Positions 1 to 38,724 of a stretch of 38,724 nt of DNA are shown here, one piece after another. The DNA is from a virus: positions 1 through 38,724 of IMG/VR virus record IMGVR_UViG_3300042987_001158; one strand, written 5' to 3'. Within the stretch, counting starts at the first letter, position 1; every line of letters begins with the position of its first letter. The translations under genes and the position numbers were made by a program. The notes under the pieces are model-generated. The model worked only from the letters and a program-made list of their open reading frames with translations, was not told where the DNA came from and did not search any database.

Positions 1-127
1 ATGCTGCCCACCAACCGCTACCTGCCGGTGGCGCAGCGCCTTGGCCAGCAGTTCGCCAACGGCCTGATGAACCTGATCGCGCCACCAGCTCAAGCGGCTG
101 GGATGCCAACGGCAATCCCGACGTACA
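1..127. repeat. Terminal overlap of a circular assembly (copy 1)
   Basis: These 127 bases are identical to 38598-38724. The reading frame of the spanning structural gene is preserved across the join, so the overlap marks a closed circular map rather than two genes. A length of exactly 127 fits a common assembler k-mer size, so this is most likely a computational overlap and not the biological terminal repeat. The unique genome is 38,597 bp. Confidence 0.95.
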
Positions 128-1101
128 GCTTTGACGGAGGAACCCCCCGCCCTTTTGGGGGTAGCGGAGGGATGCCATACGTGAACCAGCGCGCTTCGCT
201 GTCTGGCGCTGGCGATAGAGAGTGCTTCTCCGCTACCAGCACAATGATTGCTTCGGCCTATCTGGGGCGAAGCGTCCCGCTGTCGGATTACAACCGAGTG
301 CGTTTGCGCTACGGCGACAGCACATCGGTCAATGCTCAAGTGCGTGCATTGCAGCAGCTGGGGGTCAACGCCAGCGTGGCTGACAACGGCACCATTGCAG
401 AGGTGGCACGACTGGCATCAGGCGGCAAGCCGGTTGCGATTGGCATTCAGCACGGCCCGAGATCCAGCCACTGGATTGTGGTGACAGGCGTAACTGCAAA
501 CGGTGATTTCATCGTCAACGATCCGTTTGGCAAGTTGCGGCAAACAAAATATGGCGGCTGGGAACAGCAGAACTCTGGTCGTGCAAACGACACCACAGGG
601 CAAGGGGTGGTCTACGGCCGATCCTTCCTGCAGTCGATCTTTGAGGACAGGGGTGCCGGCACCGGTCGAATCATGAGGGTGCAGGGTGCTGCGAGCGCTG
701 CCCTGCAACCTGCACCGACACCCACCACTCGTCGCGGCGGTGGCATGACCGGCTTGGTCACGTACTACACCGGCAGTGGCGGTTCTGATGGCGTTGCGGG
801 TGGCCCAACTGCAAACGGCGAGATCTATGACCCCAACAAGATGACAGCCGCCGTTCAGTGGAGCCTGCGCGGAAAGTACCTCAACAAATGGTTGATCGTT
901 GAGGACCTGGATACGGGACGCAGGGTTCGGGTGTGGGCGAACGATACGGGTTCAATGGGTGGCTCTCGCCTTGACATCAATCGTCAAGAACCACGCATCA
1001 TTGATTTGTCGCCAGCTGCTTTCCGCAGCTTGGCCGGCAGCTTGGACGCCGGTGTCAAACGCATCCGCGTCTTGATCGACAAAAACCAGCGCCGGAGCTG
1101 A
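1..1101 (+). CDS. C-terminal part of the gp15-like internal virion protein: C39-like peptidase fold plus RlpA-like double-psi beta-barrel
   Basis: This is the 3' end of the gene that begins at 36345; the ATG at base 1 is an internal methionine (residue 752 of 1117). Two envelope-related domains are visible. Residues about 57-215 of this segment look like a C39-like cysteine peptidase: Cys75 in DRECFSATS, His157 in SSHWIVVTGV and Asn173-Asp174 in NDPFG form the expected Cys/His/Asn-Asp set. Residues about 248-361 resemble the RlpA/DPBB fold, with ANGEIYD, a TAAV stretch, VWANDTGSM and RIIDLS. The RlpA catalytic Glu and Asp are present, but the usual His after TAA is replaced (TAAVQ), so lytic activity is uncertain. 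I infer a virion-borne enzyme that opens the peptidoglycan during DNA entry. The gp16-like gene starts three bases after the stop. Confidence 0.82.
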   Translation: MLPTNRYLPVAQRLGQQFANGLMNLIAPPAQAAGMPTAIPTYSFDGGTPRPFGGSGGMPYVNQRASLSGAGDRECFSATSTMIASAYLGRSVPLSDYNRVRLRYGDSTSVNAQVRALQQLGVNASVADNGTIAEVARLASGGKPVAIGIQHGPRSSHWIVVTGVTANGDFIVNDPFGKLRQTKYGGWEQQNSGRANDTTGQGVVYGRSFLQSIFEDRGAGTGRIMRVQGAASAALQPAPTPTTRRGGGMTGLVTYYTGSGGSDGVAGGPTANGEIYDPNKMTAAVQWSLRGKYLNKWLIVEDLDTGRRVRVWANDTGSMGGSRLDINRQEPRIIDLSPAAFRSLAGSLDAGVKRIRVLIDKNQRRS

Positions 1102-1104
1102 CCC

Positions 1105-4100
1105 ATGCCAATTCAGAAAGTCAAAGACCCGGAGACCGGCGCAGAACGCGAGGTCTACGTTGCACCCCGGGCTGCGGCTAAGCCCAGGCCGGCAGCCCAA
1201 AAGGAAGACGGTGGACCGCTTGGGGCGGTACGCGATGTCTTGGGCAACGCGATCATGTCGAGCCCTGTCGGCATTGCTGCCACTTCTGTGTCGACCGGGG
1301 CACAAGCCATCACCGCTGGTGCGCAGGAGTTCGCTCGCACCGGTGATCTGGGCAAGGCCGGCAGCAAGGCACAGGAGGTCGTCAGGCAACAGCTGGAAGC
1401 ACCCACTGTGCCGGCCACGGTGCTGCGCATTGCTGGCAATGCCGGGCGCAACTTTGCGCAGGAGCTGAGCGACGTCGTCACAGCCGATGTGCCGGCCGCT
1501 TTGGGAGTGCCCGGTGCAAGGCCCACAGGACCCGGCCGTCCTGACGCACCGTTCCTCGGTGTGATGCCACCGCTGCCCAAGCTGAAGAGCAGTGGCCCTG
1601 CAGAAGACCTAGCCACTGGCATCGCACAAGTTGCATTGGAGTGGGTGCCTGCGGCCCGTGCCGTGAGACTGGCCGGCAGGGGGCTGCAGGCACTGCCTGG
1701 TGCAGCTCGTGTGGCGCAAGGCGCTACGGCGGCAAGGCAGGCTGCAGCGGGCACACGCATTGCCCAGGCTGCGGCAGCAGTGCCGGGCGCAAGGGCCATT
1801 GGTGGCGCTATCACCAGCAATACGGTGACCAGGGGTGCAGCCACCGGTGCGCTGATCGACTTCGCTGGCTTCGACCAGACCGAGGGTCGTCTCTATGACC
1901 TGGCCGACAAGCTGACCCAACAGGTGACTGGCACACCGCTGGAGGTGCCGGTGCTGAACTACCTGCGCTCTGGCCCTGATGACGTTGGTGTCCGCGGTCG
2001 TCTGAAGAACGTGGTGGAAGGCGCCTTTGTCGGCACGACCGCCGAGTTCCTGATGAAGGCGTTCCGGGCTGCCAAGCTCATGGAGCGCCTGCGCAACGCA
2101 CCAGAGGCAGAACGTCCGGTGGTGGCACAGCAGGCAGCTGAGGCGGCACAGGATCTGGAGGATGAGGTGGTGCGCCAAGGGCAGGCGTACCAAGAGCAGC
2201 AGGCAGCAGCGACTGCAGCACCGGCGCCTGAAGTTCCCGCACTTGGGACACCCGCGGCCCCTGTCGAACCAGCAGCACGGGCTGCAGCGGCAGTGGAAGT
2301 GCCACCTGCTGCCGCGCCAGAACAAGCTGCCGTGCCCGCCCAGCAAGCCGAAACCAGGGCCCTGCTGGATCGGGCCATGGCAAACCTGCCACCCGAGAAG
2401 CGGGCTGCTGTGCAGCGGCAGATGGAAGAGCGTGGCTTGGCACAGGCCGACGACGGCACCGTCCGTGAGTTCAAGCCGCTGGAGCCTGATGCCATTGCTG
2501 CTGTCAGCAAGAGCCTCACTGAAGAGATTCGCCGCATTGCTGGCGAGGACGTCGCCATCCGATACCAGAACTCGTTTGAACTGGGGCAGAAGCCCAAGGC
2601 CTGGGGTGGTCGTGGCACCGGCAAGCTCAGCTACCTCAACGGCACGTATGACCCCATCGAGGATCTGATCCAGATCAACGGCATGGGCTTTGACACGCCC
2701 GTGGGCGGGAAGCTGCAGACCGCTTTCCACGAAGCGTGGCACCGCGTTCAGTTCAACTTCCTCACGTCGAAGGAACTGCGGGCGCTCAACAGCATGTACG
2801 CCCAGCTGCGTATGGCAGCGCCTGGCCTGCCCAAAGGCGTGAAGCTGGTCGAGCAGCAGGCTGTGGCGTTCCAGCGGTACGCCTACGCCAAGAAGGAAGG
2901 CCTGCCCATTGCGCCCTACCTGATGGGCGTCAAGGAAGAAGAGCTGCGTGGCCTGCGGGATGGAGAACCCATCCCCGGCATGGAGCGTGTCGGCATGAAA
3001 GCCGTGACCGCTGGCATCCAGGTGTTCGATGCCCTTGCCGACTTCGTGGAGAAGGCCAACAACTTCATCCGCAACAGAGGGTGGACGTCGACCCGGTCGA
3101 TCTTTGAGCAGGCGTACACCGGCAAGCTGGCCGAGACCCGGGCCGACATGGCCCCTGCCTATGCCGAGTACGGGGAAGGCGCTGCAGAAGGTGCCCGGCG
3201 TGTAGACGTGCTGGAAGCCCTGCAGTCCAAAGAGATGGTTCCCTTCACGGAGCGGAACCGTGGGGTGCTGTACTCCGCAGGTGAAGAGGTCCCCGTCCAA
3301 CCGCCCACCCCTGATGACGTCTGGGCACAGCGGTTTGTCGACCAGATGATGGCCAACCGTGAGGCCCTGCAGAACGGTGACCTCACCATGGAGGACCTGC
3401 TGCAGAACAACGTCCTCAAGCTGGAGTCGCCCAGCGGTGCCACCAAGTACCAACCGGTCCAACCACGGGAGATGGTGGAGGCTTACCGGGCCCACAGCGA
3501 TCTGGTGACCCGTGTCGACGCCACCGGCATCCCCGTGATGTCGGACGAGCAGATCGCCACCGATACGGCTGAGTGGCTGGAGAAGGCCAACTACAGCAGC
3601 AAGGCGGTGCTGGAGAACCTGAAGCGGCTGAGCGGTCCGCTGTCGGCTTACCGGGAGAACCTGGTGGCCATGCGTGCTGCCGCGCTGTACGTCGACCACA
3701 CCAACCTGCAGGCCGGCACTGCTGCCACCCGCTGGCTGAACGGCCAGATGGATGAAGCGGCAGACATGACCAAGCTGACCACCGAACTGGTGACAGCAGC
3801 GGCGGCACAGGACCGTGCCAACCGTGCGTTTGTGTCGGTCACCCGTCCGCTGGGTCAACTGCTGCGCAGCACGCAGGTGCCGCGGCCAGCACCCGGTTCT
3901 GTTCCGTTCGACGACGTGGCAGCCGAGATGCAGGTGCCGACCAAGAACATTGCCGAGGAGATCGAGACGGCCCTGCAGAAGGATGGGGACCAGCTGGTCG
4001 CTGAAACCATCGGTGAGCGCATCAGCCCTGAGACGACAGAGGCCATCACCACTGGCGACTACAGCAACCCGAAGGTGGTGGAAGAGCTGAACGCCTTGGC

Positions 4101-6465
4101 GTTGAACATGGCGCAGGGTGCCGTCACCCCGGGCTTTGCCCAAGGCTTCTACCCCAAGTTCAACCAGGCCCGGAACCTGGGGGCACAGGGGCTGATGATG
4201 TACCGCTCCAGCCAGATCCTGTCGTCAGGCATCACGTTCTGGGGCAACGTGCTGAACAGCGCCCTGCGCACCGTGGAGCTGCCGTTCACGCAGGCCATGG
4301 GTGCCATGGTGCAAGGGGCACCGGTGCGTGCCAGCCGCAGCTTGATGATCTACGGCCAGTACGTCAGCAACCTCATGGGCGCCTTCCGCATGGGCGTGGA
4401 GTCGTTCAAGGTTGGCCGCGGCCTGTTCGATTTGGACCGCAGTCAGGTCGATGCCCTGGACCGTCTGGCTGCTGCTGATGCACAAGCTGACGCCATGGCC
4501 ACCCCGCAGAAGGGTGAGTGGAACCTGAACACGGTCCCGTGGCTGTCAGTGCAGGACAAAAGCAACTGGGCCATTGCGCAACGCAAGCTGTGGCAAGGGC
4601 TCAACCTGTCCAGCCGCCTGCAGGTGTCCATCGACTCGGCCTTCAAAACGCTGGTGGGCCAGTCGTTTGAGTACGTCCGCAATTTGCAGCCCGGTCTGGA
4701 CCATGCCGTGCAGCAGGGGATGGATGGCAACAGCGCAGAAGCATGGCGCTTCGCCCGCGACTACGCCCAGGCCGCTGTCGACCGTCGCCTGAAGGACGTG
4801 ACCATCGACGGCAAGACCATCCTGGATGCCGTGATGGACAGCCCCCACGCCCAGACGGCGACACGGTGGGCCACGTTTACCGACGACATCTGGGCCCAGA
4901 TGGAACCCCGCACAGTGGAGCGTGGGCTGCAGATGGCTCAGGCCAAAGGGCTGAAGGGCGACGAGGCCACGGCCTTTGCGCAGGAGTACGTCAACCAGGA
5001 CCCGCGCAAGATTCCGTTCTTCGCACGGACGTTCAGCATGATGCCGTACGTCTGGCAGAACCTGCTGGATGACCCGAAGGTCGGCCCACTGTTCTCGCTG
5101 ATCCAGCCGTTCAACCGGACGCCTGGAGACATCGTGAAGTCGGTGGCTCGCAAGACACCGCTTGCGCCGCTGGTGGATACGTGGTGGCGGGATGTGTTCT
5201 CCGAGGACGCCATGACCCGTGACCGGGCCATTGGCGACATCGCTGTGGGCAGCTCTGCCATTGCGCTGGCCAGCCTTGCAATGACCCACGGCAACGTGGA
5301 GTTCACTGGTGGCGGCCCTGTCGAACCCAACGCCAAGCGCAAGTGGACGGAGCAGGACGGCAAACAGCCCTACTCATTCCGCGTCAAGGTTGGGACGGAT
5401 GAGAACGGCAAGCCGATCTACGGGCCGTGGGTGTCCATGCGTGCCCTCGATCCGTTCTCGTCTCTGTTTGGTGGGCTGGCCGACTACCAAGAGCTGGCGA
5501 ACAAGGTGCCGACAGAGGCCCGGGAACGACTGGGTGGTGCGCTGATCTTGGACCTGGTGTCGGCCGTCGCTGCTGGCCAGCTGTCCAAGACCTACTACCA
5601 GGGCTTTGCCGAGTTCGCAGAGATGGTCATGGGTCTGACGGAGCTGGACGTCGGCCCCAACCGCCGTCACCCCACCGCCCGGTACCTGGAGCGACTGGTG
5701 GCCAGCTTTGCGCCGTACAGCAGCGCCCTGCGGGCCGGTCGTCGCATTGAGGACCCCACTGCCCGGGAGGTGCCTGCCAGCAACAACCCCAACATCGTGC
5801 TGCGGTTGTTTGAAGAGACCGCCAACGAGATCAGGAACATGGTCCCGGGCTGGTCGGAGAACCTGCCGCCCAAGCGCAACTGGATCACGGGTGACCCGAT
5901 CATCCTGGCCGGGGTGTGGGGCGATCAGTTCTTGCCGCCTGAGTCGCCGTGGCTGTCGTTCATGATGCAGGCCAACCCGGCCTCCCCGTTCCAGGTCAAG
6001 CGGGATCCTGGGGAGAAGGTGCTGCGTGAGATGGGCCAGCTCACCGGTCGTGGTGCTGGGTTCATCGGTCCGCGGGCTACCGACTTCACCGATGGCGGAA
6101 AGATCAAAGACAACCGCTTGGACCCGTACGAGTACGAGCAGTACGTCTTGGCCATCAGCCGCACACCGGACCAGTTCGGCCGCACCCTGCTGCGGGCGCT
6201 GGAAGAGGAGATCGACAGCGACTTGTACAAGGAGACCCCGCAGGGTCAACCCAGCGAGCAGGTGACCAGCCTGCGTGCTGCAGCGCTGAACCAGGTGATC
6301 ACCCAGTACCTGAAGCTGGGTCGTGAGACGTTCCTCAGCGGGCCGTATGGCAAGCGACTGCGGGACAACAAGGACTGGGCCGAAGGTGCTAACCGGAACG
6401 TGCAGTTCCGGCTTAAATACGGACAGCCCATTGATGTGAACACCTTCGTGGAGAGCCTGCGCTGA
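1105..6465 (+). CDS. Giant internal virion protein, T7 gp16-like, with an HExxH motif
   Basis: A 1786-residue protein, the largest gene here, lying between the gp15-like gene and the tail fibre gene, which is the T7 gene 16 position; T7 gp16 is about 1318 residues. By analogy it is an ejectosome protein that crosses the envelope and helps pull DNA in. It begins at ATG 1105 with GGAG in the 3' end of the previous gene. Residues about 100-440 are Ala/Pro/Gln-rich and low in complexity. A zinc-metallopeptidase-like HEAWH is at residues 542-546, inside TAFHEAWHRVQ, preceded by a segment (YDPIEDLIQING) of the kind found before such motifs in large phage polyproteins. I see no gp16-type lytic transglycosylase motif at the N-terminus. 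The middle and C-terminal parts are long helical regions with hydrophobic stretches around 1035-1110. Confidence 0.85.
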   Translation: MPIQKVKDPETGAEREVYVAPRAAAKPRPAAQKEDGGPLGAVRDVLGNAIMSSPVGIAATSVSTGAQAITAGAQEFARTGDLGKAGSKAQEVVRQQLEAPTVPATVLRIAGNAGRNFAQELSDVVTADVPAALGVPGARPTGPGRPDAPFLGVMPPLPKLKSSGPAEDLATGIAQVALEWVPAARAVRLAGRGLQALPGAARVAQGATAARQAAAGTRIAQAAAAVPGARAIGGAITSNTVTRGAATGALIDFAGFDQTEGRLYDLADKLTQQVTGTPLEVPVLNYLRSGPDDVGVRGRLKNVVEGAFVGTTAEFLMKAFRAAKLMERLRNAPEAERPVVAQQAAEAAQDLEDEVVRQGQAYQEQQAAATAAPAPEVPALGTPAAPVEPAARAAAAVEVPPAAAPEQAAVPAQQAETRALLDRAMANLPPEKRAAVQRQMEERGLAQADDGTVREFKPLEPDAIAAVSKSLTEEIRRIAGEDVAIRYQNSFELGQKPKAWGGRGTGKLSYLNGTYDPIEDLIQINGMGFDTPVGGKLQTAFHEAWHRVQFNFLTSKELRALNSMYAQLRMAAPGLPKGVKLVEQQAVAFQRYAYAKKEGLPIAPYLMGVKEEELRGLRDGEPIPGMERVGMKAVTAGIQVFDALADFVEKANNFIRNRGWTSTRSIFEQAYTGKLAETRADMAPAYAEYGEGAAEGARRVDVLEALQSKEMVPFTERNRGVLYSAGEEVPVQPPTPDDVWAQRFVDQMMANREALQNGDLTMEDLLQNNVLKLESPSGATKYQPVQPREMVEAYRAHSDLVTRVDATGIPVMSDEQIATDTAEWLEKANYSSKAVLENLKRLSGPLSAYRENLVAMRAAALYVDHTNLQAGTAATRWLNGQMDEAADMTKLTTELVTAAAAQDRANRAFVSVTRPLGQLLRSTQVPRPAPGSVPFDDVAAEMQVPTKNIAEEIETALQKDGDQLVAETIGERISPETTEAITTGDYSNPKVVEELNALALNMAQGAVTPGFAQGFYPKFNQARNLGAQGLMMYRSSQILSSGITFWGNVLNSALRTVELPFTQAMGAMVQGAPVRASRSLMIYGQYVSNLMGAFRMGVESFKVGRGLFDLDRSQVDALDRLAAADAQADAMATPQKGEWNLNTVPWLSVQDKSNWAIAQRKLWQGLNLSSRLQVSIDSAFKTLVGQSFEYVRNLQPGLDHAVQQGMDGNSAEAWRFARDYAQAAVDRRLKDVTIDGKTILDAVMDSPHAQTATRWATFTDDIWAQMEPRTVERGLQMAQAKGLKGDEATAFAQEYVNQDPRKIPFFARTFSMMPYVWQNLLDDPKVGPLFSLIQPFNRTPGDIVKSVARKTPLAPLVDTWWRDVFSEDAMTRDRAIGDIAVGSSAIALASLAMTHGNVEFTGGGPVEPNAKRKWTEQDGKQPYSFRVKVGTDENGKPIYGPWVSMRALDPFSSLFGGLADYQELANKVPTEARERLGGALILDLVSAVAAGQLSKTYYQGFAEFAEMVMGLTELDVGPNRRHPTARYLERLVASFAPYSSALRAGRRIEDPTAREVPASNNPNIVLRLFEETANEIRNMVPGWSENLPPKRNWITGDPIILAGVWGDQFLPPESPWLSFMMQANPASPFQVKRDPGEKVLREMGQLTGRGAGFIGPRATDFTDGGKIKDNRLDPYEYEQYVLAISRTPDQFGRTLLRALEEEIDSDLYKETPQGQPSEQVTSLRAAALNQVITQYLKLGRETFLSGPYGKRLRDNKDWAEGANRNVQFRLKYGQPIDVNTFVESLR

Positions 6466-7745
6466 TGGCCTATTCCTACGTCTCTTACGCCGGGAACGGC
6501 AGCACAACGCAGTTTGCTGTTCCGTTCTTGTATCTACGACGCGAGCACGTCACAGCTCAAGTGAACAGCGTCAACACCGCGTTTACTTGGATCAATAGCA
6601 GCACAATTCAGTTTGCGTCTGCCCCGGCTAATGGCGCCGAGGTGCGCATCAGGCGGGTCACCCCTATATCGTCGGCGCTGGTTGACTTTACTGATGGGTC
6701 AACCATTGTCGCGGCTGACCTTGACACCGCCAACTTGCAGCACCTGTTTACGGAACAGGAGCTGTCGGATTCCGTGGGCCCTTTATCGGACATTCGCGGC
6801 GTGTACTACGGGGCGTACGCTGCCAACCCAGCAACTGACCCGTACGGTCTTCCACCTGATACGGGCGATCAATACTTCAACACGACAAACAATGCCATGC
6901 GCGTCTACAACGGCGTTGCGTGGCAAGATGCGTCGCCCTATGTGTCCATTGTCAGGTGGAAAAAGACCGCGGCGGGTGGCGAAACAAGTCTTAGCGGCGC
7001 TGACGACAACAGTGTCACTTTGTCGTACACGCAAGGGTTTGAGCAGGTCTACCTTAATGGCGTATTGCTGATTCGCGGCACAGAGTACACGGCCACTAAT
7101 GGATCGTCGCTTACAGGGCTTGCTGCTTTGACTGCTGGCGACGTTGTGGAAGTGCTTGCCTATAGCTCTGCTGTTATTGCACTGACAACGCTGTCGCTAA
7201 ACAGCGGCACCGCTGCTGCACCAAGCATTGCGTTTGCTAGCGACACAGACACGGGAATCTACAGGCCAGGGGCGAACGAATTGGGCTTTGCTACTAATGG
7301 TTCATTGAGGCTCTCCATCGACTCTGCTGGCAATGCTGCATTTGCAAGCGCAATCAGCGCTGCTGGGACAGTGACAGGTGGCAACATAAATGGCGTCAAC
7401 GGATCCTTCAGTGGAAGCGTGACTGATGCCGCTGGCAACGTCAGGGCGGTGCCACAAAATGCCAAGACGGCCGCTTACACGATTGCCGCGACAGACGCAG
7501 GCAAGCACATTTCCATCACAACAGGAGGGATCACAGTGCCGTCAGGTGTATTTGTGGCTGGAGACGCAGTTAGCATTTACAACAACAGCGGCAGCAGTCA
7601 AACCATTACGCAGGGGGCTAGCGTCACAGTTCGCTGGGCTGGCACATCGTTGACCGGCAATAGAACCCTTGGTCAATACGGTCTTTGCACTGTGCTGTGC
7701 GTCGCTAGTAACGTATTTGTGATTAGCGGTACGGGGCTCACCTGA
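6465..7745 (+). CDS. Tail fibre protein with T7 gp17-type N-terminal domain
   Basis: A 426-residue protein. Residues 1 to about 130 match the T7 tail fibre N-terminal domain that attaches the fibre to the tail: the start MAYSYVSYAGNGSTTQFAVPF, then FTWINSSTIQFASAPANGAEVRIRR and ATDPYGLPPDTGDQYFNT. The middle holds a YTQGFEQVYLNGVLL...DVVEVLAYSS segment that recurs in phage fibres, followed by a DTGIYRPGANELGFATNG repeat-like motif and a Gly/Ser/Thr-rich beta C-terminus that probably trimerises. The start codon overlaps the stop of the gp16-like gene (TGATG). The composition is clearly more AT-rich than the structural genes upstream, and this continues to about 8530. The receptor is unknown; the C-terminus is the likely specificity region unless the next two gene products form the tip. 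Confidence 0.93.
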   Translation: MAYSYVSYAGNGSTTQFAVPFLYLRREHVTAQVNSVNTAFTWINSSTIQFASAPANGAEVRIRRVTPISSALVDFTDGSTIVAADLDTANLQHLFTEQELSDSVGPLSDIRGVYYGAYAANPATDPYGLPPDTGDQYFNTTNNAMRVYNGVAWQDASPYVSIVRWKKTAAGGETSLSGADDNSVTLSYTQGFEQVYLNGVLLIRGTEYTATNGSSLTGLAALTAGDVVEVLAYSSAVIALTTLSLNSGTAAAPSIAFASDTDTGIYRPGANELGFATNGSLRLSIDSAGNAAFASAISAAGTVTGGNINGVNGSFSGSVTDAAGNVRAVPQNAKTAAYTIAATDAGKHISITTGGITVPSGVFVAGDAVSIYNNSGSSQTITQGASVTVRWAGTSLTGNRTLGQYGLCTVLCVASNVFVISGTGLT

Positions 7746-8530
7746 TGTCAATTATTCAAACGCTAAGCGCTGGCGGAGTGGCGCCAGCTGCGGATGCAAA
7801 TGCAGCATCTTTGGTAGCAGCTCTGCCTTTAAGCCATCAATTTGGCTTCAATGATCAGTCGCATATTGTACGCAGCTCGGGCTTGCCGGCGACTGTTGTT
7901 AATTATTTTGACGCCGGAGCCGAGATTACAATACAAAGCAGTCAATCAAAGTTTTACGGTAGTAGCGCACGCAAACCGCAAACATCTCCGGCAGGCACAA
8001 CGTTTCGGGAAAGCCACATTGATGTCAACACCGGATCTGGCACGCAATTCGGGACGGGAGACTTTTGCATAGAGGCTTGGTTTTATACGGAAGATTTTGC
8101 TTTTGCCGCCCAAGGAACGCATGGCTTTTTGTTTCCGCTGTGGAGGAACAACAACGCAAATACTTATGGCTATGTTCCGTACATTTCTATTCTTGGCGAC
8201 AATTGGGGCACCGCTGGGGAACGCCGAGGGCTAAGAGTCCGCAACCCAGAGGACACTTCCAATTTCTGCCAAACACCTGGAGCCGTGTTCTCGTCCAGCA
8301 CTTGGCATCACGTTGCGATTACGCGATCCGGCACAACTGTGCGGGTGTTTGTCGATGGGGTAGAGCAAGCCAGTGGATCAATGAGCACCAACTGGACTGG
8401 TTACGAGTATTGGTTTTTCGACACTACGAGAACCCTTGGATCCGCTTTTCACATTCAAGACATTCGGATTTACAAGGGCGCCGCCAAATACACCAGCGGA
8501 TTTACTCCGCCAAGCGCAATGTTCGTATGA
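7745..8530 (+). CDS. LamG/concanavalin-like lectin-fold tail protein
   Basis: A 261-residue protein starting in a TGATG overlap with the fibre gene. Residues about 85-258 look like a LamG-type jellyroll: GDFCIEAWFYTED, then WHHVAITRSGTTVRVFVDGVEQASG, then FHIQDIRIYKGAAKY, ending FTPPSAMFV. This fold commonly binds glycans, and the place directly after the fibre suggests an adhesin at the tail tip that contacts host polysaccharide. No signal peptide or membrane segment is seen. The gene is the most AT-rich stretch in the neighbourhood, which suggests separate acquisition. Domain call is good; receptor role is inferred from position. Confidence 0.85.
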   Translation: MSIIQTLSAGGVAPAADANAASLVAALPLSHQFGFNDQSHIVRSSGLPATVVNYFDAGAEITIQSSQSKFYGSSARKPQTSPAGTTFRESHIDVNTGSGTQFGTGDFCIEAWFYTEDFAFAAQGTHGFLFPLWRNNNANTYGYVPYISILGDNWGTAGERRGLRVRNPEDTSNFCQTPGAVFSSSTWHHVAITRSGTTVRVFVDGVEQASGSMSTNWTGYEYWFFDTTRTLGSAFHIQDIRIYKGAAKYTSGFTPPSAMFV

Positions 8531-8582
8531 TGCCATCGCCAGCCGAAGGCAAAATCAATTAAGTCCCCTTGCACAAGGAGCA

Positions 8583-9230
8583 ATGGCCAAGCCAAGAGAC
8601 CTCGCCAACAGCGTCAACAGCAGCAGCATCCCAGGCAGTCGCCTGGAAAACGATGCAATCACAGCCAGCAAGATGGCAGCCAACTCTGTGGACAGCAGTG
8701 AGCTGGCCAACGGTTCGGTGAGCAGCGGCAAGATCCAAGATGGAGCCATCATCACGGCCAAAATCGCCAGCTTGGCTATTACAGCAGACAAGCTGGCAAC
8801 AGGTGCCGTTACTCCCGACAAAACCACAGGTGGCCCTGCGTTCCGAGCCAGTGTCGGCACTGCTTTTTCAGTGGCCAACGACACGATGACCAAAGTTACT
8901 TTTGGTGGCGAGACCTTCGACACGGCCAACTGCTTTGCTTCTAATCGCTTCACGCCCAACGTGGCTGGGTACTACCAAGTCAATGCGTGCGTGCAGTACG
9001 ACGGGACCAGCTTGGCGACCTCGTACGCAATCATCGCTCTCTACAAAAACGCCGCCCTTTACACAGAAGGCGACATTGCCGCCTTGGTGCAGTACGGGCA
9101 GCTGTCAATCTGCGACATCGTGTACCTCAATGGCACCACTGATTACATTGAGATCTGGATGGCTCAGAAGCAGGGAACTGCGCAGAACATGAAGGGGCGG
9201 TATTTCAGTGCCGCCTGGATCCGCCCGTAA
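8583..9230 (+). CDS. Tail fibre/tip protein with C-terminal C1q-like domain
   Basis: A 215-residue protein. The start at ATG 8583 was chosen because AAGGAG lies just upstream (8575-8580); an open frame extends further 5' but only with a TTG start inside the LamG gene. Residues about 14-80 are imperfect repeats of the type NGSVSSGKIQDGAIITAKI, a shaft motif seen in many phage fibres. Residues about 85-215 resemble a C1q-like trimeric jellyroll: PAFRASVG near the start, then FTPNVAGYYQVNACVQYDG, IALYKNAALY and a final FSAAWIRP. I infer a trimeric receptor-binding or accessory fibre. It is the third adhesin-type gene in a row. GC content returns to that of the rest of the genome. Confidence 0.85.
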   Translation: MAKPRDLANSVNSSSIPGSRLENDAITASKMAANSVDSSELANGSVSSGKIQDGAIITAKIASLAITADKLATGAVTPDKTTGGPAFRASVGTAFSVANDTMTKVTFGGETFDTANCFASNRFTPNVAGYYQVNACVQYDGTSLATSYAIIALYKNAALYTEGDIAALVQYGQLSICDIVYLNGTTDYIEIWMAQKQGTAQNMKGRYFSAAWIRP

Positions 9231-9236
9231 CAAGCT

Positions 9237-9368
9237 ATGGCAAAACCAAAGGGAGCAATGAACAAGGTGACTCATTTGCCAGGGCCACCCAAGAGAACGC
9301 TGCAGGGCCAAGGGCAGTACAGCAAACCCAATCACGGGCGGAAGAAAAGCAGGGGACAGGGGCGCTGA
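9237..9368 (+). CDS. Small, strongly basic protein of unknown function
   Basis: A 43-residue frame starting at ATG 9237, six bases after the C1q-like gene. The product begins MAKPKGAMNKVTHLPGPPKR and ends RKKSRGQGR; it is rich in Lys, Arg, Gly and Pro with no acidic residues. The upstream sequence gives no good ribosome-binding site. Its coding nature is supported by its fit between neighbouring genes on the same strand. The charge suggests nucleic-acid or membrane-surface binding, but I do not recognise the family. Confidence 0.6.
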   Translation: MAKPKGAMNKVTHLPGPPKRTLQGQGQYSKPNHGRKKSRGQGR

Positions 9369-9406
9369 TGGCATTGCAGCTTGCTGGCTAGTAGCCTAAA
9401 GCTGCA

Positions 9407-9634
9407 ATGGGCAATGTCTGGGCCGTGCTGGAGGTCGCTTCTGTCATCGGTGTGGCCGGTGTTGGCGCCCTATGGAAGATGGCCGTCGAGCACGGCTCCA
9501 TGAAGCGCGGCATGGACGCGATTCTCAACGAGGTCCGCTTATTGAGAGAGGACTTGCAGAAAGACATCAAGATTTTGGAGGACGACCTGAGAGATCACGA
9601 ACTCAGGCTTCGCAAGCTGGAATCCAAGGAATGA
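9407..9634 (+). CDS. Small membrane-anchored coiled-coil protein, possible lysis accessory
   Basis: A 75-residue protein. Residues 4-24 form one hydrophobic segment (VWAVLEVASVIGVAGVGALWK) and residues about 35-75 are a highly charged heptad-like helix (LLREDLQKDIKILEDDLRDHEL). A single N-terminal membrane anchor plus a coiled coil is the layout of i-spanins and of some small holin-like proteins. It lies in the group of small genes after the fibres where lysis genes are found in T7-like phages. The stop overlaps the next start (ATGA). The exact role is inferred. Confidence 0.75.
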   Translation: MGNVWAVLEVASVIGVAGVGALWKMAVEHGSMKRGMDAILNEVRLLREDLQKDIKILEDDLRDHELRLRKLESKE

Positions 9635-9885
9635 ATCCAGTCGAGCAGCCACTGGAGTTTGCTTTGAGCAAAGAGGCAAGACACCGAGAGCTGCTGGACA
9701 TGTACGACAACGAGGACTGGGAAAGCCTGCTGGGCGCTGCAGAGCTGCTGAATGAAGCGCTGGTGGTGCAGCAGACGATGAACCGATGGCTGGCCAAGGA
9801 AGCAGCGGACAACTTGGCTGCAGCAGTGAAGGCTCAGTACGCTGCCAATACCCACCCAGGAGATGGTGATGGACCGCCTTGCTGA
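9631..9885 (+). CDS. Hypothetical 84-residue acidic helical protein
   Basis: The start ATG 9631 overlaps the previous stop in ATGA; a longer frame upstream would need to overlap the whole previous gene and is rejected. The product begins MNPVEQPLEFALSKEARHRE and is mostly helical, with a segment WESLLGAAELLNEALVVQQTMNRWLAKEA that looks amphipathic. No known domain is recognised. Its 3' end overlaps the following membrane protein gene by about 17-23 bases, so the two are translationally coupled. Confidence 0.75.
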   Translation: MNPVEQPLEFALSKEARHRELLDMYDNEDWESLLGAAELLNEALVVQQTMNRWLAKEAADNLAAAVKAQYAANTHPGDGDGPPC

Positions 9886-10054
9886 TTACGTTGCCCTTGC
9901 CGTTGCAATCCATGCAGTGGCCGTGGTGATTGTGAACATCACGCCTACCCCGAAGGACAACGAGTACCTGAACGACGTGTCTCGCCTGCTGGTGAAGGTC
10001 TACCGTGCGGTGGAAATCCTGGCTGGCATCGTCAGCAAGCGGGCCAAGCAATGA
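9869..10054 (+). CDS. Small single-span membrane protein, holin candidate
   Basis: A 61-residue protein when started at ATG 9869 (MDRLADYV). AGGAG at 9858-9862 is six bases upstream of this ATG but directly abuts another ATG at 9863, so 9869 is preferred. Residues 4-22 are hydrophobic (LADYVALAVAIHAVAVVIV), then a short polar turn with TPTPKDNE and an amphipathic helix ending in basic residues. The size, the single membrane segment and the place after the fibre genes fit a small phage holin. The endolysin gene is on the opposite strand nearby. The stop overlaps the next start. Confidence 0.7.
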   Translation: MDRLADYVALAVAIHAVAVVIVNITPTPKDNEYLNDVSRLLVKVYRAVEILAGIVSKRAKQ

Positions 10055-10209
10055 AGAAGCAGAGCAAGTCGGACGCCAAGGTGTCCAAGGTGATGCGGGA
10101 GTACAAGGGCGGCCAGCTGCGGTCGTCCAGCGGCCAGAAGGTGACCAACCCGCGGCAAGCGCTGGCCATTGCGCTAAGCGAAGCCGGCAAAGCCAAGAAG
10201 AAGCCCTAG
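10051..10209 (+). CDS. Small basic protein resembling the DUF6496 family
   Basis: A 52-residue protein that starts in an ATGA overlap with the holin candidate. The product has KVSKVMREYKGGQLRSS and VTNPRQALAIALSEAGKAKK, the pattern of a small basic family common in phages and bacteria (DUF6496, from memory), whose function is not known. Its stop codon (10207-10209) overlaps the stop of the endolysin gene coming from the other strand (10206-10208), so the two transcription units converge with no spacer and no obvious terminator. Confidence 0.75.
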   Translation: MKKQSKSDAKVSKVMREYKGGQLRSSSGQKVTNPRQALAIALSEAGKAKKKP

Positions 10210-11189
10210 TAATCCCAGCGGACGCGGGGTTTGCCGGCACGCATCCCTAGATGCACAAAGCCTTTGGCAGCCCCGTAACCGACGCTGTACGACCACTCAC
10301 GGTCGCAGTAGCCCTGAACGTCGTAGGTGCTCACACCCATCACGTAGAAGTCCACGGCACCGGTGTCTTTGACGTCGTAGAGGTGCTCTGACTGCGAGGC
10401 GCCACCCACCTGTTTGTTGACCTCAGGGGGCCTGTAGCCGCTGGTGATGACCACCGGCTTGTCACCAAAGGCCTTACGCAGCTTCTCCAGGAACTGAGCC
10501 AGCACGATGGCCGTGTCGCACTGGTGCTGATGCTTGAAGCGACGTGCCTCCTGCTGCAGAGCAAACTCTCCGTAGCTGATGTGGGGGGTGATCATCAGCG
10601 AGAACGAGGATGCCGGCGTGAAGACAGGAGCTTTGGCAACGTCAGTCTTCTGGGCAATGATGTTCAGCAGTTTCTGGCTGTACATGGGGTCCGTGGCGTA
10701 CCCCTCTGACACCAGCTGCTTGGCTGCGGCGACCAGGTTCGGTGCGTTGTTGACCCCCTTGAACGACCGGTAGTCCTTGTACCAGCGGTCTACGAGGTAC
10801 GACACACAGGTCTGCAAGTCAGGGAAGTTGATAAACGACGCAGTGATTGTGATCCACTGGCCGTTGACGAACTCCTTGGTGGTGGTGGCAGTGCCGTCGC
10901 CTTTAATGCCAAAGTAGTTGTGGCGGGCAGAGGTGTGCTGGCCCCAGCCGGACTCCAAAGCCCACTGCGCAGCCACCAGTTCTGGGTATTTGGAGCCAGC
11001 GTTCTTGGCCGCGGCCATCACACCGGACCAGTCGTTGGCAACAGGTGGTTTGAGCGGTGGTGCGGCACGGTACAGCTCAGCAAAGTCCGCCAGCTGTTCA
11101 GAAGTAAGGGAGTTCTCAAGTGCAGTCCAAGCTGCGATCTGGTGAGACAGCTCCTTGTAGTGCTTGGCAGCGTCAGTCAGCCGGATCAT
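10206..11189 (-). CDS. Endolysin: glucosaminidase domain fused to M15-type peptidase domain
   Basis: A 327-residue protein when started at ATG 11189 (MIRLTDAAKHY); the frame continues upstream but lies inside the preceding gene. Residues about 50-190 resemble the FlgJ-type glucosaminidase fold, with the catalytic Glu79 in AAQWALESGWG and NYFGIKG. Residues about 215-327 resemble peptidase M15_3 with VITSGYRPPEVNKQVGG, SEHLYDVKDTGAVDFY and FVHLGM, which supply the zinc ligands His, Asp and His. The His-to-Asp spacing is longer than in the usual SxHxxGxAxD motif because of a short insertion. One domain cuts the glycan and the other the peptide, so this is probably the lysis enzyme. No signal peptide is visible, so release would need a holin. 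Confidence 0.88.
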   Translation of the reverse strand: MIRLTDAAKHYKELSHQIAAWTALENSLTSEQLADFAELYRAAPPLKPPVANDWSGVMAAAKNAGSKYPELVAAQWALESGWGQHTSARHNYFGIKGDGTATTTKEFVNGQWITITASFINFPDLQTCVSYLVDRWYKDYRSFKGVNNAPNLVAAAKQLVSEGYATDPMYSQKLLNIIAQKTDVAKAPVFTPASSFSLMITPHISYGEFALQQEARRFKHQHQCDTAIVLAQFLEKLRKAFGDKPVVITSGYRPPEVNKQVGGASQSEHLYDVKDTGAVDFYVMGVSTYDVQGYCDREWSYSVGYGAAKGFVHLGMRAGKPRVRWDY

Positions 11190-11433
11190 TCGACAGCACG
11201 GGGTCTTTGGGGAAGATCTGGACGGCCTTCGCCTCAAAGGGAAGACGTTCCCAGACGTCGCATTGGATGGCGACATCCCAAGCGTAGTCAGCAGTCTGGG
11301 CAAAGACGACGGTCTGGAAGGAGCCTTTCTCTTTGGTGCCGTCCTGACCGATGAACACACCAGGCAGTCGGATCACCCATGCCCGGGGGCGGATGGGTGG
11401 ATCAAGGAGCTGTGGCGGGGATCCAGGTTCCAT
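11173..11433 (-). CDS. Hypothetical 86-residue protein between terminase and endolysin
   Basis: The start at ATG 11433 has GGAGG two bases upstream and overlaps the 3' end of the large terminase gene by about 30 bases; the 3' end overlaps the endolysin start by 17 bases. The product contains PRAWVIRLPGVFIGQDGTKEKG and DYAWDVAIQCDVWERLPFEAKAV split over a compact alpha/beta-looking chain. No domain is recognised and no membrane segment is present. Its tight overlaps on both sides support real translation. Confidence 0.7.
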   Translation of the reverse strand: MEPGSPPQLLDPPIRPRAWVIRLPGVFIGQDGTKEKGSFQTVVFAQTADYAWDVAIQCDVWERLPFEAKAVQIFPKDPVLSNDPAD

Positions 11434-13138
11434 GGCCTCCGGTGCGTGGGACCTCCGCAAGAGAAACGCCAAGAAGTTGAGCATCGAGAGCGCCTTGGAT
11501 GTTCCCCATGTATGCCTCCAGTTCTAGATCCCAGAGTTCCGACTGTCGTTCCTTGATCGCTCTGTCTTCATCAATGGCGAGCGACTCGTTCCAATACTGG
11601 ATGGCACCGGCCAGGGCGTCGAGACGGTCGTCGTGCTGGAGACAGCCCTTGTCCACGGTGATGTGGGTGAGCTGGTGGAAGAGCTGATAGGCCAGCCGCT
11701 TCTCGATGGCGTCGTCATCCCTGCCCTGAGAATCGTTTTCAACGACTGAGCGGTTGACGATAAGCCGGTGCTGGTTCATGACCGGCTCCAGGGCGTTAAT
11801 GATGCGCCGTTCCTTCTGCACGTTGCTGCGCACCGGCTCAATGGTGCAGGGGTGATGCACCTGCAGATAGGGCTTGAGCAGGTTTTCCAGCATCCCTTGG
11901 CCAAACTGGTCCTCCAGAAGAATCAAATTGACCTTGTGGCGCTTGGCAGCCTTGGCAATGGCTTCAAGAACGTTGTCGCTGTAGCCGTCGCGGTGGGCGC
12001 CGACCTCCAGCAGGTACAGGTTTCCGTTGAGATGGGCCACGATGGCGTACGACGTCTCGTCAGAACCCTTGCCAGAGGGGTCAACGAACATCACACAGCC
12101 CTGGAAGGGCAGCCAATCGCCGTGGATGTACGCCGGACGGTGGTAGTAGTCGCCTGAGAAGCCCACAGCGGGCAAGTCGGTAATGCGGTACTCGGCACCA
12201 CCCGACCAAACCAGCTTCTCGGGGGCGTGATCGGACACCTCAAGCACCATGAGGTCGGAGAGCTTGAGTGGAAACCGCTCCAGATCCGACAGTGAGGTGT
12301 CCAGTTGAAACTGAAGGGCAAACGCAGAGCGTCCATAGGACGCTTCACGCTCCATCAGGTCGATCTCGGAGAAACGGTTGGGGTCTGTCGGCTTGTTTTG
12401 GTTGCCGGTGCAGTCCCGCAGGATGACTGGAGCCAGCGCTTCGCCGTATTTCTCGGGCTTTTCGGGGTACCTGGCAGGCCAGATGCGGCAGTCGTACCCC
12501 CGCAGCCGCAGTTTGTTGTAGATCGACTCCTCGGTTTGGGGTGTACCGAGGAACATGACGTCGCCACCGGGCTTGAGGATGGCGTTGAACTCACCCACAC
12601 AGCCCAGCAGCTTCTCCCGCATGCTCACGGTCCAACTGGTGTTGGGTACTTCGACGTCGTCCGGCAGGATTAGATCGGCACGGGAGCCCGTCAGCTGGCC
12701 AAAGATGCCCACAGACTTGACTGAAGGCGACTGATCAGGGACTGCAGGCCGCACGTCGAAGCGGTTGGCCGCAGATCGCTGTTCATCACGGTCCGGCTCC
12801 AAGCATTGGAGCAGCGGCATCTCACGAATCAGGCGGATGCAGAACTGTGCAAAGTCATCGGCCCGGGTTTTGGAGGCCGACACCACCATGATTTTCTTTT
12901 GGGGATCGTTGCGTAGCAGCCAGAGCGTGTAGGCCGCGGCCATCCATGACTTTCCGACTCCACGGAATGCCTCAACAATGCGGCGTTTGGAGCCGTGCTG
13001 CATGTAGTGCGCAATGTCCAGCTGCACCGGAGTGGGATCTGGCAAGCCAAGATGCCGCCAGACGACCACCAAGAAGTACCGGAAATCGTCTTTGAAGGGT
13101 TCAGGTAATAGCTGCCATGCGGCTTGCTGTCTTGACAT
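11402..13138 (-). CDS. terL: Terminase large subunit (T7 gp19-like DNA packaging ATPase/nuclease)
   Basis: A 578-residue protein. It uses ATP to drive genome packaging through the portal and cuts concatemers. The Walker A motif AFRGVGKS is at about residues 57-64, after the VQLDIAHYMQHG segment typical of T7-like terminases. A Walker B-like ADLILPDDVEV follows, and the C-terminal nuclease begins with CVMFVDPSGKGSDETSYAI. The ATG at 13138 is chosen over a TTG three bases upstream; no good Shine-Dalgarno is seen. It is on the minus strand, opposite to the other structural genes, which differs from T7. Confidence 0.95.
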   Translation of the reverse strand: MSRQQAAWQLLPEPFKDDFRYFLVVVWRHLGLPDPTPVQLDIAHYMQHGSKRRIVEAFRGVGKSWMAAAYTLWLLRNDPQKKIMVVSASKTRADDFAQFCIRLIREMPLLQCLEPDRDEQRSAANRFDVRPAVPDQSPSVKSVGIFGQLTGSRADLILPDDVEVPNTSWTVSMREKLLGCVGEFNAILKPGGDVMFLGTPQTEESIYNKLRLRGYDCRIWPARYPEKPEKYGEALAPVILRDCTGNQNKPTDPNRFSEIDLMEREASYGRSAFALQFQLDTSLSDLERFPLKLSDLMVLEVSDHAPEKLVWSGGAEYRITDLPAVGFSGDYYHRPAYIHGDWLPFQGCVMFVDPSGKGSDETSYAIVAHLNGNLYLLEVGAHRDGYSDNVLEAIAKAAKRHKVNLILLEDQFGQGMLENLLKPYLQVHHPCTIEPVRSNVQKERRIINALEPVMNQHRLIVNRSVVENDSQGRDDDAIEKRLAYQLFHQLTHITVDKGCLQHDDRLDALAGAIQYWNESLAIDEDRAIKERQSELWDLELEAYMGNIQGALDAQLLGVSLAEVPRTGGHGTWIPATAP

Positions 13139-13147
13139 CAACGTGCG

Positions 13148-13408
13148 TCAGAAGTCATTGCGACTTAACGATGCAAGGGGCGGGGCAACAGGCGTGCCGT
13201 CTTGGTTGTACTGGGGTTTGATGGGACCGATGTAGTTCGGGCCAACCTTGTAATCCACGCAGGCGCCAGAGGCAAGACTGGTGGCATAGTCCGTCAGGAA
13301 CTCGTCCAGATCGGCGTAGGGCACCTCACGGGTGCGGTTCATGTCGTACATCTTGGCGACAGCGCCAGGTACAAACTCGTCAGGGACAGTGATTGTGATG
13401 TCAGCCAT
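13148..13408 (-). CDS. Hypothetical 86-residue acidic protein upstream of terL
   Basis: The gene starts at ATG 13408 with GGAGG about eight bases upstream and ends ten bases before terL. The product begins MADITITVPDEFVPGAVAKM and contains DLDEFLTDYATSLASGACVDY and a proline-rich tail (PIKPQYNQDGTPVAPPL). It resembles small phage proteins that open with a short beta strand of the DITITVPD type, but I cannot assign a function. Its place between a fibre-like gene and terL suggests a virion or packaging accessory role. Confidence 0.8.
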   Translation of the reverse strand: MADITITVPDEFVPGAVAKMYDMNRTREVPYADLDEFLTDYATSLASGACVDYKVGPNYIGPIKPQYNQDGTPVAPPLASLSRNDF

Positions 13409-13428
13409 GAGAAGATCCTCCGTGTGGT

Positions 13429-14358
13429 TTAGGTGGCGATGAGGCCAAGGTCACGCATCCGCGCAAGCAGTGCGTTGAGTTGAGTAATTGCGGTGGCAGC
13501 ATCTGTTGCATCGGCCACAGCCGCAGGTTGTACTACTGGAGTTGCGTTGTAGAAACCTATTTTTTGCGTGGTAGCCGTGCCGATCTTGAATCCTGCACCA
13601 CCAGTAACAATGTTGGCCGCGTTAAGATAAACGTCCTTGTCAAACTGGTTGTAGTTGCTACCGATAATTTGATACCGGGTGCTTCCGCTGTATAAGCCGA
13701 CTGAACGAACGATTCCTGGACTTGCGGCCTCGGTGCCAATACGGAACTCACTGCCGTACCACTCCAGCTTGCCAAGCTCGTAGTTGGTGCTGCTGGTGTA
13801 TGTGTTGTAGATCCGGAAGGCTTGTGCGTTAGTGCCGTTGCGCTGGGCGAGGGTGTTGGCGGCGTCGCGGAATAGACGCACGTCATAAGTACCAGTGTCG
13901 GTATACCCGTTGGACCATCCGATTGCGCAACCGCTTTGCACAAAGAATCCCGTGGACGTGGCAAAGCGGTAATACTCACCTGCGGACGTGAGATTAATCC
14001 CTAAAGAATTTGTATCAACGCCTCTAAGAGTAATAAACGTAGAAGATGGAGCTGGAAATATAGCGCCGCCATTTGATGCAATACGGAATTGACTCGTCCC
14101 ATTCACCTGCAGGTCCAGCAGGTTCCCCGCAAAACCACTCGCAGCATTAACACCGAAGCCTGTGCCGCTGGTGCTCCACGCTGTTGATGTGGTGCCAGTC
14201 GGCTCGATCAGCACCTGAGGCTTGGTGGTCGTTGCCGTGCCACCCGTGAACCACGTGCCAGTGAACGCCTTTGCCGGGCTCGATGCGGTGGCGTTGTAGC
14301 TGTTCACGACAGCATCGCCGCCACCGCCACCGTTCAAACCAATGTTGAGGTTGTCCAT
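13429..14358 (-). CDS. Tail fibre-like structural protein
   Basis: A 309-residue protein on the minus strand. The N-terminus is Gly/Asn-rich (MDNLNIGLNGGGGGDAVVNS). The body is rich in Gly, Ser, Thr and Asn, as in beta-helical fibres, and contains YNTYTSSTNYELGKLEWYG and EFRIGTEAASPGIVRSVGL, a pattern I recognise from phage fibre-type proteins. The C-terminus (KIGFYNATPVVQPAAVADATD, then TQLNALLARMRDLGLIAT) is also frequent at the ends of phage structural proteins and may be a trimerising helix. The start ATG 14358 follows an AAGGAAG-type site. It may add a second receptor specificity to the fibres coded at 6465-9230. Confidence 0.8.
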   Translation of the reverse strand: MDNLNIGLNGGGGGDAVVNSYNATASSPAKAFTGTWFTGGTATTTKPQVLIEPTGTTSTAWSTSGTGFGVNAASGFAGNLLDLQVNGTSQFRIASNGGAIFPAPSSTFITLRGVDTNSLGINLTSAGEYYRFATSTGFFVQSGCAIGWSNGYTDTGTYDVRLFRDAANTLAQRNGTNAQAFRIYNTYTSSTNYELGKLEWYGSEFRIGTEAASPGIVRSVGLYSGSTRYQIIGSNYNQFDKDVYLNAANIVTGGAGFKIGTATTQKIGFYNATPVVQPAAVADATDAATAITQLNALLARMRDLGLIAT

Positions 14359-14372
14359 AGTTGACTTCCTTC

Positions 14373-14702
14373 TTATTCGGCGGTGGACAAAGCAACCTTG
14401 AAGACGACACTGGGCGTGCCACCAGACAGGCTGACCAGTCGTCCACGGATGTAAGGCACCGGTACCTGCACCAAGCTGTACCCAAACGTGCCGTTGGCCG
14501 TCAGGGTGAAGTCGGTGTTGCCGGAATTAAGGTTGAACCAGTTGGCGGCATCCAAGGAGCCTTCTAACCGGATCACGACATTGGTGCCAATGGACGACAC
14601 CGTCACCTGAAACAGGACGTTGTCTTGAATGCCAAGGGCTTGGAAGTCAGTCGTCCCGGCAGACGTAAGAGTGCCGAGGGTGGTGACGGCTGGGGCGGAC
14701 AT
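14373..14702 (-). CDS. Small beta-rich putative virion protein
   Basis: A 109-residue protein that begins MSAPAVTTLGTLTSAGTTDF. The sequence is nearly all predicted beta strand, with VIRLEGSLDAANWFNLN and a repeated hydrophobic/polar alternation, which is the look of small phage decoration or tail-attached proteins. It lies between small terminase and the fibre-like gene in one minus-strand unit. The exact role is unknown. Confidence 0.75.
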   Translation of the reverse strand: MSAPAVTTLGTLTSAGTTDFQALGIQDNVLFQVTVSSIGTNVVIRLEGSLDAANWFNLNSGNTDFTLTANGTFGYSLVQVPVPYIRGRLVSLSGGTPSVVFKVALSTAE

Positions 14703-14704
14703 AA

Positions 14705-14944
14705 CTAGGCCGTCCGTTTACGGGGCTGCATTGCTACCACCTTATCCAGATCTGGCAACGAAGCCACCAGATCCCCAAACGACGTCCCCTCTGCTGGTTG
14801 GGCACTGATGGCGTTGTCCTTCAGAAACTGCCGCAAGATGCTCAGTTCAGCAGCTGAGATGGACCCATCATCCAATTTGGCTTTCAGGTGTTCAGCCAAG
14901 CCGGCATGAAGGTCTGAGAACAAGCTGTCGGTACTACGGGTCAT
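14705..14944 (-). CDS. terS: Terminase small subunit candidate (T7 gp18-like)
   Basis: A 79-residue protein from ATG 14944, with GGAGG about eight bases upstream; a longer version exists but has no such site. The product contains LHAGLAEHLKAKLDDGSISAAELSILRQFLKDNAI, split over two helices, which matches the small terminase pattern of T7-like phages (a helical domain followed by AELS...FLKDN). Small terminase recognises DNA for packaging. Its place upstream of terL in the same unit supports the call, although two other genes and a small unknown lie between them. Confidence 0.8.
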   Translation of the reverse strand: MTRSTDSLFSDLHAGLAEHLKAKLDDGSISAAELSILRQFLKDNAISAQPAEGTSFGDLVASLPDLDKVVAMQPRKRTA

Positions 14945-15072
14945 ACGACGACCCTCCGTGAAATGGAGTGTCCTAAGCCTACCGACGTCCCAGGTCACCC
15001 TTCACACAAGGGACACCGGGAAAGAAAGGGAGGTCGCTCACCCACCACGGCAGCAACCCCCAGCCCCTGAAA

Positions 15073-15103
15073 AGGTGGGCTGCTCAAACCGTAGCAGGTG
15101 CCC
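15073..15103 (-). terminator. Candidate terminator after the winged-helix gene
   Basis: On the minus strand, directly after the stop codon, GGGC and CTGCT can pair with AGCAG and CCC around an 8-base loop, followed by CCTTTTC. The stem is bulged and the T run is short, so this is moderate evidence only. Confidence 0.4.
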
Positions 15104-15105
15104 TT

Positions 15106-15444
15106 TCACTCCAAGGCCTGCTGGAACAGCTTCCACAGGTACCCACGCTTCGCCAAACCCCCGCAGGAGACGACGTACGGGTTGGGAAGGATCACAGAAG
15201 CATTGCTGGCTGGGTCCCTCCACTTGGCCAGCAGCAGGCCCTTCCTGAGCCTGCTGACGCAGTTGATCGCCTGCTTGTAGTTCATCCCCAGCTGCGTGGC
15301 CAGCTCCCTCACCGTGACCTCCGCATACCCACTCCGTGGATCCACATTCGCCACCACAGCCCAAAACACCTGCAGGTCCGACCCCGACAGCTCCCTGTCC
15401 CGCAGCTTGCTGACAACTTGCTTCGCGTCCTGCAGGTGAACCAT
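15106..15444 (-). CDS. Winged-helix DNA-binding protein
   Basis: A 112-residue protein, the first gene of the minus-strand unit. ATG 15444 is preceded by GGGAGAGG at a good distance; a GTG at 15477 could extend it by 11 residues. Residues about 20-70 look like a winged helix: LSGSDLQVFWAVVANVD, then VTVRELATQLGMNYKQAINCV and SRLRKGLLL. Such proteins act as transcription regulators or, in RepL-like cases, as replication initiators. It faces the 740-bp non-coding region, so a role in controlling that region or initiating replication is plausible but unproven. Confidence 0.8.
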   Translation of the reverse strand: MVHLQDAKQVVSKLRDRELSGSDLQVFWAVVANVDPRSGYAEVTVRELATQLGMNYKQAINCVSRLRKGLLLAKWRDPASNASVILPNPYVVSCGGLAKRGYLWKLFQQALE

Positions 15445-15690
15445 GGCAAACCTCTCCCGAGGCCATTTAGTCTTCACAAGTCAGCTCCTGACTGACGGCC
15501 CCTATTCCTGCCTGCTGCCTCGGTCCTGACCCGACCTAGGTGGCAGAAGGGGTTTTGCATTCGGAATTTAACCCCCCCTCCATTCCACGACTACCTACCC
15601 CCCTCTCCACCACTGGCCCGTTTTGGCCTCACTCTTAGATCTCTCATCAGTACCCTCCCCTCCTAGTGGAAATTCCTGCCCACCTGCCCA

Positions 15691-15720
15691 CTAAGGACTC
15701 CTAAGGACAACTAAAGCCAT
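15691..15720 (+). repeat. Three tandem 10-base units of CTAAGGA type
   Basis: The units are CTAAGGACTC, CTAAGGACAA and CTAAAGCCAT in register. They resemble the CCTAAAG short repeats that flank the terminal repeat of T7. Position in the divergent region fits a role near the genome ends. Confidence 0.7.
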
Positions 15721-15852
15721 TTTTGGCCCAAAAACCTGAGGGGCCTTCGCTCTATGTGTGGGTGGCAGTCACCCCCCGTAGGGGGTCGGACTGTCGTCTG
15801 TGCATGAGGGGGAGGGGGAGCCGTTGCAACAGGTAGGCCGCCTGGCCGCCTG

Positions 15853-15915
15853 CCATCCCTGCGGGGTCAAGGGGTTACAGGGGACTGTGGATCCCATGGG
15901 GCTAGGCAGGGATGG
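15853..15915. repeat. 10-bp perfect inverted repeat
   Basis: CCATCCCTGC (15853-15862) and GCAGGGATGG (15906-15915) are perfect complements separated by 43 bases. It could be a cruciform, a protein site or an RNA stem; no T run follows. Confidence 0.6.
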
Positions 15916-15945
15916 ACCCGGCAGGGGGTCGGCCTGCGCCATCCC

Positions 15946-15962
15946 ATGAGAATGGTTCTCAT
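15946..15962. promoter_or_regulatory. 17-base palindrome resembling a 7-1-7 operator (Fur-box-like)
   Basis: ATGAGAA, TGG, TTCTCAT is a perfect 7-bp dyad. It resembles the TGATAAT-N-ATTATCA arrangement of Fur sites at most, but not all, positions. A dyad of this size in a divergent control region is a good operator candidate; the binding protein is unknown. Confidence 0.45.
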
Positions 15963-16033
15963 TCCCGCAGTCTGTGGGTTGCATCTCGCCCTGGAGTGCC
16001 GTGGTGTCCCATTGCCGTCCGAAACGGGCTTGG

Positions 16034-16057
16034 GCTGACCACTGATATAGGGGGTGA
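16034..16057 (+). promoter_or_regulatory. Candidate phage RNA polymerase promoter
   Basis: TGACCACTGATATAGGGGG has the shape of the T7 promoter core (CACTATAGGGAGA). ATAGGGG also occurs at 17351-17357 upstream of an early gene and on the minus strand at 15499-15505, upstream of the minus-strand unit. CACTGATA recurs at 30454-30461 before the capsid gene. Prediction only. Confidence 0.35.
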
Positions 16058-16082
16058 GTTGTGGTTAGGATGGGAGACATGG

Positions 16083-16105
16083 GGGCGGAGCCATATCCGC
16101 CCTTT
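16083..16105 (+). terminator. Hairpin upstream of the first early gene
   Basis: GGGCGGA (16083-16089) pairs with TCCGCCC (16096-16102) across a six-base loop and is followed by TTT. It may be a leader hairpin or a weak terminator. Confidence 0.4.
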
Positions 16106-16164
16106 GGCGTCCGTAGGGGCGCCTGCCCGGCCGGGGGCTGCCGAGTAGTTGGCGATCCGGCCAT

Positions 16165-16174
16165 CACCCACCAC
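16165..16174 (+). promoter_or_regulatory. CACCCACCAC leader motif, copy before 16187
   Basis: Ten-base C-rich motif 12 bases before ATG 16187. The gene has no Shine-Dalgarno sequence. Further copies precede starts at 16476, 16972, 17395 and 19344, and one is at 15039-15048. Confidence 0.6.
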
Positions 16175-16186
16175 GCACCTAGACAC

Positions 16187-16378
16187 ATGGAATGGATCGT
16201 TTGGACGGCCTGTCCTGATGAGGACGGGCAGGGCTGGGATGAGTGGTATCCCAGTCGGTTTGGCTGGCAGACAGCGGCAGAGGCACATGCTTGTGCCCGT
16301 GATCTGCGCAGCACGTATCACGGGCACTATTTCGCTGTGACCCGTGGGTATAGGCGTCCGCTACCGATCAAAGGTTGA
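16187..16378 (+). CDS. Early small protein, 63 residues, unknown function
   Basis: The first + strand gene after the divergent region. ATG 16187 is chosen because a CACCCACCAC leader lies 12 bases upstream, as for four other genes; an in-frame ATG at 16079 would place the leader and a hairpin inside the coding region. The product begins MEWIVWTACPDEDGQGWDEW, is rich in aromatic residues and ends in a basic tail (RGYRRPLPIKG). No family is recognised. Genes in this position in T7-like phages often act on host proteins early in infection, but nothing in the sequence proves that here. Confidence 0.65.
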   Translation: MEWIVWTACPDEDGQGWDEWYPSRFGWQTAAEAHACARDLRSTYHGHYFAVTRGYRRPLPIKG

Positions 16379-16380
16379 CG

Positions 16381-16415
16381 ACAGCCCGGAGGGGGCTAGG
16401 CCCCTTCTCTGCTGT
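16381..16415 (+). terminator. Terminator-like hairpin after the first early gene
   Basis: GAGGGGGC and GCCCCTTC pair around TAG, and outside them ACAGC pairs with GCTGT. The stem is strong but lacks a T run, so it may act as a processing or attenuation structure. Confidence 0.5.
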
Positions 16416-16450
16416 CCTCACTGCTGAGGATGGCCAGTCCGCAAGGGCTG

Positions 16451-16460
16451 CACCCACCAC
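16451..16460 (+). promoter_or_regulatory. CACCCACCAC leader motif, copy before 16476
   Basis: Same ten-base motif, 15 bases before ATG 16476, with no Shine-Dalgarno sequence between them. Confidence 0.6.
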
Positions 16461-16475
16461 AACGCACATTGAAAA

Positions 16476-16772
16476 ATGAATACGACCACGTACAACGGAT
16501 GGCGGAACCATTCGACCTGGGTCATCGGGTTGCACCTGATGGACACGGTTGTCGGATGGATCTGTGAGGACCGGGAGGAATGGGGGAAGGATGACGACCT
16601 GTCGTCATGCGTCCAGCTGTTCCAAGACCTGCTGGAGGAACAGCTAGAGGCCTCTGGGCTGATGACGTATCCGCTGCTCAATGATCTGATGGACACGTCA
16701 GATATTGATTGGTGGAGCTTGGCCAAGCATGCCTTAGAGGCTGCTGAGGTCGGCCAACTGGCGGAGGCCTGA
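16476..16772 (+). CDS. Early protein of the NGWxNxxTW type (DUF7249-like)
   Basis: A 98-residue acidic protein. The start MNTTTYNGWRNHSTWVIGL matches a small family common in phages in which an NGWxNxxTW motif opens the chain (DUF7249, from memory; function unknown). The rest is helical and acidic (CEDREEWGKDDDLSS, LLEEQLEASG). It has its own CACCCACCAC leader and follows a strong hairpin, so it looks like an independent cassette, coupled only to the small membrane protein gene that starts seven bases after its stop. Confidence 0.8.
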   Translation: MNTTTYNGWRNHSTWVIGLHLMDTVVGWICEDREEWGKDDDLSSCVQLFQDLLEEQLEASGLMTYPLLNDLMDTSDIDWWSLAKHALEAAEVGQLAEA

Positions 16773-16778
16773 TAAGCG

Positions 16779-16913
16779 ATGGAGCGCAGGAGCCTGCCGG
16801 TTGCGATGACGGTTGTTCTGGGGTCTGCAGTCTTGTGGCTGCTGGCCCTGGGGGAGCTGTCAGAGCGACCGATGACCCATACCGGGACACAGCAGCAGAC
16901 CATCGTCCGATGA
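16779..16913 (+). CDS. Small single-span membrane protein, 44 residues
   Basis: The frame starts at ATG 16779, seven bases after the previous stop, and is followed by a terminator. The product has a basic start (MERRS), one hydrophobic segment (LPVAMTVVLGSAVLWLLALG) and a short polar tail. This is a typical small phage membrane peptide. It could alter the host membrane or be a minor lysis factor; the sequence does not tell. Confidence 0.6.
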   Translation: MERRSLPVAMTVVLGSAVLWLLALGELSERPMTHTGTQQQTIVR

Positions 16914-16919
16914 CCACCG

Positions 16920-16945
16920 GGGAGCCTCTCAGGGGGCTCCCTTTC
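16920..16945 (+). terminator. Rho-independent terminator
   Basis: GGGAGCC (16920-16926) pairs with GGCTCCC (16935-16941) over an eight-base loop and is followed by the T-rich stretch TTTCCTTTG. It ends the 16476-16913 cassette. Confidence 0.7.
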
Positions 16946-16952
16946 CTTTGTT

Positions 16953-16962
16953 CACCCACCAC
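16953..16962 (+). promoter_or_regulatory. CACCCACCAC leader motif, copy before 16972
   Basis: Same motif (with TT before it), nine bases before ATG 16972, located between a terminator and the start codon with only about 26 bases of intergenic space. Confidence 0.6.
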
Positions 16963-16971
16963 ACCAGACCA

Positions 16972-17178
16972 ATGAACGGAACGCTTGAGCACCTGGTCGT
17001 CATTGAAGACAAGACGACCGGCGAGGCCGTGGATCTCAGCCTGTATGGGCTGCAGGACCGGCGTCGTAACTTCTACGGGTCCATGCACAGCGAGGCCATG
17101 GCGGAAGCCGCGGCCAGGCAGTTTGCTGAGCTAGTGCCATGGTCCAAGGTCCGCATCGTTACCACGTTCTGCGCATGA
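16972..17178 (+). CDS. Early small protein, 68 residues, unknown function
   Basis: ATG 16972 follows the C-rich leader by nine bases; an open frame a little longer upstream would swallow the leader. The product begins MNGTLEHLVVIEDKTTGEAV and has a helix EAMAEAAARQFAELVPWSKV. It is flanked by a terminator on each side, so it is a one-gene cassette. No family is recognised. Confidence 0.7.
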   Translation: MNGTLEHLVVIEDKTTGEAVDLSLYGLQDRRRNFYGSMHSEAMAEAAARQFAELVPWSKVRIVTTFCA

Positions 17179-17181
17179 CCA

Positions 17182-17208
17182 GGGGGCCCACCACGGGCCC
17201 CCTTTTTT
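17182..17208 (+). terminator. Strong rho-independent terminator
   Basis: GGGGGCCC (17182-17189), loop ACCAC, GGGCCCCC (17195-17202) and six T. A perfect 8-bp stem with a T run just after the stop of the 16972 gene. Confidence 0.92.
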
Positions 17209-17233
17209 ATGGGCTGCCGTGGGTTGGGTTGTT

Positions 17234-17317
17234 GTTGTGTTGGCCGTGTGTCGTGGGTTGTGTCTCAGGTGCGTGTGACGGGCTGTGACGTTGTGTTGGC
17301 CGTGTGTTGGCCATGGG
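17234..17317 (+). repeat. TGTGTTGGCC repeat cluster
   Basis: An 18-base unit, GTTGTGTTGGCCGTGTGT, occurs at 17234-17251 and 17290-17307. Its core TGTGTTGGCC is found at 17236, 17292 and 17303, again at 17385 directly before ATG 17395, and at 17697 inside a coding region. The stretch 17209-17366 is otherwise free of genes. Confidence 0.7.
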
Positions 17318-17350
17318 TGGTGTGTCGTCCATCATTGGCGGGCTTCCTTC

Positions 17351-17358
17351 ATAGGGGG
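17351..17358 (+). promoter_or_regulatory. ATAGGGGG site before the 17395 gene
   Basis: Matches the start-site-like part of the candidate promoter at 16047-16054 and lies 9 bases before a CACCCACCAC leader. Weak prediction. Confidence 0.3.
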
Positions 17359-17366
17359 AGGCGCTT

Positions 17367-17376
17367 CACCCACCAC
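17367..17376 (+). promoter_or_regulatory. CACCCACCAC leader motif, copy before 17395
   Basis: Same motif with TT before it, 18 bases before ATG 17395; the gene has no Shine-Dalgarno sequence. Confidence 0.6.
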
Positions 17377-17394
17377 ACCATCTTTGTGTTGGCC

Positions 17395-17565
17395 ATGGAC
17401 AGGCCACATGTGTTGCTGCTAAAGGCAGCAGCACGCCTTCATAGCTGTGGGCACAGCGACCTGGCACAGGACATCCTGCAGCTGAGTCGACAGTGGACAC
17501 CAGCTGAGATCCAAGAGGTGATCAATGCCTCGGATCCATACACCACCAATCCGTTTGACCGATGA
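17395..17565 (+). CDS. Early small helical protein, 56 residues
   Basis: The product begins MDRPHVLLLKAAARLHSCG and looks all-helical, with LAQDILQLSRQWTPAEIQEV. The layout of two or three short helices resembles small DNA- or protein-binding modules, but no family is recognised. It is the first gene of a longer early operon: its stop overlaps the next start (ATGA), and tight overlaps continue to about 18997. Confidence 0.7.
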   Translation: MDRPHVLLLKAAARLHSCGHSDLAQDILQLSRQWTPAEIQEVINASDPYTTNPFDR

Positions 17566-17738
17566 CTGACAAGCGAACCATCTGGGAACCAAGTGACCTG
17601 CAGCTGATGCAGCTGTACAGGGACTGGTGGTTCCAGTCGTACAACAACCAACCCAATAGCCAGGCAACCATTGTTGCCGCGGCCTTTGCACGCCATGTGT
17701 TGGCCACGTTTGGGAAAGAAGAGAGCAATGAACAGTGA
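17562..17738 (+). CDS. Hypothetical 58-residue protein
   Basis: Starts in an ATGA overlap with the previous gene. The product begins MTDKRTIWEPSDLQLMQLYR and continues DWWFQSYNNQPNSQ, then an Ala-rich helix ending FGKEESNEQ. No family recognised. Its 3' end overlaps the start of the next gene by 11 bases, and one TGTGTTGGCC copy lies within it. Confidence 0.65.
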   Translation: MTDKRTIWEPSDLQLMQLYRDWWFQSYNNQPNSQATIVAAAFARHVLATFGKEESNEQ

Positions 17739-18021
17739 CACCAGGGACATGGCAACAGTGCGCCATGAAGTGTTGAACGTTTTGTTCAACATGTTTCCGT
17801 TAGCGCAAACCAAACCCTCACTCCTCTCTGACCTACGTCCCGTGTTCAAGGAACGGGACAAGGTGTGGCTTACTGATGCCATCGCTGAACAACTCGTCGT
17901 TCTGTCCCACGCTGGTTTGATCCGACCATCAGGTGGTGGGTACACCCTCACTGAAAGGGGCAGGAAGGACCGTGAAGCAGCACGCAAGCTGTTCCACCAA
18001 CACACAGGACTGAAGGCATGA
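17728..18021 (+). CDS. Putative winged-helix protein, 97 residues
   Basis: ATG 17728 follows an AAAGAAGAGAG purine stretch. The product has VRHEVLNVLFNMFPLAQ at the start and, in the second half, AIAEQLVVLSHAGLIRPSGG followed by YTLTERGRKDREAARKL. The L..L...GLI......YTLTERG pattern is the helix-plus-wing signature of PadR-like and related winged-helix regulators. I infer a DNA-binding early regulator. The stop overlaps the next start in ATGA. Confidence 0.7.
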   Translation: MNSDTRDMATVRHEVLNVLFNMFPLAQTKPSLLSDLRPVFKERDKVWLTDAIAEQLVVLSHAGLIRPSGGGYTLTERGRKDREAARKLFHQHTGLKA

Positions 18022-18317
18022 CACAGAGGCGCATAGCGAGGTTTGACGAGCAGGCTGAGTCGATCACCCACGACAGACAGGCCGACTACGGAGACCCTCG
18101 TGTGTCGTTCGACCGCATTGCCTTGATGTGGTCAGCCATCACAGGAGCAGACATCACTGCTGCCCAGGTGGCACACATGATGATTGCGCTGAAGCTAAGC
18201 AGGCTTCAGCACCAACCCAACCACCTTGATTCCCTCGTTGACATCGTTGGCTATGCAAGATGTGCAGTCCTCGTCGGACCCGAGTACGACGACACCACAG
18301 ACGGACAACCCTTCTGA
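18018..18317 (+). CDS. DUF6378-like phage protein
   Basis: A 99-residue protein with ITHDRQADYGDPRVSFDRIA, LMWSAITGADITAAQVAHMM and IALKLSRLQHQPNHLDSLVD followed by IVGYA. This is the pattern of a small phage family (DUF6378, from memory) with an all-helical fold; function is not established. The gene starts in an ATGA overlap with the winged-helix gene and its 3' part is overlapped by the next gene. Confidence 0.82.
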   Translation: MTQRRIARFDEQAESITHDRQADYGDPRVSFDRIALMWSAITGADITAAQVAHMMIALKLSRLQHQPNHLDSLVDIVGYARCAVLVGPEYDDTTDGQPF

Positions 18318-18537
18318 AGAACAGCTGGACTTGGTGACCAGGGCATTGGATGCCTACTGGTGTGCAGACAACGTGCACATGACCATTGCCAGCCGGTTAC
18401 GCATGAAGCCTGTGCTGCGTGTCGTAGCTGAAGAGATCAGGAAGTGGGCGCCTGATGAAGGGCAAGCCCGCATCTGCTACCTCGCCATCAACGAGGTGGC
18501 TGACCGCCTTGTACGCATTACTGAAGAGGACTCATGA
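18253..18537 (+). CDS. Hypothetical 94-residue acidic protein
   Basis: Started here at ATG 18253, inside the 3' end of the DUF6378-like gene (65-base overlap); a TTG at 18226 is also possible and the start is uncertain. The first 25 residues are Ser/Thr/Asp-rich and low in complexity. The remainder is helical: DLVTRALDAYWCADNVHMTI, then RVVAEEIRKW and AINEVADRLVRITEED. No family recognised. The stop overlaps the next start. Confidence 0.6.
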   Translation: MQDVQSSSDPSTTTPQTDNPSEEQLDLVTRALDAYWCADNVHMTIASRLRMKPVLRVVAEEIRKWAPDEGQARICYLAINEVADRLVRITEEDS

Positions 18538-18695
18538 CTTATGACCCCAAGTGGCGCATCGAGGACGAGCGTCGTCTGGAATGGCTGGACCGCTGCTGCC
18601 AACAGGACGGCAGACGTAACCCCAAACACCCAATGCACGGCCTGTACACCGGGCCGGTGGAGAAGTGGGGCAAGCTGCCGTGGAAGGTGCAATGA
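18534..18695 (+). CDS. Hypothetical 53-residue protein
   Basis: Starts in an ATGA overlap with the previous gene and ends in an ATGA overlap with the next. The product is MTYDPKWRIEDERRLEWLDR followed by CCQQDGRRNPKHPMHGLYTG and a Trp/Lys-rich end. The double cysteine and the many basic and aromatic residues suggest a compact nucleic-acid-related peptide, but no family is recognised with certainty. Confidence 0.65.
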   Translation: MTYDPKWRIEDERRLEWLDRCCQQDGRRNPKHPMHGLYTGPVEKWGKLPWKVQ

Positions 18696-18997
18696 CCCAG
18701 CTGCGAGGCAAGGACTGCAACTTCAACTTCCACTGGAACGACGACGGCTCCGTCATGCCCAACCTGGGCGAAGGGGTCAGTCGTACCACTGAAAGAGGCG
18801 CTGTGCTGTGGGATGTGGAGGTCACATTCCCTAGCGCTAAGCCAATGAAGAGCACAGTCCTTGCCAAGACCAAAGCTCAAGCTCTCAAGTTCACACGCAA
18901 CCGTTACCCAGCGGCAACAACAATCACTTGCAATGGACGACACCATGACTACAAGAATCGCAAAAGTGTACGAGCTACAACAAAACCCTCCAACTAG
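18692..18997 (+). CDS. Hypothetical 101-residue basic protein
   Basis: ATG 18692 overlaps the previous stop. The product begins MTQLRGKDCNFNFHWNDDGS and has a beta-looking middle (GAVLWDVEVTFPSAKP), then TKAQALKFTRNRYPAATTI and a basic tail (HDYKNRKSVRATTKPSN). No family recognised. Its 3' end overlaps the next gene by about 50-65 bases. Confidence 0.65.
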   Translation: MTQLRGKDCNFNFHWNDDGSVMPNLGEGVSRTTERGAVLWDVEVTFPSAKPMKSTVLAKTKAQALKFTRNRYPAATTITCNGRHHDYKNRKSVRATTKPSN

Positions 18998-19274
18998 GGA
19001 GGATGGAGATGAACAAGGCAAGGTACTTTGGTTTCACCACCAGTTCGGGTGGCAGCCAGGGGACTACCGCTTTCCCATCTACACCGATTGCACTCACTGG
19101 TCGCATCTTCCCTGCGCACCGGTGGCCATTGATCCGCAAGTTGCAATCAAAGCTGGGTACAAAGCGTGGCTTAGTACCTTCCCTGCTGAGTTCCCCGCTG
19201 CGGCACAAGCCTTGTTAGAGCTGGGTTTCAAGGCAGGCGTTGGGTTTGCACGCAAGTCAATCGAGAAGATCTGA
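18933..19274 (+). CDS. Hypothetical protein of 109-113 residues
   Basis: Two nearby starts are possible (ATG 18933, MDDTMTTR; ATG 18945, MTTRIAKV); neither has a clear ribosome-binding site. The product contains LWFHHQFGWQPGDYRFPIYT, DPQVAIKAGYKAWLSTFPAE and an end helix LLELGFKAGVGFARKSIEKI. It is the last gene of the early operon, 69 bases before the integrase. The TGATAGG at its stop is mirrored by CCTATCA at 19309-19315. Function unknown. Confidence 0.65.
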   Translation: MDDTMTTRIAKVYELQQNPPTREDGDEQGKVLWFHHQFGWQPGDYRFPIYTDCTHWSHLPCAPVAIDPQVAIKAGYKAWLSTFPAEFPAAAQALLELGFKAGVGFARKSIEKI

Positions 19275-19315
19275 TAGGCTCCCAGCCAACATCAACAACA
19301 CACAGGAACCTATCA
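19272..19315. repeat. 7-bp inverted repeat before the integrase
   Basis: TGATAGG (19272-19278) and CCTATCA (19309-19315) frame a 30-base spacer. It could be an operator or an RNA stem that separates integrase expression from the early operon. Confidence 0.4.
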
Positions 19316-19329
19316 CCCATTACAACCTT

Positions 19330-19339
19330 CACCCACCAC
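19330..19339 (+). promoter_or_regulatory. CACCCACCAC leader motif, copy before the integrase
   Basis: Same motif with TT before it, only four bases before ATG 19344, and no Shine-Dalgarno sequence. Confidence 0.6.
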
Positions 19340-19343
19340 GATC

Positions 19344-20456
19344 ATGACAAGGAAACAACGGCAAGGTATACGACAACGAGGTAACAGCTGGCTGGTTGAT
19401 GTAACTGTCAACGGCAAGCGTCGCACCAGAACCTGCACCAGCTACGACGAGGCAGTCATTGCCCGCTTGGAGATGGAGGCAGAGCTGCGTGGCAGCACTC
19501 GTCAACCATCAGCCACATCCACTCCCACCTTTGATAGCTGGACCTTGGCCAAGGCCTATCGGGTCACGCTTGAGATGCGCTGGGCCAACACCAAGAACGA
19601 AGTCAAGGCTGCAGCCTGTGCCAAGGAAGCCATCGACTTCCTCGGTGCTGAGCGCACCCTGGACAGCATCAGCACCAACGACATCGACGACTTCGTCAAG
19701 CACCTACGTGCGAAGAAGAACGGTCCGGCCACCATCAACCGCAAGCTGGCCAGCCTGTCAGCCATGTTCACCGATGCACTGGACCGTGGTGGCTGCGGCA
19801 AGAAGCCACGCATCATCCGCCAGCCAGAACCGACGCACCGTGTCCGCTACCTCAGCCCCGAGGAAGAGCAGCTGCTGCTGACCCTGCTTCAGCAGTGGGC
19901 ACAGGTCGTCGTGATGGAAGCGGTCATCGTCCTGCTGGACACCGGCATGCGGGTCGGGGAACTACTGGCCATGCAGACCAGGGACATCGACCTGAAGGCC
20001 AACATCATCAGCATCTGGCAGAACAAGGGCGACCTGCCCAGGTCGGTACCCATGACCGACAGGGTGAGAACCATTATCAGCAGCAGGCTGGAACGCAGCC
20101 GCGGCCTGGTGTTCTTCGACCTTGGCCGGGAAACCCTGCGGTACTACTGGGATCGGGCACGCTCAGCCATGGGGCTGGATGACGACGACCAGTTCGTGCC
20201 TCATGCCCTGCGTCACACCTGTGCCACCCGCTTGGTGCAGAGCGGTGTGTCGTTGTTCATCGTGCAGAAGATCCTCGGCCACAGCTCCATCACGGTGACT
20301 GAGCGGTACAGCCACCTGTCGGACCGTGAACTGCGCGGTGCCATCGACGTACTACAAGGGAAAGTGATCCCCGCTGTGCAACGTGTTGCAGATGTTGCGG
20401 GGAATGTTGCAGCACCAGGAGTAAGCAAGATCCCTGCCACTCCTGTACTCCCTTGA
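19344..20456 (+). CDS. int: Tyrosine-family site-specific integrase
   Basis: A 370-residue protein. The N-terminal residues 8-50 look like an arm-type DNA-binding strand set (RQRGNSWLVDVTVNGKRRT), followed by a helical core-binding domain ending near residue 150. The catalytic domain has Arg203 in DTGMRVGELL, His287, Arg290 and His291 in PHALRHTC, His313 in LGHSS and Tyr322 in TERYSHL, so the catalytic set is complete. The enzyme would recombine the tRNA-Leu attP just downstream with the host tRNA gene. Integrase genes in this position, upstream of the RNA polymerase, are known in marine cyanopodoviruses such as P-SSP7; integration there has been little seen experimentally, so the lifestyle remains open. 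Confidence 0.95.
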   Translation: MTRKQRQGIRQRGNSWLVDVTVNGKRRTRTCTSYDEAVIARLEMEAELRGSTRQPSATSTPTFDSWTLAKAYRVTLEMRWANTKNEVKAAACAKEAIDFLGAERTLDSISTNDIDDFVKHLRAKKNGPATINRKLASLSAMFTDALDRGGCGKKPRIIRQPEPTHRVRYLSPEEEQLLLTLLQQWAQVVVMEAVIVLLDTGMRVGELLAMQTRDIDLKANIISIWQNKGDLPRSVPMTDRVRTIISSRLERSRGLVFFDLGRETLRYYWDRARSAMGLDDDDQFVPHALRHTCATRLVQSGVSLFIVQKILGHSSITVTERYSHLSDRELRGAIDVLQGKVIPAVQRVADVAGNVAAPGVSKIPATPVLP

Positions 20457-20462
20457 TTTGAT

Positions 20463-20515
20463 TGGTGCCCGGAGCCGGACTCGAACCGGCACGTCTTACG
20501 ACGAGGGATTTTAAG
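20463..20515 (-). other. attP: Putative attP: 3' half of a tRNA-Leu(UAA) gene
   Basis: Read on the minus strand, this 53-base stretch begins at the anticodon loop CTTAAAA (anticodon TAA), continues with the 3' anticodon stem TCCCT, a class II variable arm with stem CGTC/GACG, the T arm GCCGG-TTCGAGT-CCGGC, the 3' acceptor strand TCCGGGC and ACCA. The 5' half of a tRNA is missing: no GCCCGGA acceptor strand or matching AGGGA anticodon stem is found beyond it. A truncated tRNA next to an integrase is the mark of an attachment site, and integration would rebuild the host gene. P-SSP7 is reported to carry a 42-bp tRNA-Leu match in the same position. Confidence 0.85.
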
Positions 20516-20570
20516 TCGGTCCTTTGTCCTGCTCTGGGCCCTACCCATAACCCATTGATCTGCAATCTCA

Positions 20571-23009
20571 ATGCAGGACCAACCTGAGACAGTCGATCTG
20601 TCCCTTGATCGGAGTTGTTGCCGCACCCTTGAAGATCAGCTGGCCCTTGAAGCCGAGATGTTCGACATCGGCAGGGACCGGGTGCTGTTCATGAACAACC
20701 GCTATGTCACTTGCCGCATGGAATCGCTGAGCCGTTACGGCACAGCCCTCACCGTGGCAGGGGTAGACAAGCTGATCCGTCAGATCAACTACCACTGCCG
20801 TCGCATGGAGAAAGGCGAGGCAGGCCGCAGCTACGCACTGCTTGGGCCCATGGCTGAAATGCCTGCCCGCAAGGTGGCAGCCGTCGCTGTGCGGGTGGTG
20901 ATGGACCAGATCACACAGACCACGAGGCTGCACCCACTGGCTCATGAGGTGGGCCAGATGCTGTGGATGGAGACCATGCTCCATCGGGCTACCAAGTGGG
21001 AGCTGAAGCTGCACAAGCGGGTACCCAAACGCCGTCGCCTGAAGGTGCAAGACATCACCCGCATGCAGAACAGCCAGATGTGGGATGCCCGGGAACGACT
21101 GGCCACCGGTGTGTTCTTGGTGCAGCTGATCGCCACCCACACCGGCCTTATCGAGGTCTACATGGAGCGGCAAGGCATCAAGACCGTGCGCATGGTGCGG
21201 GCCACTGATGGCTGCATGCAGTGGATCAAAGGCGTTACCTGCACCCAAGAGCTGCTGTCGCCACTGATCATGCCGATGGTGTACCCAGCCAAGACTTGGA
21301 CCACACCACTGGATGGTGGGTACTACACCCCTGAGGTGTGGGGCAACACGCTGATCAAGACCGACAGCGAGATCGTCGCCAAAGAAACCAAGGGAGATGA
21401 GCCGTTCATCCGTGCCGCCAACATGCAGCAGCAGGTGGCATGGCAAGTCAACAACTGGATGCTGCACCAGCTGCACTACGCCTGGGACCGCAGCTTGGAG
21501 ATCGGCAAGCTCATGCCACGTGAGGGGTGGGAGGTACCGCCCTACCCCAAGCACCTACCGGACGACCACCCGGACATTACCCAGTGGAAGTTCAACGCAC
21601 GGCAGATCCATGAGAAGAACGACAACGCCAAGCACCGCAAGGTGGCCACTGCCAAGCAGCTGTGGCTGGCCGAGAAGTTCACCGGTGAGCGGGCCCTCTA
21701 CTACCCAATGCAGCTGGACTTCAGGGGTAGGTATTACTACCGACCACCGTTTCTGAATCCACAGGCCAACGACATCGGTCGCTCCCTGCTGCAGTTCGCA
21801 GAAGGCACACCACTACGCAGCAAGACCGAAGCCAACTGGCTGAAGATCCACGGCGCCAACCTCTACGGCCACGGCAAGCTGACCTGGAACGCACGGCTGG
21901 ACTGGGCCAACGACAACGCCGCGGCCATCAACGCTGCAGGCAATGACCCCTGGTCGTACTCCGACTTCTGGACCAAGGCCTCAGACCCGTGGCAGTTCCT
22001 TGCCTTCTGCCGTGCCCACTACCAGTGGCACCAAGCGGCACTCAAAGGCGACACCTACGTCTGTCAGCTCCCGGTCCAACTGGACTGCACCTGCTCTGGC
22101 ATCCAGCACTACGCCGCCTTCCTGCGCAACGAAGGCATGGCCAGCCTGGTCAACCTGCTGCCATCGGAGAAACCACAGGACATCTACAACGCCCTGATCG
22201 ACAGGGTGCTGGACATCCTGCGCAACGACGACAACCCCGACGCTGCCAAGTGGTTGAGCCTGCAGCCTGACCGCACGCTGGGCAAGAACATCGTCATGAC
22301 CCTGCCGTACTCGGCCAGTCGTCGTGCCGTGTTCGGCTTCTGCCAGCAGTGGGCATGCGAGCGAGGCACCGACCTCTACGGCATGGACTGCTGGGCCTTC
22401 AAGCGGGGTGCCATTGGCACCTGCCACTACATGGCCACCATCCTGTACCGGGAGACGTCGGACCTGATCGGCCCTGCACGGGATGCCATGCAATGGTTCA
22501 AGCGGGTAGGCCGTGTTGCTGGCGAGAACAACATCGCCCTGCACTGGCACTCACCCTCTGGCCTGTACGTGCGGCAGACCTACGAGAACTACAGGTACAC
22601 CCGCATCAAACTGCACCACCTGTCGACCGTGCCCATGGACTTGCGGTCGTATCACATCCCGGCTGGCCTGGACCCCATGCGCATGGGCAATGGGCTCAGC
22701 CCCAACGTCGTCCATTCCATGGACGCCAGCCACATGGCACTGGCCACCATCCGTGCCATGGAAGGTGGGGTCCGCAACCTTGGAGGAATCCATGACTGCT
22801 TCAGCACGACCCCCGCCGAGATGGAGACCCTGCGTGATGCAGTGCGCTCCAGCTTCGCTGATCTCTACAGCCACGACTGGTACACCACCATCACCGATGA
22901 GCTGCTGGCCCAGATCCCTGAGGAGCTGAGGTCAACCCTGCCACCCCGTCCCATGCTGGGCGGGCTGGACGTCAACCACGTTCGCCAAGCCGACTATTTC
23001 ATCTCATGA
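20571..23009 (+). CDS. T7-type single-subunit DNA-directed RNA polymerase
   Basis: An 812-residue polymerase that transcribes phage middle and late genes. The palm and fingers motifs match the T7 enzyme: Asp383 in LDFRGRYYYRP (T7 Asp537), Lys572 and Tyr580 in GKNIVMTLPYS (T7 Lys631 and Tyr639, with the same spacing of eight) and Asp742 in GGIHDCF (T7 Asp812). The N-terminal part is shorter than in T7 (883 residues in total), as in other cyanopodoviruses. The start is ATG 20571, about 55 bases after attP, and no strong ribosome-binding site is seen. If the phage integrated at attP, this gene would be separated from the integrase by the whole prophage. The stop overlaps the SSB start. Confidence 0.97.
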   Translation: MQDQPETVDLSLDRSCCRTLEDQLALEAEMFDIGRDRVLFMNNRYVTCRMESLSRYGTALTVAGVDKLIRQINYHCRRMEKGEAGRSYALLGPMAEMPARKVAAVAVRVVMDQITQTTRLHPLAHEVGQMLWMETMLHRATKWELKLHKRVPKRRRLKVQDITRMQNSQMWDARERLATGVFLVQLIATHTGLIEVYMERQGIKTVRMVRATDGCMQWIKGVTCTQELLSPLIMPMVYPAKTWTTPLDGGYYTPEVWGNTLIKTDSEIVAKETKGDEPFIRAANMQQQVAWQVNNWMLHQLHYAWDRSLEIGKLMPREGWEVPPYPKHLPDDHPDITQWKFNARQIHEKNDNAKHRKVATAKQLWLAEKFTGERALYYPMQLDFRGRYYYRPPFLNPQANDIGRSLLQFAEGTPLRSKTEANWLKIHGANLYGHGKLTWNARLDWANDNAAAINAAGNDPWSYSDFWTKASDPWQFLAFCRAHYQWHQAALKGDTYVCQLPVQLDCTCSGIQHYAAFLRNEGMASLVNLLPSEKPQDIYNALIDRVLDILRNDDNPDAAKWLSLQPDRTLGKNIVMTLPYSASRRAVFGFCQQWACERGTDLYGMDCWAFKRGAIGTCHYMATILYRETSDLIGPARDAMQWFKRVGRVAGENNIALHWHSPSGLYVRQTYENYRYTRIKLHHLSTVPMDLRSYHIPAGLDPMRMGNGLSPNVVHSMDASHMALATIRAMEGGVRNLGGIHDCFSTTPAEMETLRDAVRSSFADLYSHDWYTTITDELLAQIPEELRSTLPPRPMLGGLDVNHVRQADYFIS

Positions 23010-23644
23010 GCAACTTCCAGATCATCGACAAGATCCGCATCACCAGCCCGACCTGCCGCCTGCAGTACCCCAAGCTCATCGAACCCGACACCAAGTTCAA
23101 CCCTGAGGGTGTGTACCGAGTGACCGGTGTCATCGACGCAGCCGATGCAGACGCCATCTCCACCCAGCTGGATGAACTGCTGAACCGCCATAAGGAATCC
23201 CTTAAGGCGCAGTCACCCACCACCAAGTTCAAGCTGGCCGACCTGCCCTACGGCTTTGAAGAACTGGACGGCAAGCCCAGCTTCGTGGTCAAGGCCAAGC
23301 AGAAAGCAAGCGGCATGGACCGTGACGGTCGTCGTTGGACCGCAGCCCCTGCCCTGTTCGATGCCAAGGGTGTGCCCATCAAGGACCGCAACCAGCTGAA
23401 GGACATGTGGTCCGGCACTGTCGGTCGCATCAGCTTCGACGCTTGCCCCTTCTACCAAGCAGCCATTGGTGCCGGGATTACCCTGCGTCTCCGGGCTGTA
23501 CAGATCATCAGTCTGGTGGAAGGAGGCGGCAGTGCCGAGAGCTACGGGTTCGGGGAAGAGGACGGCTTCTCCACCACGACGGACACCCCGGCGGTCCCGT
23601 TCGACAGCAGCACCAGCATCCCCTTCGACGACGGCGACTTCTAA
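23006..23644 (+). CDS. ssb: Single-stranded DNA-binding protein, T7 gp2.5-like
   Basis: A 212-residue protein, close to T7 gp2.5 (232). It coats single-stranded DNA and recruits replication partners. The OB-fold body includes LQYPKLIEPDTKFNPEGVYR, DLPYGFEELDGKPSFVVKAK and ITLRLRAVQIISLVEGGG. The C-terminus is acidic and ends with IPFDDGDF, the acidic tail with a terminal Phe that in T7 contacts the polymerase and helicase. It starts in an ATGA overlap with the polymerase gene, and its last 113 bases are shared with the endonuclease gene in another frame. Because no phage DNA polymerase is found, the tail may instead contact host enzymes; this is inference. Confidence 0.9.
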   Translation: MSNFQIIDKIRITSPTCRLQYPKLIEPDTKFNPEGVYRVTGVIDAADADAISTQLDELLNRHKESLKAQSPTTKFKLADLPYGFEELDGKPSFVVKAKQKASGMDRDGRRWTAAPALFDAKGVPIKDRNQLKDMWSGTVGRISFDACPFYQAAIGAGITLRLRAVQIISLVEGGGSAESYGFGEEDGFSTTTDTPAVPFDSSTSIPFDDGDF

Positions 23645-24014
23645 GTTCCGCTCAAAGTTTGAGCAGCACGTCGCCGGCTCATTAAACAAACGGGGCCTTC
23701 CCTTTCACTACGAGGGGCGGGCCCTGCCCTACACCATCCAAGCCACGTACACCCCTGACTTCTGCTTGCCGAACGGGGTGATCGTGGAAACCAAAGGTCT
23801 CTTCCCCACCGAGGACCGCCGCAAGATGCTCGCCGTTAAGGCGCAGTACCCACAGCTGGACATCCGCATCTGCTTCCAGAAGGCAGACGCAAAGCTGTCA
23901 CGCAGACCACGGGCACTGACCTACGCACAGTGGGCACAGCGGCATGGCTTCCCGTGGTGTGAAGGATCCATACCTTCTGCCTGGTTCGATGCCGTCCAAG
24001 TTCCTGAAGCATGA
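23532..24014 (+). CDS. Endonuclease I (Holliday junction resolvase), T7 gp3-like
   Basis: A 160-residue protein if started at GTG 23532, which has a perfect AGGAGG five bases upstream (23521-23526); no ATG exists in a suitable place. It resolves branched DNA and degrades host DNA. The T7 catalytic set is present: Glu44 in SKFEQH, Asp76 in YTPDFCLPNG, Glu86 and Lys88 in VETKG, with the same Asp-Glu-Lys spacing as in T7 (10 and 2). The first ~37 residues are Arg/Pro/Ser/Thr-rich and lie entirely within the SSB coding region in another frame. The 3' end overlaps the primase-helicase start by about 26 bases. Confidence 0.9.
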   Translation: MPRATGSGKRTASPPRRTPRRSRSTAAPASPSTTATSKFRSKFEQHVAGSLNKRGLPFHYEGRALPYTIQATYTPDFCLPNGVIVETKGLFPTEDRRKMLAVKAQYPQLDIRICFQKADAKLSRRPRALTYAQWAQRHGFPWCEGSIPSAWFDAVQVPEA

Positions 24015-25611
24015 GCCGTGTCCCCAGTGCAACAGCAAGGACAACGCCGCCCGCTTTGACGACGGTCACCTCCACTGCTTCGGCTGCGGCTACCAAGAAC
24101 AACCCACCACCCAAGAGAAGGCGCACCCGCCACGTATGCCAGTCGCCGTCAAACCACCACCCGTCACACCGCTGATCGAGTTCACCACCATCAAGGAACT
24201 CAGCAAGCGCGGCATCACCGCCGACACTTGCAAGCACTTCAACTACGGCACCAGCACCCACCAAGGGCAGCCGGTGCAGGTGGCTGAGTACCGCAACCAG
24301 AAGGGCGACGTTGTTGCCCAGCACGTCCGCTTCCCCGACAAGAAGTTCAGGTGGCTGGGCAGCACCACCGACATGCAGCTGTGGGGCCAGCACCTCTGGC
24401 GACAGGGTCATGGCTCTGGCAGCAACCTGTTCGTGGTGGTGACCGAAGGCGAGATCGACGCCATGTCGGTCAGCCAGGTGCAAGGCAACAAGTTCCCTGT
24501 GGTGTCCCTGCCCAACGGGGCACAGTCGGCCAAGAAGTACCTGGCTGCCAACGCTGCATGGCTGGGTCAGTTCAGCCGCATCGTGCTGTGCTTCGACAAC
24601 GACGAGCCCGGTCGTCAGGCAGCAGAAGAAGCGTTGACCGTCCTGCCCTTGGGCAAGGTGGCCATCTGCCATCTGCCTCGCAAGGACGCCAACGAGATGC
24701 TGCAGGCCGGTGAAGGCCAGCAGCTACGCGACCTGCTGTGGAAGGCCACACCGTCCAGGCCAGACGGCATCGTCAACGCCAGCGAACTGTGGGATGAACT
24801 GATCCGTCCTGGTGCCACCGCTGTCGCCAACTACCCATGGCCACAGCTGGATCGCATGACCCACGGCTTCCGCAAAGGGGAGATGACGACGCTGGCCGCT
24901 GGATCCGGCATCGGCAAGTCGTCCATCTGCCGTCACATCGCCCACCACTTCCTATGCCATGGCTTGCGCATTGGCTACATCGCCCTTGAAGAGTCCATCC
25001 AACGGACCATGCAGGGCATCGTCGGGCTGGAGCTGGGCAAGCCCATCCACCTGGACCCCACGCTCGCCACCCAAGACGAGGTGCGCACCGGCTTTGACCG
25101 GGTGTTTGGCACTGGTCGCTGCTACTTGTACGACCACTTCGGATCCATGGATCCGGATCACCTGCTCAACAAGATCCGCTACCTGGCCGATGGCGAAGGC
25201 GCTGACCTCGTCATCCTTGACCACCTCACCATCGTCATCAGCGGCCTTGCTGATCTGGACGAGCGTCGTGCCATCGACGTCACCTGCACCAAGCTCCGAC
25301 AGGTGGTGGAACAGACTGGTGTCGGCCTGATCCTGGTCTCCCACCTAAAGCGACCGGAAGGCCGCGGCCATGAGGAAGGGGCGCAGACCTCCCTGTCGCA
25401 GCTGCGTGGCAGCCATGCCATCGCTCAGCTCAGCGACATGGTGATCGGCGCTGAACGCAACCAGCAGGGTGACCCTGCAGAACGCAACGAGCTGCAGCTA
25501 CGGGTCCTAAAGAACCGCTTCAGCGGACAGACAGGACTGGTGGACAAGCTGCTCTACGACCAGGAAACCGGCCGCTTGGTCGTGCCCATAAGTACCTACT
25601 TCGGAACCTGA
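23989..25611 (+). CDS. DNA primase-helicase, T7 gp4-like
   Basis: A 540-residue bifunctional enzyme. ATG 23989 is chosen because it places the zinc motif at the usual distance; an ATG at 23944 is further inside the endonuclease gene. The zinc-binding domain has Cys11, Cys14, Cys30 and Cys33 (CPQC...CFGC). The TOPRIM part shows VTEGEIDAMSVSQ and VLCFDNDEPGRQAA. The RecA-like helicase has Walker A GSGIGKSS at 305-312, the LEESIQRT segment, Walker B DLVILDHL and SHLKRPEGRGHEEG. It unwinds DNA and primes the lagging strand. It lies where T7 gene 4 lies, but the DNA polymerase gene that should follow is missing. Confidence 0.96.
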   Translation: MPSKFLKHEPCPQCNSKDNAARFDDGHLHCFGCGYQEQPTTQEKAHPPRMPVAVKPPPVTPLIEFTTIKELSKRGITADTCKHFNYGTSTHQGQPVQVAEYRNQKGDVVAQHVRFPDKKFRWLGSTTDMQLWGQHLWRQGHGSGSNLFVVVTEGEIDAMSVSQVQGNKFPVVSLPNGAQSAKKYLAANAAWLGQFSRIVLCFDNDEPGRQAAEEALTVLPLGKVAICHLPRKDANEMLQAGEGQQLRDLLWKATPSRPDGIVNASELWDELIRPGATAVANYPWPQLDRMTHGFRKGEMTTLAAGSGIGKSSICRHIAHHFLCHGLRIGYIALEESIQRTMQGIVGLELGKPIHLDPTLATQDEVRTGFDRVFGTGRCYLYDHFGSMDPDHLLNKIRYLADGEGADLVILDHLTIVISGLADLDERRAIDVTCTKLRQVVEQTGVGLILVSHLKRPEGRGHEEGAQTSLSQLRGSHAIAQLSDMVIGAERNQQGDPAERNELQLRVLKNRFSGQTGLVDKLLYDQETGRLVVPISTYFGT

Positions 25612-25844
25612 TGGACTGCCCACAATGCGCGGCCGACAAAAGCCGCATCCGAGTGCAACTGTCCCGGCATGACACCGTCGAATCCATCGTGCGTCGCCGC
25701 ATCTGCCTTGACTGCGGCTACGCCTGGTACACCTGCGAGGTTGAGCTGCCTGAGAGATCAACCCGCTGGGTGTGCGACGCCGACACCAACCACTACTCCG
25801 CCATTGAGCGGCTGCCCAAGTACCGCCGTCTGTTCTTCGCATGA
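25611..25844 (+). CDS. Stand-alone NrdR-like zinc ribbon protein
   Basis: A 77-residue protein. Cys3, Cys6, Cys32 and Cys35 (MDCPQC ... RRRICLDCGYAWYTCE) match the zinc-finger half of NrdR, the repressor of ribonucleotide reductase genes, including the RRR-x-CLDCG element that contacts DNA. The ATP-cone domain of NrdR is absent, and the C-terminus (TNHYSAIERLPKYRRLFF) is different. No reductase gene is present in the phage. It may bind host nrd promoters, or act as a general zinc-ribbon adaptor in replication; both are inferred. It starts in a TGATG overlap with the primase-helicase. Confidence 0.75.
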   Translation: MDCPQCAADKSRIRVQLSRHDTVESIVRRRICLDCGYAWYTCEVELPERSTRWVCDADTNHYSAIERLPKYRRLFFA

Positions 25845-26161
25845 AAACTGAACGCTTCGTCACCCCTGGCCTGCGCATTGAATACCAGTGGGACCGTTGG
25901 AACGGTGCGCTGTGGCTGGCATGGAAGCCTCATGTCTCCATGTGCTTCCGCGACACCAAGGAACTGATCCGCTTTTGCGCATGGCCCATCAAGACGCCCA
26001 CCGGCGACCTGCTGCGTGGCTGGGTCAGGGGTCTTGTGGATCAGCAACCTGCCATCGACGCACCACAACCGGCGGAATCGTTATCCGATGAGCTACTAGC
26101 CACCGGCTTTGGCCCTGAATGCCACGACGTCGACAACGACAACACCCGCACCGTGATCTGA
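25841..26161 (+). CDS. Hypothetical 106-residue protein in the replication block
   Basis: Starts in an ATGA overlap with the zinc ribbon gene. The product begins MKTERFVTPGLRIEYQWDRW and continues NGALWLAWKPHVSMCFRDTK; it is Trp-rich in the first half, and the last 35 residues are acidic and probably disordered. No domain recognised. It occupies part of the place where T7-like phages carry the DNA polymerase gene but is far too short to be one. Confidence 0.75.
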   Translation: MKTERFVTPGLRIEYQWDRWNGALWLAWKPHVSMCFRDTKELIRFCAWPIKTPTGDLLRGWVRGLVDQQPAIDAPQPAESLSDELLATGFGPECHDVDNDNTRTVI

Positions 26162-26162
26162 C

Positions 26163-26921
26163 ATGACCCTGCTCATCGACGCTGACTGGCTGGTTCATTC
26201 CGCCTGCGCTGCCTGCGAGGTGGACATCCGCTGGGATGAATGGATCAACACCCTGCACCTGGAGCAGGCCGACGTGAAGGACTTCATCACGATGCGGCTG
26301 GACTACTGGCGCGACCTGCTGTCTGACCAGCAGGTGGTGATGTGCTTCTCCGACTACCCCACCTTCAGGCATGACCTGTACCAGGAGTACAAGGCCAACC
26401 GGGTGGGCAAGCGCAAGCCCCTTGGCATGCGTGACGTCAGGCGCTGGGTTGAGCAGAGCTACGAGACCCGCACCTGTGTCGGCCTTGAAGCCGACGACGT
26501 CATGGGCCTGCTCGCCACCAACGGCGCCTATCCCAACCCGGTGACCGTCTCGGTGGACAAGGACATGCGCACAGTCCCCGGTTCACTGCTGGCCAAGGAA
26601 GAACTGGAGACTGTGTCGTTGCTGGAAGCCAACCGCACATGGATGAAGCAAGCCCTGACCGGTGACACCAGCGACAACTACCAAGGCCTCAAGGGCGTGG
26701 GTCCTGTCGGTGCCGAGAAGATCCTTGGTGCTGCTACGACACTGCCCGACATGTGGGAAAAGGTGGTGGCTGCCTACCAGAAAGCAGGCCTGACCTTGGC
26801 TGATGCTTTATTCAATGCACGCATGGCCCGCATCCTGCGTGCCGGGGACTATGACTTCAAGACGGGCGAAGTCCAGCTCTGGGATCCCGACCGTGACCCT
26901 GCAATGAAAATCAATGGATGA
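26163..26921 (+). CDS. 5'-3' exonuclease, T7 gp6-like (FEN/PIN family)
   Basis: A 252-residue nuclease that removes RNA primers and degrades host DNA. Metal-binding acidic residues appear in the expected order: LLIDADWLVHS at the start, CFSDYPTFRHDLYQEYKANR, GLEADDVMGLLA, VSVDKDMRTVPG and TGDTSDNYQGLKGVGPVGAE, the last being the helix-hairpin-helix DNA-binding element. The length is a little below T7 gp6 (300). It starts one base after the preceding stop codon and its end overlaps the next small gene. Confidence 0.92.
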   Translation: MTLLIDADWLVHSACAACEVDIRWDEWINTLHLEQADVKDFITMRLDYWRDLLSDQQVVMCFSDYPTFRHDLYQEYKANRVGKRKPLGMRDVRRWVEQSYETRTCVGLEADDVMGLLATNGAYPNPVTVSVDKDMRTVPGSLLAKEELETVSLLEANRTWMKQALTGDTSDNYQGLKGVGPVGAEKILGAATTLPDMWEKVVAAYQKAGLTLADALFNARMARILRAGDYDFKTGEVQLWDPDRDPAMKING

Positions 26922-27093
26922 GTATCTTTGGCCGCCAATTGACGAGGCGTTGATTAAGAAACTGGACGAGACGTTCCCTGAACTCTGTCCCGCAGAGGAC
27001 TGGAATGATCGCCAGATCTGGATCTACGTCGGCCAGCGCAACGTGGTCCGCATGTTGCGCTCGGTTTATCTTGAACAACAAGACGAGACTTGA
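26914..27093 (+). CDS. Hypothetical 59-residue acidic protein
   Basis: ATG 26914 overlaps the 3' end of the exonuclease gene by eight bases. The product begins MDEYLWPPIDEALIKKLDET, then FPELCPAEDWNDRQIWIYVG and a helix ending VYLEQQDET. It bridges the replication and morphogenesis blocks, and its stop is three bases before the next start. No family recognised. Confidence 0.65.
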   Translation: MDEYLWPPIDEALIKKLDETFPELCPAEDWNDRQIWIYVGQRNVVRMLRSVYLEQQDET

Positions 27094-27096
27094 CCT

Positions 27097-27669
27097 ATGT
27101 GCGGCGGCGGTTCCCGACCCAGCGCTCCCAAGCCACCCCCGGACCCCCGACTGGAGGTCAAGGATTACAAGCAGGTGGCCAAGGACATCGGCATCAGCAA
27201 CTTCAACAGCCAAGCGGACATCATCAAAGTCGAGCGGGAGATGGCCGCCCGCGAGACGGCTCGCATTGAACAGCGCTACGACGACCAGCGGGCAGCCGAC
27301 CAAGCCCGCATGGACACGCTGATGGCGCAGCAGCGGACTGACCAAGAGCGCATGCTGGGCGAGCAGCGGGCCACACAGCAGGCCCAGATGCAGGAGTACC
27401 GCGCATCCAGCGCAGCCGCTGCTGCTGCTGAGCAGGACCGCTACGAGCAGGCCCGGGCCGAAGCACAGGCACGGGCCGATGAACAGCGGCGCATTGCTCA
27501 AGCACCACCCGCCCCGCCGCCAAACCCCAGCGTCACTGACGTCAAGACCTCTTTGGAGATTGCGCCACTGGCTCGCATCACAGGCCGTGGTCGCCGTCGT
27601 TTCCGCACGGGCGGTGCTGCAGCAGCACCCGTGGCTACATCCCTTTCCATCCCTGGTGTTCGTAGCTGA
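27097..27669 (+). CDS. Coiled-coil protein upstream of the portal gene
   Basis: A 190-residue protein. It begins with MCGGGSRPSAPKPPPDPRLE; the MCGGG plus proline start is common in small phage virion-associated proteins encoded near the portal. Residues about 45-140 form a long Gln/Ala/Glu/Arg coiled coil (ARIEQRYDDQRAADQARMDT and so on). The C-terminus has a basic RGRRRFRTGG stretch and SLSIPGVR. I infer a structural or assembly role from its position; there is no catalytic motif. Confidence 0.78.
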   Translation: MCGGGSRPSAPKPPPDPRLEVKDYKQVAKDIGISNFNSQADIIKVEREMAARETARIEQRYDDQRAADQARMDTLMAQQRTDQERMLGEQRATQQAQMQEYRASSAAAAAAEQDRYEQARAEAQARADEQRRIAQAPPAPPPNPSVTDVKTSLEIAPLARITGRGRRRFRTGGAAAAPVATSLSIPGVRS

Positions 27670-29366
27670 TGGAGCTGAACCTCACGGCCAGCGTCGATAG
27701 CCAAAGCAAGCCCTACCACGAAGAGGGTGAGCAAGGGAAGGTGGCCGCCCAGTACCAACGGCTGACAACGGAGCGTGACCCGTTCCTGCGTCGCGCCCGG
27801 GATTGCAGCAAGGTCACCATCCCCGGCCTCATCCCCGAAGACGGCGGCATGGAGAAGGGGAACCTCAAGACCCCCTACCAATCCCTGGGCGCCAGGGGTG
27901 TGAACTACCTGGCCAGCAAGCTGCTGATCACGCTGTTCCCACCCAACTCAGCGTTCTTCAAGCTGGAGACCGACGACCTCGCCCTGCGTGTTGCAGAGCA
28001 GGGGCCCGAGGTCAAGTCGGAACTGGATGCTGCCTTGGTCAAGGTCGAGCATGCAGTCATGTCGGTGCTGGAGACGGCCAACGGCCGTGCCTCCATGCAC
28101 GAAGCGTTTAAGCACCTGCTGATCGGCGGCAACGTTTTGCTGTACGTGGACGCTGATGGCATCAAGGTCATCCACTTCAACCGCTTCTGCCTGTTACGTG
28201 ACCCGATGGGGAACGTCACCAAGATCGTGGTGGAGGAGGAGGTGCACCCCGATGCCCTGCCCCCGGAGCTGTACGAGGAGCTGGGCGAGAACCTCGAAGA
28301 CGAGGAGTACGGCCTGAGCACCGGGCACAAGACCGTCAAGATCTACACCTGCGTCGAGTTTGAGAAAGGTGAGTGCCACTGGTACCAAGAGACCATGGGC
28401 AAGGAGATCCCCGGCACGCACGGCAAGTGCGACGCCGAAGTGGCTCCATGGATTCCGCTGCGCTTCAACCGCGTCGATGGTGAGCCGTATGGCCGCGGCT
28501 ACGTCGAGGAGTACCAAGGCGACCTGAACGCCTTGGAAGGCCTGTACCGGGCCATGCTTGAGGGTGCTGCTGCCGCGGCCAAGATCCTGTTTTTGGTCAA
28601 CCCCAACGGCACCACCCGTCCCCGCACCCTGCAGAACGCACCGAACGGGGCCATCGTTCAGGGCAATGCCAACGACGTCACGGTGATCCAGTCCCAGAAG
28701 GGGCAGGACTTCAACATCGTGATGGCCATGATCCAGCGGATCGAAGAGCGGCTGCAGTTTGCGTTCCTGCTCAACACCGCCATCCAACGCCCCGGGGAAC
28801 GGGTGACCGCGGAAGAGATCCGCTACATGAGCCAAGAGCTGGAGGCCGGTGTTGGCGGCCTGTACTCGATCCTGACCCAAGAGCTGCAGCTGCCGCTGGT
28901 GCGTCGGTTGATGCACCTGATGCGCAAGCAACGCAAGCTGTCCCCCTTCCCCAAGGTGGACGGCAAGTCAGTGGTCAGCCCCAAGCCGGTCACCGGACTG
29001 GAAGCCATCGGCCGCGGCGACGACCGCAACAAGCTGGTGGACTTCCTCACCACCGTGAACCAGTCGCTGGGTGCAGAGACCATGGCCAAGTACATCAACG
29101 TCTCCGAAGCGTTGATGCGTCTGGCTGCCTCCGAGTCCATCGACACCACCAACCTGGTCAAGACCAAGGAGCAGCTGGATGCCGAGGCTCAGCAGGCGGC
29201 AGACATGATGCAACAGCAACAGCAGCAGGAGTTCATGCGTGATGGCGTTAAGTCGCCGGCCCTCGCCAAACTGGCGGATGGCTATGTCCAACAACAACTC
29301 GCTGAAGGAGGAGTGATCAGTGCCCCGCTCAACAGCCCCGAAGGAGCAGCCCCAGCAGCAGGATGA
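27669..29366 (+). CDS. Portal (head-tail connector) protein, T7 gp8-like
   Basis: A 565-residue protein; T7 gp8 has 536. The dodecameric portal forms the DNA channel at the capsid vertex, where terminase docks. Recognisable segments are RDCSKVTIPGLIP near the start, GARGVNYLASKLLITLFPPN, HFNRFCLLRDPMGNVTKIV and NTAIQRPGERVTAEEIRYM, all in the T7-like order, with a Gln-rich C-terminus. It starts in a TGATG overlap with the coiled-coil gene. Its last 47 bases are shared with the next small gene. Confidence 0.95.
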   Translation: MELNLTASVDSQSKPYHEEGEQGKVAAQYQRLTTERDPFLRRARDCSKVTIPGLIPEDGGMEKGNLKTPYQSLGARGVNYLASKLLITLFPPNSAFFKLETDDLALRVAEQGPEVKSELDAALVKVEHAVMSVLETANGRASMHEAFKHLLIGGNVLLYVDADGIKVIHFNRFCLLRDPMGNVTKIVVEEEVHPDALPPELYEELGENLEDEEYGLSTGHKTVKIYTCVEFEKGECHWYQETMGKEIPGTHGKCDAEVAPWIPLRFNRVDGEPYGRGYVEEYQGDLNALEGLYRAMLEGAAAAAKILFLVNPNGTTRPRTLQNAPNGAIVQGNANDVTVIQSQKGQDFNIVMAMIQRIEERLQFAFLLNTAIQRPGERVTAEEIRYMSQELEAGVGGLYSILTQELQLPLVRRLMHLMRKQRKLSPFPKVDGKSVVSPKPVTGLEAIGRGDDRNKLVDFLTTVNQSLGAETMAKYINVSEALMRLAASESIDTTNLVKTKEQLDAEAQQAADMMQQQQQQEFMRDGVKSPALAKLADGYVQQQLAEGGVISAPLNSPEGAAPAAG

Positions 29367-29520
29367 TGCCGTCTCTCTGATTGGAGAGCCGGCAGCAGTG
29401 GAGCAGCCTGGCCCGTCGCAAGAGATTGTGATTGGCGAGGTCGCGTCCAAGCCTGCACCCGAACCGCAACCCCAGCCGACTGTCGTCATCAGCGACAGCG
29501 GCGACATCACCATCAAATAA
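29320..29520 (+). CDS. Small Pro/Gln/Glu-rich protein between portal and scaffold
   Basis: A 66-residue frame starting at GTG 29320, eight bases after AAGGAGG (29305-29311). The product begins MPRSTAPKEQPQQQDDAVSL and is low in complexity, with PAPEPQPQPTVVISDSGDIT near the end. It appears disordered. The strong ribosome-binding site and its spacing support translation. It might be an assembly accessory; nothing more can be said. Confidence 0.65.
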   Translation: MPRSTAPKEQPQQQDDAVSLIGEPAAVEQPGPSQEIVIGEVASKPAPEPQPQPTVVISDSGDITIK

Positions 29521-29523
29521 GTC

Positions 29524-30357
29524 ATGCCCGAAGCCGTCACCATCGTTCAAGAACAGTCCCCTGCCCTGTCACCTGAAAACGAAGAGATGCTGCAGGCCAT
29601 GCAGCAGGGCTCTCAGTCGTCCGACGACGAGCAGCTGCTGGCTGGCAAGTACAAGTCCGTCCAAGAACTGGAGAAGGCCTACAAGGAACTGCAATCCAAG
29701 CTGGGCCAAGGGAAATCAGCCGAGCCTGTTGACAATGAAGTTGACAATGGCGAGCCCGAAACGGACGAGGAAGAAGAAGACAAGCCAGCCGGCAACCCCC
29801 GTGAGATCTACGGAAACTTCATCGGCAGCCGACTGGAGGAAGCCAACATCGACTTCCAGTCCATGGCGGACCGGTGGTCGCAGAACGGCAACCTGTCGGA
29901 CGACGACTACAGCCAGCTGCAGGACGCCGGCTTCAGCCGCGAGATGGTCGATGCCTACCTGGTCGGCCTGAACTACAAGGCCACCCAGGACAGCGAGCTG
30001 ACAGTCAAGGAGATCGCTTCCATCAAGCAGGAGTACGGCGGCGAGCAGGCCTATGCGGCCATGATCGAGTGGGCTGCCAGCAACCTGCCCAAGGAAGAGA
30101 TCGACGCCTTCAACCAGGTGGTCAACACCCAGCCGTTGAACGTGGCCAAGCTGGCGATTGCCGGTCTGCATGCCAAGTACACGGCAGTAGAAGGCAGGGA
30201 GCCCAAGCTGATCAGCGGCAAGGCGCCCAGTCGTTCTGGCGAGAAGTTTGAGTCCACCGCACAGCTGGTGGCTGCCATGTCGGACCCGCGTTACAAGAGC
30301 GATCCGGCCTACCGAAGAAAGGTGGAAGACAAGCTCAAGCGTTCCAGCATCATGTAG
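29524..30357 (+). CDS. Capsid assembly scaffolding protein, T7 gp9-like
   Basis: A 277-residue acidic protein; T7 gp9 has 307. It templates procapsid assembly and leaves before DNA packaging. The N-terminal 100 residues are acidic and disordered, with AGKYKSVQELEKAYKELQSK, a motif typical of T7-like scaffolds. The middle has IDFQSMADRWSQNGNLSDDD and YSQLQDAGFSREMVDAYLVG, and the C-terminus is basic and helical (PAYRRKVEDKLKRSSIM), the part that binds capsid protein. It lies directly upstream of the capsid gene, with a terminator between them. Confidence 0.92.
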   Translation: MPEAVTIVQEQSPALSPENEEMLQAMQQGSQSSDDEQLLAGKYKSVQELEKAYKELQSKLGQGKSAEPVDNEVDNGEPETDEEEEDKPAGNPREIYGNFIGSRLEEANIDFQSMADRWSQNGNLSDDDYSQLQDAGFSREMVDAYLVGLNYKATQDSELTVKEIASIKQEYGGEQAYAAMIEWAASNLPKEEIDAFNQVVNTQPLNVAKLAIAGLHAKYTAVEGREPKLISGKAPSRSGEKFESTAQLVAAMSDPRYKSDPAYRRKVEDKLKRSSIM

Positions 30358-30381
30358 CTTCCCGTTGCGAGACACACCTCG

Positions 30382-30409
30382 GCCCCGGTCCCACAGTCCG
30401 GGGCTTTTT
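30382..30409 (+). terminator. Rho-independent terminator between scaffold and capsid genes
   Basis: GCCCCGG (30382-30388), a nine-base loop, CCGGGGC (30398-30404) and five T. In T7 the main terminator is after the capsid gene; here there is one on each side. Confidence 0.85.
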
Positions 30410-30453
30410 CATTGGTGGAACAGTTGCTTACACTTCGTTCACCTAGACCCGCT

Positions 30454-30495
30454 CACTGATACGACGGCCCGCCGCGGCGGACACCCTTCGGTGTC
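30454..30495 (+). promoter_or_regulatory. Structured capsid gene leader with possible promoter
   Basis: CACTGATACGACGG (30454-30467) shares CACTGATA with the candidate promoter at 16040-16047 and is loosely T7-like. It is followed by a 12-bp palindrome CCGCCGCGGCGG (30469-30480) and a 6-bp hairpin GACACC-CTTC-GGTGTC (30480-30495). A stable 5' hairpin would protect a highly expressed capsid mRNA. Confidence 0.4.
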
Positions 30496-30542
30496 GGGGA
30501 TGCAGAGGTCGGGGACCAACCCAACTTCTCTAGGAGAGAACA

Positions 30543-31526
30543 ATGGCTGCACCTAACTTTGACGCTTCGCGTCTTGGTCTTGTTAACAACGCCGGTGGCG
30601 GTTCCTGGGCAGGCGATAACGCTCTGTTCCTCCAGGTCTGGGCCGGTGAGGTTCTGACCGCCTTCAAGAAGGCCACGATCTTTGAACCCCTGCACACGGT
30701 TCGCACCATCTCGCAGGGCAAGAGCGCCAGTTTCCCGATCATCGGTTTGAACAGCGCCGCGTATCACACCCCCGGCAACATGATTACCGGGAGCCAGGTG
30801 AAGCACGCCGAGGCCGTGATCAAGGTTGATGACAAGCTCATCAGCTCTGTGTTCGTGGCAGACATTGATGAGGCCAAGAACCACTACGACGTGCGCTCGC
30901 CCTACTCGTCCGAGATGGGCAACGCTCTGGCTTATCGCTTCGACCAGAACATCGCAGCGATGATCGCCAAGGCTGCACGTACGGCCACCCACTTCAACAC
31001 CGACCTGCCCGGTGGCACTCGCATCAAGATCGTTGCTGCGAGCAAGTCCGCCATCACCGGCGCCCAGCTGGCCACTGCGCTGTTCAGCGCAGCCCAGAAG
31101 ATGGACGAGAACAACCTGCCTGAGGCTGACCGCTACTGCGTGCTGGCCCCGGCTGAGTATTACAAGCTCGTCCAGACCACCGACGTCATCAACCGTGACT
31201 GGGGTGGTGCTGGTGCCTATGCCGACGGCACCGTGCTGAAGGTGGCTGGCATCACCATCCTCAAGTCGAACCACCTTCCCACCACCAACCGCTCCGCGGC
31301 GACGGGTGAGAACAACGACTACTCCGCCAACTTCACCGACTCGGTGGCCCTTGCGTTCAACAAGGCTGCCGTGGGTACCGTGAAGCTGATGGATCTGAAG
31401 ATGGAGTCCACCGGTTCCGACGTCCACGCCCTGTGGCAAGGCACCTTCATGGTGGCTTCGATGGCTTGCGGCTCTGGGATCCTGCGTCCCGACTGCGCCA
31501 TCGAGATTTACACCGCCACCAGCTGA
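30543..31526 (+). CDS. Major capsid protein, T7 gp10-like
   Basis: A 327-residue protein of the HK97 fold family; T7 gp10A has 345. AGGAGA lies just upstream of ATG 30543. Recognisable segments are LFLQVWAGEVLTAFKKATIF near the N-terminus, TVRTISQGKSASFPIIG, DKLISSVFVADIDEAKNHYD and YCVLAPAEYYKLVQTTDVIN, which are typical of T7-like capsids. The gene is isolated between two terminators with a structured leader, so it is a separate, strongly expressed unit. I see no frameshift signal for a 10B-like minor form. Confidence 0.96.
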   Translation: MAAPNFDASRLGLVNNAGGGSWAGDNALFLQVWAGEVLTAFKKATIFEPLHTVRTISQGKSASFPIIGLNSAAYHTPGNMITGSQVKHAEAVIKVDDKLISSVFVADIDEAKNHYDVRSPYSSEMGNALAYRFDQNIAAMIAKAARTATHFNTDLPGGTRIKIVAASKSAITGAQLATALFSAAQKMDENNLPEADRYCVLAPAEYYKLVQTTDVINRDWGGAGAYADGTVLKVAGITILKSNHLPTTNRSAATGENNDYSANFTDSVALAFNKAAVGTVKLMDLKMESTGSDVHALWQGTFMVASMACGSGILRPDCAIEIYTATS

Positions 31527-31535
31527 CGGTTGAGT

Positions 31536-31557
31536 GGGGGCCTACGGGCCCCCTTCC
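31536..31557 (+). terminator. Terminator after the major capsid gene
   Basis: GGGGGCC (31536-31542), loop TACG, GGCCCCC (31547-31553) and a pyrimidine-rich tail (TTCCTTCTTTC). The position equals that of T-phi in T7. Confidence 0.8.
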
Positions 31558-31578
31558 TTCTTTCTACCGAGGTACCCC

Positions 31579-32187
31579 ATGGCACTGACCCGCACCACGT
31601 TCTTGGAGGCCGTGAACCTCGTGCTGCGGATGCTGGGCGAAGCACCAGTGGACAGTGTCGTCGGGCAGTTCGGCTTGGCACAGCAGGCCAACGATCAGCT
31701 GCTGGACGTGAGCCGCAAGCTGCAGATGGAGAACTGGTCGTTCAACACCGACTACCAGCGCACCCTGCAGAAGGACGCCATCACCGGCCAGATCGCTGTG
31801 GGCAGCAACGTCCTGCGGGTGGAGGTGAGCCCGTTCGACTATCCGGGCACCGAGGTCGTGCTGCGTGGCGACAAGCTGTACGACCGGGTCAACAACACGT
31901 ACGTCTTTAGCCAGAACATCAAGGCCGACGTCACCTATGCGCTGGAGTGGGACGAGCTGCCGGAGCATGCTCGCCGGTACATTGCCGTGAAGGCAGGCCG
32001 TGAGCTACAGCAGGCTGTGCTGGGTTCCAGGGATCTGGATCAAGTCAATCTGGCCATGGAGCTGGAGGCCCGCTCTGCGTTTTTGGAGCTGGAGACCACG
32101 ACGTCGGGTCACAACATGCTGCAAGGCAACCCCAATGTGAGCAGCGCCTACCTGAGCTACATCCCTAGCACCGCCCTGCGTCGTTGA
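31579..32187 (+). CDS. Tail tubular protein A (adaptor), T7 gp11-like
   Basis: A 202-residue protein; T7 gp11 has 196. It forms the ring that joins portal and nozzle. ATG 31579 follows the capsid terminator, with GAGG upstream; an open frame extends to 31534 but overlaps the terminator. Typical segments are FLEAVNLVLRMLGEAPVDSV at the start, ANDQLLDVSRKLQMENWSFN and LPEHARRYIAVKAGRELQQA. It is followed by the nozzle gene after four bases. Confidence 0.94.
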   Translation: MALTRTTFLEAVNLVLRMLGEAPVDSVVGQFGLAQQANDQLLDVSRKLQMENWSFNTDYQRTLQKDAITGQIAVGSNVLRVEVSPFDYPGTEVVLRGDKLYDRVNNTYVFSQNIKADVTYALEWDELPEHARRYIAVKAGRELQQAVLGSRDLDQVNLAMELEARSAFLELETTTSGHNMLQGNPNVSSAYLSYIPSTALRR

Positions 32188-32191
32188 TCCG

Positions 32192-34819
32192 ATGGCCCTT
32201 GTCAGCAGCACCATCCCCAACCTGATCAATGGGGTGAGCCAGCAGCCGGCAGCGCTGCGCTTGGCATCACAGGCCGAGGCGGTAGTCAACTGCATGCCCA
32301 GCCCTGTGGAGGGGCTGAAGAAGCGGCCTGCGTTCAACTACATCAAGCGCCTGTTCACCGGCACAGCAGGCACCGGTCGTCCGTTCTTTACCGTGGTGGA
32401 CCGTGACGGCGCCAACCGGTGGGGCATCCTGCTGCAGGACCAGGCTCTGAAAGTCTTTGACCTAGACGGCAACCTGAAGACCGTTGCCACGCCCAACGGG
32501 CTTAGCTACCTGGATGTGACGGGTGATCCCAGCAAGCAGCTGCGGGTGGCATCGGTTGCGGACTACACGTTCATCGTCAACCGCGAGAAGACGGTGGCGA
32601 TGCTGACGGATGCCGGCAACAAGAGCCCGACATGGGGCACCAAGTCGATGGTGTTCGTGAAGGCAGCCAACTACAACACCACGTACACCGTCACGGTTGA
32701 CAGCACAACAGTGAGCTACACCACGCCAGCTGTTGGCGGGGGCCAGCCCACTACTCCGGCTATTGCCACCAGCTTGGCTGATCAGCTGGTCGCGTCCAAC
32801 ATCAACCCTGTGGCGACCACGCTGACAACAAGCACCACTGGTACCACAACCACTGCAACGTTCACCAGCACGACCGGCGTCGTTGTCGGTCAATACATCA
32901 AGGATGCAGCTGGCCACATTCCGCTCAGGGCCAAGGTGACAGCGGTCACGGCAACGCAGGTGACCTTTGCCCCGGCTGCCGCGGCCAACATTAACAACAT
33001 CAACCAAATTACGTTTAGGACGGCAGCCTTTGACGTTACGGCTAGCGACTACATCATCAACATCATTAAAAACGACAACACTGACTACACCTTAAAGGCA
33101 ACGGATGGATACGACGGCCTATCAATCCGGCCTATCAAGGGCACGGTAAGCAGTGTTAGCGACCTGCCGACCATTGCCACGCACGGCTTCATCGTGAAAG
33201 TGCAAGGCAATACGGCGACCGAGTTCGACGACTGGTACCTCAAGTTCGTGACCACGGCTGGCAGTGGCTTTGGTCCGGGGTCGTGGCAGGAGACCGTGGC
33301 CCCTGGCATCGACTACAAGCTGGATCCAGCCACCATGCCGCATGTGCTGGTGCGGGAGAACGACGGCACGTACACGTTCAAGCAGTTCGACTGGAGCCCA
33401 CGAATGGCGGGTGACCCCACCAGTGCGTCGGGCCCCAGTTTTGTTGGCACCACCATCAACAACATCACGGTGTTCCGCAATCGGTTGGTGCTGCTGTCGG
33501 ACGAGAACGTGATCATGTCAGCGGCAGACGAGTTTGACCGTTTCTTTCCCGAAACGGTGCAGACCATACTGGATTCAGACCCGATTGACCTAACAGCAGG
33601 CGGCAACCAGATCAACATCTTGTTGGCTGCCGTGCCGTTCGCCAGCACGCTGCTGCTGTTCTCCAAGCACAACCAGTTCCGGTTGGACAGCGGGTCGTTG
33701 ACAGTGCAGCCGCTTACACCAAAAAGCGCCAACATCACCGCCATGACAGCGTTTGAGCTGTACGACGGTGTCGATCCAGTGCCTGCAGGTCGCACGATTT
33801 TCTTCCCTATTCCGCGGGGGGATTACAGCGGACTGCGGGAATACTTTTTGCCGGATACGACCAGCCCTGTGCCGGCATCGGATGAAGTGACCAGCGCTGT
33901 GCCACGGTTCATTTCAAAGACAGTGGTGCAGCTGACAGCCTCCGTGTCGGAAGAGATGGTGGCCGTGGTCACCAAAGAAGAACCCACCAAGGTCTTCCTG
34001 TACAAGTTCTTTTTTCAGGGCGACCAGAAGCTGCAGAGCGCTTGGTCGTACTGGGAGGCATCCGGCAGCAAGTCGGTCCTTGGTCTGCAGTTCATTGACA
34101 GCGACCTGTACACCATCGTCGAGTACGCCGATGGTGTCTACTTGGAGCGGGCCATCTGCCGCCCGGAGAATGTCGACAGCGGTGCAACGTTTGAGCTGCT
34201 GCTAGACCGCAAGGCCAGTGAAGCCAGTTGCACGGTGGCGCTGACCAACCCTGCTGGCTTGGACGTGCAGAGCACCATCACGCTGCCGTATCCACGGAAC
34301 ACGGGAGCACAGATGGTCGTGGTGGGTCGCGCCTATGCCGGCAACACGCTGCAACCTGGCCAGGTGATCTACCCCATCAGCCAAGGCAGCGACACCATCA
34401 CGGTGCGTGGCAACCTGACTGCCGCCAAGTTCTACGTGGGCGAGCTGTACAGCATGCGATACGAGTTCAGCACCCCGTACCTGAAAGAACAACCGCAGGG
34501 TGGCGGCATTGCCGTGATCGGTGGGCCGCGGCTGCAGATGCGCACTTGGACGCTGATCCACGACAAGAGCGGCCACTTCAAGGTGCGGGTGACACCAAGG
34601 GGTAGGACGGCCCGAGAGCATCCGTACAACGGCATCACCGTTGGCGACCCGGGCGTGCAACTGGGCCAAGTGCCGCAGATGGTTGGCAAGTTCCGTGTAC
34701 CGGTGATGGCGCAGAACATCGACACCAAGGTTGAGATCCTGAGCGACAGTCCACTGCCGTGTCGGATCCAGTCGGCAGAGTGGGAAGGCATGTACTTCAG
34801 CCGTTCGGATCGCTTGTGA
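32192..34819 (+). CDS. Tail tubular protein B (nozzle), T7 gp12-like
   Basis: An 875-residue protein; T7 gp12 has 794. It builds the hexameric tail nozzle that carries the fibres. The N-terminus SSTIPNLINGVSQQPAALRL is diagnostic of the family. Other typical parts are NCMPSPVEGLKKRPAFNYIK, TTINNITVFRNRLVLLSDEN, FDRFFPETVQTILDSDPIDL and LLFSKHNQFRLDSGSLTVQP. A Thr-rich, lower-complexity stretch around residues 195-260 may be an inserted domain. The stop overlaps a GTG start of the next gene. Confidence 0.96.
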   Translation: MALVSSTIPNLINGVSQQPAALRLASQAEAVVNCMPSPVEGLKKRPAFNYIKRLFTGTAGTGRPFFTVVDRDGANRWGILLQDQALKVFDLDGNLKTVATPNGLSYLDVTGDPSKQLRVASVADYTFIVNREKTVAMLTDAGNKSPTWGTKSMVFVKAANYNTTYTVTVDSTTVSYTTPAVGGGQPTTPAIATSLADQLVASNINPVATTLTTSTTGTTTTATFTSTTGVVVGQYIKDAAGHIPLRAKVTAVTATQVTFAPAAAANINNINQITFRTAAFDVTASDYIINIIKNDNTDYTLKATDGYDGLSIRPIKGTVSSVSDLPTIATHGFIVKVQGNTATEFDDWYLKFVTTAGSGFGPGSWQETVAPGIDYKLDPATMPHVLVRENDGTYTFKQFDWSPRMAGDPTSASGPSFVGTTINNITVFRNRLVLLSDENVIMSAADEFDRFFPETVQTILDSDPIDLTAGGNQINILLAAVPFASTLLLFSKHNQFRLDSGSLTVQPLTPKSANITAMTAFELYDGVDPVPAGRTIFFPIPRGDYSGLREYFLPDTTSPVPASDEVTSAVPRFISKTVVQLTASVSEEMVAVVTKEEPTKVFLYKFFFQGDQKLQSAWSYWEASGSKSVLGLQFIDSDLYTIVEYADGVYLERAICRPENVDSGATFELLLDRKASEASCTVALTNPAGLDVQSTITLPYPRNTGAQMVVVGRAYAGNTLQPGQVIYPISQGSDTITVRGNLTAAKFYVGELYSMRYEFSTPYLKEQPQGGGIAVIGGPRLQMRTWTLIHDKSGHFKVRVTPRGRTAREHPYNGITVGDPGVQLGQVPQMVGKFRVPVMAQNIDTKVEILSDSPLPCRIQSAEWEGMYFSRSDRL

Positions 34820-35310
34820 GATCAGTCGCCTATACCCGCCGGTCATTTGCATCGGACATCAGTGCAGTCGCTGCAGCCATGCGGCGAGAGGATGTGGCAG
34901 AAGTGCTGGCCGGTGAAGGGGTCGGCCCACGGGAAGCGCTGCTGTATTGCTTCATGGCTGGCAAGCCGTGCATGACCATTTGCGCAGCAGACGACACACC
35001 GGTCGCCATGTGGGGTGTGACGCCAGAAGCCGGGACGGTGGGGCGTGTATGGCTGTTGGGTACGGATCGGTTGGTGCAGGAACCAGCGACGTGTCGTCGG
35101 TTCTTGCGGGAAGCCCGGGCCCATTTGCGGCAAGTGTTCAGCGCCTACGCTGTGCTGTGGAACTGCGTTGATGCCCGCAATGCAGTTCACGTCCGCTGGA
35201 TCCGGTGGATGGGGTTTACCTTCGTCGCTGAGCATCCAAACTATGGGGCAGAAGGTCGACTGTTCTTGGAGTTCTGTCAGGTGAGCCCATGTGTGCGCCG
35301 TTTGCGGTAA
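34816..35310 (+). CDS. Internal virion protein A, T7 gp13-like with GNAT-type fold
   Basis: A 164-residue protein starting at GTG 34816, which overlaps the nozzle stop codon (GTGA). The sequence GRVWLLGTDRLVQEPATCRR, FLREARAHLRQVFSAYAVLW and NAVHVRWIRWMGFTFVAEHP follow the GNAT acetyltransferase-like pattern often noted in cyanophage gp13 proteins. In T7, gp13 is needed for incorporation of the internal core proteins; whether acetyl transfer occurs is unknown. The 3' end overlaps the gp14-like gene by 22 bases. Confidence 0.82.
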   Translation: MRSVAYTRRSFASDISAVAAAMRREDVAEVLAGEGVGPREALLYCFMAGKPCMTICAADDTPVAMWGVTPEAGTVGRVWLLGTDRLVQEPATCRRFLREARAHLRQVFSAYAVLWNCVDARNAVHVRWIRWMGFTFVAEHPNYGAEGRLFLEFCQVSPCVRRLR

Positions 35311-36338
35311 TTGCCCCGATCATTACCGGCATTGCCGGCATTGGTCTGTCGATCTATGGCGCTGTCAGTCAAGCCCAGTCGGCTCAGCAGCAAACTGACT
35401 ACAACAATCAGGTTGCTCAAGCCCAAGCTGAGTTTCAGTTCCAAGAGCAGTCGCGTCAGCAGGATTTTCTGTACCGACAACAGCTGACTCAAGCCGAGAC
35501 TGCTTACCAGCAGGCACTTACGGCACGCGAATATGAGTACAACCAGCAAGTTGTTCAGTACGACTACACGCAGCGCGAGATGCAGCGCAAGTTTGAGTAC
35601 GAGCAGGCGGTCAACCTGCAACAGTTTGAGTACCAGCAAGCGCAGGTTGATGCACAGCGTCGCTTTGAAGCGTTCAGGGAAGAGCAGCAGAAGTCAGTGA
35701 TGGAGCTGAACGCAGAGCTGGCTGGCGCTGCGTATGCCAACGACCTGCGTGCGCTGGACCTGCGGTTCATGCAGGAGGAAGAGGCTGCTGCCCAGCAGAA
35801 GCTGAAGGCCGGCAAAGAGATGGCGCAGGCCAGGGCAGAGATCAGGGCGTCAGCAAGGACGGGCAACACCGTCGACAACCTGATTGCTGACTACTACCGA
35901 CAGCAGGCGGCATTTGACTTTGCCACCAACCGAAACATGGCGTTCACGACGGCCGACATCCAGCAGCAGAAGCGTGGTGCGCAGTCGACGTATGCAGCAC
36001 GCAAGGCATCGGAGCAGCCGTACATCCCGCAGCCGTTCACCAATCCGATCCTTGGTCAGACGATGCGCGGTGGCGCTGGTGTCGCCCCAATGCGTGGAGC
36101 TATGCCGGTGCGACAGGAGATCAGAAAGGGGATTGTGGTGCAAAGCCCTGTGTACAAGTCGTATGTGGACACCACGCCGTACTACGTGGAGGGTGCAGCA
36201 AACGTCTTGGGTGGCGTGACGAGGGTGGCCAATGCGTGGGAGGCCATGGATGCGTACAACGCCAGCAGGCCTCAGAAACCGGCATCGACAACGCCGCCAC
36301 CAACACCACCTGCGCCCCGGCAACCCGGCAGGAGCTGA
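35289..36338 (+). CDS. Internal virion protein B, T7 gp14-like
   Basis: A 349-residue protein; T7 gp14 has 196. Residues 1-30 hold a hydrophobic segment (VIAPIITGIAGIGLSIYGAV) that would sit in the outer membrane during DNA ejection, as in T7. Residues about 30-190 are an exceptionally Gln-rich coiled coil with many YQQ/EYEQ-type repeats. The C-terminus is Pro/Ala/Arg-rich. Position after the gp13-like gene and before the gp15- and gp16-like genes supports the call. Confidence 0.88.
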   Translation: MCAPFAVIAPIITGIAGIGLSIYGAVSQAQSAQQQTDYNNQVAQAQAEFQFQEQSRQQDFLYRQQLTQAETAYQQALTAREYEYNQQVVQYDYTQREMQRKFEYEQAVNLQQFEYQQAQVDAQRRFEAFREEQQKSVMELNAELAGAAYANDLRALDLRFMQEEEAAAQQKLKAGKEMAQARAEIRASARTGNTVDNLIADYYRQQAAFDFATNRNMAFTTADIQQQKRGAQSTYAARKASEQPYIPQPFTNPILGQTMRGGAGVAPMRGAMPVRQEIRKGIVVQSPVYKSYVDTTPYYVEGAANVLGGVTRVANAWEAMDAYNASRPQKPASTTPPPTPPAPRQPGRS

Positions 36339-36344
36339 TCCCAA

Positions 36345-38724
36345 ATGGCACGTCCAACCCTCGGCCCTGCATACGGCAACACCGACCGCAGCACGTCGCC
36401 ACGCCTGATGGGCGGCACGCCCGACATCAGCAGTCAGGCACCCATCGCCACGCAAGAGCTGGCTGCACCTGGCATCCAGGCTGTGGCCCGCATGGTGGAG
36501 ACGTTCTCCCAGCCCGGACAAGGTCCCACCATTGGTGGCCCGCTGCAGATCTCTGCACCGCCACGGCTTGGCATGGCAGAGAGTGCTGGCCCTGCCCGTC
36601 TGCCGCGGCCGGTCGACATCCCTGCCCCGATTCTTGGGCCGATTGAACGGACGCAGCCGAGGTATGCGCCGTACCAAGACAACATGGGCGCCATGGCCCG
36701 TGCGTTGTCCGGGTTCAGCACGTTCTTCAAAGACCTGGAGACGTATGCCGTCGACCGGGAGAAGCGGATTGACACGGCAGCCAAGGCCAAGGGTTCGGCA
36801 CTAGCTCAGGAGGTGAGCCAGGGGGGCTTCTTCTCCAGCCTGCAGGACGCACAGAAGCACCTTGAGAAAGGCGTCGCACAGGGGCTGCCGGGCTACGACG
36901 ACCTGCTGCGTCGGTTCCAAGCAGCGGATCCACGGGCCCTGCGGTACGCCACGCTTGGCATGCAGGACGCCTACGTCAAGAACAGCTTGGCGACCCTGCA
37001 GGAACGGATCAGCCAGACCAGGACTTTGCTGGATGGCCGTCCGCTGGAGTCGGTCAACGCCAACGAGCCAGCGTTCCAGCAGATGATGACGTCCCTTGCG
37101 TTCCCGAACGGGACGCAGGGCCTGCTGCCTGAGGTATGGGAGGCCAACAGGGCGCAGCTGTCTGCGATCTACGGCACCGCCTCTGCTTCGCAGGAGAAGC
37201 GGTTTGGCGAATACAAGACCCAGAAAGCCAAGGAAGGCCTTGCTGCTATCCGCGACGGCAATGCAGCGGCACTGGTCAACAACACGCTGCCGCCTGAGCA
37301 GATCGCAGAGAACCTTGGCGCCGGCCTGGACGGCTTCTACAACCAGAGCGGCCAGACCGCCGAGGAATACCGCAAAGAACTGGAAGGCTTTGCCGAAGGG
37401 CTGCTGGACTCGGTGCTGCTGTCTGCGGGAGGGGACTGGGGCAAAGAGAAGCAGGCACTGGGTCGTCTGCCTGAGGTGCTTGCGCAGATCAGGATTGGCC
37501 CTGCTCAGGCCGGCGACAAGCGCCCGCTGCTGCTGGATTCCATCGGTGGTGTGGCCGCCCTGAACAGGATCATGCAGAAGGCCCAGCAGAAGGTGCTGGA
37601 CCAGCAGAACCTGAAGGACCAGTTGGACGGCCGGGAGGCACAAGAGCAGGCCGACCTGGACATCCAGCAGCTGTTTCCGCCAGATGTACTGGGCAGCCCT
37701 GCGTCGATTGACGCAGCCGAGGAATCAGCGCTGGCCCGTGGTCGTCAGATCTACGCCGACAACCCTGAGGCTGCACTGGCCTACGAAGAGCGGGTGCGGA
37801 AGCACGCAGCTGGCATCAGGGCTGGTTTTGTGCAGCCGGTGCAGGAGCAGAACGAAGTCAACCTGTGGGCCGAGATGGCCCAGAACCCCAACGTTGACTA
37901 CACCGAGCGCATCCTGCAGCTGCAGCAGGGGCAACTAATCAGCCAGAGCGCCGCCAAGTCGTTCCTGCAGGCGCAGGGAGCACGCAACCGCGAGGACAAC
38001 AAGGCCAACTACCAAGTGCTGCGTGGCCTACAGGAAGACCTCAAGAGGCGACTAGAGGCTCAGTACGCAAGGGGCAGTTCAGAAGGTGGCGCCAACCTCA
38101 CACCCAATGAAGCCAAGCAGTTATGGCAGACCTTGGGCGAGCTGTACAAGTCGGGCGATGGCCTGATCCGGCAGAACCCTGGTGCCGACATGACCAGGCA
38201 GCTGGGCGATCTGTACGGCAATGCACTGAGTCGGTCGCTGCCACAGCAGGTGCAGCAGCCCCCGGCCACTGCCACCCCTGAAGCCCTTGCCAGGGATCTT
38301 GGCGGCAACCGTGGTGATGCCCAGCGCAACGCACAACTGCGTCGTCAGGCAGAGACCCAGCCGCTGTACAGCAAAGACCGCATGGGCCAGCAGCTTGACA
38401 CCATCCTTAGCGGCAGCCCGCTGGACGACAGCACCCGGCTGATCATCCGTCGCAGCGGCATGAAGCCCAGCGACTTCTTCACCCGGCAGATGCAGCTGCA
38501 TGGCATCCCGCTGGACACGGAGATCCAGAAGCGGCTGAAGGAACTGGATGGCGGCGACCTGGTGTCGCAGGCCGGCGGCGGCACCAGTGGGCTGGGCATG
38601 CTGCCCACCAACCGCTACCTGCCGGTGGCGCAGCGCCTTGGCCAGCAGTTCGCCAACGGCCTGATGAACCTGATCGCGCCACCAGCTCAAGCGGCTGGGA
38701 TGCCAACGGCAATCCCGACGTACA
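36345..38724 (+). CDS. Internal virion protein, T7 gp15-like, N-terminal 751+ residues (continues at base 1)
   Basis: First part of a 1117-residue protein that runs off the right edge and is completed by 1-1101 after circularisation. It sits where T7 gene 15 lies, between the gp14-like and gp16-like genes, so I infer an ejectosome (internal core) protein that enters the cell envelope with the DNA. This part is a proline-rich N-terminus (about residues 1-110) followed by a long, mostly helical, Gln/Ala-rich region with no catalytic motif that I recognise. The start is ATG at 36345, seven bases after the upstream stop, with GGAG about ten bases upstream. T7 gp15 is about 750 residues, so the extra ~366 C-terminal residues are an added enzymatic module. 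The family call rests on position and composition rather than a strong motif. Confidence 0.8.
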   Translation, partial: MARPTLGPAYGNTDRSTSPRLMGGTPDISSQAPIATQELAAPGIQAVARMVETFSQPGQGPTIGGPLQISAPPRLGMAESAGPARLPRPVDIPAPILGPIERTQPRYAPYQDNMGAMARALSGFSTFFKDLETYAVDREKRIDTAAKAKGSALAQEVSQGGFFSSLQDAQKHLEKGVAQGLPGYDDLLRRFQAADPRALRYATLGMQDAYVKNSLATLQERISQTRTLLDGRPLESVNANEPAFQQMMTSLAFPNGTQGLLPEVWEANRAQLSAIYGTASASQEKRFGEYKTQKAKEGLAAIRDGNAAALVNNTLPPEQIAENLGAGLDGFYNQSGQTAEEYRKELEGFAEGLLDSVLLSAGGDWGKEKQALGRLPEVLAQIRIGPAQAGDKRPLLLDSIGGVAALNRIMQKAQQKVLDQQNLKDQLDGREAQEQADLDIQQLFPPDVLGSPASIDAAEESALARGRQIYADNPEAALAYEERVRKHAAGIRAGFVQPVQEQNEVNLWAEMAQNPNVDYTERILQLQQGQLISQSAAKSFLQAQGARNREDNKANYQVLRGLQEDLKRRLEAQYARGSSEGGANLTPNEAKQLWQTLGELYKSGDGLIRQNPGADMTRQLGDLYGNALSRSLPQQVQQPPATATPEALARDLGGNRGDAQRNAQLRRQAETQPLYSKDRMGQQLDTILSGSPLDDSTRLIIRRSGMKPSDFFTRQMQLHGIPLDTEIQKRLKELDGGDLVSQAGGGTSGLGMLPTNRYLPVAQRLGQQFANGLMNLIAPPAQAAGMPTAIPTY
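38598..38724. repeat. Terminal overlap of a circular assembly (copy 2)
   Basis: Second copy of the 127-base overlap; identical to bases 1-127. It should be counted once when the genome is closed. Confidence 0.95.

What the first reader, a model, noticed from the sequence alone, without database searches (positions are those of the whole stretch)
23006..26921. Complete T7-like genome with no DNA polymerase gene
The window closes on itself through a 127-base overlap, so absence is meaningful. The replication block runs SSB, endonuclease I, primase-helicase, zinc ribbon, 106-residue unknown, exonuclease. In T7 and in most cyanopodoviruses a family A DNA polymerase of 550-700 residues lies between primase-helicase and exonuclease; here only two short genes lie there, and no other unassigned frame in the genome exceeds about 190 residues. 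The phage must recruit a host polymerase, probably through SSB, helicase or one of the unknowns. From memory, a cyanopodovirus lineage without this gene has been described, so the novelty may lie in the details.
Basis: partly seen in the sequence, partly recalled or inferred. Interest (0 to 1): 0.75.

Follow-up and report, generated by a model that had tools for sequence, protein, structure and literature searches.

The report
Polymerase-less T7-like cyanophage, MPP-C type
This is an assembly-closed T7-like phage genome, probably of a cyanobacterial phage, that has no DNA polymerase gene and must copy its DNA with the host's polymerase; such phages (clade MPP-C) were reported in 2022, but comparison with some 200 relatives shows that phages without the polymerase also lack the helicase tail that holds the polymerase in T7.

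Summary
In detail: no family A, B, C or Y DNA polymerase profile matches the genome, and only two small genes lie between primase-helicase (23944-25611) and exonuclease (26163-26921). It is not new. The nearest named relatives are Prochlorococcus phages P-SCSP1/P-SCSP2, the MPP-C clade described in 2022 as lacking a DNA polymerase gene; the window falls inside that clade. Eighty-five distinct loci share the junction, so it is not an assembly gap. Three points go beyond the papers searched. (1) None of 85 polymerase-less helicases has the acidic, aromatic-ended tail that tethers T7 gp4 to its polymerase; 62 of 92 polymerase-encoding relatives do, and 83 of 92 have an acidic tail. (2) A second polymerase-less lineage (Krakvirus S39C11 group) shows the same; structural-gene trees separate the two (AU p=9e-5), replication genes do not decide. 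(3) The 25611 gene is an NrdR-type zinc ribbon, in 11/20 polymerase-less and 0/23 polymerase-encoding genomes; ribonucleotide reductase is in 0/20 and 13/23. The 25841 gene is in only 12/65 loci of the lineage and also in a polymerase-encoding phage, so it is unlikely to recruit the host polymerase. Use of a host polymerase is inferred.

The parts
20571..23009 (+). T7-type single-subunit RNA polymerase (812 aa)
   Evidence: PF00940 2.9e-77, phrog_414 5.5e-177; 47-48% to P-SCSP1 phages
23006..23644 (+). gp2.5-type ssDNA-binding protein; keeps an acidic C-terminal tail ending ..SIPFDDGDF
   Evidence: phrog_112 4.9e-30, PF21265 6.4e-7; tails compared
23619..24014 (+). endonuclease I (start codon uncertain)
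   Evidence: PF05367 3.3e-36
23944..25611 (+). gp4-type primase-helicase; ends ..TGRLVVPISTYFGT, without the acidic tail of T7 gp4
   Evidence: phrog_239 9.1e-183; aligned to T7 gp4 (6n7i, 566 aa) up to T7 residue 543 = residue 546 here; tail survey
25582..25608 (+). last nine codons of the helicase (VPISTYFGT), in place of the acidic tail; form [VI]P[MLI]xx[YF]F in 62 of 65 polymerase-less relatives of this lineage
   Evidence: DNA read
25611..25844 (+). 77-aa NrdR-type zinc ribbon, without the ATP-cone of NrdR
   Evidence: PF22811 9.6e-8; in 11/20 polymerase-less and 0/23 polymerase-encoding genomes
25841..26161 (+). 106-aa protein of unknown function (phrog_37139); model of four strands and helices, conserved C-terminal part predicted with low confidence
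   Evidence: no PDB fold match, only homologous cyanophage proteins
26163..26921 (+). 5'-3' exonuclease (T7 gp6 type)
   Evidence: PF02739 1.6e-12, phrog_107 2.1e-58
19344..20456 (+). tyrosine integrase upstream of the RNA polymerase gene
   Evidence: PF00589 1.1e-29

Best explanation
The window is an assembly-closed genome of a T7-like phage of the MPP-C type, probably a phage of a picocyanobacterium. It encodes its own RNA polymerase, SSB, endonuclease I, primase-helicase and exonuclease but no DNA polymerase. Most likely the phage helicase and primase open and prime the fork and a host polymerase (Pol III holoenzyme more likely than Pol I) makes the DNA. The absence of the polymerase and of the helicase's acidic polymerase-docking tail is shown across the lineage; use of the host enzyme, and which one, is inferred. 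With no phage polymerase to hold, the helicase lost the tail that tethers gp5 in T7 (inferred from comparison), while the SSB kept its acidic aromatic-ended tail, the likeliest remaining contact with other replication proteins (inferred). In about half of these phages the vacated interval holds an NrdR-type zinc ribbon; since none of 20 genomes tested encodes ribonucleotide reductase, it may compete with host NrdR and relieve repression of host nucleotide synthesis (speculative).
For: No A, B, C or Y family polymerase profile in the genome. Nearest named relatives are the polymerase-less MPP-C phages, and the window groups inside them. In 85 distinct loci the helicase-exonuclease gap is -135 to 1411 bp without a polymerase; in polymerase-encoding loci it is 1712 to 3751 bp. 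PF00476 is absent from the related records searched whole: 13 IMG/VR records plus P-SCSP1a, P-SCSP2, S39C11 and S08C159 and 23 more, some of them fragments. Strict tail: 0/85 polymerase-less against 62/92 polymerase-encoding helicases; net charge of -2 or less: 6/85 against 83/92. T7 gp4 acidic tails bind gp5, and removing 17 residues cuts processivity from 17 to about 5 kb (PMC12593628; also PMC5997990). SSB tails end F/W in 49/49 of this lineage. NrdR ribbon 11/20 against 0/23 genomes; ribonucleotide reductase 0/20 against 13/23. [quoted passage not shown]
Against: No experiment shows which polymerase is used. The tail association rests on few independent events: at best two polymerase losses, and the helicase-only and replication-gene trees do not reject a single one (AU p=0.84 and 0.13). 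About a third of polymerase-encoding helicases fail the strict tail test and 9 of 92 are not acidic, so the tail is not obligatory. One deletion could have removed both the polymerase gene and the helicase tail. The NrdR ribbon is absent from 9 of 20 polymerase-less genomes. No cyanobacterial genome contig carried a close relative, so the host is inferred from relatives only.
Confidence: 0.8

Rival explanations
1. The polymerase gene exists but was lost from the assembly between 25611 and 26163.
For: The window is a metagenome-derived virus record closed only by a 127-base overlap.
Against: The same junction without polymerase is seen in 85 distinct loci, in isolate genomes P-SCSP1a and P-SCSP2 and in whole relatives of 37-45 kb without PF00476. 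The frames at the junction overlap cleanly: the helicase stop TGA shares bases with the next ATG.
Confidence: 0.01
2. The phage encodes a DNA polymerase too divergent for current profiles.
For: Two frames of 1786 and 1119 aa are largely without profile matches; the MPP-C authors could not exclude this either (PMC9860041).
Against: Both lie in the virion block after tail tube B, where T7-like phages keep internal virion proteins; in the replication block only 77- and 106-aa frames are unassigned. A family A profile from phage polymerases run without filters finds nothing.
Confidence: 0.05
3. The 25841 protein (106 aa) or the zinc ribbon is the factor that recruits the host polymerase.
For: Both lie where the polymerase gene stands in relatives; the zinc ribbon is seen only in polymerase-less phages here.
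Against: The 25841 gene is in 12/65 and the ribbon in 36/65 loci of this lineage; 26/65 have neither. The 25841 family is also in polymerase-encoding S-CBP2 and siphovirus S-CBS3. The ribbon's nearest family is a transcription repressor domain.
Confidence: 0.06
4. The helicase tail was lost by the same deletion that removed the polymerase gene, not through relaxed selection after the partner was lost. (This bears on how the tail went, and is compatible with host polymerase use.)
For: The tail is coded by the last part of the gene just upstream of the polymerase position, so one deletion could take both.
Against: In the window's lineage the helicase ends in a conserved nine-residue form (62/65); both lineages show the loss, which would need two similar deletions if they are independent. 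Not decisive.
Confidence: 0.3

Closest known systems
MPP-C cyanopodoviruses P-SCSP1a-u and P-SCSP2 (Cai et al. 2022, PMC9860041)
   Same: T7-like gene order, own RNA polymerase, primase-helicase followed by exonuclease without DNA polymerase, terminase and capsid genes; best hits by RNA polymerase and helicase; window lies within the clade in trees
   Different: 38.6 kb here (about 60% GC) against 37.3-37.9 kb; extra zinc ribbon and 106-aa gene between helicase and exonuclease; integrase present (as in P-SCSP2, not annotated in P-SCSP1a); host unknown; only about 48-55% identity in replication proteins
Jalkavirus S08C159 (GU943031, Mediterranean deep chlorophyll maximum)
   Same: helicase directly followed by exonuclease, no polymerase; groups with P-SCSP2
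   Different: 10-kb fragment; nothing between the two genes
Krakvirus S39C11 and relatives (AP013549, L102-L127)
   Same: no DNA polymerase in whole records, helicase without acidic tail, zinc ribbon in about half
   Different: places beside polymerase-encoding P-RSP2 in the structural-gene tree; SSB tail has also lost its terminal aromatic residue (14/15)
T7 replisome (gp4, gp5, gp2.5)
   Same: gp4-type primase-helicase and gp2.5-type SSB with acidic tail
   Different: no gp5; helicase ends 9 residues after the anchor where T7 gp4 has 23 more residues..ESTDWSNDTDF
MPP-A/MPP-B/P-RSP2 cyanopodoviruses (Syn5, S-CBP2, P-SSP7, P-RSP2)
   Same: T7-like cyanophages with the same replication block
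   Different: all have family A polymerase, helicase tails ending ..DF, and a ribonucleotide reductase match

Membership tests
MPP-C cyanopodoviruses | No DNA polymerase gene | tested here: met
MPP-C cyanopodoviruses | Groups with P-SCSP1 and P-SCSP2 in core-gene trees, apart from MPP-A, MPP-B and P-RSP2 | tested here: met
   structural and replication concatenations: window inside the set of P-SCSP1a and P-SCSP2, support 88 and 100
MPP-C cyanopodoviruses | Nine core genes (exonuclease, primase-helicase, capsid, scaffold, portal, tail tubes A and B, TerL, TerS) | tested here: met
   TerS by PF11123 (DNA packaging protein) at 14708-14998 minus
MPP-C cyanopodoviruses | No auxiliary metabolic genes | tested here: inconclusive
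   no ribonucleotide reductase; no psbA, talC, thyX or hli family among the proteins scanned with Pfam, but not every small frame was scanned; a DUF6378 protein at 18018-18317 was not resolved
MPP-C cyanopodoviruses | Infects Prochlorococcus (all isolates on MED4) | not testable with these tools
   host unknown; no close relative in bacterial genome contigs
T7 gp4 primase-helicase | Zinc-binding domain, TOPRIM primase and DnaB-like helicase | tested here: met
   PF03796, PF21268 and PF13155 above cut-off; T7 gp4 aligned over residues 17-546, zinc-binding cysteines included
T7 gp4 primase-helicase | Acidic C-terminal tail that contacts gp5 | tested here: not met
   ends VPISTYFGT, net charge 0
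NrdR repressor | N-terminal zinc ribbon | tested here: met
   PF22811 9.6e-8, above cut-off
NrdR repressor | ATP-cone domain | tested here: not met
   77-aa protein; Pfam reports no ATP-cone; NrdR is a zinc ribbon plus ATP-cone (PMC12051234)

The most novel reading that the evidence does not exclude
Loss of the DNA polymerase in T7-like phages happened at least twice and each time went with a rebuilt replisome: the helicase lost its polymerase-docking tail, and a zinc-ribbon fragment of the host repressor NrdR often took the vacated place, raising host nucleotide supply in phages that also lack ribonucleotide reductase.
Probability: 0.3. Interest if true: 0.65.

Novelty: new member of a known kind. 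Interest (0 to 1): 0.45.

Why it matters
How MPP-C phages, reported as abundant in the surface ocean, copy DNA without a polymerase is an open question stated in their 2022 description. The absence here is already known. The comparison adds testable handles: a helicase without the T7 docking tail, an SSB that keeps its tail, a second polymerase-less lineage, and an NrdR-like zinc ribbon restricted, in this sample, to polymerase-less phages. These narrow which phage proteins could meet a host polymerase and argue against the first candidate (the 25841 gene).

Tried and rejected
Assembly gap: rejected, because 85 loci and two isolates share the junction. Polymerase elsewhere in the genome: none found. 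25841 protein as recruiter: rejected as an obligate factor; its AlphaFold model (pLDDT 75, pTM 0.57) has no PDB match at E <= 0.001, and its best viral matches are its own homologues. The 627-aa Krakvirus protein after the exonuclease as a hidden polymerase: no Pfam match above cut-off. Independence of the two losses from the helicase alone: monophyly not rejected, so concatenations were built. Host from bacterial genome contigs: only three distant gammaproteobacterial hits. A clamp-binding reading of the new helicase C-terminus was considered and dropped: it lacks the usual glutamine and nothing here tests it.
Full report
Observation. The record is 38,724 bases with identical first and last 127 bases, and a 1119-codon frame continues across the join. 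The replication block reads RNA polymerase, SSB, endonuclease I, primase-helicase, zinc ribbon, 106-aa protein, exonuclease. Searches for DNA polymerase families A, C, B and Y found none in the genome, with positive controls. A family A profile built from polymerases of the related phages and run without speed filters over all six frames gave no hit better than E=4.9.

What it is. The best named matches to the helicase (54%) and RNA polymerase (48%) are the Prochlorococcus phages P-SCSP1a-u, followed for the helicase by P-SCSP2 and Jalkavirus S08C159. The P-SCSP phages are the MPP-C clade, published as lacking a DNA polymerase gene (PMC9860041). In P-SCSP1a, P-SCSP2 and S08C159 helicase and exonuclease are adjacent. 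Concatenated trees place the window between P-SCSP1a and P-SCSP2, i.e. inside MPP-C. The absence is therefore real and already known.

Not an artefact. I collected 322 sequences, the window included (and annotated records), and scored helicase, exonuclease and polymerase. After removing duplicates, 85 loci have helicase and exonuclease on one strand within 5 kb and no polymerase; 92 have a polymerase. The gap is -135 to 1411 bp in the first and 1712 to 3751 bp in the second. Whole-record searches for PF00476 were negative in the near relatives tested, including the Krakvirus group, and positive in ten named polymerase-encoding phages, T7 included. Some of the negative records are fragments.

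Helicase tail. [quoted passage not shown] PMC5997990). The window's helicase aligns with T7 gp4 to T7 residue 543 of 566, but has only nine residues more. Across the survey, a tail with net charge of -2 or less, at least five residues and a final F, W or Y occurs in 0 of 85 polymerase-less and 62 of 92 polymerase-encoding helicases. By charge alone it is 6 of 85 and 83 of 92. T7, S-CBP2, Syn5, P-SSP7, P-RSP2, CRP-125, HTVC031P, HTVC109P and Pasto all end in F; EXVC018P ends EGTFDE. The polymerase-less members of the window's lineage instead end in [VI]P[MLI]xx[YF]F plus at most a few residues in 62 of 65. The criterion was set after seeing the first tails; the loci were added later and agree. 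Sequence counts are not independent events.

Two lineages. Polymerase-less phages fall into the MPP-C-like group and the Krakvirus S39C11 group. Structural genes (2312 columns) place the latter beside polymerase-encoding P-RSP2 and reject a single polymerase-less clade (AU p=9.3e-5). Replication genes give the same count of two changes but do not reject one clade (p=0.13), nor does the helicase alone (p=0.84). Two independent losses are likely, not proven. The SSB differs: an acidic tail with a final aromatic residue is kept in 49 of 49 of the MPP-C-like set, while 14 of 15 of the Krakvirus set have lost the aromatic residue.

Genes in the gap. The 25841 gene is present in 12 of 65 polymerase-less loci of the lineage and in S-CBP2 (which has a polymerase), S-CBS3 (a siphovirus) and S39C11. 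It is thus neither necessary for nor specific to this way of replicating. The 25611 gene is an NrdR-type zinc ribbon without the ATP-cone. It is in 36 of 65 and 10 of 20 loci of the two polymerase-less groups and 0 of 92 polymerase-encoding loci, and by PF22811 in 11 of 20 against 0 of 23 genomes (P-SCSP2's hit is below the curated cut-off and at another place). Ribonucleotide reductase (PF02867) is in 0 of 20 against 13 of 23 (three of the 13 are below the cut-off). Fisher tests are and ignore relatedness. In NrdR each zinc ribbon binds half of an NrdR box and the ATP-cone senses ATP and dATP (PMC12051234); a ribbon alone could compete for the boxes. That is speculation.

How it works. Shown: no recognisable phage polymerase; helicase without docking tail; SSB tail retained in this lineage. 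Inferred: a host polymerase extends primers made by the phage primase. I favour Pol III holoenzyme (about 0.6) over Pol I (about 0.3), on general knowledge that Pol III is the processive host replicase. Not shown: any contact between phage and host replication proteins.

Novelty. A new, divergent member of MPP-C. I found no report of the helicase-tail pattern, the Krakvirus loss or the zinc-ribbon association in the open-access papers searched, which does not exclude one elsewhere.

Noticed in passing
20463-20522, minus strand: About 60 bases just downstream of the integrase read as the 3' part of a leucine tRNA with anticodon TAA, ending in CCA; ARAGORN finds no whole tRNA. A likely attP and a clue to the host. 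An exact 27-mer of it was not found in the other fetched loci.
   Followed up: partly
25611-25844: NrdR-type zinc ribbon without ATP-cone, in both polymerase-less lineages and in none of the polymerase-encoding phages tested.
   Followed up: partly
L005/L322 (AP013549) and L102-L127: Krakvirus S39C11 group: a second set of polymerase-less T7-like phages, apparently an independent loss, with SSB tails that mostly lost the terminal aromatic residue.
   Followed up: yes
10206-15477, minus strand: Opposite-strand block with a glucosaminidase plus M15 peptidase lysin, large and small terminase and a head-fibre-like protein.
   Followed up: no
36345-38724 joined to 1-1101: 1119-aa protein across the join, probably an internal virion protein; its C-terminal part carries papain-like (C70/C39) and DPBB domains.
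   Followed up: no
18018-18317: DUF6378 protein (PF19905 3.1e-27) in the early region; function not resolved.
   Followed up: no
25841-26161: 106-aa cyanophage protein family with a strongly conserved C-terminal stretch LSxELLATGFGPECHDVDNDNT that AlphaFold leaves unstructured.
   Followed up: partly
L016, L018, L021: The 106-aa family also occurs on viral contigs where no helicase, RNA polymerase or exonuclease of this type was found in the fetched stretch, so it seems to move between phage types.
   Followed up: no
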